52,364 bases of DNA from NCBI RefSeq assembly GCF_018139625.1, contig NZ_JAGSOH010000042.1, positions 1 through 52,364 of the forward strand, read 5' to 3'. The notes under the pieces were generated by a model, which saw only the letters and a list, made by a program, of their open reading frames with translations, was not told the DNA's origin and did no database searches. This DNA comes from Actinospica acidithermotolerans. GTDB lineage: Bacteria; Actinomycetota; Actinomycetes; Streptomycetales; Catenulisporaceae. The position numbers and the translations under genes are program-made. This document shows positions 1 to 52,364 of this stretch, piece by piece; position 1 is the stretch's first letter, and every line of letters starts with the position of its first letter.

Positions 1-73
1 GCACCAGAAACCGCGACCTCGGCCGGGCCACCCCCGCCTCAGCCGGCCACCAGCAGTAACGAACATTCACACG

Positions 74-125
74 AGGGGGTCAAGATTCGACCGGCGCCAG
101 GGGGTCAGTTTTCAGCCGCCGTTGA
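74..125. mobile_element. possible terminus of an IS21-like insertion sequence
   Basis: Two copies of AGGGGGTCA lie at 74-82 and 99-107, each followed by a related tail containing TTC and CCG. Repeated GGGGGTCA-type blocks near the ends are what I associate with IS21-family elements of actinomycetes. No istA or istB gene is visible; the transposase, if any, would lie left of the window. The call rests on memory of the terminal pattern and is uncertain. Confidence 0.35.
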
Positions 126-455
126 CATCGGTGACCAGCTCAACCGGAACCAGCAAGACCGCCGCCACGGCAAGCACGAGCGCGTGCACCGACACCCTCC
201 GGCACTGCGCCGCGCACGGATCACCAGGCATGCCCATCAACCTCCCCACCCGCTAACACATCGCCACCTCAGCCTCCCATACGCTCCGAGACGACCTCCG
301 CAGTCACGAGGCGCCCGGTTCCCGCACCGCCAGGCACACGCGTATCCTGCGCGCGGTCTGGCTTGAGAGGGAACCAGTTCGAATGAACCCGAGGTCATCC
401 CCCAGGGGAGTCCGGCCCTAAGATCTCGTCGCCGTCCTCGAACCGCGGAGCTGCC

Positions 456-848
456 GTGATATTGACCGTCTGTACGTGGAACGGCCCGTTCGCCGACTGC
501 GACGAGATCAACGGGCCTTGCCTCGAGACCGTCCGCGCCGCGATCGCGCGCCTGGACGGCGAAACCTGCACCGAGGTCACCCTCACTCACAACGAGCCGT
601 TCGCGTATATCGCCGCCGCGGGCGGCCCAGAACTCTACCTGGTGACCGGCGAAACCATCGACGAAGAGATCTTCCAGGTGACCGATCCCGACGCGCCCGA
701 GGGGTCCGTCGTCATGGTGTGCGGCGGCCAACGCGCCGAATTCGCCCGCCGCGACCTGGTGAACCGAGACACGGCCCTGCGCGCTTTCACGCAGTTCCTC
801 CGCGACCACGACCCGGCCCCGCCATCGCACGCAGGCAGTGCTCACTGA
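456..848 (+). CDS. Imm1-like immunity protein
   Basis: This 130-residue acidic protein starts at GTG 456 behind a GCGGAG ribosome site. It has the layout of Imm1-type immunity proteins of polymorphic toxin systems: an N-terminal strand region, a central block around residues 45-70 (TLTHNEPFAYIAAAGG) and a C-terminal helix ending RAFTQFLRDHD. Such proteins are cytoplasmic and neutralise a cognate nuclease or deaminase toxin. No toxin gene is adjacent, so it looks like an orphan immunity gene. It may instead be an unrelated small hypothetical protein; the fold assignment is by pattern only. Confidence 0.55.
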   Translation: MILTVCTWNGPFADCDEINGPCLETVRAAIARLDGETCTEVTLTHNEPFAYIAAAGGPELYLVTGETIDEEIFQVTDPDAPEGSVVMVCGGQRAEFARRDLVNRDTALRAFTQFLRDHDPAPPSHAGSAH

Positions 849-1156
849 TCGCCCGATGGAGGGCCCCGCCGTGCGCGAGTGCGGTAACCACGCGCACACG
901 AGCTCCGGCTTGAAGATCTATGGACCGCAAGGACGCTGCCACGCTCGCCCGCAGCACACTCGCCGGGCGATGAGTCCAGCGAGGGGGTCGCCGATCCAAA
1001 GTTCCACGCACACCGACGCGGACTCCGAGGCGCAATACCGACCCTATGCGAAACAGCGAGTTCACTGCGGCCGACCCAGCCGCGTCGTCGAGTACCGACG
1101 CAGGCGGAGGCGGTCGGCGTGGATGGACCGTACGAGCAGCGTGAGAGGATCTGGAC
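849..1156. other. intergenic stretch without a recognised gene
   Basis: About 308 bases between the Imm1-like gene and the DUF1963 gene. Open frames here are arginine/proline-rich and look like GC-driven shadows. I see no convincing promoter, hairpin or gene remnant. Confidence 0.5.
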
Positions 1157-1954
1157 GTGTACTTCGACGACGACGCCGTGCTGCGATTGAGTGTGGAACG
1201 GCTCGGCAAGCGCGCCAGGCCACAGTTCGCGGATTTGGCCCGTCGCGGCTTCCTACTGGAGGAGCCGACCGAACACGCCGCTGCCAGCGGAGCGTGCCGG
1301 CTAGGCGGGCCCGCGCTGCTCGAGCCCGGCACCGCGTGGCCGCGCATCGACGGGTTCGCGCTCTCGCTGCTCGCCGTCCTGGACACCGGCATCCTTGCGG
1401 ACCGGCTCGACGCTCCGCTGCCGGAAACTGCTCGGGGACTGCTCAACTTCTTCTACGCCGACCCGGACGTGCCGTTCGAGACCTGGCGGCAGTTGGACTT
1501 CTCCAGCCCGCACGCTGCCCGCGTCGTCGCGGCCGACCCCGCGCTGGCTGTGGAGGTGGCCGCGCCCGCTCCGGCACGCGCCTATCCGCCCACGCCTGTA
1601 CACGCGTCCGCAGTCGCGATGCTGCCCGACAGCTGGGATGTCCAGGACGGGGACATCGAGTTCGACACCGACATGTACTGGGGCGCGCCCGCGGTCATCT
1701 TGGAGGTGATGCGCGGGCACGACGGGAACACCGGCGGACGGCACACCGCCTTCGGCTGGCCGGACACCTCCTACGGGAACACGGTCACCGCTCGAGATGC
1801 GGAAGGCCCCGCCGTCCACCTGCTCCAGCTCTCGCAGGATGCCAGGCTCGGCTGGAGCTGGGGAGATGCGGCCACGCTCTACTTCACGATCCCGGCCGGC
1901 GCTTTCGCCGCAGGCGATCTCACGGCCGCCCGCGCGATCATGCAGTCGTGCTGA
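1157..1954 (+). CDS. DUF1963 (YwqG-like) protein
   Basis: A 265-residue protein starting at GTG 1157. It matches the DUF1963 pattern: a CRLGGPALLEPGTAWP block near residues 46-62, a LLNFFYADPD strand near residue 94, and a C-terminal block with HTAFGWPD and LLQLSQDARLGWSWGDAATLYF, where family members carry conserved aromatics. Many DUF1963 genes sit among polymorphic-toxin immunity genes, and here it lies between an Imm1-like and an Imm10 gene, so an accessory immunity or scaffold role is possible. It is convergent with the Imm10 gene, 32 bases apart. No catalytic function is known to me. Confidence 0.75.
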   Translation: MYFDDDAVLRLSVERLGKRARPQFADLARRGFLLEEPTEHAAASGACRLGGPALLEPGTAWPRIDGFALSLLAVLDTGILADRLDAPLPETARGLLNFFYADPDVPFETWRQLDFSSPHAARVVAADPALAVEVAAPAPARAYPPTPVHASAVAMLPDSWDVQDGDIEFDTDMYWGAPAVILEVMRGHDGNTGGRHTAFGWPDTSYGNTVTARDAEGPAVHLLQLSQDARLGWSWGDAATLYFTIPAGAFAAGDLTAARAIMQSC

Positions 1955-1986
1955 CGTGGCCCGGGGGCGCGCGGTGCCGCACGGTT

Positions 1987-2409
1987 TCAGATGCCGGTAA
2001 GGTCCGGGCGCCTTCCGGGGTTTCCATAGGTGAAGATGCGCCGCAGCGCTTCGGCGACGCGGTCGGCATCGAGCGGCGGCACGGCCAGCACGATGGTGTC
2101 CGTGCCGTCGTCAACGCCGAGTTCGCCTGAGGCTTCGCTCATCAGGGATAAGGTCAGCAGGCCGTCTTCGAGCACGGCACGGGTGACGCCGCCGTACTGG
2201 ACGGCCCCGTCCTGATCGAGCAGACAGTAGGTGTCGAGGCCCGCCGCCGTGTCGGCGGAGCTCGGCGGGTTGATGGAGCATTGGAGGATGAGATAGCCGC
2301 GTTCGCCGGTCTCGTCCTGGGACAGGGCAAGCGTGAACGCGTCTTGGTTCTCCTCGATGGTGACGTGGGTGGCCGAGTCGAATCCGGCGGGCGACATGGG
2401 AGCGTTCAT
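1987..2409 (-). CDS. Imm10 family immunity protein
   Basis: A 140-residue acidic protein. The blocks FTLALSQDETGERGYLILQ (about residues 25-43), GLDTYCLLDQDGAVQYGGVT (57-76) and a terminal ALRRIFTYGNP are the recognisable Imm10 signature. Imm10 proteins are predicted cytosolic antidotes to toxins of polymorphic (contact-dependent or secreted) systems. No toxin is found in the window, so the gene is an orphan immunity gene, perhaps kept for protection against neighbouring strains. The alternative start MSPAG is four codons downstream. Confidence 0.8.
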   Translation of the reverse strand: MNAPMSPAGFDSATHVTIEENQDAFTLALSQDETGERGYLILQCSINPPSSADTAAGLDTYCLLDQDGAVQYGGVTRAVLEDGLLTLSLMSEASGELGVDDGTDTIVLAVPPLDADRVAEALRRIFTYGNPGRRPDLTGI

Positions 2410-2466
2410 CTCAGTTCCTGGCTGGGCGGGCGCCGACCGCGCGTCGCCGGTCGCACGGTAGTCGGG

Positions 2467-3090
2467 TCACGATGCGGTCGGTGCACGTCGATGCGCTGCG
2501 AGCGGCGCGGATTGCCGATCGCGGCGGTAGTAGAGCATGTCCTCGAAGTCCGGTGCGGGCTCGTCCAGGGTGAATCCGGCGGCTTCGGCCAGCGCGCGGC
2601 TTGCGTGGTTGGCGACGTCGATGCCGAGGAAGAAGATCTCGACATCAGCGACCTCCGGGTGATCGAGCACGGCGCCAAGGGCGGCCCGGCCGTAGCCGCG
2701 TCGCCACCGGGCGGGGTCGACCAGGTATGTTAGCGCCATGGCCGCGCGGTGCTCGGCGCCGGAGAGAATCGGACCGTCTGCGCTCTCGCCGTGGTAGCGC
2801 ACCCACCGGTCATAGACGTCGCCGCCGATGTAGGCAACGGGCACCTCGGCGTGATCCAGTACGATCCAGCCATACGAGCGCAGCACGCGCGCGCCGCGAT
2901 GGACGGTACCCGGGCGCTGTGCGAGCAGGACGACCTCGCGGTGAATCCATGATCGATCGCCCAGGTAGGCGCGGGCGAAGGGATGGTCGAACCAGTGCTC
3001 GATCTCGCCCGCGCCGTCGCCTGTCAGACGGCGAAGATGAACCCGCGCAGCATCGCGCCGCAGGCTCGCCGAGCGGTCCCTACTCACCAT
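2467..3090 (-). CDS. GNAT family N-acetyltransferase
   Basis: I chose ATG 3090 because a strong GGAGGGGG sequence sits just upstream; an earlier in-frame start at 3183 would add 31 poorly conserved residues. The 207-residue product has the GNAT acetyl-CoA loop PARWRRGYGRAAL (about residues 123-135) preceded by the strand MALTYLVD, and the late motif NHASRALAEAAGF. The layout resembles aminoglycoside 6'-N-acetyltransferase-like and ribosomal-protein acetyltransferase-like GNATs. The substrate cannot be told. It lies on the same strand as the Imm10 gene, 57 bases upstream of it. Confidence 0.75.
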   Translation of the reverse strand: MVSRDRSASLRRDAARVHLRRLTGDGAGEIEHWFDHPFARAYLGDRSWIHREVVLLAQRPGTVHRGARVLRSYGWIVLDHAEVPVAYIGGDVYDRWVRYHGESADGPILSGAEHRAAMALTYLVDPARWRRGYGRAALGAVLDHPEVADVEIFFLGIDVANHASRALAEAAGFTLDEPAPDFEDMLYYRRDRQSAPLAAHRRAPTAS

Positions 3091-3322
3091 CTGCCCCCTC
3101 CACATCGCCGAGTCTCCACGGTAACCGCCTGGTTCGGCACCATCGGGTGATCCGGACCTCTGGCGCCCAAAGGCGCTGGGCACGGAGACGGCCAGAATTC
3201 GCCGCGATGGTTCCCCGCAGCAACAGCCGCCTGACTGAGCCGTTCGTTGTCATCCTGCCGTAAGATCACATCTCGTGGCTCTAGAGTAACCGCGGGTTCC
3301 ATCGGGGCAGGAGGGGTTTCCT

Positions 3323-3604
3323 TTGACGCAACCGGGTCGGATGCGGCGCTCAACCATGCCATCGGCGACCGCCCGGAAGCGCACGCACGAGACGGGTGCG
3401 CCTGCGCCGGCCAACGGCAAGCGGCTGCGCCGCCGGGAGACGCTCAGCGCGACGGTTGACGGCAATGAGCCAGCTGACCCGGGCCTGCGCGAGATCATCC
3501 GCAGGTACCCAACACTGCTCTCTCCCCCGGGCCCTCCCGGCGGCGGCGTGCGTCGTTGCCTGATACATGCCGCTGCCGGTTGCCGTTCGGGGGACGCGGT
3601 ATGA
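3323..3604 (+). CDS. small basic hypothetical protein
   Basis: A possible 93-residue product from TTG 3323, placed behind a GGCAGGAGGGG ribosome-site sequence. Its stop (3602-3604) overlaps the ATG of the next reading frame at 3601, the ATGA coupling common in this window. The product is arginine/proline-rich with no recognised domain. The ribosome site and coupling are the only evidence that it is real. Confidence 0.3.
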   Translation: MTQPGRMRRSTMPSATARKRTHETGAPAPANGKRLRRRETLSATVDGNEPADPGLREIIRRYPTLLSPPGPPGGGVRRCLIHAAAGCRSGDAV

Positions 3605-3977
3605 GCTCGACCGGATACTGGATCGTCGGCACCGCCGCGCCCGTGACCGTCGACCGGCTGCGCACCACCGTGCCGGCCGCGGAGTTCGAGCCGCTGCCCG
3701 CGGACTCAGGGCTCGACTGGTGGCAGGAGATGGACCGGTGCGAACTGCTCACGGCCCAGCCCGGCTACACGTATCCGGTCCCGTCGCAGGCCACTCGGCG
3801 CTTTACTGAGATGTTTGAATCCCAGCGCCCCGATCCAGAGGCCCGCGACGCGTGCCTCGCCGCGATCAAGGAAACGCCGCGCTCTGAGATCTTCCACGTG
3901 GGCGTGCGCAAGGGCGACCCGGTCGCCGCCGCGTACTACGGCCTCGGGTACCACGATGCGAGCCGTCTGCCCGGGCG
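3601..3977 (+). pseudogene. 3'-truncated unknown gene ending in a rearrangement junction
   Basis: ATG 3601 opens a plausible protein (MSSTGYWIVG...) of about 125 residues with natural composition up to roughly base 3977. I do not recognise the family. Beyond that point the same frame reads through the antisense of the PPC/DUF296 gene on the opposite strand until a stop at 4282-4284, so the C-terminal part of the predicted 227-residue product is not a genuine continuation. The gene appears to have lost its 3' end in a deletion or inversion. Confidence 0.5.
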
Positions 3978-4134
3978 CTTCGGCCAGACCGGCGATGAAA
4001 CTCGGAATGTAGCCCTGGCGCACGCCGTGCTCGCGGCAGAACGCGGCCAGGCTCTCGAAGAAGTCCTCGCCGTGCTCGAAGGTGACGCCGAACGTGCGCC
4101 CGACGGTCAGTTCAGCGGCTTTCAACGGGAGCAT
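3978..4134 (-). pseudogene. 5' fragment of a PPC/DUF296 domain gene
   Basis: The first 52 residues from 4134 match the start of PPC-domain (DUF296) proteins: RTFGVTFEHGEDFF, then EHGVRQGYIPSFIAGLAE. The expected continuation is lost after about residue 52. The frame stays open to 3706 but reads antisense of the truncated neighbour. The start overlaps the 3' end of the asparaginase gene by 13 bases, so the two once formed one leftward operon. The partial product is unlikely to fold. Confidence 0.7.
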
Positions 4135-5113
4135 CCTTCCTCGAACAGTGCGCGGATGTCCGCGCTGCTCGTACCGATTGCCAGCGCGGTGTGGAGCAGC
4201 ACCTTGGCCTTGATGGGGGTCAGGGTGCCGGCGGGAATCACGCCGCGGGAGATCGGGTCGGACTCGGAGCCGCGGAAGCCGTAGGTCCGGCGCAGCACCG
4301 GACCGCGGCCGGTACGGGTGGCCAGAACCACGGGAATGCGCGAGGCCAGCTTCTCGAGCTCGTCGACGTAGCCGCCGGGCACGTGCCCAGCGCCGAAGCC
4401 GGCCACGACCAGGCCGTCGACGTGCGCACCGATGACGGGCAGGAGACGGCCGTCGTCGCCGACGCTCGCCGTGACCAGCGCGGTGTGCACATCTCGGCGC
4501 ACCGGATCCAACAGCTTCGGTGCGTTAGCCGGCGAGCCGTGGAAGACTGGCTCGCCCTCGGCGAGATAGCCGATCGGGCCCGGCGCGGAGACGAACGCCG
4601 TCACGCTGGTGCTGTGCGTCTTGCTCACCGCGGACGCGGCAGAACTTCGTCGGCGAACACCACCAGCGCGCGCTTCGGCGTGACCGGCGAAGCAGCGACC
4701 TGCAGGGCGGCCAGAAGGTTCGCCGGGCCGTCGGCACCGGCCATGGCCGGGTGGCGCATCGCACCGGTGACCACGACCGGAGCCAGGCCGCAGTGCACGA
4801 GTTCGAGGAAGTACGCCGTCTCCTCGATCGTGTCCGTGCCCTGGGTCACGACCACCCCGCACGTGCCCCGCTCGATCGCCTCGTTGACGGCGTCCGCCAA
4901 GGCGAACAGATCCGCGTATGTGAGCGACGCGCCGGGCAACTGGCGGAAGCTGTCTACCTCCAGGTCAAGACCGAGCCCGGCAAGCTGCGGCACGGCCGCG
5001 AGAAGTTCCTCGGCCGAGAGCGCCGGCGCCACGGTCCCGTCAGCCTGGGTCGTCATCGAGATCGTGCCGCCGAGGCTGAACACGGCCACCCGCTTCGGAT
5101 CTTGATCGGGCAT
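4122..5113 (-). pseudogene. L-asparaginase, frameshifted
   Basis: The N-terminal part from ATG 5113 (site GAAAGG upstream) has the type I/II asparaginase motifs FSLGGTIS, with the nucleophile threonine near residue 14, and [13 protein letters not shown]. The frame ends at a TGA about base 4625, just after FADEVLP. The family sequence resumes at once in another frame, starting [12 protein letters not shown] and running to 4122. A one-base loss around 4620-4640 explains this. A GVIPAGTLTPIKAK block near the C-terminus confirms the family. As it stands the gene cannot make a full enzyme unless the break is a sequencing error. It is followed by the DUF296 fragment. Confidence 0.85.
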
Positions 5114-5606
5114 TGCCGGCCTTTCAACTTGGGGGACGCGACTCGTGCCCCTTTCGGTCACCGCCGAGACCGAGCCTACCGACCGGCACGCGGCGCCCCG
5201 GCCGGTCGCGTGAGCCAGGGCGATTCACGCCGGAAGAACCTTTCGGTGCCGTGCGGCTCAGGGTGCGTCGGCGCACCGGCCTTACCGGCGATCCAGCAAG
5301 AGCGCCTTCCCTGCAAGACTCGGTGCCGACCTCGCTCCCACCGTACTTGCCGCGTGGGCTCATCGAGCAGGCCAGAAGTGTCCGGGACCGCCGAACGTGG
5401 AGCGGTCCCGAGCCCGCGCTGAGCGACTCGCGGCCAGGCCGTGCGCCCGCGCCGAAGAACATCGTGCCCTAACGCATCGATCTCCGGTTCGCTCAGGCCC
5501 ACGCGCGCCTCGTTTGCCCGCGCCGAGCAGGTGGTGTGAGATTGTCCTCCGCACGACCGCGAACTTTGTTCATGCATCGGGCAAGGCGAACCCTAGGGAG
5601 ACCACC
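5114..5606. other. intergenic region, no recognised gene
   Basis: About 490 bases between the divergent asparaginase remnant and the NUDIX gene. Open frames exist on both strands but have skewed arginine/alanine composition. A leftward stretch near 5440-5540 (ARVGLSEPEIDALG) looks faintly protein-like but cannot be assigned. Promoters for both flanking genes are expected here; no clear -35/-10 pair was identified. Confidence 0.4.
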
Positions 5607-6092
5607 GTGACGGCGACAAGGATCGACTACTTCGACGACCCGACCGCCCCCGCAGCCACCAGCATGGTCCCGTCCGTCAACGTCGTCGTCGCCGACGATG
5701 CCGGACGGATCCTGCTCATCCGCCGCACCGACAACGGCAACTGGGCCGTGCCCGGCGGCGCGATCGACCTCGGCGAATCCATGATCGACGCCGCGGTCCG
5801 CGAGACACGCGAAGAAAGCGGTATCGACTGCCAGATCACCGGCCTTATCGGCATCTACACCGATCCACGCCACCTGATCCACTACACGAGCAACGACGAG
5901 GTGCGTCAAGAGTTCTCCATCGTGCTCTCGGCCCGCCCCGTCGGCGGCGAGCCAGCCACGAGCAGCGAATCGAGCGAGGTGCAGTGGACCGAACTGCATC
6001 AACTGCCCGGACTCCAAATGGACCGCTCGATGCGTCTGCGCCTGGCCCAATACGAGATCTACCTGGCCTCCGGCGGCCAACATCTCGGATAA
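5607..6092 (+). CDS. NUDIX hydrolase
   Basis: GTG 5607 is preceded by AGGGAG at a good distance, giving 161 residues. The complete NUDIX box runs GGAIDLGESMIDAAVRETRE followed by ESGI, about residues 52-75, with the REXXEE catalytic glutamates present. Family members hydrolyse nucleoside-diphosphate-linked compounds to a phosphate plus the X moiety. Near-identical architecture occurs in many stand-alone actinomycete NUDIX enzymes with unknown substrates. It is a single gene between intergenic stretches, although a second NUDIX gene and an inositol-monophosphatase remnant lie close downstream. Confidence 0.9.
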   Translation: MTATRIDYFDDPTAPAATSMVPSVNVVVADDAGRILLIRRTDNGNWAVPGGAIDLGESMIDAAVRETREESGIDCQITGLIGIYTDPRHLIHYTSNDEVRQEFSIVLSARPVGGEPATSSESSEVQWTELHQLPGLQMDRSMRLRLAQYEIYLASGGQHLG

Positions 6093-6260
6093 AGCCGAGG
6101 ATCCGGGTACTGCATCCAGCACAAGGAACTCTCACCCGACCTGCAGCTCGCATCCCTAGCCTGAGCCGCAGCACCGGCTCGAAGGCGCGGCCGCGATAGC
6201 GGTAGAGTGTCGGCTCGACGCATCGAGTCAGAGCATGAACTCGACACCGGGGGAATCATC

Positions 6261-6977
6261 ATGTCTGATCAGTGGGGGCAGCCTCCGCAGCAGGGCGCGC
6301 CCGGCCAACAGCCGTACTACCAGGGCCAGCCCGGACCCACCCAGCCGATGGCCCACCCAGGGCAGGTACAGCAGCCACCGGGCCCTTACGCCCATCAGCA
6401 CTTCGCCGCCGCACCCGCGCCGAGCAACACGCGAAAGCGGCCCGTCATCATCGGCGGCATCGCGGCACTCGCGGTCATCGGCGGCGCACTCGGTATCTAC
6501 TTCGCCGTGAAACCAAGCGGATCGAGCCAGAGCGTCCGCACCGCGAGCACAGCCGGCATATCGCCGACTGCCACCGGCCAGTCGGCCCCGGCAGCAGGCG
6601 CACAGACCTCCTCGGCCACCGCGGGAGACTCCAGCGACCTCCTGACGACGAACCAGGTCTGCCCCGCCTTCCTCGCCATCGAGCAGCCCCTGATCAGCCA
6701 GATGGGCCAGATCCAAAACGAAGCGGACGGCCTGCGCGTCTTCACGGCATTCCAGCCGAAGTTCAATTCCCTCGCGGCCAGCACGCCGCCGGGAGCGTTC
6801 CAGACCCAGATTCAAACCGTCGCGAACGACCTCAACACGATCGTGGCCTACGTCAAGGCGAACCCGCACATGAGCAAGCCCGCCCCTGCGGCATTCGACG
6901 CTGAGCTCAACACGTTCCAAAATGACATCGACACCGTCGATAACAACTGCGACCCGCTGGGAACCTCCACGTCGTAG
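6261..6977 (+). CDS. single-pass membrane protein with Pro/Gln-rich N-terminus
   Basis: ATG 6261 is preceded by GGGGGAAT. The 238-residue product has a Gln/Pro/Gly-rich cytoplasmic tail (residues 1-60), a basic NTRKR stop followed by a transmembrane helix (about 65-85, IIGGIAALAVIGGALGIYF), a Ser/Thr/Ala linker, and an extracellular helical domain with two cysteines (CPAFL near residue 134, and NNCDP at the end) that could form a disulfide. This is a common architecture of actinomycete envelope proteins of unknown role. No enzymatic motif is visible. Confidence 0.75.
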   Translation: MSDQWGQPPQQGAPGQQPYYQGQPGPTQPMAHPGQVQQPPGPYAHQHFAAAPAPSNTRKRPVIIGGIAALAVIGGALGIYFAVKPSGSSQSVRTASTAGISPTATGQSAPAAGAQTSSATAGDSSDLLTTNQVCPAFLAIEQPLISQMGQIQNEADGLRVFTAFQPKFNSLAASTPPGAFQTQIQTVANDLNTIVAYVKANPHMSKPAPAAFDAELNTFQNDIDTVDNNCDPLGTSTS

Positions 6978-7129
6978 CAGTCAGGCAGCAGGCACGCGCT
7001 TCCGCCCCGTTCGCGACACGCTGATCGCCGGGCGTCGGCCCGGCGCACGTCACCGGAAACGCCTGTCCGCGGCCACCGCCAGTGTCTTCTCAGCACTCCG
7101 CAACACCGCTGCGAGAGCGAGGATAGGGG

Positions 7130-8018
7130 ATGAGCACGGCCGATCAGCGTGCGCGCGTGACCGCGCCCGACGAGCTTTGGACGCACCTGAACGCGCTCCT
7201 GATGCCCGCCTTCATCCGGTTCCGTGAGCGCATCGCAGAGCTTCCCATCGCGGTCAAGGCCGACAAGACCCTGTTGACAGAGGCGGATATCGAGATCCAG
7301 AGCTCGATCATCGGAGCCATCCGGGCCATGGAGCCGTCCGCCGTCGTCATCGCGGAAGAGGACCAGCGCAGCCGTGCACGCACGGAGGTCCTAGCAGCCA
7401 GTGGCCCGGGTGTGGGTGGTGGATCCGATCGACGGCACCGCGGAATTCGTTCGGACAGAGGGGATCGAGTTCTGCAGCGTCGTGTGCCTGCTGGAGGACT
7501 GGCAGCCCTCGGCGGCGTTCGTTCTCGCTCCCGAACTCGGCCGCGACCGGACACCGAACCTGGTCACGGCCGATGTCGCAGGCTCGCGCATCACGGTCAA
7601 CGGCGATCCCGGCACGCTACTAGCCACCTCGTGCGACGAGCGGTGGCTGTCGGTCACCCGAAGTACAGGTGCACCCGCGCACCCGGTGGACCCGATCGCC
7701 CGGGCCGCCGGATACCGGCTCAAGACCCGGACGACCTCCCAAACGCTCGATATGCTCCGCACAGCCGTCGATCTGTCGAGACTGACCGATCCGTCGCTGT
7801 CGGGGTTCGCCTTGTTCGCCCGACGCGAGCAGAAACTGTGGGACGGCGCGGCCGGACTCGCGCTTGGACGCGCCTGCGGCCTGCGCGACTGCGACGAGAC
7901 GGGCGCCCAGCTTCCGCTCGGCCCGCCGTTGCTGTCGGCGGCCACGCCGATGTTCTCCTCAACCGTGATGGGCCGACCTGAAACCGTCACCTGGTTCCTT
8001 CAGGCAACCAGCCGATGA
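7130..8018 (+). pseudogene. inositol-monophosphatase-like gene, frameshifted
   Basis: ATG 7130 (site AGGATAGGGG) opens an IMPase-family N-terminus with the helix region KADKTLLTEADIEIQ and the metal site VVIAEEDQ. The family motif WVVDPIDGTAEFVR follows, but in another frame (from GTG 7401). The break lies near 7392-7401, where a TAG blocks the second frame upstream. The late motif LWDGAAGLALGRACG is intact. Both halves together make about 296 residues, a normal length, so a one-base change is the likely cause. Mg-dependent sugar- or nucleotide-phosphatase activity would be expected of the intact ancestor. Confidence 0.8.
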
Positions 8019-8090
8019 CCGGCTACCCGCCGCACCGATCGTATGGAACGCTGGATCGGTGGCGATCCTCGAGCGCGAAGGCGGGTGGCC

Positions 8091-8636
8091 GTGTCGCTGA
8101 TCGACGACCTTCTGGCCGAGGGTGAGCCGGAGCGCGAGTTCAATCCGGGGATCGCCGCGCGGCTACCGCGCAAACGAGTCGCCGCCGGCGCGCTCTTCCG
8201 CGATACCGACGGCCGGCTGTTGATGGTGGAGACAACCTACAAACCGACGCTGGAGATCCCCGGCGGGCTCGCCGAGAACGGTGAGTCGCCCTACGACGCG
8301 TGCACGCGGGAGGTACGCGAGGAACTCGGCATCGAGCCTGCGATCGGCGACCTGCTGGTGGCGGACTGGGTTCCGGCGCACGGACCGTGGCCCGACGGGC
8401 TGATGCTCGTCTTCGACGGCGGGATCCTGCCCGAAGAGCACCAGTCGCGCATCGAACTCCGGGACGGGGAGATCTCGGCCTGCTGGTTCCTGACGCTTGA
8501 ACAGATCGAACCGCGGGTCAAGCCCTCGTTCCACCGGCGCCTCGCGGCATGCGTCCAAGCGGTCAAAGCAGGCCATCCGCAGTATCTACAATTCGGTCGC
8601 CCCCTCGCCGGCCATTCCTCCTCGTCGCGGCTGTAA
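8091..8636 (+). CDS. NUDIX hydrolase
   Basis: I prefer GTG 8091 (MSLIDDLLAEGE...), which matches the usual start of this NUDIX subgroup; ATG 8043 is an in-frame alternative. The 181-residue product carries RLPRKRVAAGALFRD, then the NUDIX box GGLAENGESPYDACTREVRE followed by ELGIE with all catalytic glutamates. A glycine-rich strand and a C-terminal helix follow. The substrate is unknown. It lies 72 bases after the IMPase remnant on the same strand, so the two may once have shared a transcript. Confidence 0.88.
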   Translation: MSLIDDLLAEGEPEREFNPGIAARLPRKRVAAGALFRDTDGRLLMVETTYKPTLEIPGGLAENGESPYDACTREVREELGIEPAIGDLLVADWVPAHGPWPDGLMLVFDGGILPEEHQSRIELRDGEISACWFLTLEQIEPRVKPSFHRRLAACVQAVKAGHPQYLQFGRPLAGHSSSSRL

Positions 8637-8797
8637 GCGCAGACGACCGTTCCCACCGGCGGCCGGGGCTCCATCGCATCCCGCCGATCGGCAACGCGCC
8701 AGCCCTTTCCCCACGGCTTCACCCTGCGTGGAGGGCTGCGGCCAGACGGGGACGTCCTCCGCGACGACCGCACCCGGGCACGCTAGATTAGGTCGCT

Positions 8798-9637
8798 GTG
8801 GACCTCGTGAACGAGCTGGGACTGACTCCGGATCGTCGTGATCAGCTGATCGCGTGGCTCGAAGACGAGAGCCTGCTTCGCCGCGAGTTCCCCAGCGTGG
8901 CCGAGTACTTCACCGCGGCCGCCAGAATGCCTCATACATTCGGGGACGCAGAAGCCTTCGCGTTCGACGTGCGCCTGTTGCACTACATGACCTCCGGCCC
9001 GAGCGCGAGTTCCAATCCGTACTGGGAGATCGTCGCGCCGTCCGTGACCGAGCACAACGGCCGCAGGGTCGTGAACGGCGGCAACCCCGCAGGAAGCGCG
9101 CAACTCGCCCTCGCCCAGATGAACCTGCAGTCCGCATACGCCTACCCCGTTCCGTCCCCCGAGACCATCGAATGGATCTCAGGATTCTGCGGCGGCCGAC
9201 CAATGGTGGAGATCGGCGCGGGCAGGGGCTACTGGGCAGCCCTGCTCTCCCGAGCAGGACTGACGATCGACGCATTCGACCTCGAGCCGCCGGACGCGAT
9301 CGAAAATGTGTCATTTCCGCACACGCCCGGCGTGAAAGACGTGTGGCACCCCGTGAGCCACCTCGACGCGCTTGACGGCGAGAACCGGTCGCAGGACGTG
9401 CTGTTTCTCTGTTGGCCGCCCGGCTGGGGGAACACGATGGCCTCCGACACGCTCACGCGGTTCGAACAAGCCGACGGTGCGAGGCTCGTCTACATCGGAG
9501 AGCCGAAGGGCGGCAAGACCGGTGACGACGCGTTCTTCGACGCGCTGAGCGCGCGCTGGCACCTGGAGTCGACCGATGCGCGGTTCGTCTCCTGGTGGAA
9601 CCTCGCAGATACAGCACAGGGCTGGGTACGAGATTGA
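8798..9637 (+). CDS. class I SAM-dependent methyltransferase-like protein
   Basis: GTG 8798 opens 279 residues. A helical N-terminal region (1-125) precedes a Rossmann-type core: motif I is VEIGAGRGYWAALLSRAG (about 138-155), the acidic end of strand 2 is DAFDLEPPD, and the motif-IV-like segment is DVLFLCWPPGWGNTMA. This type occurs in many actinomycetes without an assigned substrate. It is monocistronic and convergent with the leftward XRE remnant. Confidence 0.75.
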   Translation: MDLVNELGLTPDRRDQLIAWLEDESLLRREFPSVAEYFTAAARMPHTFGDAEAFAFDVRLLHYMTSGPSASSNPYWEIVAPSVTEHNGRRVVNGGNPAGSAQLALAQMNLQSAYAYPVPSPETIEWISGFCGGRPMVEIGAGRGYWAALLSRAGLTIDAFDLEPPDAIENVSFPHTPGVKDVWHPVSHLDALDGENRSQDVLFLCWPPGWGNTMASDTLTRFEQADGARLVYIGEPKGGKTGDDAFFDALSARWHLESTDARFVSWWNLADTAQGWVRD

Positions 9638-9688
9638 CGGCGCGCCGCGACAGCAACCGCCGCCGGGCCACAGGCGTGAGCGGGGATT

Positions 9689-10600
9689 TCAGGCGAGCGA
9701 TTCCGGGGCCGGCGGGTCCGCGCGGATGATCTCCGCGAGCCGTTCCCGGTAAGGGCGCGCGGCGGATTCAGGCGGGTATCGGACGGTCATCTCGCGGGAG
9801 AGCTCCCCCGCGACCAACAGGAGACTCGGAAGCGACTTCCGGGGAGCATCGAGGGCTTCGATGCCCAGGGCGGCTGCCTCCTCGAGCTCTCCGGACCGGC
9901 AAGCGGCCACCGCGAGGGGCAGCCTCGCCTCAGCCACCCGCATCGGCGACGTCTCGGCCCCGTCCGGCCCGCGGCTAAGCCGCATGACCTCGCGGGCGTG
10001 GACGGCGGCGTTCGCGTCGTCACCGAGCAGGCGGAAGCTGTCCATCGCATAGAGGTCCTGCTTCGCGAGGTCGACGACGAAGTGATGGCGGGTGTCCCGG
10101 TCGGGCGCGAGCCCGTCTATATGCCTGCGGCCCTGTTCGAGCGCGACGAGCACGGCGCGTCTGTCCCCCATCCGGGCACGTGCCTTGGCCTCCTGAGCGT
10201 AGAACTGCGCGCTGACGGAGTGGGTCGAGTCCGCCAACCGGCCCGCCTCACACTCATCGATCACCTCGCGCAGACGTCCTTGGGTCAACGCGAACCACGC
10301 TCCCATCTCGTGAGCCCACGCAGCACCATGGCCGTCTCCGGACTCCCTGGTCAGGCTGAGGACAGCTTGTCGGCTCGCCTCGGCAAGGGCTCGCCAGCCC
10401 AGGTCGTATTCGATGCACCCCGCGAGCAGGTAAAGCCAGCCGGAGCGCACCAAGAACTCCTTGCGCTGTTCCAGCGTCGTGCGGCCCTCGAGGAGCTCGG
10501 CCACGTGATCAAGCCAGCCGGAAACCTGACTGTGCAGGTCGAGGGCGTCGGCGTGGGTGGGGTGACCTCCGCATGCACCGGTTCGTGGTCGTTGCCGGCC
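9689..10600 (-). pseudogene. C-terminal remnant of an XRE/helical-repeat regulator
   Basis: The open frame from GTG 10504, extendable without a start codon to about 10600, encodes the helical-repeat C-terminal half typical of actinomycete XRE regulators: VSGWLDHVAELLEGRTTLEQ, then RSGWLYLLAGCIEYDLGWRA and later repeat helices. The N-terminal DNA-binding HTH that should precede it is absent, and an unrelated glycosyltransferase gene (10663-11589) takes its place. A matching N-terminal piece lies on the same strand at 23370-23603. The fragment is probably non-functional, though a 271-residue product is possible. Confidence 0.6.
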
Positions 10601-10662
10601 GCCATGTCGATTGGCGCGAGGATGAGAAGCACCAGGGCCGCAGGTGAAGCTGGCCTACCAAG

Positions 10663-11589
10663 CTAGGGCGCGGAACTGCTGTTGACGGATTCGACTCTCA
10701 GCGGCGGTCGGCCCACGACTACCGTGGGGCGCATGCGGGCAGCGCTCTTCGCGCCGAGCCAGTGCGTGTGTGCGGCGCGACGGGCCATGAGCGCCGCGCG
10801 AACCTCGCTGGAAAGCGCCGCAAGCGCAACTCCTCGCTGGCCGCGTTGCACCGCCGATTCGCGGGCATTCCCCCAGGCGAGGGCGGTGAAATGCCAGCTT
10901 AGCCGCCTGAGCGTCCGGTGGTCGGCCCAGGGCGGCGCTGCTCTGCCGAGTTCTCGGAGGCGAGTGGCGATCTCCAGATTGACGCCCTGAAGGTAGTCCT
11001 GGAAGACACCGGGGTTGGCACGGTCCGTCATGTTTGCATCGTGAACGCGGTAGTACGTCAGCGGCTCGGTGACCTTCGCGCCGTAGCCGAGGTAGTCGAA
11101 GACGTGGAAGAACGCCTCGTTGCTGACTGGGAGAAGGTCCAGCGCGGGCTCTCGTCTAACCAGGAGTGTGCTGGTGTTGCCGCCTGGATGGGGCTTCGTC
11201 AGTAGCGGCCGTTCGTTAGCGTCAACGACGTGTTCCCAGTGCTGGACGAGAAAACGGTCGTCGGTGAGCGCCGGCGCGATAGCGGCGAGCTTGTCCGTAG
11301 TGAACGAGTCGTCGGCGTCGAGCGGCGCAATCCACTGCCCGCGTGCAGCGCGGAGCGCTGAGCTCAGGACGGCGCCGAATCCCTCGTGCGGGCGCCGCAG
11401 GACGGTGATCTTGCCACCGTAACGCTCGCAGACCTCCAGGGACTCGTCCGTCGAGCCGTCGTCGATCACGAGGACTTCCTTAAGCAGGTAGTCGCCGGGC
11501 CGCTGGTCCAAAGCGCTATCGATCGCGTGGGCCAGGTATCTCCCGTAGTTGTAATTCAGTATGCATATGCTGATGGAGGGCAACGCCAC
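10663..11589 (-). CDS. family 2 glycosyltransferase
   Basis: A 308-residue GT-A enzyme. Its start ISICILNYNYGRYLAHAIDS, the nucleotide site VLVIDDGSTDES (about residues 40-51) and the metal-binding DADDSF (about 93-98) are classic GT2 motifs, and a helical tail follows. It transfers a sugar from a nucleotide sugar to an unidentified acceptor in the cytoplasm. It is the last gene of a leftward series (radical SAM, HAD, glycosyltransferase, methyltransferase, GT2), only 3 bases after the methyltransferase gene, so it is almost certainly co-transcribed. Confidence 0.9.
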   Translation of the reverse strand: MALPSISICILNYNYGRYLAHAIDSALDQRPGDYLLKEVLVIDDGSTDESLEVCERYGGKITVLRRPHEGFGAVLSSALRAARGQWIAPLDADDSFTTDKLAAIAPALTDDRFLVQHWEHVVDANERPLLTKPHPGGNTSTLLVRREPALDLLPVSNEAFFHVFDYLGYGAKVTEPLTYYRVHDANMTDRANPGVFQDYLQGVNLEIATRLRELGRAAPPWADHRTLRRLSWHFTALAWGNARESAVQRGQRGVALAALSSEVRAALMARRAAHTHWLGAKSAARMRPTVVVGRPPLRVESVNSSSAP

Positions 11590-11592
11590 GGT

Positions 11593-12279
11593 TCACCAGC
11601 CTGAGGGGATGACCGTGACCAGTTGCGTGGTAAGTCCGCCGCCGCCGTCGTCGCTTCGGGTGAGTTGGTGGTCCAGGATCTCGAAAGACTGCATCGCGAG
11701 AAACGTGGCGAACTCGCGGCTCGTCCATTCGCGGATGTGCGCCGGGTTTCTGGGCTCCCCGATGTAGCCCGCTCCTGCCCGATGCTCGCGCGCGGGCGTT
11801 GAAAGCACGATCTGGCAGCCCCCGGCGCGGGCCATCGCAGCCATGAGTGCGAGCGCGTTATCAGGCCTGACCAGGTGTTCGAGAACGTCACAGCACACGA
11901 TGACTGATCTGGCGAGCTGGTCTGCGGGAATGGCCAGTTCCTGTTGCGTCTCAAGGTCGGCTTCGATCCATCGCCCGAAGGTGTGGTTGGCGGAGCACCA
12001 CTGGATGTTGGGCCCGAAGTCGACCCCGGTAAAGTTCCACGTCGGTTCCACTTCGGCGAGGGCCGCGAGTTTTGCGGCGCGCCCGCAGCCGATGTCGATG
12101 ATGCTGTTGCGCCCCTGCTGGCGGGCGAGGTCGGCCGCATACGGGTAGACGTCGGGCTGCCAGGTCACCCCATCGTCGACGTCGTCGAAGTACTCGGGGC
12201 GGGCGCGCTGGCGATAGTCGGAGGGTAGACCGAAGTGCTGCGGTGCGATCGAGTCGCTGCCGTTGAGGTCGGTGTTCAT
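11593..12279 (-). CDS. SAM-dependent methyltransferase
   Basis: 228 residues. Motif I is SIIDIGCGRAAKLAALAE (about residues 58-75), the strand-2 acidic residue lies in FTGVDFGPN, and motif IV is VCCDVLEHLVRPDNAL, as in UbiE/Coq-type methyltransferases. The N-terminal segment with YFDDVDDGVTWQPDVYPYAA resembles methyltransferases found beside glycosyltransferases in polysaccharide or glycan clusters. A GAAGGA ribosome site precedes ATG 12279. It lies between the GT4-like and GT2 genes and probably methylates an intermediate of the same pathway. Confidence 0.85.
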   Translation of the reverse strand: MNTDLNGSDSIAPQHFGLPSDYRQRARPEYFDDVDDGVTWQPDVYPYAADLARQQGRNSIIDIGCGRAAKLAALAEVEPTWNFTGVDFGPNIQWCSANHTFGRWIEADLETQQELAIPADQLARSVIVCCDVLEHLVRPDNALALMAAMARAGGCQIVLSTPAREHRAGAGYIGEPRNPAHIREWTSREFATFLAMQSFEILDHQLTRSDDGGGGLTTQLVTVIPSGW

Positions 12280-12370
12280 CTTCCTTCTTCATCTTCGGCG
12301 GGGCGGTCAGTGGAGCATTCCCTTGGTGGCCGGCTTTGCGCTGGTCATCGGTTCGATGGGTTGCTGCACG

Positions 12371-13438
12371 TCACTGGGCATAGATCTCGGCGTGGGCCGC
12401 GAGGAAGTCGCGGTGCTCTTCGCGTCGGTAGTCGAGGAAGTCGGGGTCCGGGTCCTTCCGCGGGCCGTGGACGAGGCGGGGGTGGGCGGTTTCGAGGGCC
12501 GCGACGAACTTCTCGCCGAACAGGAAGGGATGCCCCTCCGCCCAGTCGAACCAGATGGGGTCGTTCACCAGTCCACGGTGCTTTCGGTGCTGTTCCTTGA
12601 GGAAGCCGACCGACGAGCAGACGGGCGTGAGGTTCAGGTCGAAGGCGAGTTCGAGTTGACCGGAGTGGCTTCCGAAGAGGTAAGGCAGGAGCAGCGCGTC
12701 GGCCTGGATGCCGGCATCGACGATCTCGCCATCAGAAGGGTAAGCGCGCATGGCCGTGTGAATGCGCGGATCGGACTTCGTGATCGCAAGCAGGGCGGAT
12801 ACGTCGTGTCGCTCGAAGTCTGCGGGACTGAGCGCGCGCAGCAGGATACTGAGACGGGCGTCAGAATCGGTGATGCTCAGGCTCCAGTTGGCAATCGTCG
12901 CAAGGTGATCGCGATTCCGGCGCAGGGCGCCGTAGAGCAGGTAATGAGGCGCGAAGTCCCCGCGGGTGCGTACCTTCCCTGCCACCTCGTCCGGGGGGAC
13001 CACGTACCCGTGGGGTATGACCGTGACTGGCGGGAGGCCGCACAATTGGTCGCCCAGCGCGGATACCGAACCAGCGGTCAGGCCGATCCATGCGACCTTG
13101 GCGGAGGCGAGCAGGGCGAGGCGGGCGCCGAAGTCTTCGGCGGTGCAGAACATCGGGGTCACATCGTGTGCGGTGTACACCACTCGCACTGCCGAGTCGG
13201 CACACGCCGCCAGCAGCCGTTCGAGGACTGGGAGGTCGTCGAACTCCACGTGGTGCAGGTGCAGGACATCGAACCAGTCCAGCGGCCGACGGTCCAAGAG
13301 CCATTGCGCGGTGACCGCGTCCGGGACCACGCCGTGTGCGGTGCCGACACCGTTGAGTATGGAGAACTCCGGCGAAACGATCTTGCGGACGTACGGGGTG
13401 CGCGCTGGCAGGTGCACGACGCGCAGCGCCGGGCTCAC
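12371..13438 (-). CDS. GT4-like glycosyltransferase
   Basis: I chose GTG 13438 because it overlaps the HAD stop in a GTGA junction; ATG 13471 is an in-frame alternative. The 355-residue product shows a GT-B layout: FDVLHLHHVEF (about residues 54-64), VVYTAHDVTPMF, the linker VTVIPHGYV, and a C-terminal donor-site region with ADALLLPYLFGSHSGQLELAFDLN, where the conserved E of GT4 enzymes would sit. It likely adds a second sugar in the pathway served by the adjacent GT2. Donor and acceptor are unknown. Confidence 0.75.
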   Translation of the reverse strand: MSPALRVVHLPARTPYVRKIVSPEFSILNGVGTAHGVVPDAVTAQWLLDRRPLDWFDVLHLHHVEFDDLPVLERLLAACADSAVRVVYTAHDVTPMFCTAEDFGARLALLASAKVAWIGLTAGSVSALGDQLCGLPPVTVIPHGYVVPPDEVAGKVRTRGDFAPHYLLYGALRRNRDHLATIANWSLSITDSDARLSILLRALSPADFERHDVSALLAITKSDPRIHTAMRAYPSDGEIVDAGIQADALLLPYLFGSHSGQLELAFDLNLTPVCSSVGFLKEQHRKHRGLVNDPIWFDWAEGHPFLFGEKFVAALETAHPRLVHGPRKDPDPDFLDYRREEHRDFLAAHAEIYAQ

Positions 13439-13899
13439 CTGTGCATCCAGGTCGCGTGATGCACCGGCCATCCGGCAGCCTGTAAGGTCGCGACCACTTC
13501 GTCATCGTCGTCCACGATGAGTCCTATCTCGTTGTCGGCTGCTATTTGGCCGATGCGTTCGGCTTTGAATATCGCGGCGGGTCGCATGTCGCCGTCCGGC
13601 CGCATGTCCAACGGTTTGGGTGGCAGGCCCTGACCACGCAGCCATTCGTCTGTGATCCCTCTGTACAGATCCGGTCTTCCGGTCAACCACATCATGGGGC
13701 CGGTCGCTGCCAGTTCCAGGGCAAAGGCGATACCTTCGGGCAGCGGTTCATCCGAGCCGGATGCGGCGAAGAATGCCGCCCAATCCGGCTCGGGCCTGTC
13801 GAGGTAGACCTGTCGTGGGCGAGAGTCGGAGACCGTGCCGTCGATGTCGACGATTGCCAGCCCGGTGCGTTTCGCGAGCAAGGCGGCTCCGCTCGTCAC
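13435..13899 (-). CDS. HAD-superfamily phosphatase
   Basis: A 154-residue protein with HAD motif I AIVDIDGTVSD (about residues 15-25), motif II in MMWLTGRPD (threonine near 77), and motif III/IV in LIVDDDDEVV near residue 129. This compact form resembles polynucleotide-kinase-type and small-molecule HAD phosphatases without a large cap. ATG 13899 overlaps the radical SAM stop (ATGA) and its own stop overlaps the glycosyltransferase start (GTGA), so translation of the three is coupled. Codon 139 is a TTA leucine codon. Confidence 0.82.
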   Translation of the reverse strand: MTSGAALLAKRTGLAIVDIDGTVSDSRPRQVYLDRPEPDWAAFFAASGSDEPLPEGIAFALELAATGPMMWLTGRPDLYRGITDEWLRGQGLPPKPLDMRPDGDMRPAAIFKAERIGQIAADNEIGLIVDDDDEVVATLQAAGWPVHHATWMHR

Positions 13900-14834
13900 T
13901 GGGTGTCCCCGGAGTGGTAGGGCGCGCTGCGCAGACTCAGCGCCCGGCGCACGAGCGGGGCGAACCCGTCGGCCAGTGCGTTGCCCAGAACGTCGTTGCG
14001 TGGGGCGGCGACGCTGCCGAGGTCCACGGTCACGGTGCCGTCGGCCAGCACCCAGACGCGGAACGGATAGGCGTCGGCCGGTGCGCGGGTCGGCTGGTCG
14101 AACACCGCGATCTGGCCCATGCGTTCGCGGATGGAGTCCACGGCGGCGCTGAAGTCCTCCGGGGTGAAGCCGTACAGGGCAGCTTTGCGGGCGTCTGCGC
14201 GGCCGATCGGGCGGTACTGCGAGATCAGCCAGTACTCCACGGGTGTGCGCGACGCCACATCTAAAATCATCGTGGCGATTCGGTCCAGCTCGTTGATGCT
14301 TGTTGAGGAGGTGAACGTGTTGAACGCGACCGTGCGCCGTTCGGACTCCAGGAGGGCGATGTTGTCAGTGAAGGTTGCGAAGTACCCGTCACCGCGGAAC
14401 CAGTCTGCTGTGGCGGCGTCGGGGCCGTCGATGGCCAAGGAGTAGACATCGACCCACTCTCGGATCCGCCCGTAGCGCTCGCGCAGCAGCAGGCCGTTCG
14501 TGTGGACGTTGATCTCAAAGCCCAGTTCGGACGCATGGCGCAGGGCGACTTCGAGATGGTTGTCGTAGGGCATGAGCGGGTCGCCACCGGTGAACACCAT
14601 CCTGCGGGCAGCCGACTCATGCGCAATCACATCCAGCACGCGGGTCACGGTTTCGGCGTTGGTCGCAACGCGGTTGCGCTCCCGGTAGCAGAACCGGCAT
14701 ACGCCTGGTGAGCCTGGGGTCGGGTTCATGCTCCAGGCGTTGCAGTCGGTGTTCAGGATGACGTGCACGATCGGGAGTTCGGGCTCGGTGAGCGGGCCCT
14801 CCCCTCGCACTGTTTGCCGTTGCATCACATCCAC
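13896..14834 (-). CDS. radical SAM enzyme with CX14CX2C motif
   Basis: 312 residues. The three cluster cysteines are C31, C46 and C49, in TDCNAWS and GVCRFCYRE, giving a CX14CX2C motif instead of the standard CX3CX2C. The rest of the half-barrel is normal: a GGDPLM SAM-binding segment near residue 78, then EINVHTNGL and YSLAIDGPD. I see no further cysteines, so no SPASM/auxiliary cluster. CX14CX2C is known from some QueE proteins (7-carboxy-7-deazaguanine synthases), but overall length and motifs differ from QueE. Start is GTG 14834 or ATG 14825; a TAG lies just upstream. Codon 191 is TTA. First gene of the leftward operon. Confidence 0.85.
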   Translation of the reverse strand: MDVMQRQTVRGEGPLTEPELPIVHVILNTDCNAWSMNPTPGSPGVCRFCYRERNRVATNAETVTRVLDVIAHESAARRMVFTGGDPLMPYDNHLEVALRHASELGFEINVHTNGLLLRERYGRIREWVDVYSLAIDGPDAATADWFRGDGYFATFTDNIALLESERRTVAFNTFTSSTSINELDRIATMILDVASRTPVEYWLISQYRPIGRADARKAALYGFTPEDFSAAVDSIRERMGQIAVFDQPTRAPADAYPFRVWVLADGTVTVDLGSVAAPRNDVLGNALADGFAPLVRRALSLRSAPYHSGDTQ

Positions 14835-15033
14835 AAGCTAGGGCGGGGCGACCGGCTGCCGTCAGAGCACTGTGACCCCTCACGGTGCTGGCTCCCGAGC
14901 GAGTGCGCCCTCCTTGGCGCCGGTGTGCGCGGGTGCGCCCCGGTCACGGTGAGCGTTCGCAGTGGTCTGGTTCCGTATATGCGCGGTGAGCGAGGCTGAT
15001 CGGAATCGTTGAGCGAGCGACGAAGGGGAAGCG
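14835..15033. promoter_or_regulatory. divergent promoter region of the two operons
   Basis: This is the only sizeable gap between the leftward radical SAM operon and the rightward synthetase-like operon, so both promoters should lie here. A ribosome site AAGGGGA stands before ATG 15034; none is clear before the radical SAM start. No unambiguous -35/-10 boxes or operator were identified. Confidence 0.5.
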
Positions 15034-16110
15034 ATGATGACGGCCGCGCGCGATTCAACCCGGGACGACCCCATGTCCACCAGCACGGTACCGGTGATCT
15101 TTTCGGAGGAGTACTACCGCGACGTAGTCCGCGAGTTCGGCTACGACTCGTTCGAGCTGGAGCAGTTCGCGTTCGCCGCGGCCGGCATGGAGGCCGCGGA
15201 ACTCAATGCCCGGTTTCTCTGCCACCGCCGCTGCGACGCCTACCTCAAGGCGCCGGCGGCGTCGAGGATCGTCACCACCGGGTTTGGGATGTCCGGCCCC
15301 CCTCACATGGGGACGGTCGCCCAGGTTCTCGCGATCAGCCGTCTCCAGGCGGCCGGAGAGCGCTGTCAGATCGTGCTCGGCGATCTCGACGCGCACAACG
15401 GCAAGGGGAGGGCACTCGGCGAGACTGCTGAGCTGGCGGAACGCTTCGAGGGGTTCTGCCGCGCGCTGGGCTTTGACGGGGAGGCTGGCGTTATTCGCCG
15501 CCAGTACGCGGAGGCCGAGGTGCTGCGAAACCAGTACCTGCTGAGCCACTACATCTCGGATGGCGACTTCACAGCCGCCGAGGAGGACAACCACGGCTAC
15601 TACGCCTCGTTGGGGATCGTTGAGAAGGAGATGACCTTCCGCCGCAAGGCGTCGCTGGTGTTGATGGCTGCCGACTTCGTGACCCTCGGGCAGCGCTTCG
15701 ACGCGGTCCTCGTCATGCTGGGCATCGACGAGCACCAGTACGTCCGCTTCGCCCGCGAGGTGGCGTCGCGGCTGGACGGGCACACCATCTTGCGCTCGGA
15801 CTTCACCCTCTCGTCCCTCTACACGAGACTGGCACGTGGATTCGGTGGGCATCCCAAGATGTCCAAGAGCATCCCGGGCTCCTCGATCAGCGTGGCCTCA
15901 AGCCGGCAGGAGATCGCCGATCTGATCGCGTCGGACGCTGCCTCCACGCCCGACACCTCGCCCAGCTACCAGCTGATGTGCCAGCTGTTTCGATACTCGT
16001 ACGAAGAGACGATCGAGCTGGTCCACGAGTGCGCTGGCGCCACGGCGCGGTGGAAGAGGGCCAAGCGCGACTTGGTCGAGTATCTGACTGCGGTGGTGGA
16101 ACAGTGGTGA
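15034..16110 (+). CDS. TrpRS/TyrRS-like class I aminoacyl-tRNA synthetase paralogue
   Basis: 358 residues from ATG 15034 (AAGGGGA site); internal ATG 15073 is also possible. The Rossmann core carries a HIGH-type motif in TTGFGMSGPPHMGT (about 81-94) and an intact KMSKS at 275-279. The segment LGIDEHQYVRFAREVA matches the GIDQ-type loop of archaeal/eukaryal-style TrpRS/TyrRS. I see no clear anticodon-binding extension beyond a short helical tail. It could charge a tRNA, or activate an amino acid and pass it to a small molecule, as the CysRS paralogue MshC does in mycothiol synthesis. It is coupled by GTGA to the next gene. Confidence 0.8.
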   Translation: MMTAARDSTRDDPMSTSTVPVIFSEEYYRDVVREFGYDSFELEQFAFAAAGMEAAELNARFLCHRRCDAYLKAPAASRIVTTGFGMSGPPHMGTVAQVLAISRLQAAGERCQIVLGDLDAHNGKGRALGETAELAERFEGFCRALGFDGEAGVIRRQYAEAEVLRNQYLLSHYISDGDFTAAEEDNHGYYASLGIVEKEMTFRRKASLVLMAADFVTLGQRFDAVLVMLGIDEHQYVRFAREVASRLDGHTILRSDFTLSSLYTRLARGFGGHPKMSKSIPGSSISVASSRQEIADLIASDAASTPDTSPSYQLMCQLFRYSYEETIELVHECAGATARWKRAKRDLVEYLTAVVEQW

Positions 16111-17258
16111 CCCCGGGAGAGCCCGTGTTGGCGGATCTGATCGGATCCATACCGTCGCAGGAGGCCACTCCGCATTTCGGCGCGTTCCTGCACCGGCTCA
16201 ACGCCGGGCAGAACCTGACCTACACCGAGGCCCGCGCCTACATGACGAAGGTGCTGGCCATCGCGGACCCCCGCCAGCGCAGCGCACAGCTGGCCGTGCT
16301 GCTCAACGGCATCATGGCCAAGCATCCGACCATCGACGAGGCCACTGGGGTCATCGACGCCGCGTTCGACCTGGATCTGCGGCGGCCCGCCGACAGGCCG
16401 GAGCACCCATTCACCGGAGAGAAGGTCGTCGCAGTCGCCGGGAGCGGCAAGAAGGGCCTCAAGACGCCCAACATCTCCACTCCGGCGGCGATCGTCGCGG
16501 CGGCGGCCGGGATCAAGGTCGCCAAGTGCGCCTCCAGCGCCACATCCTCGGCCGCCGGGTCTGCAGACACCCTCAAGAACCTCGGCGTCCATCTGACCTC
16601 GGAGGTTCCGCGAACCCTGGACGTCATGGCCAGCTGCAATCTGGGCGTGTTCGAGATTGAGCAGATGATCCCCCGGTTCGATGCGGCCTACGGCGGGCTC
16701 TTCTTCGCTCCCCACGTGCTGTCCCTGGGCTTCCCCGCGTTGCTGCTGCCGATCAAGACGGACAATCTGCTTTACGGCATCGCGCACCCGGATGTGGACC
16801 TGTCCGTGGAAGTCCTGCGCCGCTACCATGCCGGTGACATGCTGGTGGTCTCGTCAACGCCGGACAATATCCGCTGGATCGACGAGGTCGGCATCATCGG
16901 GGAAACCTCCGTCGTCGGGGTCCGAGGAGGGCAGCGGGGCCAGACCCGTCGCCTGGCCATGGCCGAGATCCTTGGCGTGGGCCCGTACCGCACCGCTGAG
17001 ATAGCGGCGCACGGGACAGCTACGGACCAGGCCCGCACTGTGGTCGACATTCTCGCGGGTCGCTCCACCCGTGCGCTGGCCGACATGGTCGCCGTGAACG
17101 CGGCAACGCTGATCTTCCTGGGGTCGACCACGCTGACGGTGCCCGCGGCCTTCGAGATCGCCTGCGAAGCTCTCACCAGCGGAGCGGCCTTGAACACGCT
17201 GACCCAGCTGGTTCAGCGCAGCGGCGGAGACCGCGGCGCCCTCGGAAGGTGGCTGTGA
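16107..17258 (+). CDS. TrpD-like phosphoribosyltransferase paralogue
   Basis: I take GTG 16107, which overlaps the previous stop; 383 residues. The N-terminal helical domain (LTYTEARAYMTKVL...) and the core match anthranilate phosphoribosyltransferase: PNISTPAAIVAAAAGIKVAK (121-140), then SS..GSAD.L and a PHVLSLGF segment. The phosphate loop, normally GTGGDG in TrpD, reads GSGKKG (112-117). So the fold is TrpD/nucleoside-phosphorylase, but the substrate is probably not anthranilate. No other trp genes are nearby. It may make or break an N- or C-glycosidic bond to a ribose phosphate in this pathway. Confidence 0.82.
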   Translation: MTPGEPVLADLIGSIPSQEATPHFGAFLHRLNAGQNLTYTEARAYMTKVLAIADPRQRSAQLAVLLNGIMAKHPTIDEATGVIDAAFDLDLRRPADRPEHPFTGEKVVAVAGSGKKGLKTPNISTPAAIVAAAAGIKVAKCASSATSSAAGSADTLKNLGVHLTSEVPRTLDVMASCNLGVFEIEQMIPRFDAAYGGLFFAPHVLSLGFPALLLPIKTDNLLYGIAHPDVDLSVEVLRRYHAGDMLVVSSTPDNIRWIDEVGIIGETSVVGVRGGQRGQTRRLAMAEILGVGPYRTAEIAAHGTATDQARTVVDILAGRSTRALADMVAVNAATLIFLGSTTLTVPAAFEIACEALTSGAALNTLTQLVQRSGGDRGALGRWL

Positions 17259-18166
17259 CCACGCCGCAGTCCCTCCGCGTCGTCGCGGTCGGGGTATGCG
17301 GGTCCGACACGACGCGGCGGCGTGCTGGCTACGCCGTCGCGTCGCTCGGGCACGAGATCGTCGGACACACCCTCGACGGTACGCGCGCCGCAGTGCGGCC
17401 CCTGAACCCATGCCGCACCTGTCCGATGTGCCGGCGAGGATGGACCGAGCAGTGCCCGGCCGACCGCAGCATCGGGCGGCACGATGACGGCACCGGGGGC
17501 TTTAGCGGCACCGTGAGCGCATACCCCGATCAGATCTACGCCGTCCCCGGCCACGTCTCCACACCCGTGGCTACCCTGGCCGACCCACTCGCGTGCATCC
17601 TGCACGCACTCCACGGCTTGCCCGTGAGCGCCGCGAACGTGCTGGTCATCGGGGACGGCCCGATGGCGGCACTCTCCGCCACCGTCGCCCGGAGCACCGG
17701 TGCGAGGCACGTAACCGTGTCCGTGAAGTCCCGCGACCGCGCCTCCCGGCTCGCCGCCTTCGGCAACAGCGTCGTCACGGCCCGAGATCTGCCCGCGAAC
17801 CACTACGATGTCGTAGTGGAGTCGGCAGGAGGCGTAAGCAGTGAACCGATATTAGTAGCGGCGAGAGCCGTCGCACCCCTGGGCCATGTAGTCGCTCTCG
17901 GTGTGTACGCCCAGCAGACCACCGCCGACATTCCCGTGCGCGCACTCCTGGAAAAGGAGTCGATGCTGCGCGGCAGCAAGGCGTACCGGGCCGGTCCTGA
18001 CCGGGACGATTTCGCCTCGGCGCTGTCCCTGCTGGCTGCCGCGCCAGGCGATTTCGAGCCGATCATCAGTTCCACTCCCCGCTGGTCTCTCGACGATCCC
18101 AGACCGCCCGCGATCGAGCGCGGCAGCGGCTTGAAGACCGTCTACGTCACCGACCGGCGCGACTGA
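17255..18166 (+). CDS. compact zinc-dependent MDR dehydrogenase
   Basis: GTG 17255 overlaps the TrpD-like stop (GTGA); 303 residues, shorter than the usual ~340. The catalytic zinc ligands appear as VGVCGSD and LGHEIVG. The structural zinc lobe is PCRTCPMCRRGWTEQC, four cysteines about residues 50-65. The NAD(P) Rossmann motif is VLVIGDGPMAALSA (about 129-142), with the second G of GXGXXG altered. The N-terminus lacks the first strands typical of the GroES-like domain, which could mean a specialised, compact enzyme. Codon 200 (17852-17854) is TTA, in a run of codons rare in this window. It would oxidise or reduce an alcohol/carbonyl of the pathway intermediate. Confidence 0.83.
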   Translation: MTTPQSLRVVAVGVCGSDTTRRRAGYAVASLGHEIVGHTLDGTRAAVRPLNPCRTCPMCRRGWTEQCPADRSIGRHDDGTGGFSGTVSAYPDQIYAVPGHVSTPVATLADPLACILHALHGLPVSAANVLVIGDGPMAALSATVARSTGARHVTVSVKSRDRASRLAAFGNSVVTARDLPANHYDVVVESAGGVSSEPILVAARAVAPLGHVVALGVYAQQTTADIPVRALLEKESMLRGSKAYRAGPDRDDFASALSLLAAAPGDFEPIISSTPRWSLDDPRPPAIERGSGLKTVYVTDRRD

Positions 18167-18194
18167 CGACCTCCACAGCTGAAAAGGAGCACCC

Positions 18195-19622
18195 ATGCTT
18201 AACGCCAGCACGCGGCTCGGCGCGTCTTCCGAGGCGCTCATGAAGATCCTTCGCACCGCGCCCGACCTGCGCACCGGCCCGGACCTGCGCGCGATCCTCG
18301 AAATCCTGGCCGAGCGGCGAGCGATGGACCTCTCGGACCTCACACCGGCCGAGCAGGCCGAGCTGATCGCCGCGCGCACCGCCCAACTGCTTCCCTCCGT
18401 TCCGCAGCTGGCCGAAGCCCTCCAGGCCGCAGGCGACGAGGGACGCCAGCTGATCGTCAAGTTCGGCATCGACCCGACGGCCGCCGATGTACACGTGGGC
18501 CACGCCGTACCGATGATCATCGCGAGCCGGTTCCAGCGCATGGGACACCGTGTCGTGTTCATCATCGGCGACATCACGGCGAAGATCGGAGACCCGACCG
18601 GGCGCACTGCCGACCGACCGCCGCTTACTGACGAGGACATTCAGCACAACCTCGCGACCTACCGGCAGCAGGTCACCCCCTTCTTCGACTTCGAGCGGGC
18701 CGACTTCCGCTTCAACAGCGAATGGCTCGCGCCGATCACCCTGCCGCAGTTCATCGGCGTGCTGGAGAAGCTGCCGCTGTCGGTGTCCCTCCAGCGAGAA
18801 GACTTCCGCACCCGCCTGGCCGAAGGCAGCGGGTTGTCCATGGCAGAGCTCGTCTACTCCGTCGTCATGGCCCTGGACTCGGTGGAGATCACCGCAGACA
18901 TCGAACTCGGCGGCCTCGACCAGTTGCTGAACATGCAGATGTGCCGCCGCGTGATGGAGAACAGCGGCCAGAAGGCCGAGATCATCATCGCCACCGGCCT
19001 CATCGAGGGGACCGACGGCACCGGCGCGAAGATGAGCAAGAGCAAGGGCAACTACGTCGGTCTGGCCTTCGAGCCCAAGGACGTGTTCGGCAAGCTCATG
19101 TCCGCCGCCGACCGCCTGCTGCCCGACTACCTGCGCACGCTGACTGAACTGCTTGACCCCGAGATCGAGCTATTGCTAGAGCTGATGGCCAGCCGCGAGC
19201 TGCACCCGATGGGCGTCAAGACCCTCCTGGCCGCCGAGATGACCAGCACCATCCACGGCCTCGACGCCGCCGAAGAAGCCCGAGCAGGCTTCACTGCCCA
19301 ATTCTCCCAGAAGCGCTACTCTGACACCCCGGACGTGCCCCAGATCGACGTCAGCGAGCACGGCACCTCGACCGTCGGCGAGTTGTTCGTCAAGGTCGCT
19401 GGCCTCGTGCCGAGCCAGAACCAGCTGCGGCGCACTGCCAGCGGGGGCGGGCTGCGTCTAGTGAGCGAGACGCCGGACGGCGGGCAGGAAACCGTCACGT
19501 TGACCGAGGCGGACGCGAACACGGCCGCGGCCGAGGTCTTCGCCGCCAACTCCTCGGTCGTCGAGCGCGATGGCGCTCGAAACTTCCTGCGCTGCGGCCG
19601 GGCCCTGATCGAGCTTCGCTAG
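18195..19622 (+). CDS. tyrS: tyrosyl-tRNA synthetase
   Basis: 475 residues from ATG 18195 with an AAAAGGAG site. An N-terminal extension of about 45 residues precedes the class I core: KFGIDPTAADVHVGH (HIGH motif 100-103), FIIGDITAKIGDPTGR, tyrosine-pocket region ADIELGGLDQ (235-243) and KMSKS (279-283). The C-terminal S4-like RNA-binding domain is present (about 400-475). This is a bacterial TyrRS of the longer TyrZ-like type. Its position inside an accessory operon suggests a second copy, either a supplier of Tyr-tRNA to the pathway or a resistant version protecting the host from a tyrosine-like product. Confidence 0.9.
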   Translation: MLNASTRLGASSEALMKILRTAPDLRTGPDLRAILEILAERRAMDLSDLTPAEQAELIAARTAQLLPSVPQLAEALQAAGDEGRQLIVKFGIDPTAADVHVGHAVPMIIASRFQRMGHRVVFIIGDITAKIGDPTGRTADRPPLTDEDIQHNLATYRQQVTPFFDFERADFRFNSEWLAPITLPQFIGVLEKLPLSVSLQREDFRTRLAEGSGLSMAELVYSVVMALDSVEITADIELGGLDQLLNMQMCRRVMENSGQKAEIIIATGLIEGTDGTGAKMSKSKGNYVGLAFEPKDVFGKLMSAADRLLPDYLRTLTELLDPEIELLLELMASRELHPMGVKTLLAAEMTSTIHGLDAAEEARAGFTAQFSQKRYSDTPDVPQIDVSEHGTSTVGELFVKVAGLVPSQNQLRRTASGGGLRLVSETPDGGQETVTLTEADANTAAAEVFAANSSVVERDGARNFLRCGRALIELR

Positions 19623-19651
19623 AGAACTCCCAGGCACAAGGAAGGCGTCGC

Positions 19652-20386
19652 ATGCCCCCCACCATCAGCTACGCGGTCTCCGACGAGGTCTTCGAGCGCT
19701 TCCCGGGCTACCGGCGTGGCGTCGTGATCGCGCGCGGTCTGCGCAACGGGCCGGCCGCCCCCGAACTCCTCGCTGAGCTTCGCGCCGAGGAGGAGCGACT
19801 GCACAAGGAACTCGACGCGGCCACGATCGCTCAGCACCCGCGGATCGAACCGTGGCGCGACGCCTTCCGCGCCTTCGGCTCCAAGCCCTCCGACTTCCGG
19901 CCCTCGGTTGAGGCGCTGGCCCGGCGGGCAGCCCGAGGCGATCAGCTGCCTTCCGTCAGCTCGCTGGTGGATCTCGGCACGCTCGCCTGTCTGCACAATC
20001 TCATGCCCATCGGCGCCCACTCGCTCGACGAGGTCACCGGGGATATCGAGCTCCGTATCGCTTCCGGCCGAGAGCACTTCACTGCCTTCGGCTCCACCGA
20101 ATCGGAGACCCCGAGGCCCGGCGAGGTCATCCTCGCCGAAGGCGACACCGTGCTCACCCGCCGGTGGGCATGGCGGCAGGCCAACCACACGCTGGTCGTG
20201 GACGCCACACGAGTCGCTGTCATAAACGTCGACGCCTTGAGCGCCGTCCCTGACGACGATCTCGCGGGCGCCATGGCCCAGGTGCTCGACTTGCTGCGCC
20301 GATTCTGCGGCGGCACCGCCGAATCCACAGTGCTCACCTCCTCAGATCCGTCAGTGCGCATCGACCTATCGCGTGCTCACGAGTGA
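19652..20386 (+). CDS. B3/4-domain protein (PheRS beta editing-type domain)
   Basis: 244 residues, 29 bases after TyrRS, with AAGGAAGG before ATG 19652. It shows the stand-alone B3/4 pattern: PWRDAFRAFGSKPSDFRPSVEALARR (about 70-95), PSVSSLVDLGTLACLHNLMPIGAHSLD, and a late GEVILAEGDTVLTRRWAWRQA block. In PheRS beta this domain removes wrongly attached tyrosine from tRNA-Phe. Free-standing copies are widespread, mostly with unproven function. The pairing with a TyrRS suggests trans-editing of an aminoacyl-tRNA or hydrolysis of an aminoacyl ester in the pathway. Confidence 0.87.
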   Translation: MPPTISYAVSDEVFERFPGYRRGVVIARGLRNGPAAPELLAELRAEEERLHKELDAATIAQHPRIEPWRDAFRAFGSKPSDFRPSVEALARRAARGDQLPSVSSLVDLGTLACLHNLMPIGAHSLDEVTGDIELRIASGREHFTAFGSTESETPRPGEVILAEGDTVLTRRWAWRQANHTLVVDATRVAVINVDALSAVPDDDLAGAMAQVLDLLRRFCGGTAESTVLTSSDPSVRIDLSRAHE

Positions 20387-20487
20387 CCGCCGGATCATCG
20401 ACGGCTGCCTGTGTGAAAGGGTTCGACTATACACGGAGCGCGCCGATAGGATTACCCCAGTCAACCAGCCTAGCCACGGGGGGGCCT

Positions 20488-21543
20488 TTGATCGCGAGGC
20501 AATCCGTCGATCCGGCCTGGTGGGACCACGAGCAGGTCAACGGTGTCGGCATGCGGCAGATCCTGGCTGATCGCGATATCGGCACTGTGTTCAAGTTTCT
20601 GCACAATCGTGGTTGGAGCTGGGCGGCGATAGCTCAGGCAACTGATATTGGCGAGCAGCGCATCCGCGAGATCGCCAATGGCAGGCGGCGGATCGAGAAC
20701 TACGACGTGTACGTGCGTATCGCCAGCGGCCTCCAGATTCCCCGCGACTACCTGGGCGTCGGCCTCAGACCGCTCACTCAGCCAGCATCTGCCGCCTTCG
20801 CGCCCGCCGTCGTTCCACAAACGCAGGCCGCGGAGTTCACCGCATCCTTGCGCGGCGCTTTCGGACTCGCCGAGAAGCCTGGCGCTGAGGACGACGCGCA
20901 GCCAGAGAGTGAGCTGTTCGAGTCACAGATCATGCAGGCTTGGCTCGACCGACGCGCAGTCGGCCACCGGGGCACCAATCTCGTCCTGGTCGCGGGATTC
21001 GCCGGTTCGGGCAAGACCGAATTCGCCCGGTTCCTGAGCGCGATCACCAGTTGGGCCCTGCTGGACAAGGACGTACTGACCCGCCCGCTCGTCGAGAGCA
21101 TGCTGACCTCGATGGGGGGCGACCCCAACGACCGCCACACCGAGCTCTACCGGACCGAAGTCCGACCGGTTGAGTACCGATGCCTGATCAATGCCACGTT
21201 CGCGAACATCGACAACGGCGTATCCACAGTGGTAACCGCTCCCTTCCTTGCCGAAGTCGCGGACATCCACTGGCTGCGCTGGCTCCTTCACCGATGCGCC
21301 GAGTCGGACGTACATCTCGAAGTCGTCTGGGTCGGCGCCGACACCGACACCATGCACACGTACATCCACAGGCGGGACGCCGCACGCGACAGCTGGAAAC
21401 TCAACCGCTGGGACGAATACCTCGGTTCCATCGACCTGGCGCTGCGCCCTCAGATACCGCACTTCTACGTCGACAACTCGCTCAACGCTGCCGTCAAGCT
21501 CGCCGACGAAGCGTGCGCAGTGTCCGAACGGATCGGCCGATGA
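20488..21543 (+). CDS. HTH-P-loop kinase fusion
   Basis: I favour TTG 20488 because a GGGGGGG ribosome site stands just upstream and the product then starts like related HTH proteins. GTG 20383, overlapping the B3/4 stop, is the alternative. Residues 1-90 form an XRE-type DNA-binding domain (RDIGTVFKFLHNRGWSWAAI, GEQRIREIANGRRRI). After a linker, a P-loop kinase domain begins with GFAGSGKTE (170-178) and continues with an AAA_33/zeta-toxin-like layout. The combination suggests either a regulator sensing ATP and a metabolite or a DNA-tethered small-molecule kinase. It is coupled to the next gene by ATGA. Confidence 0.78.
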   Translation: MIARQSVDPAWWDHEQVNGVGMRQILADRDIGTVFKFLHNRGWSWAAIAQATDIGEQRIREIANGRRRIENYDVYVRIASGLQIPRDYLGVGLRPLTQPASAAFAPAVVPQTQAAEFTASLRGAFGLAEKPGAEDDAQPESELFESQIMQAWLDRRAVGHRGTNLVLVAGFAGSGKTEFARFLSAITSWALLDKDVLTRPLVESMLTSMGGDPNDRHTELYRTEVRPVEYRCLINATFANIDNGVSTVVTAPFLAEVADIHWLRWLLHRCAESDVHLEVVWVGADTDTMHTYIHRRDAARDSWKLNRWDEYLGSIDLALRPQIPHFYVDNSLNAAVKLADEACAVSERIGR

Positions 21544-22118
21544 ATACGGGCATCATCCTCTACGGGCCCCCTGCATCGGGCAAGGACACCGTCGCCCAAG
21601 CGCTCCATCAGCTCAGCTCCAGCTACATGCAGTTCCAACGCCTGAAGGTCGGACCTGGCCGGACCACCGGATACAGGATGGCCACACCAGCGCAGCTCGA
21701 CGCTCTACGGGCCTCTGACCAGGTCCTCTATGAGAACGAGCGCTACGAGGCCACCTACGTGGTCGACCGATCCCACCTCACCGGCCTACTATCGGCTGGC
21801 ACCATCCCCGTCATCCACCTCGGACAGATCGCCGGCATCCATGCAGTAAGGCGCTACCCGATTCGGTGGATCACCGTACTTCTCTGGTGCTCCAGGCCCA
21901 CCACTGCCGACCGTCTTCGGAACCGCGGCGCCAGCGACCTCGATGTCCGCCTCGGTGTTTGGGACGAGACGCTTGCCGACCTCGGACAAGCCTCGGACAC
22001 CGACTTCTCCCACCGCATCGACACCGAGCTCATCCGCCCGGACGAAGCCGCGACCGTCATCAACGCACTCGTCGCCGCGGCGCCGGATCAGACTCAACCT
22101 CAGAGGAGTCCGCTGTGA
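21540..22118 (+). CDS. guanylate-kinase-like P-loop kinase
   Basis: 192 residues from ATG 21540, overlapping the previous stop. The Walker A motif is GPPASGKDT (9-17). The following RLKVGPGRTTGYRMA segment and the YENERYEATYVVDR block echo the GMP-binding part of guanylate kinases (where TTRxxR and ExxxxxGxxYG occur). A lid region RPTTADRLRNRGASD contains arginines. It probably phosphorylates a nucleotide or small molecule; the acceptor is not deducible. Its stop overlaps the start of the DapA-like gene. Confidence 0.75.
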   Translation: MNTGIILYGPPASGKDTVAQALHQLSSSYMQFQRLKVGPGRTTGYRMATPAQLDALRASDQVLYENERYEATYVVDRSHLTGLLSAGTIPVIHLGQIAGIHAVRRYPIRWITVLLWCSRPTTADRLRNRGASDLDVRLGVWDETLADLGQASDTDFSHRIDTELIRPDEAATVINALVAAAPDQTQPQRSPL

Positions 22119-22858
22119 CGGCCGCCGAATTCGCCATCGTCGTTCCCGCGCTGCACCTTTCGACAGCGAGCGGCGACGTCGACCTCCAGCTGACGCGCCG
22201 CTACGCCGAGAGGGCGGCATCCACATGGGTAGACCGGTTCATCGTCTCTGGCTCGACGACACGCGGTGACCGTCTTACCTGCGAACAGCGGGCCGATCTG
22301 CTCGACCTGTGGCTCGAAGTCACCACCCCGGATCGGCTCCTAGCGTGCAGCTGGGTACCCGAAGACCTCGAAGCCGCAGCAGCGCGGCACATCGCGCCGA
22401 TGGGCGTCATGCGCGGCCTCGACGATCCGGCCGCCGCGCTCGAATACCTCCAGAATCTGCCGGACGGAGCGTTCGTCTACTCCCACCCCATGTACGGTAA
22501 GGCCGTTTTCGACTCCACCCTCGCCGCCACTGCGCGCGACGCTGACGCTCTGCCGCGCGGCGGCAAGCTAGCCAAGATCGCCCCCGATGAGATCGCGTAT
22601 GTTCGCCGAGAGGCGGGTAGAGCATTCGACCTCTGGGACGGTTCCTCCAGAAGGATTGAGGCATCAGTGCGCTCGGGCGCTTCCGGCGTTGTGGCAACCC
22701 CGCTCTGCGCGTTCGACACCGAACTCCCGGATCGGCAGAGCGACGCACTCCAACGATTCGTCGACCCCATCCAAGACTCCCTGGACCAGCTCCCCGACCG
22801 CGCAGCCAGAAGCCACGAGCTTCTAACCCGAGCATGCGCCGCGCTATCCATCACTTAG
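22115..22858 (+). CDS. DapA-family (dihydrodipicolinate synthase-like) aldolase
   Basis: GTG 22115 follows GAGGAG and overlaps the kinase stop; 247 residues against about 290 for the family. The pattern is that of a class I TIM-barrel aldolase: FIVSGSTTRGDRLT in place of the GTTGE loop, a YSHPMYG segment with Y122 in the catalytic-tyrosine position, and GGKLAKI with K151 as the likely Schiff-base lysine. The C-terminal helices are shortened. It would form or cleave a C-C bond using an alpha-keto acid such as pyruvate. Last gene of the rightward series, so it belongs to the same pathway. Confidence 0.78.
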   Translation: MTAAEFAIVVPALHLSTASGDVDLQLTRRYAERAASTWVDRFIVSGSTTRGDRLTCEQRADLLDLWLEVTTPDRLLACSWVPEDLEAAAARHIAPMGVMRGLDDPAAALEYLQNLPDGAFVYSHPMYGKAVFDSTLAATARDADALPRGGKLAKIAPDEIAYVRREAGRAFDLWDGSSRRIEASVRSGASGVVATPLCAFDTELPDRQSDALQRFVDPIQDSLDQLPDRAARSHELLTRACAALSIT

Positions 22859-23369
22859 CACGGCACTTCGCTCGATCGCGTTCACAACACAGAGTAAGCC
22901 GAGGCTGCCGCGGTCCAGGAGCCGAACAGATCGTCGCCCAACTCGCCGCACGGCTCGTGGTCACCGGGGGGATTGCGGCCAGTACCGCGCTCGCCGGAGC
23001 CGGGAGCGCCAACTCGGCCACCGGAACCAGGGCTGGAAGAGCGTGATCAACACCCTCAAGCTGTACTACGAGGACCGGATCACCATCAACAACTAATTGC
23101 TATTCCACCGGCTCCACCCACAACGTCCTACACAGTCCCGGGCCGCGGGAAGGATGCCGCCGTCCCGGTGGCAGGCGGGCGACCGTGGTGCACGAGCGGA
23201 TCAGACTATTAAGTCATGCAGTTTCTGCGGTTCTGCTTTCAGGCTTGATTGCACTGAGTCAGCGAGGGCAAGGCGAAGACCGGTCAGTCCCTGGCCGGCA
23301 GCCGACACGTCGATCCCGCTGTGCCCACGCCCCTGCTGCGTCGGCGGATCGTCCGATCGCCTGGGCCGG
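22859..23369. other. region of unrecognised remnants
   Basis: About 510 bases without an intact gene. A rightward open stretch ending near 23095 reads GWKSVINTLKLYYEDRITINN before a stop and looks like the C-terminal tail of a lost gene; I cannot name the family. The remaining frames are low-complexity. The stretch marks the right edge of the biosynthetic-type cluster and may contain a recombination junction. Confidence 0.4.
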
Positions 23370-23603
23370 GGCCTGGTCCAGCGCTGCAGTATGGTCGCCG
23401 CACAGCAGGACTTCGAGTTCAACGGCCGTAATTTCCAGTGCACGCGCCAGACTGACGCGTAGCCAGGGCTGGGGTTCGCCAGTGCCGGCATCCCAACGGC
23501 CGACCGACCGGACGTCCACACGCAGGCGGTCCGCGAGATCCTGCTGGGAAAGGCCAACGGCACGCCGCCGCCGCGTGAGCCCGGTCCTTCGCGCCTTGAC
23601 CAT
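23370..23603 (-). pseudogene. N-terminal fragment of an XRE-family regulator
   Basis: From GTG or ATG near 23603 the product starts with a clear HTH: RRRRAVGLSQQDLADRLRVDV, then RSVGRWDAGTGEPQPWLR and LARALEITAVELEVLL (to about residue 66). Full-length members continue with about 300 residues of helical repeats. Here the sequence drifts to arginine-rich non-homologous residues and stops at 23259. The domain matches the beginning of the intact regulator at 40366-41607. The missing C-terminal type of sequence is found on the same strand at 9689-10600. Confidence 0.65.
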
Positions 23604-23841
23604 CCTCCGACCTCGCTAGACCTTCCCTCGCATCACCCTGTCGACGTGGGACCAGTGCCCCACGCTTCAGGTTACTGCCCGCTTCTGCGCCATCACCGCA
23701 CAGCCGCCACGCCGCGGCTTCAAGCGGTAGTGAAAGAACCCTGATGTGCGGCGGCGGGAGTCCAGCGAAGGAGCGAAATCTCTCCAGAGGCGAGGCGCGG
23801 CCACAGCTGGGTCGGGCCAAGGCCAGCCCTGTGTGGCCGGC

Positions 23842-24450
23842 TCACCCAAGTTGACTCGCCATGCGAGCCAGTGCAATCTCGATCTCGTCCCACGGGTAGC
23901 GGGGCTGCCCCACGCTCCCATCCGGACCGGGAATTCGAGTGGAGGGATGCCCGAACCCTGCCGTGAACTCGACGCCCGCCATACGCAGCCGCTTCAGGCT
24001 CTCCTCGGCCGCGGGGTGCTTTGCGAGCTGCGCGTTCACCCATGGCACCGCGGCGATCTGTACGCCGAGCCCGATCGCCTCGTTGAGCAGCCCCATCGCC
24101 AGTGTGTCGCTGTTGCCCTGTGCCCACTTGTTGAGTGAGTTGAAGGTGAGCGGTGAGACGAGGAACGCGTCCGGAAGTGGGAGCACGTCCGGGTCCTGGG
24201 GCCGCTTGTAGTAAGAGCGGACCGGGAGCCCGGTCGCCTTCTCGACCGCGGGCACATCCGCGATGAAGCGCAGCGCCATCGGTGTTGGCACGACTGCCAC
24301 CGTGAATCCGGCCGCTTGCCCGAGCTCGACCGCGCGCAGCACATCCCCGGCGGGACGCGCACCGCACGCCACCACGTACAGACACGGACTCTCCACCACA
24401 AGTTCCTCCTCGAGAACGCTTCGCTTCCGGCCCGGGCGTGTCATCATCAC
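23842..24450 (-). CDS. flavoprotein (HFCD/Dfp-like)
   Basis: A 202-residue protein. CLYVVACGARPAGDVLRAVELGQAAGFTV (about 23-51) and the central block DAFLVSPLTFNSLNKWAQGNSDTLAMGLLNEAIGLGVQIAAVPWVN (94-139) are typical of the flavoprotein family of homo-oligomeric flavin-containing Cys decarboxylases, in its actinomycete non-decarboxylase-like branch. FMN binding is likely. Substrate and reaction are unknown. It is divergent from an XRE regulator only 29 bases away, an arrangement seen repeatedly in actinomycetes, so the regulator probably controls it or uses it as partner. Confidence 0.82.
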   Translation of the reverse strand: MMMTRPGRKRSVLEEELVVESPCLYVVACGARPAGDVLRAVELGQAAGFTVAVVPTPMALRFIADVPAVEKATGLPVRSYYKRPQDPDVLPLPDAFLVSPLTFNSLNKWAQGNSDTLAMGLLNEAIGLGVQIAAVPWVNAQLAKHPAAEESLKRLRMAGVEFTAGFGHPSTRIPGPDGSVGQPRYPWDEIEIALARMASQLG

Positions 24451-24482
24451 CCTAGACGCCCCCTGCGAGTGAGAGTCCAGTG

Positions 24483-25682
24483 ATGTCAGAAGTCCCGATC
24501 CACGAAACTCCTGGCGACCGGGTCAGGATGCTGCGCAGGCGCGCGGGCTTGAGCCAGCGTGAACTCGGCCAGCGCGCCGGTCACGGCCAACAGTGGGTGT
24601 CGCAGGTCGAGCGGGGGGACATCGAACTCGACAAGGTCTCCGTCGTCAACGAACTCGCCCGCGCCCTGCGCTGCCATCCCCGCGAGATCCTCGGCACCCC
24701 CAACTTCGCGACCCCGGCCGAGAGGGCGAACGACGCGGCAGATGACCTCGTCCGGCAACTCCGGCGCCTCGATCTTCCCCCCGATCTCGCAGCTCACCGA
24801 GCGTTGCCCGAGCTCGAGGCTGACCTCGAAGAACTCGTCGTGCTGCGCGGCGAAGCGAAATACGCGCAGCTCGGCGCCCGCACGGTCGCGCTCATCGCTG
24901 AACTACATGCCGCGTCCGCAGCCCCGAGCCAGCGCGACCGTGAGCGTGCCTTCCGGATCCTCACGCACGCGTGCAAAGAGGCACACAGTTTCGGCTACGG
25001 ACTTGGCCATCCTCATCTGATCGAGCTGGCGACCTCTCGTGCCCGGTGGTGCGCCGAACGTTCCGACGACCCCCTGCTGCCGGCGCTCGCCGACTACATG
25101 GCCGCACGGGACGCTTGGACCACGGCAGATTGGCGTGACGCGATGCTGCTGGTCGATCGCGCGATCGACACGGTGGCCGACGCCCACGCCGAGTCCAAGC
25201 GCGCCGCGAGTCTGACCGGCGCCCTACACCTTCGCGGCGCCATCACCTCGGCGCGCTCCAACGACGGGGACGGCGCGTACGCCCGCCTCGAGGAAGCTGC
25301 GATCCAAGCGCAACTGGCGAAGGGCGCCGACCCGTACCTGAACTGGTTCTCGATCGGGAACGTGAACCTTCACCGTGTCGCGGTCGCCGTCGAGTTGGGC
25401 GACGGTGTCGAGGCGGTCCGGCGCTCCAAGGGTCTGATCATCCCGAAAGGTCTTCCGAACTCCCGCCTGGCCCACCACTACCTCGATACCGCGCGCGGCT
25501 TCGTGTGGGTGAACGAGATAGAGCGGGGACTGTCCGCGCTCGAACGCGCCTACAGGATCGCGCCGCAGTTGGTACGCCACCATCCGATGGCCCAGGCCAC
25601 CGTGCGCTCGTTGCTGCGGGCCGAGCGCCGCTCGACCAGGGAACGCCTTCGGACGATGGCGGACCGGCTCGATGTGAACTGA
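24483..25682 (+). CDS. XRE-family regulator with helical-repeat C-terminus
   Basis: ATG 24483, directly preceded by an in-frame GTG at 24480, gives 399 residues. The HTH spans about 10-65: RVRMLRRRAGLSQRELGQRAG, then WVSQVERGDIELDKVSVVNELARAL. The remaining part is alpha-helical and repeat-like (HLRGAITSARSNDGDGAYARLEEAA and similar), the usual sensor half of such regulators. There is no obvious ribosome site, so a leaderless transcript is possible. Divergent to the flavoprotein gene, sharing a 30-base promoter gap. Confidence 0.85.
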   Translation: MSEVPIHETPGDRVRMLRRRAGLSQRELGQRAGHGQQWVSQVERGDIELDKVSVVNELARALRCHPREILGTPNFATPAERANDAADDLVRQLRRLDLPPDLAAHRALPELEADLEELVVLRGEAKYAQLGARTVALIAELHAASAAPSQRDRERAFRILTHACKEAHSFGYGLGHPHLIELATSRARWCAERSDDPLLPALADYMAARDAWTTADWRDAMLLVDRAIDTVADAHAESKRAASLTGALHLRGAITSARSNDGDGAYARLEEAAIQAQLAKGADPYLNWFSIGNVNLHRVAVAVELGDGVEAVRRSKGLIIPKGLPNSRLAHHYLDTARGFVWVNEIERGLSALERAYRIAPQLVRHHPMAQATVRSLLRAERRSTRERLRTMADRLDVN

Positions 25683-25695
25683 CTCCGCGAACCTC

Positions 25696-25714
25696 ATACC
25701 AGCCGGACTGGTAT
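25696..25714. promoter_or_regulatory. 19-bp perfect palindrome, candidate operator
   Basis: ATACCAG and CTGGTAT flank a five-base centre (CCGGA), a perfect dyad of the kind bound by dimeric repressors. It sits 62 bases before the start of the HATPase gene at 25776 and 14 bases after the XRE stop. Regulation of the HATPase transcript is the natural guess; the cognate protein is unknown. Confidence 0.5.
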
Positions 25715-25775
25715 TCCGGTGTGTCGAACCTCCTACGGTGCGTGATGAACCTGTCATCCGCTCCTGGAGGACCCG

Positions 25776-26231
25776 ATGCACGGCAACACCCATGCCACAA
25801 AGGGCCGGACGCTCACCAAGCACGATGACCCCGCATCGATCGCCGCGTGGGTCAAGCGGACGGCCGTGGTCCTCGACTCGCGCCTCCCCAGCGTCACGGT
25901 CATACGCGCAGGGCAGGTGGCCGAAGCACTCGTGGACAATGCCCAGCGTCACGGTGCCCCTCCGGTCAAGATCGAAATCAGCGTCTCCGCGTTCGTGACC
26001 ATCGAGGTGACGGACCACGGGCCGGCGTTGCCGGCCGCCAGCACGGACGGCACCGGATCTCTCGCACGGATCGTCGACGCGTTCGCGACCTTATGGGACG
26101 TCGTTCAGCACGACGACGACTCGAAGACCGTGTCCGCGATGATCTCGACCGGACCGGCGGACACCATCCCCCAGGGACAGCAGCGCTCGGAAACGTCGCG
26201 CTCACTCGCTGGCGAGAAGGAGCGCCGGTGA
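25776..26231 (+). CDS. HATPase-type ATP-binding protein
   Basis: ATG 25776 follows GGAGG; 151 residues. The GHKL fold is suggested by the N-box-like VAEALVDNAQRHGAPPVKIEI (about 48-68), a VTDHGPALP segment in the G1 position (77-85) and a GTGSLARIVDAFATLW lid region. These are single-domain relatives of RsbW-type anti-sigma kinases, but the spacing is degenerate. Leucine codon 106 (26091-26093) is TTA. It may form a pair with the next HATPase protein. Confidence 0.7.
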   Translation: MHGNTHATKGRTLTKHDDPASIAAWVKRTAVVLDSRLPSVTVIRAGQVAEALVDNAQRHGAPPVKIEISVSAFVTIEVTDHGPALPAASTDGTGSLARIVDAFATLWDVVQHDDDSKTVSAMISTGPADTIPQGQQRSETSRSLAGEKERR

Positions 26232-26601
26232 GGTCAGCGGCAGATCAAGTTCCGGGGCCTTCGTGCACATCGATAGCCGTGCGCGTCGCCTCCCGGCAGC
26301 CACTCGCTGCCGATGGCATCTCGCTTCTCCCGCCCCCGGATGCCCCCGCCTCCGTCCAGATCGGGCCGGCGCGTTCTGCTCGCGACGGCCGGACATCTGA
26401 CCGTCAATCATGCGACATGCATTCGCGCAGGTCGTCCGGGTCGGCGTCCGATGGATGTCCGAAACCTGTCCGGTCAATGCCCTGGGTTGGTGCGGCATTG
26501 TCCGGTTGGATTTTCTGTGCGGCGATTCGGCGCCCACAAGTCAGCCGAGCGTCGCCTGCTTACCAGATTGACTTGGCAGATCGTCGTAGGGGAGTTTCGC
26601 G
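26232..26601. other. 370-base gap without a recognised gene
   Basis: Open frames here are Arg/Pro-rich and show no family resemblance. An AGTTTCGCG sequence and a GGGGAG ribosome site stand just before ATG 26602. The promoter of the second HATPase gene should lie here, but no clear boxes were found. Confidence 0.45.
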
Positions 26602-27105
26602 ATGAGCGGACCGACGATTCAAGACCGCCGCCGTGCCTCGGCCCGGATTTACGATGCCGCGTCGGGGCGCGCAAGCACCGTGCCCGTACGCCGGTTGGGT
26701 TTCAGTTTCGCCGCCGAGCCGGTGCACGTTGCTCAGGCGAGGCACCGCGTCGCCGATCTGCTCGGGTCGGCGTGGGGCGATGGCCCGGCGGCCGAGGAAG
26801 CCACACTGGTGGCCTCGGAGGTACTCACCAACGGCTGCCGTTACGGCGGTGGCCGTGTTCGGGTGCGCGCGAGGATCAGCAGTCAGCGGATGACGTTGAA
26901 GGTCTCCACTCCGGCCCCGTGGCGCGATCCCGAGGCGCAGCCCGATGTCGATGCCGAGAGCGGCCGAGGGCTGGAGATTGTTCGGGCGCTCGCGGAGTCG
27001 GTGAGCATCGCGGCGGATCCTGACGGCCTTGGGGTCAGCGTGACCGTGGTGTGCCTGGCCGCACCGGCGCCGACCGCTGCGGCGATGCGGTCAGGTGCCA
27101 GATGA
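26602..27105 (+). CDS. HATPase_c_2 anti-sigma-factor-like kinase
   Basis: 167 residues from ATG 26602 with GGGGAG upstream. FSFAAEPVHVAQARHRVADLLG (about 34-55) is the usual start of RsbW-like proteins in actinomycetes. The N-box is ATLVASEVLTNGCRYGGGRVRVRAR (72-96) and the G box is ESGRGLEIVRALAESV (114-129). Such proteins bind ATP and often sequester sigma factors or antagonists. It is followed at an ATGA overlap by an XRE HTH protein, suggesting a joint regulatory unit. Confidence 0.85.
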   Translation: MSGPTIQDRRRASARIYDAASGRASTVPVRRLGFSFAAEPVHVAQARHRVADLLGSAWGDGPAAEEATLVASEVLTNGCRYGGGRVRVRARISSQRMTLKVSTPAPWRDPEAQPDVDAESGRGLEIVRALAESVSIAADPDGLGVSVTVVCLAAPAPTAAAMRSGAR

Positions 27106-27785
27106 GCGCTCGGCTTAAACCTTTGACGCCGGAGCGCTCCGCGGTGCACCGGTTCGGAGCGCTGCTGCGCCGGCTGCGGATTGAGGCCGGATTCTCGCAG
27201 CCCGAACTCTCGGCGAAGCTCTACACGTCGAAGTCGACCCTCAGCCGCGCCGAGACGGGCGTACGGCTGCTGCCCCGCGATCTCGCCGAGGCGTGCGACG
27301 AGTTGCTCGGCGCTGGCGGAACCCTGCTCACGGCATGGCTTCACGCCGACTCGGCTCCCTCCATCGATTCGCCCGGCGAACGGCCCCGACGCGGGAGCGC
27401 CGCGCTCACGTTCATCCCGTGCCTGTGCACCCTCGCATTGCAGTGCAGCGCCGTGGGTGGTCTCGACCCGAGCTTTCCGGCGGCGACGACGGCCCGGCGC
27501 ACGGAAGGCTTCCCTGCCGCGGCGTGCACGGCCGAAGGTCAGCGCGATCGCGGCCGGCCCCTTGGGCTGGGCAGGGCCGATCGCGGGGTCTATTCCCGAT
27601 CGCTTCAGGGCGATGCCCACCAGGAGCCGCCGTCCGCGCGTTCGAGCCCGCGCGTGGCGATTCGATCAAGATCAAGGGCGCGTGGGCCTGCGCGTCAGGC
27701 CGCGGGCGGCGCCTTACTCCACTCTCGTTACCCGCTCGGCCGTTCCCCTTTCGCCGTCGCACCCGTGGCGGTCGGCTGTGTCTGA
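27102..27785 (+). CDS. XRE-family HTH protein, atypical C-terminus
   Basis: ATG 27102 overlaps the preceding stop; 227 residues. Residues 10-85 form an XRE HTH: HRFGALLRRLRIEAGFSQPE, LYTSKSTLSRAETGVRLLPRDLAEACDELL. After about residue 90 the sequence is arginine/alanine-rich without recognisable structure, which may mean that the original C-terminus was lost by a frameshift. The stop overlaps the next gene's start (GTG 27778) by 8 bases, so the arrangement can still be a coupled operon. Probably a DNA-binding protein; target unknown. Confidence 0.65.
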   Translation: MSARLKPLTPERSAVHRFGALLRRLRIEAGFSQPELSAKLYTSKSTLSRAETGVRLLPRDLAEACDELLGAGGTLLTAWLHADSAPSIDSPGERPRRGSAALTFIPCLCTLALQCSAVGGLDPSFPAATTARRTEGFPAAACTAEGQRDRGRPLGLGRADRGVYSRSLQGDAHQEPPSARSSPRVAIRSRSRARGPARQAAGGALLHSRYPLGRSPFAVAPVAVGCV

Positions 27786-28989
27786 CTTCCTGTGGAGTCT
27801 GGCGTGGCGCGATCACCGGCTGGATTCGGCGTGCACGGACGTGCAGGCAGGGCTGCTCGGCGCGGCGCGGCTGGTGCTGGGCGAGACCCGGGGGGCGTGG
27901 GCGTTCGCGCGCCGCGGTTACGCCAGCGCCGTGCTTGGATCGATGGCCGCGCGCACGGATCTGGCCGAGCAGTGGCTGAAGGAGGAGCCGAAAGATCCTG
28001 ACGCGCTCCTGCTGGGGGCGCGGGTGGCGGCGGTCCACGCCGCCGCCGCGTACCGGAAGCGGCATCGCCGGGCGCGGGACCTGCTGACGCAGGCGCTCGA
28101 CCTGGCCGGGCGCAGCGCGCTGGCCTGGCCAGACGATCCCACCCCGTACGTGGTCACGCTCGGGCTGGCCCGGTTCGAGTGCCAGGATTCGGAGCCGTCC
28201 GACGCGCTTCCGGAACTCGGCGGTCTTCCAGGTCCGTGGCGGCTGGTGGAGCAGGAGATCTGGCCGCGGGACCCGTTCAACAGGGAGACGGGCCGGCATC
28301 TGCTGGCCTATTTCGGGTCGAAGTTCGAAGGCGCGGCACCCGCGCGGGTGGCCTTGAGTGTGGCGGCGCGCAGCCCAGCGGCGAGCCCGCTGCGGTTACT
28401 GCCGTTGGCCGCGCTTCTTGAGTACCCGCTTGAGGGCAAGGACGCCGAGGCCGCCGACCTCGACCAGTTCCAGCGGATCAATAGCCTGCGGAAGATGGTC
28501 GCGGACCTCGACGAGCAGTTGCGCACGGGCGCGGGGATCGACGGCTACACCTCCCGCGATGACCTGCAGGAGCGGCGCGACCGGCTCGTGCGCGCCCTCG
28601 AGAAGGAGACCCTGGCCGCGGAAGCCGCGCCGCGTGTCGTGCGAGCGGCGATGACGCGCGACCTCGTGGACCTGCACGCAGCCTGGTTCACGTACCGCTC
28701 CGGCCCCGAGCAGGAGGGCGCGACGATCGCGGATGTGTCGCTGCTGGCCCGCGGACTTCAACTCGGCGGCGAGTACAGCCGGGCAGGCGCGGTGCTGCGG
28801 TATCTGCTGCCGTACGCCTCGGCCTACCCGTGGAAGCTCGACGGCGATCCGGGCGAGGTGCTCCGCGATGCGATCGCCGAATGCTCGGCCGAGAGCCACC
28901 TCCCGGTCGACCTGCGCGCTCCGGCCGTGCGGCCGACCTCGCCTCGAGCCGGCCCGGAAACCGCGCCGCCCGAGCCGGACCAGCAATAA
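27778..28989 (+). CDS. conserved helical-repeat protein of unknown function
   Basis: 403 residues from GTG 27778. The N-terminus DFLWSLAWRDHRLDSACTDV resembles a family of helical proteins common in Streptomyces. Alternating helices run through the protein (LLLGARVAAVHAAAAYRKRHRRARDLL, GRHLLAYFGSKFEG), suggesting an alpha-solenoid. No catalytic motif is seen. Coupling to the HTH protein implies a regulatory or sensor partnership. One leucine codon, at 28396-28398, is TTA. The C-terminal tail (about 30 residues) is Pro/Ala-rich and probably disordered. Confidence 0.7.
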   Translation: MSDFLWSLAWRDHRLDSACTDVQAGLLGAARLVLGETRGAWAFARRGYASAVLGSMAARTDLAEQWLKEEPKDPDALLLGARVAAVHAAAAYRKRHRRARDLLTQALDLAGRSALAWPDDPTPYVVTLGLARFECQDSEPSDALPELGGLPGPWRLVEQEIWPRDPFNRETGRHLLAYFGSKFEGAAPARVALSVAARSPAASPLRLLPLAALLEYPLEGKDAEAADLDQFQRINSLRKMVADLDEQLRTGAGIDGYTSRDDLQERRDRLVRALEKETLAAEAAPRVVRAAMTRDLVDLHAAWFTYRSGPEQEGATIADVSLLARGLQLGGEYSRAGAVLRYLLPYASAYPWKLDGDPGEVLRDAIAECSAESHLPVDLRAPAVRPTSPRAGPETAPPEPDQQ

Positions 28990-29025
28990 CCCACTGTGCC
29001 CCACCGACTCTTCGAGGAACCAGCT

Positions 29026-30555
29026 ATGTCAACATCGATAGAAACCGCCGGTGCGCCGGCGGAGATCGCCGCCGCGGACAGGGAGACACTGCACGAGCTC
29101 GGCATCCCCCAGGAGCTCAACCGGCGCATGACCGGGTTCGGGGCGTTCGCCGTCCCGCTGTCTACCACCTCGGTTCTCACCGGTATCCCGGCCATGTTCG
29201 CCTTTTCCATGGTTACCGGCGGCCCCGCCGCCCTCGTGTGGGCGTGGGTGATCGGCGGCCCGCTGTTGCTGTGCGTGCCGTACTCGATGGCTGAGATCTG
29301 CTCGGCCTATCCGGCATCCGGCGCCTTGTACTTCTGGAGCGACAAGCTCGCGACCAAGCACCACCGGATCGCCTCGTGGATCACCGCGTGGGTCAACGGC
29401 ATCGGGCAGGTCGCCGGCACGTCCGGCGCGGCCTACAGCATGGCGCTGTTCCTCGGCGCCTATATCGGGTTCAAGACCGGCTGGGCCCCGACGCTGCACG
29501 AGACCTTCGCGATGTTCCTCGGTCTGCTGGTGCTCGCCGGGCTGGTCAACAGCTTCGCGGTGCGCTTCGTGATGTGGCTCAACGAGATCTCGGTGTGGGT
29601 GCACGTCGTGGTCACGGCCGCGATCGTCATCGCCCTGGCGTTCGTGCCCGCGCACCACCAGTCGGTCTCGTTCGTGACCACGAAGCTGGTCAACGACACC
29701 GGGCAGCCGTACATGGGCTACGCGCTGGCGCTGGCCCCGCTCACCCTGCTCTACACCATGACCGGTCTCGACGCCCCCGGCCACATGTCGGAGGAGACGC
29801 AGCAGGCGACCGTGAACGCGCCGAAGGCGATGGTGCGCTCGGCGCTGTGGACCTGGCTGCTCGGACTCGCCCTGATCCTGGCGCTGTTGTTCGCGATCCA
29901 GAACTACAACGGCGAGGCGGCCGGATCGTTCGGCGTGGCCCCGGCATCGATCATGGTGGACGCGCTGCCGAACTGGCTCGCGACGATCCTGATCCCGGGC
30001 CTGCTGGTCGGTACCGGGTTCTGCCTGTTCGCCTGTGTGACCGCCACCAGCCGTCAGTTCTTCGGCGCCGGACGCGACTCGGTCTACCCCATGAGCAAGT
30101 ACCTGCACTCGACGTGGCGGCGCTTCCGGTCCCCGGTGTTCGCGACCTGGTTCGCGATCTTCTGGATGGCGGTGCTGGGGTTGGCGACCTTCTGGTCCTA
30201 CTACGCGTTCCTCGGGCTGACCGCGCTGGCCTCCGCCGGGCTGTTCGGCGCGTACATCATCCCGGTGTTCCTGCGGCTGAAGGCCGGCGACCAGTTCACC
30301 CCGGGCCCGTTCAAACTCCGCCGACCCAAGCTCGTCGGGACGGTCTCGGTCGCGTTCGTCACCGTCTTCGGGCTCGTGGCGCTGCTGCCGACCACCTGGC
30401 CGATCACGCTGCACGACTTCAACTGGGCGCCGGTCGGACTCGGCGGCGTGCTCCTGCTCGTTCTGGCCTGGTACGCGATCGGCGGGCGGCGCAGCTACAC
30501 CGGAACCCGCCAGTTCACCGCCGAGCAGATCGCCGAGATCGAAGCCGACCTCTAG
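29026..30555 (+). CDS. APC-superfamily amino acid permease
   Basis: ATG 29026 follows GAGGAA; 509 residues with about 12 hydrophobic helices. The first helix region MTGFGAFAVPLSTTSVLTGI and the conserved PYSMAEICSAYPASGALYFW (about 87-106) are the APC signature around helices 1-3, and RDSVYPMSKYLHSTWRRF is the typical cytoplasmic loop near helix 8. Similar actinomycete permeases carry amino acids, GABA or choline; substrate not deducible. It lies apart from obvious catabolic genes and is followed by a strong terminator. Confidence 0.88.
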   Translation: MSTSIETAGAPAEIAAADRETLHELGIPQELNRRMTGFGAFAVPLSTTSVLTGIPAMFAFSMVTGGPAALVWAWVIGGPLLLCVPYSMAEICSAYPASGALYFWSDKLATKHHRIASWITAWVNGIGQVAGTSGAAYSMALFLGAYIGFKTGWAPTLHETFAMFLGLLVLAGLVNSFAVRFVMWLNEISVWVHVVVTAAIVIALAFVPAHHQSVSFVTTKLVNDTGQPYMGYALALAPLTLLYTMTGLDAPGHMSEETQQATVNAPKAMVRSALWTWLLGLALILALLFAIQNYNGEAAGSFGVAPASIMVDALPNWLATILIPGLLVGTGFCLFACVTATSRQFFGAGRDSVYPMSKYLHSTWRRFRSPVFATWFAIFWMAVLGLATFWSYYAFLGLTALASAGLFGAYIIPVFLRLKAGDQFTPGPFKLRRPKLVGTVSVAFVTVFGLVALLPTTWPITLHDFNWAPVGLGGVLLLVLAWYAIGGRRSYTGTRQFTAEQIAEIEADL

Positions 30556-30669
30556 CCACCCCGAGACCCCGCAAGGCCCGGCCGTGCGCGCGCCCCGTCG
30601 CGTGCCGGGCCCGCGGCGGGCGCCGAGACCGGCCGTAAGTGGGACGGCCGGGCCCCCGACTCGGCGCAC

Positions 30670-30705
30670 CCCGCCCCGCCGAGCATCCCCCCTCGGCGGG
30701 GCGGG
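30670..30705. terminator. strong hairpin terminator
   Basis: A perfect 14-bp inverted repeat (CCCGCCCCGCCGAG and its complement) with an 8-base loop lies 115 bases downstream of the permease stop and 56 bases before the GNAT start. The 3' side runs into a C-rich tract, not a U-run, which is usual for GC-rich actinomycete terminators. Confidence 0.75.
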
Positions 30706-30760
30706 CCCCCCGAACCCGTACCCGCGTGTGCCCCAGCCCCAGGAGAGCGAGCAACCCCCA

Positions 30761-31678
30761 ATGCCCACCACCACCTTCCCGACCAGCGCGGACCACGCAT
30801 GCTTGAACGCCGACGAAGCGATCGCAGCCGGCCGGTTCACCCTCCAGCTCCACCCGAGCCGCGAGGACTGGCACGAGATCGAATCCTGGATGATCGACGA
30901 GGGCTGGGACCCGGGCTTCGGCGACGCCCAGACCATAACAGCCCTCGACCCCGGCGCCCTGGTGATCGGCCTACTCGACGACACCCCGGTCTCCGCGATC
31001 TCCGTACTGCGCGTGAGCGGCCTGTACGCCGTGATCGGCAACTACCTCGTCCACCGCGCCTACCGCGGCCGCGGGTTCGGGCTGGCGACCTGGCGCGCAG
31101 CGCTCCCGCACGCGGACGGACGGGTCATCGCCCTGGACGCGGTCCCGGAGCGGATCGGCACCTATGAACGCGCGGGGTTCACCGCCTCGCACACCACGAT
31201 CGGCTACCACGGCACCATCCACGGCGGGCGCACCCGCGCCCATCCACGGGTGCGACCGCCCGAACCGGGCGACCGCGCCGCGATCGTCGCGCTCGATGCG
31301 GCCTGCTCGCCGTTCGAACGCTCCGGTTTCCTGACGGTGTGGATCGCCGCCGACAGCACCCGCACGCTCGTCTACCAGGAGCGCGACGGGCAGGTCACCG
31401 GCTTCGGCGCGATCCGGCCCAGCCGCGCCGGCTACCGCATCGGACCCCTGATCGCCACCCACCCGCAGGCGGCGAGCGTCTTGTTCGACGCCCTGACCGC
31501 CCCGCACCCCGGCGAGCAGGTGGTGCTCAACTGCCCCGAACCGAACCCCGGCGGGCGCGAGCTGGCCCGCGAGCGCGGCCTGTCGCGCGCCTCGCACACC
31601 ATACGCATGTACTCCCACCCGGTCCGGCCGACCGCGCTCTCCCACAGCTACTCGACCGCCTCACTCGCCTGGGGCTGA
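30761..31678 (+). CDS. GNAT N-acetyltransferase with second GNAT-like domain
   Basis: ATG 30761 follows AGGAGAG; 305 residues. The N-terminal GNAT domain has the acetyl-CoA motif YLVHRAYRGRGFGLATW (about 93-109) and an ERAGF terminal motif. The C-terminal half (RTLVYQERDGQVTGFGAIRPSRAGYRIGPLIA) matches the second domain of tandem GNATs related to DUF1248-type proteins. Such proteins acetylate small amines or protein lysines; substrate unknown. It appears to be a single gene behind the terminator. Confidence 0.85.
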   Translation: MPTTTFPTSADHACLNADEAIAAGRFTLQLHPSREDWHEIESWMIDEGWDPGFGDAQTITALDPGALVIGLLDDTPVSAISVLRVSGLYAVIGNYLVHRAYRGRGFGLATWRAALPHADGRVIALDAVPERIGTYERAGFTASHTTIGYHGTIHGGRTRAHPRVRPPEPGDRAAIVALDAACSPFERSGFLTVWIAADSTRTLVYQERDGQVTGFGAIRPSRAGYRIGPLIATHPQAASVLFDALTAPHPGEQVVLNCPEPNPGGRELARERGLSRASHTIRMYSHPVRPTALSHSYSTASLAWG

Positions 31679-31814
31679 CCCATCCCGCCACCCGGTGTGC
31701 CACCCGCTGACTCTTGCGCCCCGGGGCAACCCGAAACTCAACTGCCACGAGTATTCGACTCCTGATTCACTTTCTCCGATTCCAGCCAGCATCGAGCCCG
31801 CGAAGGAGGCGGCA

Positions 31815-32963
31815 GTGACCGAACCAGCCCACGAGTTCCAGGCACTCGGCGCCGCGTCCGAGTTCGGGCAGCGGTTCGCCGCCGTCCACGAGACCCGGCC
31901 GGCCGCGACCGCTGGACCGCCCGGTCTCGAGCAGGTGCTGCTCGGCCTGTCCTGGATAAGCCCGACCTCGTACCAGCTCGCACAAGACGCGGTCGAGCGG
32001 TTGGCCCGGACCCGGGCGGAACTGGCCGCCCACACCGCCCCGATTCCCGGGTCCGCTCCACTAACCCGAGCCGTCAGCGCGTTGCACACACGCATCGGGT
32101 TCGTCCTGCACCACTGGGAGAGCGAACTCGCCGCCCTCGAAACAGGCGGCTGGGGCCCGGAGCACGCCCAGTCGCTCGACCGCGACCTGCGGGAGATCGC
32201 CTCGAGCGGCGCGCTCGCCCTCAAACTCGCCAGCACCCAAAGAGGCGAGGCGAACCCAGCCGGTATCCCAAACGCCGCTCCGTCCGCCGACACCGGGCCG
32301 CGACTGGCCGCAGGCCGAGCGCGCCACCGCGGCCACAGCGGCCGGACCCGGACGGGCTCAGTCTCGCCCATCGGCGAAACCAGCCTGACTGCACGACGCA
32401 GGCTCCCAAATGCCGCTTCGCGGATGCTGGTGCAGGCGGCCGGGATCGTCGCCGCCACGTTGATCGTGTCCGCGGTCTGCTTCGAGGCCTTCGACCGCAC
32501 CCCGCCCGGTAACGCCTCCCCGACCACCCAGGCCGCCGGTATACGCGCGGCGCGCACACCCAGCCCGGCACCGAGCCGCCGGACACCGCCGTCCACACCC
32601 GGTGCAGCGAGCCTGCCCGCAGCCGCCGGAATCGTCACCTCGCTGCAGATCCAGCTGCTCGGCGCCAGCACCGCCACCCCACGCATCGACGTGATCGTCT
32701 ACCTCGACACCGCGAGCACCGCCCCGGTCACCGTGGCGATCAGCTACCGCGCCGTGGGCGAGCCGACCACCGGCACGAGCACGCGCACCGCGGCCGGCCA
32801 CACCTCCTACCAGATCGCCCTGCCGATCGACGCCGCCGCCTTCTGCAACCGGGCGGTGCTGGTAGCCGCCACAGCCGGAGGCCTGTCGGCAAGCCAGTCC
32901 ACCAGCGCCGGAGCGTGCGCGAGCGCGCCGGTCTCGGCGTCCACCCACGGGAGTGAAACATGA
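31815..32963 (+). CDS. single-pass membrane protein of unknown function
   Basis: GTG 31815 has GAAGGAGG upstream; 382 residues. The first 160 residues are helical and may form a coiled coil (SYQLAQDAVERLARTRAELAAHT). A transmembrane helix follows at about 215-235 (VQAAGIVAATLIVSAVCFEAF), then a Pro/Thr linker and an extracellular beta-rich domain (IQLLGASTATPRIDVIVYLD). Its stop overlaps the start of the NDT-NUDIX gene (ATGA). It could anchor or sense for the operon. No homologous function recognised. Confidence 0.65.
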   Translation: MTEPAHEFQALGAASEFGQRFAAVHETRPAATAGPPGLEQVLLGLSWISPTSYQLAQDAVERLARTRAELAAHTAPIPGSAPLTRAVSALHTRIGFVLHHWESELAALETGGWGPEHAQSLDRDLREIASSGALALKLASTQRGEANPAGIPNAAPSADTGPRLAAGRARHRGHSGRTRTGSVSPIGETSLTARRRLPNAASRMLVQAAGIVAATLIVSAVCFEAFDRTPPGNASPTTQAAGIRAARTPSPAPSRRTPPSTPGAASLPAAAGIVTSLQIQLLGASTATPRIDVIVYLDTASTAPVTVAISYRAVGEPTTGTSTRTAAGHTSYQIALPIDAAAFCNRAVLVAATAGGLSASQSTSAGACASAPVSASTHGSET

Positions 32964-34633
32964 TCAGATACGAGGCGCTCGACGGCGCCACTGTGTGCAT
33001 CTGCGCGCCGGCCCGCGCCAGCTGGCAGGTCGCCGATCTGGAACTCAGACTCGCCCTGGCCGGCGCGAGCGTACTCGCCCCGGCCCCGGCCGGGCGCGAG
33101 CTGAGCCCGATCGAACGCGCGAGCCTGGCGGCGCTGCACCTACGCAAGATCGAGGCCGCCGACGCCGTGGTGGTGGCCAACAGCGGCGGGTACACCGGGG
33201 CGGGCACCGCCAGCGAGATCGCCCACGCGCTGCGCCTGGGCACACCGGTGCACCTGGCCGACGACGCGGTCGAGCTCGAAACCGATCCCGCAACCTACGA
33301 GGAACTGGTCTCGCGGACCGCGTCGATCGAGGTACGCCCCGCATCCCAGTTCCCGGCCCGTCTCACCCGCGGAAGCCTCGTCAGCGTGTTCGCCCCCAAG
33401 GACGGTCGCGGACGGTGCGCCTGGTTCCGCATCGGGCAGGTGCTGGGCTTTCCCGGACGCATGCAGGCGGCCGTCGCCCTCGATACGGCGCGGGTGCGCG
33501 CCGGCATGGACGTCGACGACCTTCTCGCACACCTCGACCGCGAATACCCCGGCGAGGACGATCAGCCGTTCACCGCGCTCGAACTCGAGTTCGTCGCCGA
33601 ACTGGGCGAACTGGCCCATCCGGTCGCACCGCGCCGGCCGGGCGCGGTGCGCCTGCTCGCCCGCAACGAAGCAGGCGAGGTCGCGTTGACGCCCGGGTCC
33701 GTGGGCCGGCTCGAGCTTCCCAACCGGCGACTCGCGCCACGCCAGCACCCCGCACAGGCCGCCGAGCAGCTCGCACGCGACCTGTTCGGCGGCCAAGAAC
33801 CGGCGGTGCGCCTGGCCGCGCTCGACACCGAGGTCTCCGGCATCACCAGCGACGCGCAGATCTACGCGTGCGACCTCGGCCACCTCGACGCCGCGGCGGC
33901 TGGCGAAGCAGCGTCGGAGCACGGCCTGGTGTTCACCTCTCCCGCGCAGGGGCCCACTCGCGCCGACCCGTGGACCGCACGGGTGATCGATGCGCACCTC
34001 ACGCGCGGCGATGCGACCGGGGTGCTCGTGCTCGAGGACGGATACCTGCCCGGTCATCGCACCACATGGCAGTGGTTTGAGACCGACACCCCGCCGCAGG
34101 GCGTGCCGGTCACCCAGGCCGGAGTGTGGGCGATCGACCGGGACGGGCGGTCCGTGCTCCAGCATCGGGTGGATCAGGGCAGGTTCGCTCTTCCAGCCGG
34201 CAGCCCGGAACCCGACGATCGCGATTGGCTGGCCACCGCCGCCCGCGAGGCGTTCGAGGAAAGCCAGATCCTGATCGACCAGTCCCGCGCCCGCCTGATC
34301 GGCTTCCAGGTCACCTACGCCGACCCCGCCTTTCCAAACGGGCTGGCTCAGGCCCGGTTCGTCGCCCCGCTCCTCGGCTACCTGCCGATCGCCCCCGACA
34401 CCGACCCGAAACTCACCGCAGCCCGGCCCGCCTACCGCAGGTACCTCGCCGACCTGCGGCATGCCGCCCGCCTTCTCGGCTGGGGGCCGCACGCCGACGC
34501 CCAGATCCGCGCGGCCGAGCAAGCCGCGTTGGAGATCGGGCTTCCCGTCGACCGGCCGGCGGGCGATGACTACCGCGACCACGGCGACCCCGAGCTCGCC
34601 GAGATGCCCGCGACCTGGAACGTGCTGTTATGA
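32960..34633 (+). CDS. nucleoside deoxyribosyltransferase-like/NUDIX fusion
   Basis: 557 residues from ATG 32960. Residues 1-110 resemble nucleoside 2'-deoxyribosyltransferase-like folds: TVCICAPARASWQVADLELR, and ADAVVVANSGGYTGAGTASEIAHALRLGTPVH with the glutamate of the GXXXEI helix. A middle part (about 130-370) contains a SAF/HIT-unlike region I cannot name. The C-terminal NUDIX domain has VTQAGVWAIDRDG and PAGSPEPDDRDWLATAAREA with FEES in place of the canonical EExG. It may act on a modified nucleotide. The last sense codon is TTA. Confidence 0.7.
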   Translation: MIRYEALDGATVCICAPARASWQVADLELRLALAGASVLAPAPAGRELSPIERASLAALHLRKIEAADAVVVANSGGYTGAGTASEIAHALRLGTPVHLADDAVELETDPATYEELVSRTASIEVRPASQFPARLTRGSLVSVFAPKDGRGRCAWFRIGQVLGFPGRMQAAVALDTARVRAGMDVDDLLAHLDREYPGEDDQPFTALELEFVAELGELAHPVAPRRPGAVRLLARNEAGEVALTPGSVGRLELPNRRLAPRQHPAQAAEQLARDLFGGQEPAVRLAALDTEVSGITSDAQIYACDLGHLDAAAAGEAASEHGLVFTSPAQGPTRADPWTARVIDAHLTRGDATGVLVLEDGYLPGHRTTWQWFETDTPPQGVPVTQAGVWAIDRDGRSVLQHRVDQGRFALPAGSPEPDDRDWLATAAREAFEESQILIDQSRARLIGFQVTYADPAFPNGLAQARFVAPLLGYLPIAPDTDPKLTAARPAYRRYLADLRHAARLLGWGPHADAQIRAAEQAALEIGLPVDRPAGDDYRDHGDPELAEMPATWNVLL

Positions 34634-35046
34634 CCGCCGCTCAGCGAGATAACACACCCACGCTCCCGCAGGCTGGCGCGCGCGACGTGGGCCTCGAGGC
34701 GCCCAGCACACGGGCGCGCCGTCGCCGCACGGCCAGGCCCCGGGAGCATCGCGCCACCGGCCACGGCCCCGACTCGTTCCCACACGTTGAATCCCGCCAG
34801 GTCAGATCGTCAAGAAAGGCGCCAAACATGACACAGACGCGACAGGTCGTGCAGGACGCTTCCGAGCCGCGCGCGTGTGACTCCCAGCCACGGGTGACGG
34901 GAGCAGGCATTGAGACCTTTGGATACGCGCGCTCCCCCAGGTGTTCACGGTGGACGATCCGAGGTCTTCTTGACGGCCGCGGGCGCAGCCGTAGCTGGCC
35001 ACGACGCATCGGGCTCCAGGCAACAACCACCGGAGCTATCTCGTGA
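34630..35046 (+). CDS. possible small basic protein
   Basis: A 138-codon frame whose ATG (34630) overlaps the upstream stop and whose TGA (35044-35046) overlaps the downstream GTG start. An internal ATG at 34828, preceded by AAGAAAGG, would give 72 residues. The arginine-rich composition and lack of any domain argue against a functional protein. If not coding, this is a 400-base leader of the exonuclease gene. Confidence 0.25.
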   Translation: MTAAQRDNTPTLPQAGARDVGLEAPSTRARRRRTARPREHRATGHGPDSFPHVESRQVRSSRKAPNMTQTRQVVQDASEPRACDSQPRVTGAGIETFGYARSPRCSRWTIRGLLDGRGRSRSWPRRIGLQATTTGAIS

Positions 35047-35765
35047 ACCAAACCGCCAACAACAACTGGGAACCGCCAACTAAAACTGGGGGTCGCACTC
35101 AGCCTTCCGGCCCTGCGTTGGACTGCGGGATCATCGTGATCGACTTCGAAGCGCTCACCCCCGCCGGCCGGCCCATGGAGCCGGTCGAGGTCGCCGCCCT
35201 CGCCCTACGTCATACCGGCGGGCGCTGGCGCGAGCAGGCACGCTTCAGCGCCCTGATCCGCCCGCCCGACGATGTTCCGGTGACCGCCAGATTCACCACA
35301 CTCACCGGCATCACCGCAGCGATGCTCACCGGCGAACCCAGCGCGCGGCAGGTTCTCGGCGAGCTCGACCGTCGCCTGTCCGCACCGCCCTACCGGCTGG
35401 TCGCGCACAACGCTGCAACCGAGGGCAGCCTGATCCGCAACCAGGCAGAGCACTGCCCGAACCTGGCTTCGACCCCGCTGATCGACACCATCGCCATGGC
35501 CCGCGCCGTCATCCCCCACCTGAGCTCCTACAAGCTCGACACCGTCCGAGCGCACTACCGCATCCCGCCGCAGCCCGACAGGCACCGCGCCATGGCAGAC
35601 GTCGAACTCACCACCGAGATCTTCACCCGCCTGCTGGCCGACGGCGCGAAAGCTGGGTGCTGGCACGACCTGCCCAGCCTCGAGTGCGCCGCCGGGCGCG
35701 CCGCGCCCAGGCGACCGGCACCGCGGCCCCGCACACCGTGGGAAGCAGAGGTACCCGCCCAATGA
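35043..35765 (+). CDS. DEDDh 3'-5' exonuclease-like protein
   Basis: GTG 35043; 240 residues. ExoI appears as VIDFEAL (about residues 32-38), ExoII as RLVAHNAATEGSLI (119-132), and ExoIII as DRHRAMADVELT near 180, so it belongs to the DnaQ-like DEDDh superfamily. In ExoII the usual aspartate is a glutamate and the preceding Phe is Thr, which may change activity. The C-terminal tail is Arg/Pro-rich. It lies among genes for a nucleotide-acting fusion and an ABC exporter. It could degrade RNA or DNA ends, or act on a dinucleotide. Confidence 0.78.
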   Translation: MNQTANNNWEPPTKTGGRTQPSGPALDCGIIVIDFEALTPAGRPMEPVEVAALALRHTGGRWREQARFSALIRPPDDVPVTARFTTLTGITAAMLTGEPSARQVLGELDRRLSAPPYRLVAHNAATEGSLIRNQAEHCPNLASTPLIDTIAMARAVIPHLSSYKLDTVRAHYRIPPQPDRHRAMADVELTTEIFTRLLADGAKAGCWHDLPSLECAAGRAAPRRPAPRPRTPWEAEVPAQ

Positions 35766-35823
35766 CCGCGCGACCCGCACCAGCGAACCGTACGAGAAGA
35801 GCAAGGAGAGGCACGAGCAGGCC

Positions 35824-37179
35824 GTGAACGAGCACGCAAAGAAATCCGAGCCGATGCCGGCGCGGGACAACGGGACCGATGCTGCAGGAACCGTCCCGCT
35901 GCTGGCGCCGGCCAGGCGGATCCCGGCGGTCCTGGCGGCACTCGAGAAGGAGGCGCAGGTCGCTGTGATCGCCGCCCACGCGGACCTGCCGAGCCCGACC
36001 GCGCTGCGCCACCTGCAACATCTAACCCGCTGTGGGCTGGCACAGGCGGGAAAGGCCGATCCGGACAGGTACGCGGCGGCGCCCGGGCACGCGCCATTGC
36101 ACCCGGCGACGCTCACACCGGCCGGTCACGCCGCAGCCGTCTCCTGGCACATCGCGTGCGTGTACGAAGCCGCGCGCGTGCTCGGCGCACTCGCACTGCC
36201 CGCGGGAACACGGATCACGCCCGACCCCGCCCGCCCGCCGCGCACCCCGGCCAACCCGGGCGTGGCGCTGGCCTGGTTCACAGCCGAGCACGACCATCTC
36301 GAGCGCGAACTCGAACACGCCGACCAGCGCGGCGAGCACACGCACACGTGGCAACTGGCGCTGCTGATGCTGGGCATCGGCTGCTTCACCGGCCCCTGGC
36401 CCACCTGGCGGCAGGTCTACCAGCGCGGCATCACCGCGGCACGAGCAGACCGAGACCGCGCGGCGGAGGCGACGCTCGCCGAAGCCGCCGGCAAACTCGA
36501 ACTGACCAGTGGGAATCCCGCGGCCGCGCGCGAGCACCAGCATCACGTGCTGTCCCTCCGCGCCGCCGACCGCGACAGCCGCGGCCTAGTGCGCTCGCTC
36601 AACACCATCGGCGTGACCTTCCTGCGCGAAGGGGCACTACGCGAGGCCGGCGAACTGTTCACCTGGGCGCTCGATCTGGCCCGCACGACCGGCTACCAGG
36701 AATTCGCGACCTTCGCATTGATGAACCTCGGCGCAGTGCACGCACGCACCGGCCCGCTCCCGCTCGCGGTCAAAGAACTGCACGCCGCGATCACCGCACT
36801 ACGAGCCAGCGGACGCACAGCCTACCTCGCCAACGCCCTCGAGAATCTCGCCGCCGCCTACCGGCACGCAAGCGATCTCGAACGTGCCGAGCAAACCGCC
36901 ATCGAGGCGATCAAGACGGCCACCAAAGCGCAGGTGCCGATGTTCCTGCCCGGACCGCTGATCGAGCACGCACACATCCTCGCCGCCCACGGCGAGGCGG
37001 GCGGCGCGCTCGCCCTACTGCACGAAGCGCGCGCCATCTACGACGAACTCGGCGACGACCTGCGCGCAGAGCGCACCCGCCGACACATCGAGCAGCTCTC
37101 CCAGGCACAACCTCCACCCGAGCACGCCGCATCCGAGGCCGCCGTCGACACGGCCCCAGCCGACGCAACAGACATCTGA
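35824..37179 (+). CDS. winged-helix/TPR regulator-like protein
   Basis: 451 residues from GTG 35824 with AAGGAG about 12 bases upstream. Residues 35-95 look like a winged-helix DNA-binding domain (QVAVIAAHADLPSPTALRHLQ, HLTRCGLAQAG). The remainder is TPR, with clear repeats such as SRGLVRSLNTIGVTFLREG and TAYLANALENLAAAYRHASD, as in the C-terminal half of AfsR/SARP-type regulators but without an NB-ARC domain. It is likely the transcriptional regulator or an adaptor of this series. Confidence 0.78.
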   Translation: MNEHAKKSEPMPARDNGTDAAGTVPLLAPARRIPAVLAALEKEAQVAVIAAHADLPSPTALRHLQHLTRCGLAQAGKADPDRYAAAPGHAPLHPATLTPAGHAAAVSWHIACVYEAARVLGALALPAGTRITPDPARPPRTPANPGVALAWFTAEHDHLERELEHADQRGEHTHTWQLALLMLGIGCFTGPWPTWRQVYQRGITAARADRDRAAEATLAEAAGKLELTSGNPAAAREHQHHVLSLRAADRDSRGLVRSLNTIGVTFLREGALREAGELFTWALDLARTTGYQEFATFALMNLGAVHARTGPLPLAVKELHAAITALRASGRTAYLANALENLAAAYRHASDLERAEQTAIEAIKTATKAQVPMFLPGPLIEHAHILAAHGEAGGALALLHEARAIYDELGDDLRAERTRRHIEQLSQAQPPPEHAASEAAVDTAPADATDI

Positions 37180-37269
37180 AGGGGCGCGGATGAACCAGCA
37201 CACGAACGATCGACCTGGCTGCGGCATGGCCGCACAGCCGCTGCCGGTCGACGAGTTGCGGGGTCTGCG

Positions 37270-37881
37270 ATGGTGAGGATCTTGAATGATGCCCGTCCGC
37301 GTCCCGCCGAGCGCCGGGAACGGCGCCCGGCGACGCGGCGGCGCGCGCTGTGGATCGCCGCGGCGGCAGCCGTCATCGCCGTGGCCGGCGCACTGGCGGC
37401 GGCAGCGACGGGCGGGAGCGGGTACCCGTCCCGCAGCGACGTGCGCAACACGCTGGTGCGCCTGGTCAACCAGGTGCTCGCCGACGCCCACCAGTCCGGC
37501 GCGCATTCGGCCACGTGGATTGAGGCGGCGTGCGGCAACACAGACGGCGCGCACGGACAGCTCACCCTCGAGCTCTAACTCGACCCGGTCACCCCCGCCG
37601 CAGCCCAAGCCGTGCTCGGCGCGGCGCACAAGGCCTGGAGCGTGGACAGATACACCGTGACGACCGGCACGTTCGAGACCGGCCCCGCCTACGCCTCGAC
37701 GCCCGACGACCAGGTCATCGCCACCAGCGGCTCCTACCGGCTCTCGTCGACGTCGGTCGAAGACACCTCGATCTGGTTCACGGCATCCTCGTGCTACGCG
37801 CAATCCGCGCCGGCCGCCGCGTCGCAGAGCCTTGCGACGATACCCGCGCCGGCACCCGCCGCGAGCTACCACAGCCCGTAA
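37270..37881 (+). pseudogene. membrane-anchored protein gene with an internal stop codon
   Basis: The GTG/ATG at 37270 opens a basic N-terminus, one transmembrane helix (ALWIAAAAAVIAVAGALAAAA, about 25-45) and an extracellular domain. The frame stops at TAA 37576-37578 after LTLEL, then continues at once as LDPVTPAAAQAVLGAAHKAW and further natural-looking sequence to 37881, in the same frame. A single TAC-to-TAA change would explain this. The whole would be about 203 residues, the truncated product 102. Function unknown; it lies between the winged-helix gene and the ABC exporter. Confidence 0.65.
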
Positions 37882-38058
37882 AACCTCAGAAGCGACCTGC
37901 CGAGCCCAGGTTCAGGCATCCGATGCGGGCCAGGCGTGCCGGGACTCACAGACCGCAGCAGTGAGTCCGGATCGGGGAAACACTACTTCGTGCGCTGACA
38001 CACATGACATACGAGGGCACTCAGCCAGTAGACGGGCATCACGATGCGAGGGGGAGAG

Positions 38059-40077
38059 ATGGTCAGGAGAGTCGGACGCGGCGGGAACCGGTCCGCCAGG
38101 AGAACGGTAGCCGGGCGCGGGCCGAGCACGCCCGCCGCGGCCCAAGCGGAGCTCGGCGCGCAGTTGCTGGATGAGGCGATGAAGGAGGCGAGTTGGCTGC
38201 GGCACCTTGGCGAGGCCGGGAAGGTATCGATCTGGGTGATCGCCAAGCGGATTCCGGTGGTGATCGGGCAGATTGCCCGGCTCGGCTGGCGGGCGAGCCC
38301 GCGCGCACTGTTTACGGTGGTGGCGTGCACGGTCCTGTCCGCTGTGCTGGCTGGCCTCGCGCTGGTCGAGAGCGTGCACGTGCTCGCGGTGCTGTTCGGG
38401 CCCGGTGCCTCCGCCGCGCGCATCCGTTCCGCGCTGCCGTCGGTGCTCGTTCTCGTGGCTCTGTACTCGGTGCGGGCGTGCAGCGACACCGCGATCAACT
38501 ACGGCCAGGCGCAACTAGCCCCCCGGATCAAACGCAACGCCGAGATCGAGTTGTACGGGCTGATGGCCCAGGTGAAGGCGGACGCGTTCGCCGACGCGGA
38601 CCTGGCTGACGACCTCCAGCGTGCCGCGGACAACGGCATCGGCTACCTGCAGCAGTCGGTCCCCGGATGCATCGCGGTGGTCTCCTCGATCCTGTCGATG
38701 GTCTCCTCCGCCGGGGTACTCGCCTATCTGCATCCGGTGCTGCTGCCGTTGCTGTTGCTGGCGGTGCTGCCGACCGGTTTGGCCTCGGTCCGCTCCGCGC
38801 GCGCGGAATTCCGTTCCCGGCTGCGGTTTTCCAGCATCAGTCGGCGGCTATGGATTCTCGCGTGGATCCTGATCGACCCCGAGCAGGCAGGCGAACTGCG
38901 GGCGTGTGCGGCAGGCCCGCGGCTGTTCGGCGAGCACGCGCTGCTCGCGGACGCGGTGCGCGACGAGCGGATCCGGCTCGGCCGCGAGCAGGCCGCCACC
39001 GCCCTGGCGGGAAGGGCCGTGACCGGGGTGGGCACAGGAGTCGTCTACGGGGCGCTGGCGTGGATGCTCACCGCCGGATGGCTGCCGCTTAGCCGCGGGC
39101 TGGGGGCGGCGATGGCGCTGCGCAGCGTCCAGTCCTCGCTGCTCGCCCTCGTGCTCTCGGTGCACGGGCTCTTCGAGCAGGCGCTGTGGGTCCAGGACCT
39201 GACCGATGCGATCACCGCCGCCCGCGCCCGCCTGCCGCGCACCACCGGCGTCTCCTGCCCCGAGCAGTTCTCCGTGCTGGAGCTGACCGGGGTCGAATAC
39301 ACCTACCCGCGCGCCCGCGACGACGACGAGAACGAAGCCGCGCCGCGCCCCGCGCTCACCGGCGTGGACCTGGTGATCAAGGCGGGTGAGGTAACCGCCC
39401 TGGTCGGCTCGAACGGCGCGGGCAAGTCCACACTGGTGAAGATCCTCGCCGGGCTGATCGAACCGGATTCCGGCCGCGTGGCGTGGGACGGGCGCGAGAC
39501 GGGCGAGTTCGACTCCGAGTCCGTGATCGCGCGGGTCGCGATGTGCCCGCAGGACGCCACGCTCTACCCGATCACCGCGCTCGGCAACATCGCCGTGAGC
39601 GAGCCCGACCCGCAACACATCGACCGGGTGCGCGCTCGCAGCGCCGTGACGCTCGCCGGCGCCACCGAGATGATCGAGGAGTTGCCGCGCGGCTGGGAGA
39701 CCGTCTTGTCGGGCCGGTTCCGCGGCGGGGTCGAGCTGTCCGGCGGCCAGCGCGCGAAGGCGGCGATCGCCCGCGCGCTCTACCGCACCGACGTCGCGAT
39801 GATCATCCTCGACGAGCCGACCGCGAATCTGGACCCGTTGGCCGAGGCCGAGACCTACCGGACCGTCATGAGCCTTCGTGACCGCGGAGATGTCGCGATC
39901 ATCTTGGTTTCGCACCGCTTGGGCGCGGTCGTCGGCGCCGACCATATCGCGGTATTCGACCAAGGGCGCATCGTCGAAGCCGGAACCCACACTGAGCTCG
40001 TCGCCCAAGGCGGGCTGTATCAGCGCATGTACGAGGCCCAGTTGGCCATGTACGTCAACCGTCAGACGCTCATCTGA
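38059..40077 (+). CDS. ABC exporter half-transporter (permease-ATPase fusion)
   Basis: ATG 38059 follows GGGGGAGAG; 672 residues. The N-terminal permease region has about six hydrophobic helices (100-400). The ATPase has Walker A GSNGAGKST (about 450-458), signature LSGGQRAK (about 560), Walker B MIILDEPTANLD (about 581) and H-loop VSHR (about 616). It belongs to the ABCB/exporter type that usually acts as a dimer to export peptides, lipids or drugs. Its place at the end of the 31.8-40.1 kb series suggests export of that series' product. Confidence 0.9.
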   Translation: MVRRVGRGGNRSARRTVAGRGPSTPAAAQAELGAQLLDEAMKEASWLRHLGEAGKVSIWVIAKRIPVVIGQIARLGWRASPRALFTVVACTVLSAVLAGLALVESVHVLAVLFGPGASAARIRSALPSVLVLVALYSVRACSDTAINYGQAQLAPRIKRNAEIELYGLMAQVKADAFADADLADDLQRAADNGIGYLQQSVPGCIAVVSSILSMVSSAGVLAYLHPVLLPLLLLAVLPTGLASVRSARAEFRSRLRFSSISRRLWILAWILIDPEQAGELRACAAGPRLFGEHALLADAVRDERIRLGREQAATALAGRAVTGVGTGVVYGALAWMLTAGWLPLSRGLGAAMALRSVQSSLLALVLSVHGLFEQALWVQDLTDAITAARARLPRTTGVSCPEQFSVLELTGVEYTYPRARDDDENEAAPRPALTGVDLVIKAGEVTALVGSNGAGKSTLVKILAGLIEPDSGRVAWDGRETGEFDSESVIARVAMCPQDATLYPITALGNIAVSEPDPQHIDRVRARSAVTLAGATEMIEELPRGWETVLSGRFRGGVELSGGQRAKAAIARALYRTDVAMIILDEPTANLDPLAEAETYRTVMSLRDRGDVAIILVSHRLGAVVGADHIAVFDQGRIVEAGTHTELVAQGGLYQRMYEAQLAMYVNRQTLI

Positions 40078-40365
40078 TGCGCAAGATCGCCCGCCTGCAC
40101 CCCGCCGACCGGCACTCGGGAGCGTGCGCATGTAGACGGCAGGGTCCGCCGCGGACTCCGGCGACCGAACCGCTTCAACGTCCCCGTATACCGCTACTCG
40201 AGAGGAACTCGGATCGGGTGTTCGCCCGGCTCAGATCGGCAGGAACATCTCCTCGCAGCGCAGCCGCAGCAGCTCGGCCAGCCGCCGTGCCTCGGCGGCG
40301 TCAGATTGGGCCCACCGACCGCAATCCGCTTCCGCAATTCCGAGAGTTCTGACATGGTGCTACCC

Positions 40366-41607
40366 ATGTCACGGAGGGAAGCGATCGCACGACGGCGTGC
40401 CACGGTGGGGCACAGCCAGGAGAGCCTCGCCGAGAAGCTTGCTGTCGATGCGCGAACGGTCAGACGGTGGGAGTCTGGGCACTCAGCACCCGTCCCGTAC
40501 CTGCGGCCGAAACTCGCGAACGAGCTTAACTGGACACCGGACGAACTCGAACGCGCCCTCACCGCGGCTGAAACACCCGAACCGGTCGACGGCTCAGACC
40601 GCGATCTCGAAACTTCCGACGCCTTGAGTTCGCTGACACCGGGATACTTCAACAGTTCGGCCCACCGCGCAACCAGCCTCGCCTCCGACCTCTTACTCGG
40701 CAACGCAAACGCCGAGGACCTCAACCACCAGCTGTCTTGCCTGGCGAAGGACTACCTGGATCTGCCGCTCACCAAAATCGTCCCGCGGGCACAGGACGCG
40801 CTCGACCACGCACGCACCCTCCTAAAATTCACGCCGCCAGGTCCGAGACGCTCGGACGCTCTCTTGGCCGCGGCACGCAGCCTCGCCCTATTGGCCAACG
40901 CCGCCATGGACACGGGAGCGCATCCCGCCGCCCACCAGCACGCCGACGCCGCGGCAGCCCTCGCAGCCGTAGCCGGCCACAACCCCACAGTCGCCTGGCT
41001 TCGCGGCCTGCAGTCCAGCAACGCCTACTGGTCCGGCAACGAGCGACAGTCCGCCCGACTAGCCGCATCTGCACAGCAGCTCAGCCGAGACGGCGCAGCT
41101 GAGCTCTACATCGCGGGACTGCGCGCCCGCGCCGCCGGACGACTCGGCGATCTCGCACACATGCGCAAGGCAATCGACACCGGCAGACACGTCGCGGAAC
41201 TCCCCACCAGCGAGCTGATGGTGGGGGTATTCGGATTCAGCGAGGCGAAGCAAAACCTCTATGTGGCCTCGGGCCTGCTCGGCGCCGGCGAAGACGCACA
41301 GCAGGCACTCTCCCATGCCCAACTCGCTGTCGCGCTCTACACCGACACCAAGGTCGTGCAGGCCCGCGGGTTCGGGGATCTAGCCGGCGCCCGCATCGAT
41401 GTGGCAACCGCGCAGATTCGCCTAGGCGAATACGACGGCGCCGAGGCGGCACTCGCGCCAGTGCTCGCGCTGCCCCGAAGCCAACACGTCGCGACAATCC
41501 AGGCGCGCCTCAGCAGGCTTATCTCGGAAATTCAAGGACACCCATCTCGGCGCGCCGACGACCTCGCGGAGCGCGTCCGCAGTGCTCTGCCAAGACCACG
41601 CACGTGA
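40366..41607 (+). CDS. XRE-family regulator with helical-repeat C-terminus
   Basis: I take ATG 40366 (MSRREAIARRR); ATG 40354 is 4 codons earlier. The 413-residue product has an HTH at about 5-60 (RRRATVGHSQESLAEKLAVDARTVRRWESG) followed by PYLRPKLANELNWTPDELERAL, and a repeat-rich C-terminus (HPAAHQHADAAAALAAVAGHNPTVAWLRG). It is the intact version of the family represented by the fragments at 23370-23603 and 9689-10600. Codon 110 (40693-40695) is TTA. The APH-type kinase starts 31 bases after its stop, so they are likely co-transcribed. Confidence 0.83.
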   Translation: MSRREAIARRRATVGHSQESLAEKLAVDARTVRRWESGHSAPVPYLRPKLANELNWTPDELERALTAAETPEPVDGSDRDLETSDALSSLTPGYFNSSAHRATSLASDLLLGNANAEDLNHQLSCLAKDYLDLPLTKIVPRAQDALDHARTLLKFTPPGPRRSDALLAAARSLALLANAAMDTGAHPAAHQHADAAAALAAVAGHNPTVAWLRGLQSSNAYWSGNERQSARLAASAQQLSRDGAAELYIAGLRARAAGRLGDLAHMRKAIDTGRHVAELPTSELMVGVFGFSEAKQNLYVASGLLGAGEDAQQALSHAQLAVALYTDTKVVQARGFGDLAGARIDVATAQIRLGEYDGAEAALAPVLALPRSQHVATIQARLSRLISEIQGHPSRRADDLAERVRSALPRPRT

Positions 41608-41638
41608 CCGAGGCGGCCAGGTGGGAGACAATGGCTCC

Positions 41639-42559
41639 ATGCTCTCCACGACCGAGCACGGCCCGTTCAGCCGTGCCCGCTTGGCCAGATCTCTCGCCGC
41701 AGCGTGCGAGCACGCTAATCTCGACCCATCCGGTGCCAAGCTGATCCACACAACGGTGAACGCCACGTTCCAGACACGGCAGCCCGAAGTGATCATTCGC
41801 ATCGCGCGATCACGCTCGCTACTCCCTCAGGTCGACCGCGTCCTCGCGCTCGCGCGCTGGCTCAAGAGGCACTCTGTACCCGCTGTGGTGCCTGCCGACA
41901 TCGACCAGCCGCTGCCGATCGAGGAATCCGACCACGTCGTCACGTTCTGGAATTACATTCCGACCACACCGCCGAAGCCGTCCAGTGCCGAGCTCGCCGC
42001 CCCGCTCCGACGCCTGCACTCATTGAGCCCGCCGCCTTTCGAACTGCCGCACTTCGCCCCTATCGACACGGGTCGAATGCGCATCGACCTGCATGGATCA
42101 GCTCTCGACCCAGCGCAGTACGAATGGTTCGCGGATCGCCTCGACCAACTCGAGGAGGAGTTGTCGAGCCTCGAGTACGCGCTCCCTCAATCCGTCATCC
42201 ACGGAGACGCCTACGTCGGCAATCTGCTACGGGCCCCTGAGGGGCACATCGTCCTGTGTGATCTCGATGGGATGTGCATCGGGCCGCCCGAATGGGACCT
42301 AATCCCCGAGCTAGTCGCAGCCGTCCGATATGGTCGACCCGGGTACCAGCAGCTGGTTGAGGCCTACGGATTCGACCCGCGCTCCTGGGTCGGCGCGGCA
42401 GTGCTTCAGTCCGTCCGCGAGATTATGGTGCTCACTGGAGTCCTGCCGGTTCTCGACTCCAGCCCCGGCATCCGCTCGGAGTTCAACCAGCGGCTCGCTT
42501 CGCTGATGGACGGCACCGACGGGCTGGCGTCCTGGACGCCATTCGCGAGCGCGGCGTAG
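41639..42559 (+). CDS. aminoglycoside-phosphotransferase-type kinase
   Basis: 306 residues from ATG 41639 with GGGAGA upstream. The catalytic loop HGDAYVGNLL (about 188-197) and metal site LCDLDGMCIGPPEWDL (about 204-219) match the APH/choline-kinase family. The N-lobe is short and has IIRIARSRS in the ATP-lysine region, where the usual lysine is replaced by arginine-containing sequence. These enzymes phosphorylate small molecules, antibiotics, sugars or homoserine; substrate unknown. It follows an XRE regulator, a frequent pairing in actinomycetes. Confidence 0.82.
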   Translation: MLSTTEHGPFSRARLARSLAAACEHANLDPSGAKLIHTTVNATFQTRQPEVIIRIARSRSLLPQVDRVLALARWLKRHSVPAVVPADIDQPLPIEESDHVVTFWNYIPTTPPKPSSAELAAPLRRLHSLSPPPFELPHFAPIDTGRMRIDLHGSALDPAQYEWFADRLDQLEEELSSLEYALPQSVIHGDAYVGNLLRAPEGHIVLCDLDGMCIGPPEWDLIPELVAAVRYGRPGYQQLVEAYGFDPRSWVGAAVLQSVREIMVLTGVLPVLDSSPGIRSEFNQRLASLMDGTDGLASWTPFASAA

Positions 42560-42567
42560 TAGGCAAC

Positions 42568-42855
42568 CGTCCGCCCTCGGTCTTCGTGAAGCCAGCCGGG
42601 GTTTCCGCGAACCGCACGACGGCGACAGCCGGATCTACCGGCGTAAGCCAGCGATCCGCGTATCCTACACCGACATCATCCGGCACACCGCGAGGCATCC
42701 GGTATCTGCGGCCCGAGTCGGTCCTGCTGCTCAAGGCGAAGGACGTCCGCCCCAAAGACCAACGGGACTTCGAGACGACACTTCCGCTCCTGAACCGGCA
42801 CCAGCGGAAAGCCCCTACGACGCTGCTGGATCAGGCACATCCAGGACACCCCTGA
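42568..42855 (+). pseudogene. remnant of an aminoglycoside-nucleotidyltransferase-like gene
   Basis: Two frames together recall the C-terminal half of a nucleotidyltransferase family: GFREPHDGDSRIYRRKPAIR then, after a shift near 42690, GIRYLRPESVLLLKAKDVRPKDQRDFETTLPLL and a terminal DQAHPGHP. The N-terminal catalytic half is missing. The gene is therefore broken by both truncation and frameshift. It lies immediately after the APH-type gene. Confidence 0.6.
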
Positions 42856-42999
42856 TCCTCTGCCCTCTTGACCGCGCGTCGACTCGGCCATATCCCAGAC
42901 CTCAGCGGGGCGCAGCGGCAGCCAGTTCGGACCGTCCCCCGTCCACCGAGATTCTGTTGCGCCGTGGCCACCACCCAGGCTGCCCGGTGGGTGCGCCGC

Positions 43000-43085
43000 G
43001 TACTACGCGGCCAGCAGCACGAGCAGAGCGCCGGCGAACAGGAACGGTCCGAAGGCGACCCGGCGTGATGCGCTCTGTGCGCTTC
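43000..43085 (-). pseudogene. duplicated 3' fragment of the prepilin peptidase gene
   Basis: Read leftward, about 28 codons ending in TAG (43002-43000) give RVAFGPFLFAGALLVLLAA, nearly the same as the end of the intact prepilin peptidase 160 bases away (HIAFGPFLFSGALLVLAAV). The nucleotide similarity is diverged, so this is an old duplication or the leftover of a second peptidase gene. The rest of that copy is missing. Confidence 0.65.
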
Positions 43086-43160
43086 GCCGTTACGTAGGCA
43101 CTGCTTCGGCGCGACGTTCGACCTGGGTCCCCCGTTCGTCCGCCGTAAACGCGTGGCGTG

Positions 43161-43778
43161 CTACACGGCCGCGAGGACGAGCAGAGCCCCGGAGAACAAA
43201 AACGGACCGAACGCAATATGTCGTGACGTTCTGCCTGCCAGGCGCCGACCGAGGACGTAGAGCGCTGCGAGAAGGTACGCGGCGATAACGCCGTGCAGCA
43301 CGTGAGTCCAGCCCAGGTAGCCGAGCGGCAGCGCGCACAGGGCTGCCACCTTGCAGTCGCCGAACCCGAGCCCTCCCATGATGATCAGCGCCAGAGCAGT
43401 GAAGGCGAGGAAGACGACGGCCGCCGCGGCCAGGGCTCGCCAGAGCTGTCCGTACGCTCCGGCGGTACCGGCCGCGATCGCGAGCAGTCCGGCGCATCCG
43501 GCGAGGGCTGGCAGCACCACCTTGTCGGGCAGCCTGCGGGTGGCCACGTCGATCGTCGAGAGTGGCAGCGCGACGGCGAGCAGAACGAGGCAGGCTACGG
43601 CCAGTGCCGACGGATGCATCCGGCCGGCGATCGCCACCCCTAGCGCCGCGCCTACCGTCGACAGAGCGGCCATTGTCGTGCCGCGCCTACGGCAATGGCC
43701 GGCCAGCGGATGGGCCGCGTACATACCGGAGGCTGCTCCGATGCCCCCTCCTGCAGCCACGGCCATCCACATACTCAT
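43161..43778 (-). CDS. type IV prepilin peptidase (A24, TadV-like)
   Basis: 205 residues, very hydrophobic with about six helices. The two aspartates of the A24 active site are visible: STIDVATRRLPDKVVLP (about residue 76) and the GXGD-type GGLGFGDCK (about 137-144). The N-methylation domain with its CXXC motifs is lacking, as in TadV/CpaA. It lies just left of, and divergent from, the Tad locus and should process the Flp pilin and TadE/F-like pseudopilins at the membrane. Start is ATG 43778, possibly two codons further in. Confidence 0.85.
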   Translation of the reverse strand: MSMWMAVAAGGGIGAASGMYAAHPLAGHCRRRGTTMAALSTVGAALGVAIAGRMHPSALAVACLVLLAVALPLSTIDVATRRLPDKVVLPALAGCAGLLAIAAGTAGAYGQLWRALAAAAVVFLAFTALALIIMGGLGFGDCKVAALCALPLGYLGWTHVLHGVIAAYLLAALYVLGRRLAGRTSRHIAFGPFLFSGALLVLAAV

Positions 43779-43970
43779 CCGATCATACCTCTGACCTGCC
43801 CGTATTCCATACGATCACACAGCTGCCCGGGCCGAAATCGCGCATCTTACGCGCTTACTTAGCCTCCGAATTTATAACCGAATGACAACGGCTTGCTGAT
43901 CATACGGCAACAATCGGACATGAGCCACGCCGCGCCTCTTGCCCACTACGGGGGGTGATCATGTAGAAAT

Positions 43971-44015
43971 CTAGGGCAAGAGATCATTTGCTCACGAGAG
44001 CACTCTAAGCCCTAG
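43971..44015. promoter_or_regulatory. inverted repeat in an AT-richer Tad upstream region
   Basis: CTAGGGC at 43971 and GCCCTAG at 44009 form a 7-base dyad separated by 31 bases. The flanking 43800-44030 stretch is unusually AT-rich for this window. It lies in the roughly 500-base gap between the prepilin peptidase and the Tad lipoprotein gene. It could be an operator or a structured leader; the evidence is weak. Confidence 0.3.
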
Positions 44016-44032
44016 CTTGGGGGGATTTTGTC

Positions 44033-44179
44033 ATGCCGCGTGTTCACGTGCAGCGGTGCCTAGACGCTCCTGCTGGTGCCTCAGGGGCCACGCGCATACG
44101 GGCGCGCAGAGGGACATGTCCTGGGCAAGCCGCCCACAGCCCCGTCGGGATCAAGCCTGATCAAAGGTCGATTCCGTAG
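44033..44179 (+). CDS. possible short peptide upstream of the Tad genes
   Basis: ATG 44033 follows GGGGGG at a workable distance and opens 48 codons ending at TAG. The product is basic and cysteine-containing without recognised features. A chance frame is the simpler explanation. A leader-peptide role is possible. Confidence 0.2.
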   Translation: MPRVHVQRCLDAPAGASGATRIRARRGTCPGQAAHSPVGIKPDQRSIP

Positions 44180-44292
44180 CGATCGTTGGGCGTCGCGCCG
44201 CAGCCATCTCACAGCGGCGACCTAGAGAACGGCCCACAGTCAGGTCGGGCGGCCCAGCAGCACCCACAGCACAGAGACCATTGAGGTTGGCG

Positions 44293-44901
44293 ATGATTCA
44301 CGTTCGAAGCAGGCGATGTGTCGCAGCGGCGTTTTTGGCCAGTGCGATCATCGCGTCGGTGGCCGCCTGCGGCAGCCAGGGCGGGGCGAGCTCGCTCCCT
44401 ACGAGCCCCGAAGGATCAACGACACCGCCAGCGGCGTCTGGCGCGCCGTCGCCCACCGGTACAGCCGCATTGGCGTCGTCGCTGGCCGCAACCAAGGCCC
44501 TGGCTGCTTACCGCGGCGCATTCGCGGACTGGACGGCAGTTGAGGCGATCCCCAACAAGGCCGACTATCAGAATCCGCAGCTCGCCAACCACCTGACAGG
44601 CGCAGCTCTCTCCTACGTGACCGGCGCGGTCTACGTAAACACGAACGTCGACGGCGCGGTGGCACATGGCAAGCCAGTACTACTGAATCCCACGGTCAGT
44701 CAAGCCGTCCCGGCGAGCAACCCGACGCAAGTCGTGATCAATGACTGTGTCCAAACGAACGCCTGGCTCCTGTACACCACTGACGGTCATCTCTACAACA
44801 ACGTGCCAGGCGGTCGCGAGAAGACTCAGGCTCTGGTCACCTTGAACGGCGGCACCTGGAAGGTGAGCAAGCTCGTCATGGAAGTCGTTGGGACCTGCTG
44901 A
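44293..44901 (+). CDS. secreted lipoprotein of the Tad locus
   Basis: ATG 44293 is preceded by TGAGG; 202 residues. A lipobox SVAAC (cysteine about 27) follows a hydrophobic signal helix (AAAFLASAIIASVAAC), then a Ser/Thr/Pro linker and a globular domain with KALAAYRGAFADWTAVEAIP at its start. This resembles small actinomycete lipoproteins with a nuclear-transport-factor-2-like fold, but the assignment is tentative. The stop overlaps the next gene (TGATG). Confidence 0.75.
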   Translation: MIHVRSRRCVAAAFLASAIIASVAACGSQGGASSLPTSPEGSTTPPAASGAPSPTGTAALASSLAATKALAAYRGAFADWTAVEAIPNKADYQNPQLANHLTGAALSYVTGAVYVNTNVDGAVAHGKPVLLNPTVSQAVPASNPTQVVINDCVQTNAWLLYTTDGHLYNNVPGGREKTQALVTLNGGTWKVSKLVMEVVGTC

Positions 44902-45821
44902 TGACCCGTCGCTTCCTGTTCGTCGCGATCGTGATCGCGCTCATAGCAAGCTGCACCCAGGCCGCGTTCGCCAACAGCGGCGGCGGCACACAGTGTGACC
45001 CCACCGTCGAATCGTGCACCATCACCGCGTCCTCTCCTGGATCACCCGGCCAGACCCCCTCACCGTCCCCTCAGAGCGGTGACGCCGGCGGCGGGTCGGG
45101 CTCGTCCTTGGGTTCCGGATCTGGAGGTGCCGCCGCATCGCCGACGTTGACGATCGTCAATGGAGCGTGCACATATCAGGCGGATCCGAGCTATCAGCCT
45201 CCAGCTGGGGTGACGCCCGGTAAGAAGCCGGGCGCATGGTATTTGATGACCTGCCCAGATGCGATCAACTCCAACAACATCGCGTCCACGACAACGCAGG
45301 TGGTGTGGGTGCCGAACGGCACCTTGCCGACCGCTCCCGCGCTGCCGGCCCCTGCGGTCCTGGCCGCCGAGGCGCAGCGGAAGCTGAAGCTGCCGGATCC
45401 AATGATCGAGTCGAACCCGGCTCCGGGCCATCCACAGTTGGTGTCAGTGCCGATGTGGAGTTGGGTGCCGACCAGCCAGTTCACCGCGCAGTCGGCGACC
45501 GCATCGGTGCCCGGGGAATCAGTGACCGCGACAGCCAAACCGGTCTCGGTGACCTGGTCCTGGGGCGATGAAACGAGCACAACCTGTTCCGGTCCCGGCA
45601 CCCCGTACTCCAACTCCGACGCGGCGAACACTGCGTCTCCAACCTGCGGGCACACCTACACCAAGGACTCTGGCAGAGGTGACTTCACGGTCAGCGCCAC
45701 GATCACCTGGAACGTCACCTGGGCAGGCAGCGGTCAAAGCGGCGCGTTCAACGGCATGACCACCACCGCGACCGAGGCGGTTCATGTGGAGCAGTCCCGC
45801 GCGCTAGTGACCGGGGGCTAG
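44901..45821 (+). CDS. secreted protein of the Tad locus
   Basis: 306 residues from ATG 44901. A signal peptide (RFLFVAIVIALIASCTQAAFA) is followed by a low-complexity Ser/Gly/Pro region (about 45-85) and a beta-rich domain with VSVTWSWGDETSTTCSGPGTPY and HTYTKDSGRGDFTVSATITW, recalling PKD/Ig-like surface modules. It is coupled to the lipoprotein gene and lies 54 bases before cpaB. It may be a pilus-associated surface protein. Not a standard Tad component. Confidence 0.7.
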   Translation: MTRRFLFVAIVIALIASCTQAAFANSGGGTQCDPTVESCTITASSPGSPGQTPSPSPQSGDAGGGSGSSLGSGSGGAAASPTLTIVNGACTYQADPSYQPPAGVTPGKKPGAWYLMTCPDAINSNNIASTTTQVVWVPNGTLPTAPALPAPAVLAAEAQRKLKLPDPMIESNPAPGHPQLVSVPMWSWVPTSQFTAQSATASVPGESVTATAKPVSVTWSWGDETSTTCSGPGTPYSNSDAANTASPTCGHTYTKDSGRGDFTVSATITWNVTWAGSGQSGAFNGMTTTATEAVHVEQSRALVTGG

Positions 45822-45875
45822 ATCCGCCGCCCCGAATCCGCGTCCATCCCGCACGACAACCCGTTAGGCACGCAC

Positions 45876-46568
45876 ATGGCTACACCCATCTCTTCACCCC
45901 GCCCGACAAGGCTCGGCCGCATCCCCCGGAGCCCCAACCGCGCTCCGGGAGCCTCCCGGCTGGCGGTCGCGCCGCGCAAGCGGACTAGGCCGTTCCTCGC
46001 CGTCGGCGCCGTCCTCGTGCTAGCCGGCGCGGGAGCGTTCGCGGTGGCGTACTCGCACCTGGGCGGACGCACGTCGGTGATCGAGCTGCGCTCGGCGGTG
46101 ACCGCCGGGCAGGTGATCAGCCTCAGCGATCTGCGCAGCGCGCAGGTGGCCGCGGACTCTTCGGTCCCGTTGATTCCGGTCTCGGACGCCTCGAAGGTGA
46201 TCGGTCACCGGGCCGGGGTGAGCCTTCCGGCCGGGACGCTGCTCTCGGCCGCCGACTTGGGGTCCGGGTCGATACCGGCGGCGGGGCAGGCGCTGGTCGC
46301 GCTCGAGGTGAAACCCGGCTCCTATCCGTCTCAGCTCGCGGCGGGCGCCACGGTGGCGGTGGCGCCGGTGACGGCCAGCGGGCAGAGCGGGACCTCGATC
46401 GAGGTGGCGAGTCTGCCGACCGCGACCGTGCTGTCGGTGGCCGCGGCGGCGAACTCCTCGGGTGATGTGGAGGTCTCGCTGCAGGCCGTGCAGTCCGCGG
46501 CCGGGCAGATCGCCGCGATCCCCGCGGACGGCGCCGAGTTGATCGTGCTGTCGGCCGGGGGTCAGTGA
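45876..46568 (+). CDS. cpaB: CpaB/RcpC-like SAF-domain pilus assembly protein
   Basis: 230 residues. One transmembrane helix (FLAVGAVLVLAGAGAFAVAY, about 40-60) is followed by a SAF domain: VIELRSAVTAGQVISLSDLRSAQVA (about 70-94) and VIGHRAGVSLPAGTLLSAADL (107-127). In Flp pilus systems this family is a periplasmic/exterior assembly factor. The stop TGA shares its last base with the start of the next gene (TGATG). Confidence 0.85.
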   Translation: MATPISSPRPTRLGRIPRSPNRAPGASRLAVAPRKRTRPFLAVGAVLVLAGAGAFAVAYSHLGGRTSVIELRSAVTAGQVISLSDLRSAQVAADSSVPLIPVSDASKVIGHRAGVSLPAGTLLSAADLGSGSIPAAGQALVALEVKPGSYPSQLAAGATVAVAPVTASGQSGTSIEVASLPTATVLSVAAAANSSGDVEVSLQAVQSAAGQIAAIPADGAELIVLSAGGQ

Positions 46569-47380
46569 TGCTGATCGCTCTCGCCTCGCTCAAGGCCAGC
46601 CCGGGGGTGACCACGGCTGCGCTCGCGCTCGCGGCGCTGTGGCCGGGCGGGCAGCAGGTGCTGGTGGTCGAGGCCGATCCGGCCGGCGGCGATCTGGCCG
46701 CACGTTTCGGCATGGAGCCGAAGCCGGGCCTGGTCTCGCTCTCGGCCGCGGCGCGCCGGGAGCATCGCGTGCAGGTCGCCTTCGAGCACGCGCAGCAGCT
46801 TCCCGGCGGGCTGTCGGTGATCGCCGCTCCCGCCGCGGCTGAGCAGGCCGATGGCGCGCTCGAACTGCTGACCGGGGACGGGTTGCCGTTGTGGTCGAAC
46901 CTCGCGCGCGACCCGGAGGTCGTCGCCGTGGTCGACTGCGGGCGCCTGGACGCAGGCTCGCACGCCCACCGCATCATCGCCGCCGCGGACATCGCGTTGC
47001 TCCTCGCCCGCCCCACGCTGGAGGAGTGCGACCGGCTCGCCAAGTCGCTGGACGCGCTCGCGATCCGCGCCGAGGCGACGAACACCGAACTCGGCCTGGT
47101 GCTCGCCGGGCCCGGATTCGACCGCGACCAGGTGCAGGCGAACATGCGGATGCGGGTGTGGGCGCAGCTACCGCACGACCGGAAGGCGGCCGCGTTGCTG
47201 GGCGGCGCGACCGGCAAGCGGCGCCACCTTGCCGCGCTGGCGCTGCCGAAGGCCGCCCGTTCGCTGGGTGCGGAACTGGCCGCCCACCACGCCCGGGCCG
47301 ACGACGCCGAGCCGCCTGCCGAAGACATGCCGGAGGCCGCGAAAGGCCCGGCACCGCACCGTGTGAGGAGCGCCGCATGA
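46568..47380 (+). CDS. CpaE/TadZ-like MinD-type ATPase, degenerate P-loop
   Basis: 270 residues from ATG 46568. IALASLKASPGVTTAALALAALWPG (about 3-27) occupies the deviant Walker A site of MinD/ParA proteins but lacks the GK of GGxGKT. VLVVEADPAGGDLAARFG (33-50) is the A' motif, and VVVDCGRLDAGSHA-like sequence is the Walker B region. TadZ/CpaE proteins place the secretion complex at the membrane or pole. The altered P-loop suggests little ATP hydrolysis, consistent with an adaptor role. Its stop overlaps tadA (ATGA). Confidence 0.8.
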   Translation: MLIALASLKASPGVTTAALALAALWPGGQQVLVVEADPAGGDLAARFGMEPKPGLVSLSAAARREHRVQVAFEHAQQLPGGLSVIAAPAAAEQADGALELLTGDGLPLWSNLARDPEVVAVVDCGRLDAGSHAHRIIAAADIALLLARPTLEECDRLAKSLDALAIRAEATNTELGLVLAGPGFDRDQVQANMRMRVWAQLPHDRKAAALLGGATGKRRHLAALALPKAARSLGAELAAHHARADDAEPPAEDMPEAAKGPAPHRVRSAA

Positions 47381-48696
47381 CCGCGATATTCGACCAGGCG
47401 ACCGCGAGCACGCTCGAGGCGCAGGTGATTGCCGAGCTGCGCGGCAAGGTCGGCGACCGGCTCGCCGGGTGGGCGGGGGATGCGGCCTACTCCGCGCGCG
47501 AACGCGAGGAGAAGGGCCGCGAGCTGATCAACGCCGCGCTCGCCGAGCGCACCTCGGAGGCGATCAACACCAACACGCAGGTACTCAGTTCCGCCGCCGA
47601 GCAGCGCGTGGCCAAGGCCGTGTTCGACGCCCTGTTCGGCCTCGGCGGATTCCAGGAACTGCTGGATCGCCCGGATGTGGAGAACATCTACGCCAACGGC
47701 TGCGACGTGGTGTTCATCGACACCACCGGTGAGAAGGGCAAAAAGGTCGGGCCGGTCGCGGCCAGCGACGAGGAGCTCGTCGAGATGATCCGGATGGTCG
47801 CGGCGCGCGCCGGGACCGAGGAGCGCAGGTTCGACCGCGGCTCGCCGCACCTGAACCTCGCGCTGAAGGACGGTTCAAGGCTGTTCGCGGTGATGGGCAT
47901 CTCCGAGCGTCCCTCGGTCTCGATCCGCCGCCACCGCTACTCGAACGTGCCGCTGGGCAAGCTCGTCGAGTTCGGCACGCTGCCGACGGAGCTGGCCGAT
48001 CAGCTCGCCGCGGCGGTGCGCGCCCGGCTGAACATCGTGATCGCGGGCGGCACCAACGCGGGCAAGACGACGCTGCTGAACGCGCTCGCGGGCGAGATAC
48101 CGCCGTCCGAGCGGCTGGTCACCATCGAGGACACCTTCGAGCTCGGGCTGCATAAGGATCCTGTGGCGCATCCGAACGTCGTGCCGCTGCAGGCGCGCGA
48201 GGCCAACCTCGAGGGGGTCGGGGAGATCTCGCAGGCCGCCTGTGTACGGATGGGTTTGCGCATGTCCCCGGACCGGGTGATCGTCGGCGAGGTGCGCGGC
48301 GATGAGATCCTGCCGATGCTCAACGCGATGTCCCAGGGCAACGACGGGTCGATGACCACCGTCCACGCCAACTCCACCGCCGGCGTCTTCCAGCGCTTCC
48401 AGGCCTATGCCGCCCAGGCGCCGGAGAAGCTCGGCCTGGAGGCGATCAACCTGCTGGTGGCCGGGGCCGTGGACGTGATCGTGCACGTGGCCAAGGGCAA
48501 GGACGGCAAGCGGTTCGTCACCGGGGTGCGCGAGGTCACCGGGTGCAACGGCGCCCAGGTCACCAGCAACGAGGTGTATCGGCCGGGCCCGGACGGGCGC
48601 GCCGAGTACGCCTACGGGTGGCGCGCCGAGACCGTCGAGAAGCTGATCGACGCGGGCGCCGATCCGGCCTCGTTCCAGCGGGGGTGGACGGCATGA
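47377..48696 (+). CDS. tadA: TadA/CpaF secretion ATPase
   Basis: 439 residues from ATG 47377. Walker A is GGTNAGKTT (224-232), the Asp box lies in LVTIEDTFELGL, Walker B is VIVGEVRGDEI and the His box is GSMTTVHANS, all as in type II/IV secretion GspE superfamily ATPases of the CpaF branch. It should be the hexameric cytoplasmic motor that drives Flp pilus extension with TadB and TadC. It overlaps the neighbouring genes at both ends (ATGA). Confidence 0.95.
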   Translation: MTAIFDQATASTLEAQVIAELRGKVGDRLAGWAGDAAYSAREREEKGRELINAALAERTSEAINTNTQVLSSAAEQRVAKAVFDALFGLGGFQELLDRPDVENIYANGCDVVFIDTTGEKGKKVGPVAASDEELVEMIRMVAARAGTEERRFDRGSPHLNLALKDGSRLFAVMGISERPSVSIRRHRYSNVPLGKLVEFGTLPTELADQLAAAVRARLNIVIAGGTNAGKTTLLNALAGEIPPSERLVTIEDTFELGLHKDPVAHPNVVPLQAREANLEGVGEISQAACVRMGLRMSPDRVIVGEVRGDEILPMLNAMSQGNDGSMTTVHANSTAGVFQRFQAYAAQAPEKLGLEAINLLVAGAVDVIVHVAKGKDGKRFVTGVREVTGCNGAQVTSNEVYRPGPDGRAEYAYGWRAETVEKLIDAGADPASFQRGWTA

Positions 48697-49592
48697 GCCC
48701 GTCGATGATCGCCCTGGCGGTCGCGGCGCTCGCTGTCGCCGCCGGGCTGCTGCTGATCCTGCGCGCCCTCGGCGATGTCGCGAACGACACGGGGCCTAGC
48801 GACGGCCCGTCGCGGGCCGAGGTGTTCGCCTCCTACCTGTACGACCGGAGCGTGTGGCGCCGCGGCGGTATCGCGTTCGGCGCCGGGGTGCTCGCGGGGT
48901 TGTTCACCGGCTGGCCGGTAGCCGCGCTGCTGGCCGCGGCCGGTGCCTGGTTCCTGCCGGCCCTGGTCGGACGGGACGCCGGGGCCAAGACGCGGATCGC
49001 GCGGATCGAGGCGATCGCGACGTGGGCGGAGATGATGCGCGACACGCTCTCGGCTGCGGCGGGTCTCGAGCAGACGATTCTGGCGAGCGCGGCCGCCGCG
49101 CCTGGCCCGATCCGCGAGGAGGTCGCGGCCCTGGCCGAGGCGATCGGGCGCGGCGAGCGCCTGGACTCGGCGCTCGCCCGGTTCCAGCACGATCTGGCCG
49201 ACCCGAACGCGGATGTGATCGTCGTCTCCCTCATCCAGGCCTCGCGCCAGCAGGCCGGCAACCTCGCCGAGATGCTCGGCGAGATGGCCGCCGCCACCCG
49301 AGCCCAGGCCGGGCTGCACATGCGCGCCACCGCCGAACGCGCCCGCACCCGCACGAGCGTGCGCATCATCATCGGCACCGTCGTGACCTTCGCGGTCGGG
49401 CTCATCCTGTTCAACCGCGCCTACCTGAGCCCCTACGCCACACCCGAGGGGCAGCTGGTGCTGGTAATGGTGGCCGGATTCTTCGGTACCGCCACGGTGT
49501 GGCTGGCGAAGATCTCCCGCGGCAAGCCACCGGCACGGTTCTTCACCCGCGTCGAGACCCAGCCCGAGACCGAACGAAGGGGCGTGTCATGA
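48693..49592 (+). CDS. tadB: TadB inner-membrane platform protein
   Basis: 299 residues from ATG 48693. Hydrophobic helices at the start (MIALAVAALAVAAGLLLIL), middle and C-terminus flank the GspF/T2SSF domain with EMMRDTLSAAAGLEQTILASAAAAP (about 112-136) and ALARFQHDLADPNADVIVVSL. TadB and TadC together form the platform on which TadA acts. Overlaps tadA and tadC by ATGA/ATGA-type junctions. Confidence 0.9.
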   Translation: MSPSMIALAVAALAVAAGLLLILRALGDVANDTGPSDGPSRAEVFASYLYDRSVWRRGGIAFGAGVLAGLFTGWPVAALLAAAGAWFLPALVGRDAGAKTRIARIEAIATWAEMMRDTLSAAAGLEQTILASAAAAPGPIREEVAALAEAIGRGERLDSALARFQHDLADPNADVIVVSLIQASRQQAGNLAEMLGEMAAATRAQAGLHMRATAERARTRTSVRIIIGTVVTFAVGLILFNRAYLSPYATPEGQLVLVMVAGFFGTATVWLAKISRGKPPARFFTRVETQPETERRGVS

Positions 49593-50485
49593 CCGTGTAC
49601 CTGATGCTGTTCGGAGCCGCCTTCGGCCTCGGGATCGCCCTGATCGGCCGCTGGGCGTTCCCGCCGGCCCCCACGCTGGCCGAGGCACTCGACGCGCTCA
49701 ACCGGCCCCCCGCGGCCCCGGCGATCCTGGGCGCGGACACGGGCGGGTGGGCCACCAGGTTCGGCGCTCCGATGGCCGGATGGCTCGCCGCGGCGAACCT
49801 GCCCGGCGCGAACATCGCCAAGGACCTCGCGGTCCTCGAGCGCGCCCCGCAACGCCACCTCGCCGAAAAGGCCGTGCTCGCCGTCTTCGGGCTGCTGTTC
49901 GCCCCGGTGATCTGGACCGTGCTGGCCCTGCTCGGTGTGCAACTGCCGTGGGTGATCCCGGTCTGGGGCGCGCTCGGGCTCGCCGCAGCCGGGTTCTACC
50001 TGCCCGACCTGGTCGTCAAGTCCGAGGCCCGGGCCCGCCGCGAGGAGTTCCGCCACGCCCTGACGGCCTACCTCGACCTGGTCGTGATCTCCCTGTCCGG
50101 CGGCTCCGGCGTCGAGGCGGCACTCGCCGAAGCCGCGCGCACCGGCGAAGGCTGGGCGTTCTCCGCCCTGCGCCGGGCCCTTGCCGCAGCCCGGCTCTCG
50201 CGCACCGCGCCGTGGACCACGCTGCGCCAGCTCGGCGACGAACTCGAGGTCGCGACCCTGCAGGAGATCGCGGCCACGATGGCACTGGCCGGGGCCGAAG
50301 GCGCGAAGGTCCGCGCCTCGCTCGCCTCCAAAGCCCAAGGACTGCGCGCCCAGGCCCTGGCCGACGCCGACGCCGCCAGCCAGCAGGCCACCGAACGCAT
50401 GAGCCTGCCGGTCATCTGCATGTTCGCCGGGTTCATGCTCTTCATCGCCTACCCCGCCATGAGCCACGCCATGTCAGCACTCTAA
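49589..50485 (+). CDS. tadC: TadC inner-membrane platform protein
   Basis: 298 residues from ATG 49589, which overlaps the tadB stop. The T2SSF domain is recognised by RREEFRHALTAYLDLVVISLSGGSGVEAAL (about 150-179) and ASQQATERMSLPVICMFAGFMLFIAYPAM at the C-terminal helix. Several transmembrane helices lie at 2-20, 90-130 and 270-292. It is the last gene of the cpaB-tadC coupled series before the pilin. Confidence 0.9.
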   Translation: MTVYLMLFGAAFGLGIALIGRWAFPPAPTLAEALDALNRPPAAPAILGADTGGWATRFGAPMAGWLAAANLPGANIAKDLAVLERAPQRHLAEKAVLAVFGLLFAPVIWTVLALLGVQLPWVIPVWGALGLAAAGFYLPDLVVKSEARARREEFRHALTAYLDLVVISLSGGSGVEAALAEAARTGEGWAFSALRRALAAARLSRTAPWTTLRQLGDELEVATLQEIAATMALAGAEGAKVRASLASKAQGLRAQALADADAASQQATERMSLPVICMFAGFMLFIAYPAMSHAMSAL

Positions 50486-50497
50486 GAACTGGTCCGG

Positions 50498-50519
50498 GTT
50501 CGCAGGAGGCGATGCGAAC
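50498..50519. promoter_or_regulatory. hairpin between tadC and the pilin gene
   Basis: GTTCGCA and TGCGAAC form a perfect 7-bp dyad with an 8-base loop that contains GGAGG. It starts 13 bases after the tadC stop. It could attenuate readthrough from tadC, or mask the ribosome site of the short frame starting at 50512. Confidence 0.4.
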
Positions 50520-50670
50520 GCCGCCGGCATCCCGGACTTCGGACCTCCCCGCGCCGGATGTGCGCGGACACCAGCTTCCCCCGGGCCTAAGCGTCCAGGC
50601 GGGAAACCCACGGCGCGATTGTGCCGAACGGGGCCGCACCACGAGAAAGGCACCACCCCATGTTCTCTGA
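50512..50670 (+). CDS. possible 52-residue leader peptide before the pilin gene
   Basis: ATG 50512 is preceded at 4 bases by AGGAGG, the best ribosome-site match in this neighbourhood. The frame runs to TGA 50668-50670 and overlaps the pilin start by 11 bases. The product is Pro/Arg-rich without a recognised motif. If translated it could couple pilin translation to upstream readthrough. Confidence 0.3.
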   Translation: MRTPPASRTSDLPAPDVRGHQLPPGLSVQAGNPRRDCAERGRTTRKAPPHVL

Positions 50671-50863
50671 GATCCACCCCCTGGCCTTCATGCTCCGCGT
50701 CCTGAAGGACCGCTTCGCGGCCCTGCGCGAGGACAAGGAAGCCGGAGGCATCGTCGAATACGTCATCGTCGTCGGCCTGATGGCCGCCGCCGCCATCGCC
50801 ATCGTCGCGATCATCGTGAACAAGACCACGAGCGCCGCCAACAACATCCAGATGGGAAGCTAA
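50660..50863 (+). CDS. flp: Flp-type pilin
   Basis: 67 residues from ATG 50660 with GAAAGG upstream. A charged leader of about 33 residues ends at EAGG, followed by IVEYVIVVGLMAAAAIAIVAIIV, the hydrophobic pilin helix with the glutamate-tyrosine pair typical of Flp pilins at +4/+5-like positions. Cleavage by the prepilin peptidase at 43161-43778 is expected after the glycine. The mature pilin would be about 34 residues. It has its own upstream gap and may be transcribed more strongly than the assembly genes. Confidence 0.85.
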   Translation: MFSEIHPLAFMLRVLKDRFAALREDKEAGGIVEYVIVVGLMAAAAIAIVAIIVNKTTSAANNIQMGS

Positions 50864-50989
50864 AAGGCTTGTCGATCGCTTCCCGCCGCGCCGCGGGGCC
50901 CGGCCACACCCGCCTCAGCACGCCCGCCCGTGCTCCGGGCCCCGCGCACTGTCCCATCCCACACGCCCTACCCGAGTAAGGAGCCTGTC

Positions 50990-51424
50990 GTGCCACACGC
51001 CACGCCCACGCTCCGCGCAGCACGCGCCGCGCTGACCACACGCGTGCGCGCGCTCGGCCGCGAACGCGGCGCGGCCACCGTCGAACTCGTCATCGCCGTC
51101 CCGGCCCTGATCCTGCTGCTGCTGTTCATCGTCCAGTTCGGGCTGATCTGGCTCGCCCAGCAGTGCGCGCAGACCGCCGCCTCTTCCGCCGTCAACGCCG
51201 CCCGCGCCCAAGGCGCGAACCCCGGACTCGGACAATCACAAGGCCAGGCGACCCTCAAGCAGATCGCCGGCGCCGAACTGCCGGACGCGAGCGTCTCGGT
51301 CACCTACACCGGCACCACCGCGACCGTCGTGGTCACCGGCCACCCCCAATCGCTCATCCCCGGCTGGCACCCGCAGGTCACCGCGCACATCAGCGCCCCG
51401 ATCGAAACCATCACCCAGCCATGA
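50990..51424 (+). CDS. TadE-like pseudopilin
   Basis: 144 residues from GTG 50990 with AAGGAG upstream. RERGAATVELVIAVPALILLLLFIVQFGLIWLAQ (about 24-57) is the TadE-type signal and transmembrane helix with the conserved glutamate after the cleavage glycine. A 90-residue extracellular domain follows. It probably acts as a minor pilin. Overlaps the next gene by ATGA. Confidence 0.88.
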   Translation: MPHATPTLRAARAALTTRVRALGRERGAATVELVIAVPALILLLLFIVQFGLIWLAQQCAQTAASSAVNAARAQGANPGLGQSQGQATLKQIAGAELPDASVSVTYTGTTATVVVTGHPQSLIPGWHPQVTAHISAPIETITQP

Positions 51425-51912
51425 CCCGCCACACGAACCCGTCGAACACCCTCCTGCGCGCCGCGCGGCGCCGACTCGAGCACGTCCGGGCCGAACGCGA
51501 GCGCGGCAGCGTCGTGGTCGAACTCGTCCTCGTCGTGCCGATCTTCATCGTGCTGATGCTGCTCATCGTCGCGCTCGGCCGCGCCTCCGACGCAAGCATC
51601 CAGGTCCACGACGCCGCCCACGCAGCAGCCCGCGCCGCAACCCTCGCCACCTACCCGGGTGCAGCCGACGGCGCCGCCGAACAGGCCGCCTCCCAAGCCC
51701 TCTCCGAATCCGGCACCACCTGCCGATCCATGAACGTCTCCGCCGACGTCGGCAACCTCACACCCGGCTCGATGGTCAGCGTGACCGTCTCCTGCACGGT
51801 CGACTACCAGGACCTGTCCGGCATCGACCTGCCCGGAGCACACACGATCTCGGCCACCTCCACCAGCGTCGTAGACCGCTACGGATCCACCACCACGGGG
51901 ACGACCGGATGA
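51421..51912 (+). CDS. TadE/TadF-like pseudopilin
   Basis: 163 residues from ATG 51421. ERERGSVVVELVLVVPIFIVLMLLIVALGRAS (about 26-57) is again the TadE-family leader and helix. The extracellular part has two cysteines (GTTCRSMN and VSCTVDY) that could form a disulfide. Coupled to both neighbours by overlapping stop and start codons. Likely a second minor pilin. Confidence 0.85.
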   Translation: MTRHTNPSNTLLRAARRRLEHVRAERERGSVVVELVLVVPIFIVLMLLIVALGRASDASIQVHDAAHAAARAATLATYPGAADGAAEQAASQALSESGTTCRSMNVSADVGNLTPGSMVSVTVSCTVDYQDLSGIDLPGAHTISATSTSVVDRYGSTTTGTTG

Positions 51913-52361
51913 ACACCCTGACACGAGACCTGGCCAGGCGGCTGCGCGCCCGGGCGATCGCGACCGGCACGGCACAGGACGGATTCGTCACCGCCTTCAC
52001 CGTCATCATGGTCGTCGCCCTGCTCGTGCTCGCCGGACTCGTCTTCGACGGCGGACGGGCACTGGCCGCACGGGTCACCGCCCTCGACGACGCCCAAGAG
52101 GCCGCCCGCACCGGCGCCCAGCAGATCGACCTGGCCACCTTCCGCGCCACCGGCGCCGCCATCTTGAACAACGCCGCCGCCGTCACCGCCGCCGAGAACT
52201 ACCTCGCGGCCAACGGCGAGACCGGCACCGCCACCGTCAACGGCGACACCGTGACCGTCACCGCCACCCGCACCCAAACCACCGAGATCCTCTCGATGAT
52301 CGGCATCGGCTCGTTCACCGAAAACGCCACCGCCACCGCCACCGCCGAACAACCCGACTAA
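51909..52361 (+). CDS. TadG/pilus-assembly-like protein
   Basis: 150 residues from ATG 51909. DGFVTAFTVIMVVALLVLAGLVFDGGRALAA (about 24-54) resembles the N-terminal helix of TadG/TadE-type proteins, and the DGGRAL that follows is typical of this group in actinomycetes. A short extracellular part ends at TAEQPD. It is complete but near the window edge; a further gene of the locus may follow. Confidence 0.8.
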   Translation: MNTLTRDLARRLRARAIATGTAQDGFVTAFTVIMVVALLVLAGLVFDGGRALAARVTALDDAQEAARTGAQQIDLATFRATGAAILNNAAAVTAAENYLAANGETGTATVNGDTVTVTATRTQTTEILSMIGIGSFTENATATATAEQPD

Positions 52362-52364
52362 CCC

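Follow-up and report, generated by a model that had tools for sequence, protein, structure and literature searches.

The window (the whole analysed stretch of 52,364 nucleotides) carries thirteen genes between 10663 and 22858, with the following features (aaRS, aminoacyl-tRNA synthetase; TyrRS, tyrosyl-tRNA synthetase):

10663..11589, minus strand: GT2-family glycosyltransferase; core, in most clusters (PF00535, E=4e-27)
11593..12279, minus strand: SAM-dependent methyltransferase; core, in most clusters (PF13489, E=3.4e-10)
12371..13438, minus strand: GT-B/GT4-like glycosyltransferase, GTa; core (predicted structure)
13435..13899, minus strand: HAD phosphatase of the PNKP type (PF25109, E=1.6e-8)
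13896..14834, minus strand: radical SAM enzyme with a CX14CX2C motif; optional member (PF04055, E=4.7e-14)
14835..15033, no strand: divergent intergenic region, sequence inspected; presumed site of both promoters
15034..16110, plus strand: class Ic aaRS paralogue (aaRSp), proposed aminoacyl ligase or transferase; core (PF00579, E=3.1e-16)
16107..17258, plus strand: TrpD (anthranilate phosphoribosyltransferase) paralogue with GSGKK in place of GTGGD; core (PF00591, E=3.6e-24)
17249..18166, plus strand: zinc-type medium-chain dehydrogenase, L-idonate/threonine dehydrogenase-like; core (PF08240, E=1.6e-7)
18195..19622, plus strand: TyrRS2, full-length second tyrosyl-tRNA synthetase with an active-site Gln to Met change at residue 225; core (TIGR00234)
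19652..20386, plus strand: B3/4-domain protein, possible editing hydrolase, outside the conserved core (PF03483, E=1.1e-19)
20383..22858, plus strand: separate module of three genes that recurs independently in other genomes, made up of the next three entries
20383-21543, plus strand: HTH-kinase, a P-loop kinase with an HTH (Pfam)
21540-22118, plus strand: small kinase, a P-loop kinase (Pfam)
22115-22858, plus strand: 'DapA-like' protein, as named in the original prediction

All thirteen ORFs of the original prediction exist (10663-22858); they form two divergent series with 199 bp between them. Its family calls were matched in Pfam for the GT2, methyltransferase, HAD, radical SAM (the CX14CX2C motif being C31-x14-C46-x2-C49), TrpD-like, zinc-type dehydrogenase and B3/4 proteins; its aaRS paralogue and TyrRS appear there as two class Ic tRNA-synthetase-type proteins, and its HTH-kinase fusion and small kinase as two P-loop kinases, one with an HTH. 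Both glycosyltransferases it had named were recovered, one by Pfam (GT2) and the second, which has no Pfam glycosyltransferase match, by predicted structure (GT-B/GT4-like). The 'DapA-like' call for 22115-22858 was not confirmed: this protein has no Pfam family at E<=0.05, and its best PDB match has E=0.24. With the start codons judged most likely (GTG 13438 for GTa, GTG 16107 for the TrpD paralogue, ATG 21540 for the small kinase and GTG 22115 for the last gene), 6 of the 11 same-strand junctions are 4-base overlaps; a seventh arises if the dehydrogenase starts at GTG 17255 rather than 17249, and the remaining four junctions are gaps of 3, 91, 28 and 29 bases. GTa was listed as ORF 12371-13471, and it is the GTG at 13438 that gives the 4-base overlap with the HAD gene. 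With longest-ORF starts the 4-base overlaps fall to 2/11, so the count varies with the chosen starts. tRNA and RNA-family scans of the whole window were empty, and Pfam named no transporter among the thirteen genes. TTA codons were dropped as a sign of developmental control (3/9 core genes versus 5/29 other mechanically called window genes, not distinctive).

A shared gene order in other actinomycete genomes had been proposed as a check, and its outcome is largely positive: nine of the thirteen genes (10663-19622) do recur as one cluster, though their order differs between genomes. The cluster is found in Saccharopolyspora, Amycolatopsis, Streptomyces, Actinophytocola, Frankia and others. Nine loci are complete (the window, L006, L007, L008, L010, L011, L013, L014 and L022), with content kept and order shuffled, and partial or decayed copies are seen in L005, L009, L012 and L015. 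Constant in the nine complete loci are the TrpD paralogue, the GT-B glycosyltransferase, the class Ic aaRS paralogue, the zinc-type dehydrogenase, a HAD phosphatase and the second TyrRS, to which 8/9 add the methyltransferase and GT2. Of the joint pathway first claimed, the aaRS paralogue, TrpD paralogue, dehydrogenase, TyrRS, glycosyltransferase(s) and methyltransferase are conserved together, and the radical SAM enzyme accompanies them in some genomes only. GT2 is present in 9/12 other aaRSp loci, truncated or split in three of these (L008, L012, L015), and also in L099; relatives of the methyltransferase (50-55% identity) are found in L006, L007, L008 and L010-L014, with a fragment in L015. 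The HAD phosphatase occurs in 9/9 complete clusters as two types, the window having the PNKP type (for which no PDB sequence relative was found) and other clusters a PF00702 HAD, so that the former is probably a stand-in for the latter. This conserved set of eight or nine genes is rare and found in several groups of soil actinomycetes. Among 394 genomes of the class, aaRSp is present in 3; GTa (E<1e-150) is found in 4, all with TyrRS2 and including 3 with aaRSp, while 34 further genomes have only remote GTa matches. Plasmid records searched with the aaRS paralogue gave no match. The set is apparently new to description: a literature search, beyond whose reach most subscription papers lay, found no published account of it.

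The four genes downstream of TyrRS2 behave differently. Relatives of the B3/4 protein are found in 35/197 genomes (the window's own included), core genes lie near them in 0/29 loci from other genomes (flanks of about 1.5 kb), and none occurs in the 15 related loci mapped. Of 19 loci examined in other genomes, 11 have the HTH-kinase next to the small kinase, 3 of these with the 'DapA-like' gene as well; the search for core genes around the 19 (flanks of about 1.5 kb) gave one weak, generic dehydrogenase match and nothing else. These three genes are a module distinct from the core. The original prediction had taken all thirteen genes, including the B3/4, kinase and 'DapA-like' genes, as one pathway, and the tight overlaps do continue to 22858 given likely start codons; with the kinases (11/19 loci) and the 'DapA-like' gene (3) recurring away from the core, and B3/4 in 0/15 related loci, we regard a single thirteen-gene system as very improbable. 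As a whole, the original prediction is partly supported.

Within the core, aaRSp scores below curated cut-offs for the known enzymes (trpS, 52.7 bits versus a cut-off of 176.75; PRK08560 TyrRS, 42.9 versus 220). Its predicted fold aligns with archaeal TrpRS 3a04 (Z 25.9, 315 aligned residues, rmsd 3.4, 20% identity) in the best of five models, whose pLDDT is 77.3 (range 48.8-77.3), and is class Ic across the catalytic and C-terminal region. HxxT and K(M/F)SKS motifs are common to 11/11 aaRSp sequences of alignment A1, which omits L009 and L016, both short, and L022, found later. At E<=0.01, tRNA-synt_1b is its sole Pfam family, with no cyclodipeptide synthase family. The TrpD paralogue matches PDB TrpD structures and likewise falls below the NCBIfam trpD cut-off (141 versus 199.05 bits); GSGKK replaces the diphosphate-binding GTGGD in 10/10 paralogues of alignment A3, which omits L005 and L009 (fragment without the TrpD paralogue) and L011 (disturbed reading frame).

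GTa has no PDB sequence relative (best E 0.25). Its AlphaFold model (pLDDT 85.5) matches GlgM, MshA, BshA and SenB, with Foldseek giving GlgM (E 9.3e-11, TMq 0.61), MshA (E 1.3e-10, TMq 0.40) and 2jjm_A (TMq 0.66) at rmsd 5.4-11.7 over the matches, and the modelled fold is GT-B, related to GT4 enzymes. GT4-type GT-B glycosyltransferases bind the donor through an EX7E motif; judged by eye in alignment A2 (which omits the decayed L012 and L015), an equivalent of the second Glu (E273, A2 numbering) is all of this motif that is invariant in GTa. Two glycosyltransferases and a methyltransferase could also serve a cell-surface glycan or lipid aminoacylation system with a non-diffusible product, tRNA-dependent lipid aminoacylation being known. 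We consider this improbable: membrane transferase, flippase and polymerase families stay below cut-off (Pfam on the thirteen genes, NCBIfam on ten), and the gene set is distributed narrowly and patchily, with decayed copies, as biosynthetic clusters typically are.

The radical SAM gene is intact in the window, L007 and L022 (relatives 62-63% identical), broken in L008 and missing from 5/9 complete clusters. Its co-occurrence with aaRSp and the TrpD paralogue, put forward earlier as a test, stands for these three intact loci, and the enzyme is optional elsewhere; it is found in 2/394 class genomes, both also with aaRSp. The Pfam scan found no SPASM domain. L009 (a fragment) and L099 (a relic) have the GTa subtype associated with the radical SAM enzyme but lack that enzyme. 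Identity as viperin was rejected (38.8 bits, far off the NCBIfam cut-off of 180). The aaRS-like and B3/4 genes, the HTH-kinase and a radical SAM enzyme weakly similar to pVip (E=2.2e-12) might suggest an anti-phage or stress-response island directed at tRNA(Tyr). However, PADLOC matched only 2 of the 10 proteins scanned, both partially (the radical SAM enzyme to pVip, the methyltransferase to mad2), the viperin score is the low one just given, and such an island offers no evident role for the glycosyltransferases, the dehydrogenase or the methyltransferase. We rate it as very unlikely, and a defence system was dropped on those two partial matches.

The best clue to the function of the cluster is the second TyrRS copy with its changed active site, both of which the original prediction missed while correctly naming a TyrRS. 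TyrRS2 passes the curated cut-off (TIGR00234, 252 versus 113.8 bits), carries HVGH and KMSKS motifs, and is a second copy, as the window's genome encodes another TyrRS elsewhere. Both forms are present in 8/11 other genomes holding the aaRS paralogue; in the L014 genome TyrRS2 was recovered and the other TyrRS was not found, so that TyrRS2 may be its sole TyrRS, or the other copy may lie outside the MAG. The Gln of YxxxQxxD is the usual active-site residue in TyrRS. By motif comparison, Met replaces it in the window and all cluster TyrRS2 (11/11) and in the relic loci (3/3), while Gln is kept in 17/17 TyrRS of other types (Met in 0/17), i.e. rows less than 45% identical to the window TyrRS2, some of which are perhaps not housekeeping enzymes. 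Met is not unique to producers, since orphan TyrRS2 have Met in 9/15 and Gln in 6/15 cases, 'orphan' meaning that the fetched stretch yielded no core gene (L106 and L111 lie on contigs of less than 8 kb). TyrRS2 forms one clade (99/99) in a tree that omits 3/47 rows (two TyrRS of low identity, L034 and the short L044, as well as L035, whose coordinates are those of the TyrRS2 gene of L011); the window branch is long (0.77) and its finer placement unsure.

TyrRS2 is spread wider than the cluster: at E<1e-140 it is found in 20/394 class genomes, only 3 of which have the aaRS paralogue. The relic loci L016, L098 and L099 have lost most biosynthetic genes and retained TyrRS2; the otherwise decayed L012 has a full-length aaRS paralogue without TyrRS2. 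These distributions bear on whether TyrRS2 merely supplies Tyr-tRNA (or a tRNA-borne tyrosine analogue) to a pathway whose product spares TyrRS. Such supply would suit aaRSp, which requires an activated amino acid, much as AcmD provides Ala-tRNA for AcmF, and Gln to Met might widen amino acid specificity instead of giving resistance. Yet in relics TyrRS2 stands alone or is the last core gene still intact, and it also occurs in genomes without aaRSp; because it persists there resistance or another role fits better than supply alone, which we consider unlikely.

From the conserved gene set, the second TyrRS, its altered residue and the predicted folds, we infer that 10663-19622 is probably, with modest confidence, a biosynthetic cluster for a small metabolite, glycosylated (nucleoside- or aminoglycoside-like) and amino-acid-bearing, that interferes with TyrRS, TyrRS2 being the self-resistance enzyme. 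Several observations weigh against this reading: TyrRS2 is distributed more widely than the cluster and Met also occurs in orphans, Pfam named no transporter, most complete clusters lack an intact radical SAM gene, L012 has aaRSp without TyrRS2, and TyrRS2 may be the sole TyrRS of the L014 genome. The earlier suggestion of an activated aromatic amino acid joined to a sugar-derived part, glycosylated and methylated, is plausible. In the proposed route, the TrpD paralogue would handle a phosphosugar donor and the HAD phosphatase would remove the phosphate; the zinc-type dehydrogenase, plus the radical SAM enzyme in some clusters, would remodel the sugar, and GTa, GT2 and the methyltransferase would decorate it. 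aaRSp would attach the aminoacyl group, drawing either on an adenylate of its own, in the manner of MshC, or on Tyr-tRNA, as AcmF/SbzA do. TyrRS2 (Gln to Met) would go on charging tRNA(Tyr) despite the product, and may also supply Tyr-tRNA to the pathway. More tentatively, at somewhat short of even chances, the product could be an actinomycete antibiotic of a new class, a glycosylated, phosphosugar-derived aminoacyl compound assembled by aaRSp that traps or mimics tyrosyl-adenylate in TyrRS, with the Gln to Met TyrRS as a resistance gene that has also spread alone through other actinomycete families.

An altered TyrRS inside a conserved cluster points to a natural TyrRS inhibitor; the resistance gene would flag candidate producers and the likely target, and orphan TyrRS2 genes are a possible natural resistance reservoir. 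With aaRSp, the recruited aaRS-like enzymes (AlaRS-like AcmF, IleRS-like SbzA, class Ic-like cyclodipeptide synthases) would gain a class Ic synthetase paralogue that bears ATP motifs, and the TrpD paralogue with its rewritten donor site would be a further addition. In the literature covered, part of which consisted of partial texts, no class Ic aaRS paralogue with retained ATP motifs is described as assembling a small molecule.

Several known systems resemble parts of the cluster. In mycothiol synthesis, MshC is an aaRS paralogue, derived from CysRS (class Ia), that acts as an amino acid-sugar ligase. Common to this pathway and the cluster are an aaRS paralogue and a GT-B glycosyltransferase (MshA being among the matches of the GTa model), but aaRSp is class Ic and is accompanied by a second TyrRS. 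The TrpD paralogue matches the TrpD profile over its whole length and retains the DE pair and the NxST motif, and differs from TrpD in its GSGKK and its score under the NCBIfam cut-off. The tyrosine analogue SB-219383 comes from Micromonospora. This compound targets TyrRS (PMC7916415, available part); the literature search, in the texts it could reach, brought up neither a gene cluster for it nor a link to the present genes. In the ascamycin acm cluster, as given in the available part of the source, AcmD is a resistant second AlaRS and AcmF a truncated AlaRS-like transferase (PMC12945691). The window genome and most relatives similarly have an extra full-length aaRS (TyrRS2) in the cluster beside another copy, together with an aaRS-like paralogue, as in acm/sbz-type clusters; in acm this pair serves to place an aminoacyl group onto a small molecule (PMC12945691, available part), a role that is proposed by analogy here. 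acm differs in its AlaRS relatives and its sulfamate chemistry (PMC4257720, available part), whereas the present cluster has class Ic TyrRS/TrpRS relatives, a TrpD paralogue, a GT-B enzyme and a GT2. No sulfur-related families (sulfamate/sulfonamide assembly) were named among the thirteen genes by Pfam, or by NCBIfam on ten, within the limited reach of these scans, and identity with the nucleocidin/ascamycin clusters was dropped: as far as the available texts go, their products are sulfamates, and acm has genes of the AlaRS type. SbzA of the SB-203207/SB-203208 (sbz) cluster is, in the portions of the sources available, a class I tRNA-synthetase-like protein with slightly modified HIGH and KMSKS motifs, another IleRS being encoded elsewhere in the genome (PMC6331615), and a full-length IleRS relative termed both self-resistance protein and transferase (PMC12945691); one protein thus has both roles there, compared with two separate proteins here. 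Finally, cyclodipeptide synthases have a Rossmann fold like the catalytic domains of TyrRS/TrpRS and serve natural-product synthesis (PMC12945691, available part), but aaRSp differs from them in matching tRNA-synt_1b and retaining KMSKS-like ATP motifs.

The 13 open reading frames that the original prediction joined in one pathway are present in the window as two divergent series separated by 199 bp, one with a glycosyltransferase (GT2), a methyltransferase (MT), a second glycosyltransferase (GTa), a HAD phosphatase and a radical SAM enzyme, and the other with a class Ic aminoacyl-tRNA synthetase paralogue (aaRSp), a TrpD paralogue (TrpD'), a zinc-type dehydrogenase (ADH), a tyrosyl-tRNA synthetase (TyrRS2), a B3/4 protein, an HTH-kinase, a small kinase and a 'DapA-like' gene. 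The predicted families agree with Pfam and NCBIfam apart from three corrections: GTa, which has no Pfam glycosyltransferase match, is a glycosyltransferase as judged from its predicted GT-B fold; the label 'DapA-like' found no confirmation; and the most likely start of TrpD' is 16107. Scanning the window for RNA genes gave none. Two NUDIX-domain genes (5397-6092 and 8043-8636) lie close to the left side of the cluster, and a comparison of 12 loci turned up no relatives of either.

When genomes from 84,980 species were scanned, aaRSp relatives appeared at 12 loci (including L016, where aaRSp is a remnant only), and a class-wide search added a further, divergent locus, L022 (genome G237). When 15 related loci (L-numbers denote loci in other genomes) were mapped with the window genes and nine from L007, a single gene set emerged in varying order:

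L007: GTa and radical SAM, divergent from TrpD', MT, GT2, aaRSp, TyrRS2, HAD, ADH
L008: as L007, except for a broken radical SAM gene and a split GT2 match
L010, L011, L013, L014: TrpD', MT, GTa, GT2, aaRSp, TyrRS2, HAD, ADH
L006: TrpD', MT, GTa, GT2, HAD, ADH, aaRSp, TyrRS2
L022: HAD, ADH, TrpD', radical SAM, aaRSp, GTa, TyrRS2
L005, L009: contig fragments; the aaRSp match in L009 stops at residue 278 of 358
L012, L015: decayed
L016: TyrRS2 kept, with a 20% remnant of aaRSp

The original prediction proposed looking for the same gene order across genomes; the order differs between loci but the gene content is kept, which is strong evidence that the core genes function jointly.

Some loci have further features. 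Amycolatopsis rhizosphaerae carries two separate cluster copies (L010 and L011) in one genome. The L005 fragment is filed under a Melainabacteria bin, probably through a binning error; its aaRSp and TyrRS2 are 85–89% identical to those of Saccharopolyspora, and its HAD and ADH 68–73%. In L006 (Streptomyces sp. H27-S2), a carbamoyltransferase gene (12515-14203), a natural-product-type tailoring gene, directly follows TyrRS2, and a short stretch resembling its sequence follows TyrRS2 in L016. L022 has a seryl-tRNA synthetase gene after TyrRS2 (13322-14611) and a lantibiotic dehydratase C-terminal-domain gene upstream (567-1505), possibly a second synthetase-linked pathway adjoining the cluster.

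Among 394 genomes sampled from the class (draws of the same size, with genomes recurring across the gene searches), aaRSp was found in three and a close GTa (E<1e-150) in four, including all three with aaRSp; 34 further genomes gave remote GTa matches only (E 1e-15 to 4e-28). With the window's genome excluded, which leaves 393, the chance that 2 aaRSp genomes both fall within a set of 3 GTa genomes is ~4e-5. The radical SAM enzyme was found in two genomes, both among the three with aaRSp, and the fourth GTa genome (G136) has GTa-GT2-TyrRS2 only. Sequences from G237, G136 and G174 (Frankia) are in at least one query alignment, which affects sensitivity and not the sharing of genomes by genes.

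HTH-kinase relatives occur in 21 of 197 class genomes (the window's own included). Among 19 of the other-genome loci, the small kinase adjoins this gene in 11 (L138-L148), with the 'DapA-like' gene next in three of these (L143, L144 and L146). Within flanks of ~1.5 kb, too short for a missing neighbour to prove absence, the 19 loci showed no core gene except a weak generic dehydrogenase match (L156, E=4e-5). Relatives of the B3/4 protein occur in 35 of 197 class genomes; 29 other-genome loci showed no core gene within ~1.5 kb, and the protein is found in none of the 15 related cluster loci. Because of these neighbourhoods we divide the 13 genes into a core of nine, the B3/4 gene and a distinct three-gene module. 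The HTH-kinase and small kinase (with the 'DapA-like' gene in some loci; 20383-22858 in the window) form an actinomycete module conserved on its own.

aaRSp is well conserved (79% mean column identity, n=11), and the window's copy scores far under the TrpRS and TyrRS cut-offs. Its structural model (pLDDT 77.3 for the best one) aligns with class Ic synthetases along almost the entire length, with Z 25.9 for archaeal TrpRS and up to 23.0 for TyrRS entries. All 11 sequences retain the (K)(M/F)SKS motif and the first HIGH His (the last HIGH position is Thr), so aaRSp likely uses ATP. With the register set by eye, the Met211/Asp214 pair resembles what we take to be the TrpRS MxxD motif, and Ser207 and Glu233 occupy positions that presumably hold the amino group in TrpRS and TyrRS. 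aaRSp differs in its ATP motifs from AcmF, which reportedly lacks most ATP-binding residues (PMC12945691).

The window's genome contains another TyrRS (29% identity). In a search of 12 genomes, 11 of which hold aaRSp, TyrRS2 (54–57% identity to the window's) and another TyrRS form (30–36%) were found together in 8 of these 11; the L009 and L012 genomes have no TyrRS2, and the L014 genome has TyrRS2 only. The L016 genome, with its remnant aaRSp, has both forms. When all TyrRS were aligned, the motif YxxxQxxD read YSVVMALDS in the window's TyrRS2. Its Gln, presumably a contact of the substrate's amino group, is Met in all 11 cluster TyrRS2 (window, L005-L008, L010, L011, L013-L015 and L022) and in all three relic loci (L016, L098 and L099), and is present in 17/17 TyrRS of <45% identity; in the PDB alignments, the three best-matching relatives of solved structure have Gln where the window's TyrRS2 has this Met. 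Orphan TyrRS2, with no core gene in the stretch fetched, have Met in 9/15 and Gln in 6/15.

In the TyrRS tree, TyrRS2 forms a single group (99/99), within which the cluster and relic copies group with seven orphans of the family of G174 (94/80), and the six Gln orphans and two Met orphans (L100 and L102), all from the window's order, fall outside; the long window branch makes finer placement unsure. A role of TyrRS2 as a resistance gene fits, because the relics drop the biosynthetic genes yet retain TyrRS2; however, the orphans show that TyrRS2 also occurs without the cluster. L100 and L102, where the 19 kb retrieved contained no core gene, may be resistance genes that lack a producer cluster.

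Some of the other core genes may act on a sugar part. TrpD' keeps NxST and the DE pair, and since GSGKK replaces GTGGD in 10/10 aligned sequences, its substrate may be a phosphosugar different from Mg-PRPP. A HAD phosphatase is found in 9/9 complete clusters, of two types (PNKP-like in the window, PF00702 in the others), which suggests that dephosphorylation is required and that the enzyme was swapped. The radical SAM enzyme is seen only with one GTa subtype (53–55% identity to the window's GTa for L007, L008 and L022), and GTa of L006, L010, L011, L013 and L014, all without radical SAM, are 37–41% identical. This pairing hints that the sugar handled by GTa is altered by the radical SAM enzyme; the same subtype is also found in L009 (65%) and L099 (54%), where the available stretch lacks a radical SAM gene.

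We consider it rather probable that the core is a biosynthetic gene cluster whose product, a glycosylated aminoacyl metabolite, acts on TyrRS. In this reading TyrRS2 would provide self-resistance and possibly also Tyr-tRNA, and aaRSp would serve as an aminoacyl ligase or transferase. In literature that included few subscription papers, and so is not proof, we found no description of the cluster and no TyrRS self-resistance in a biosynthetic cluster. Membership in the acm or sbz clusters was rejected, as neither sulfamate nor sulfonamide genes were observed. GTa resembles MshA in predicted structure, and we take MshA/MshC to be among the closest working analogues. The others are AcmD/AcmF (PMC12945691) and SbzA (PMC12945691, PMC6331615).
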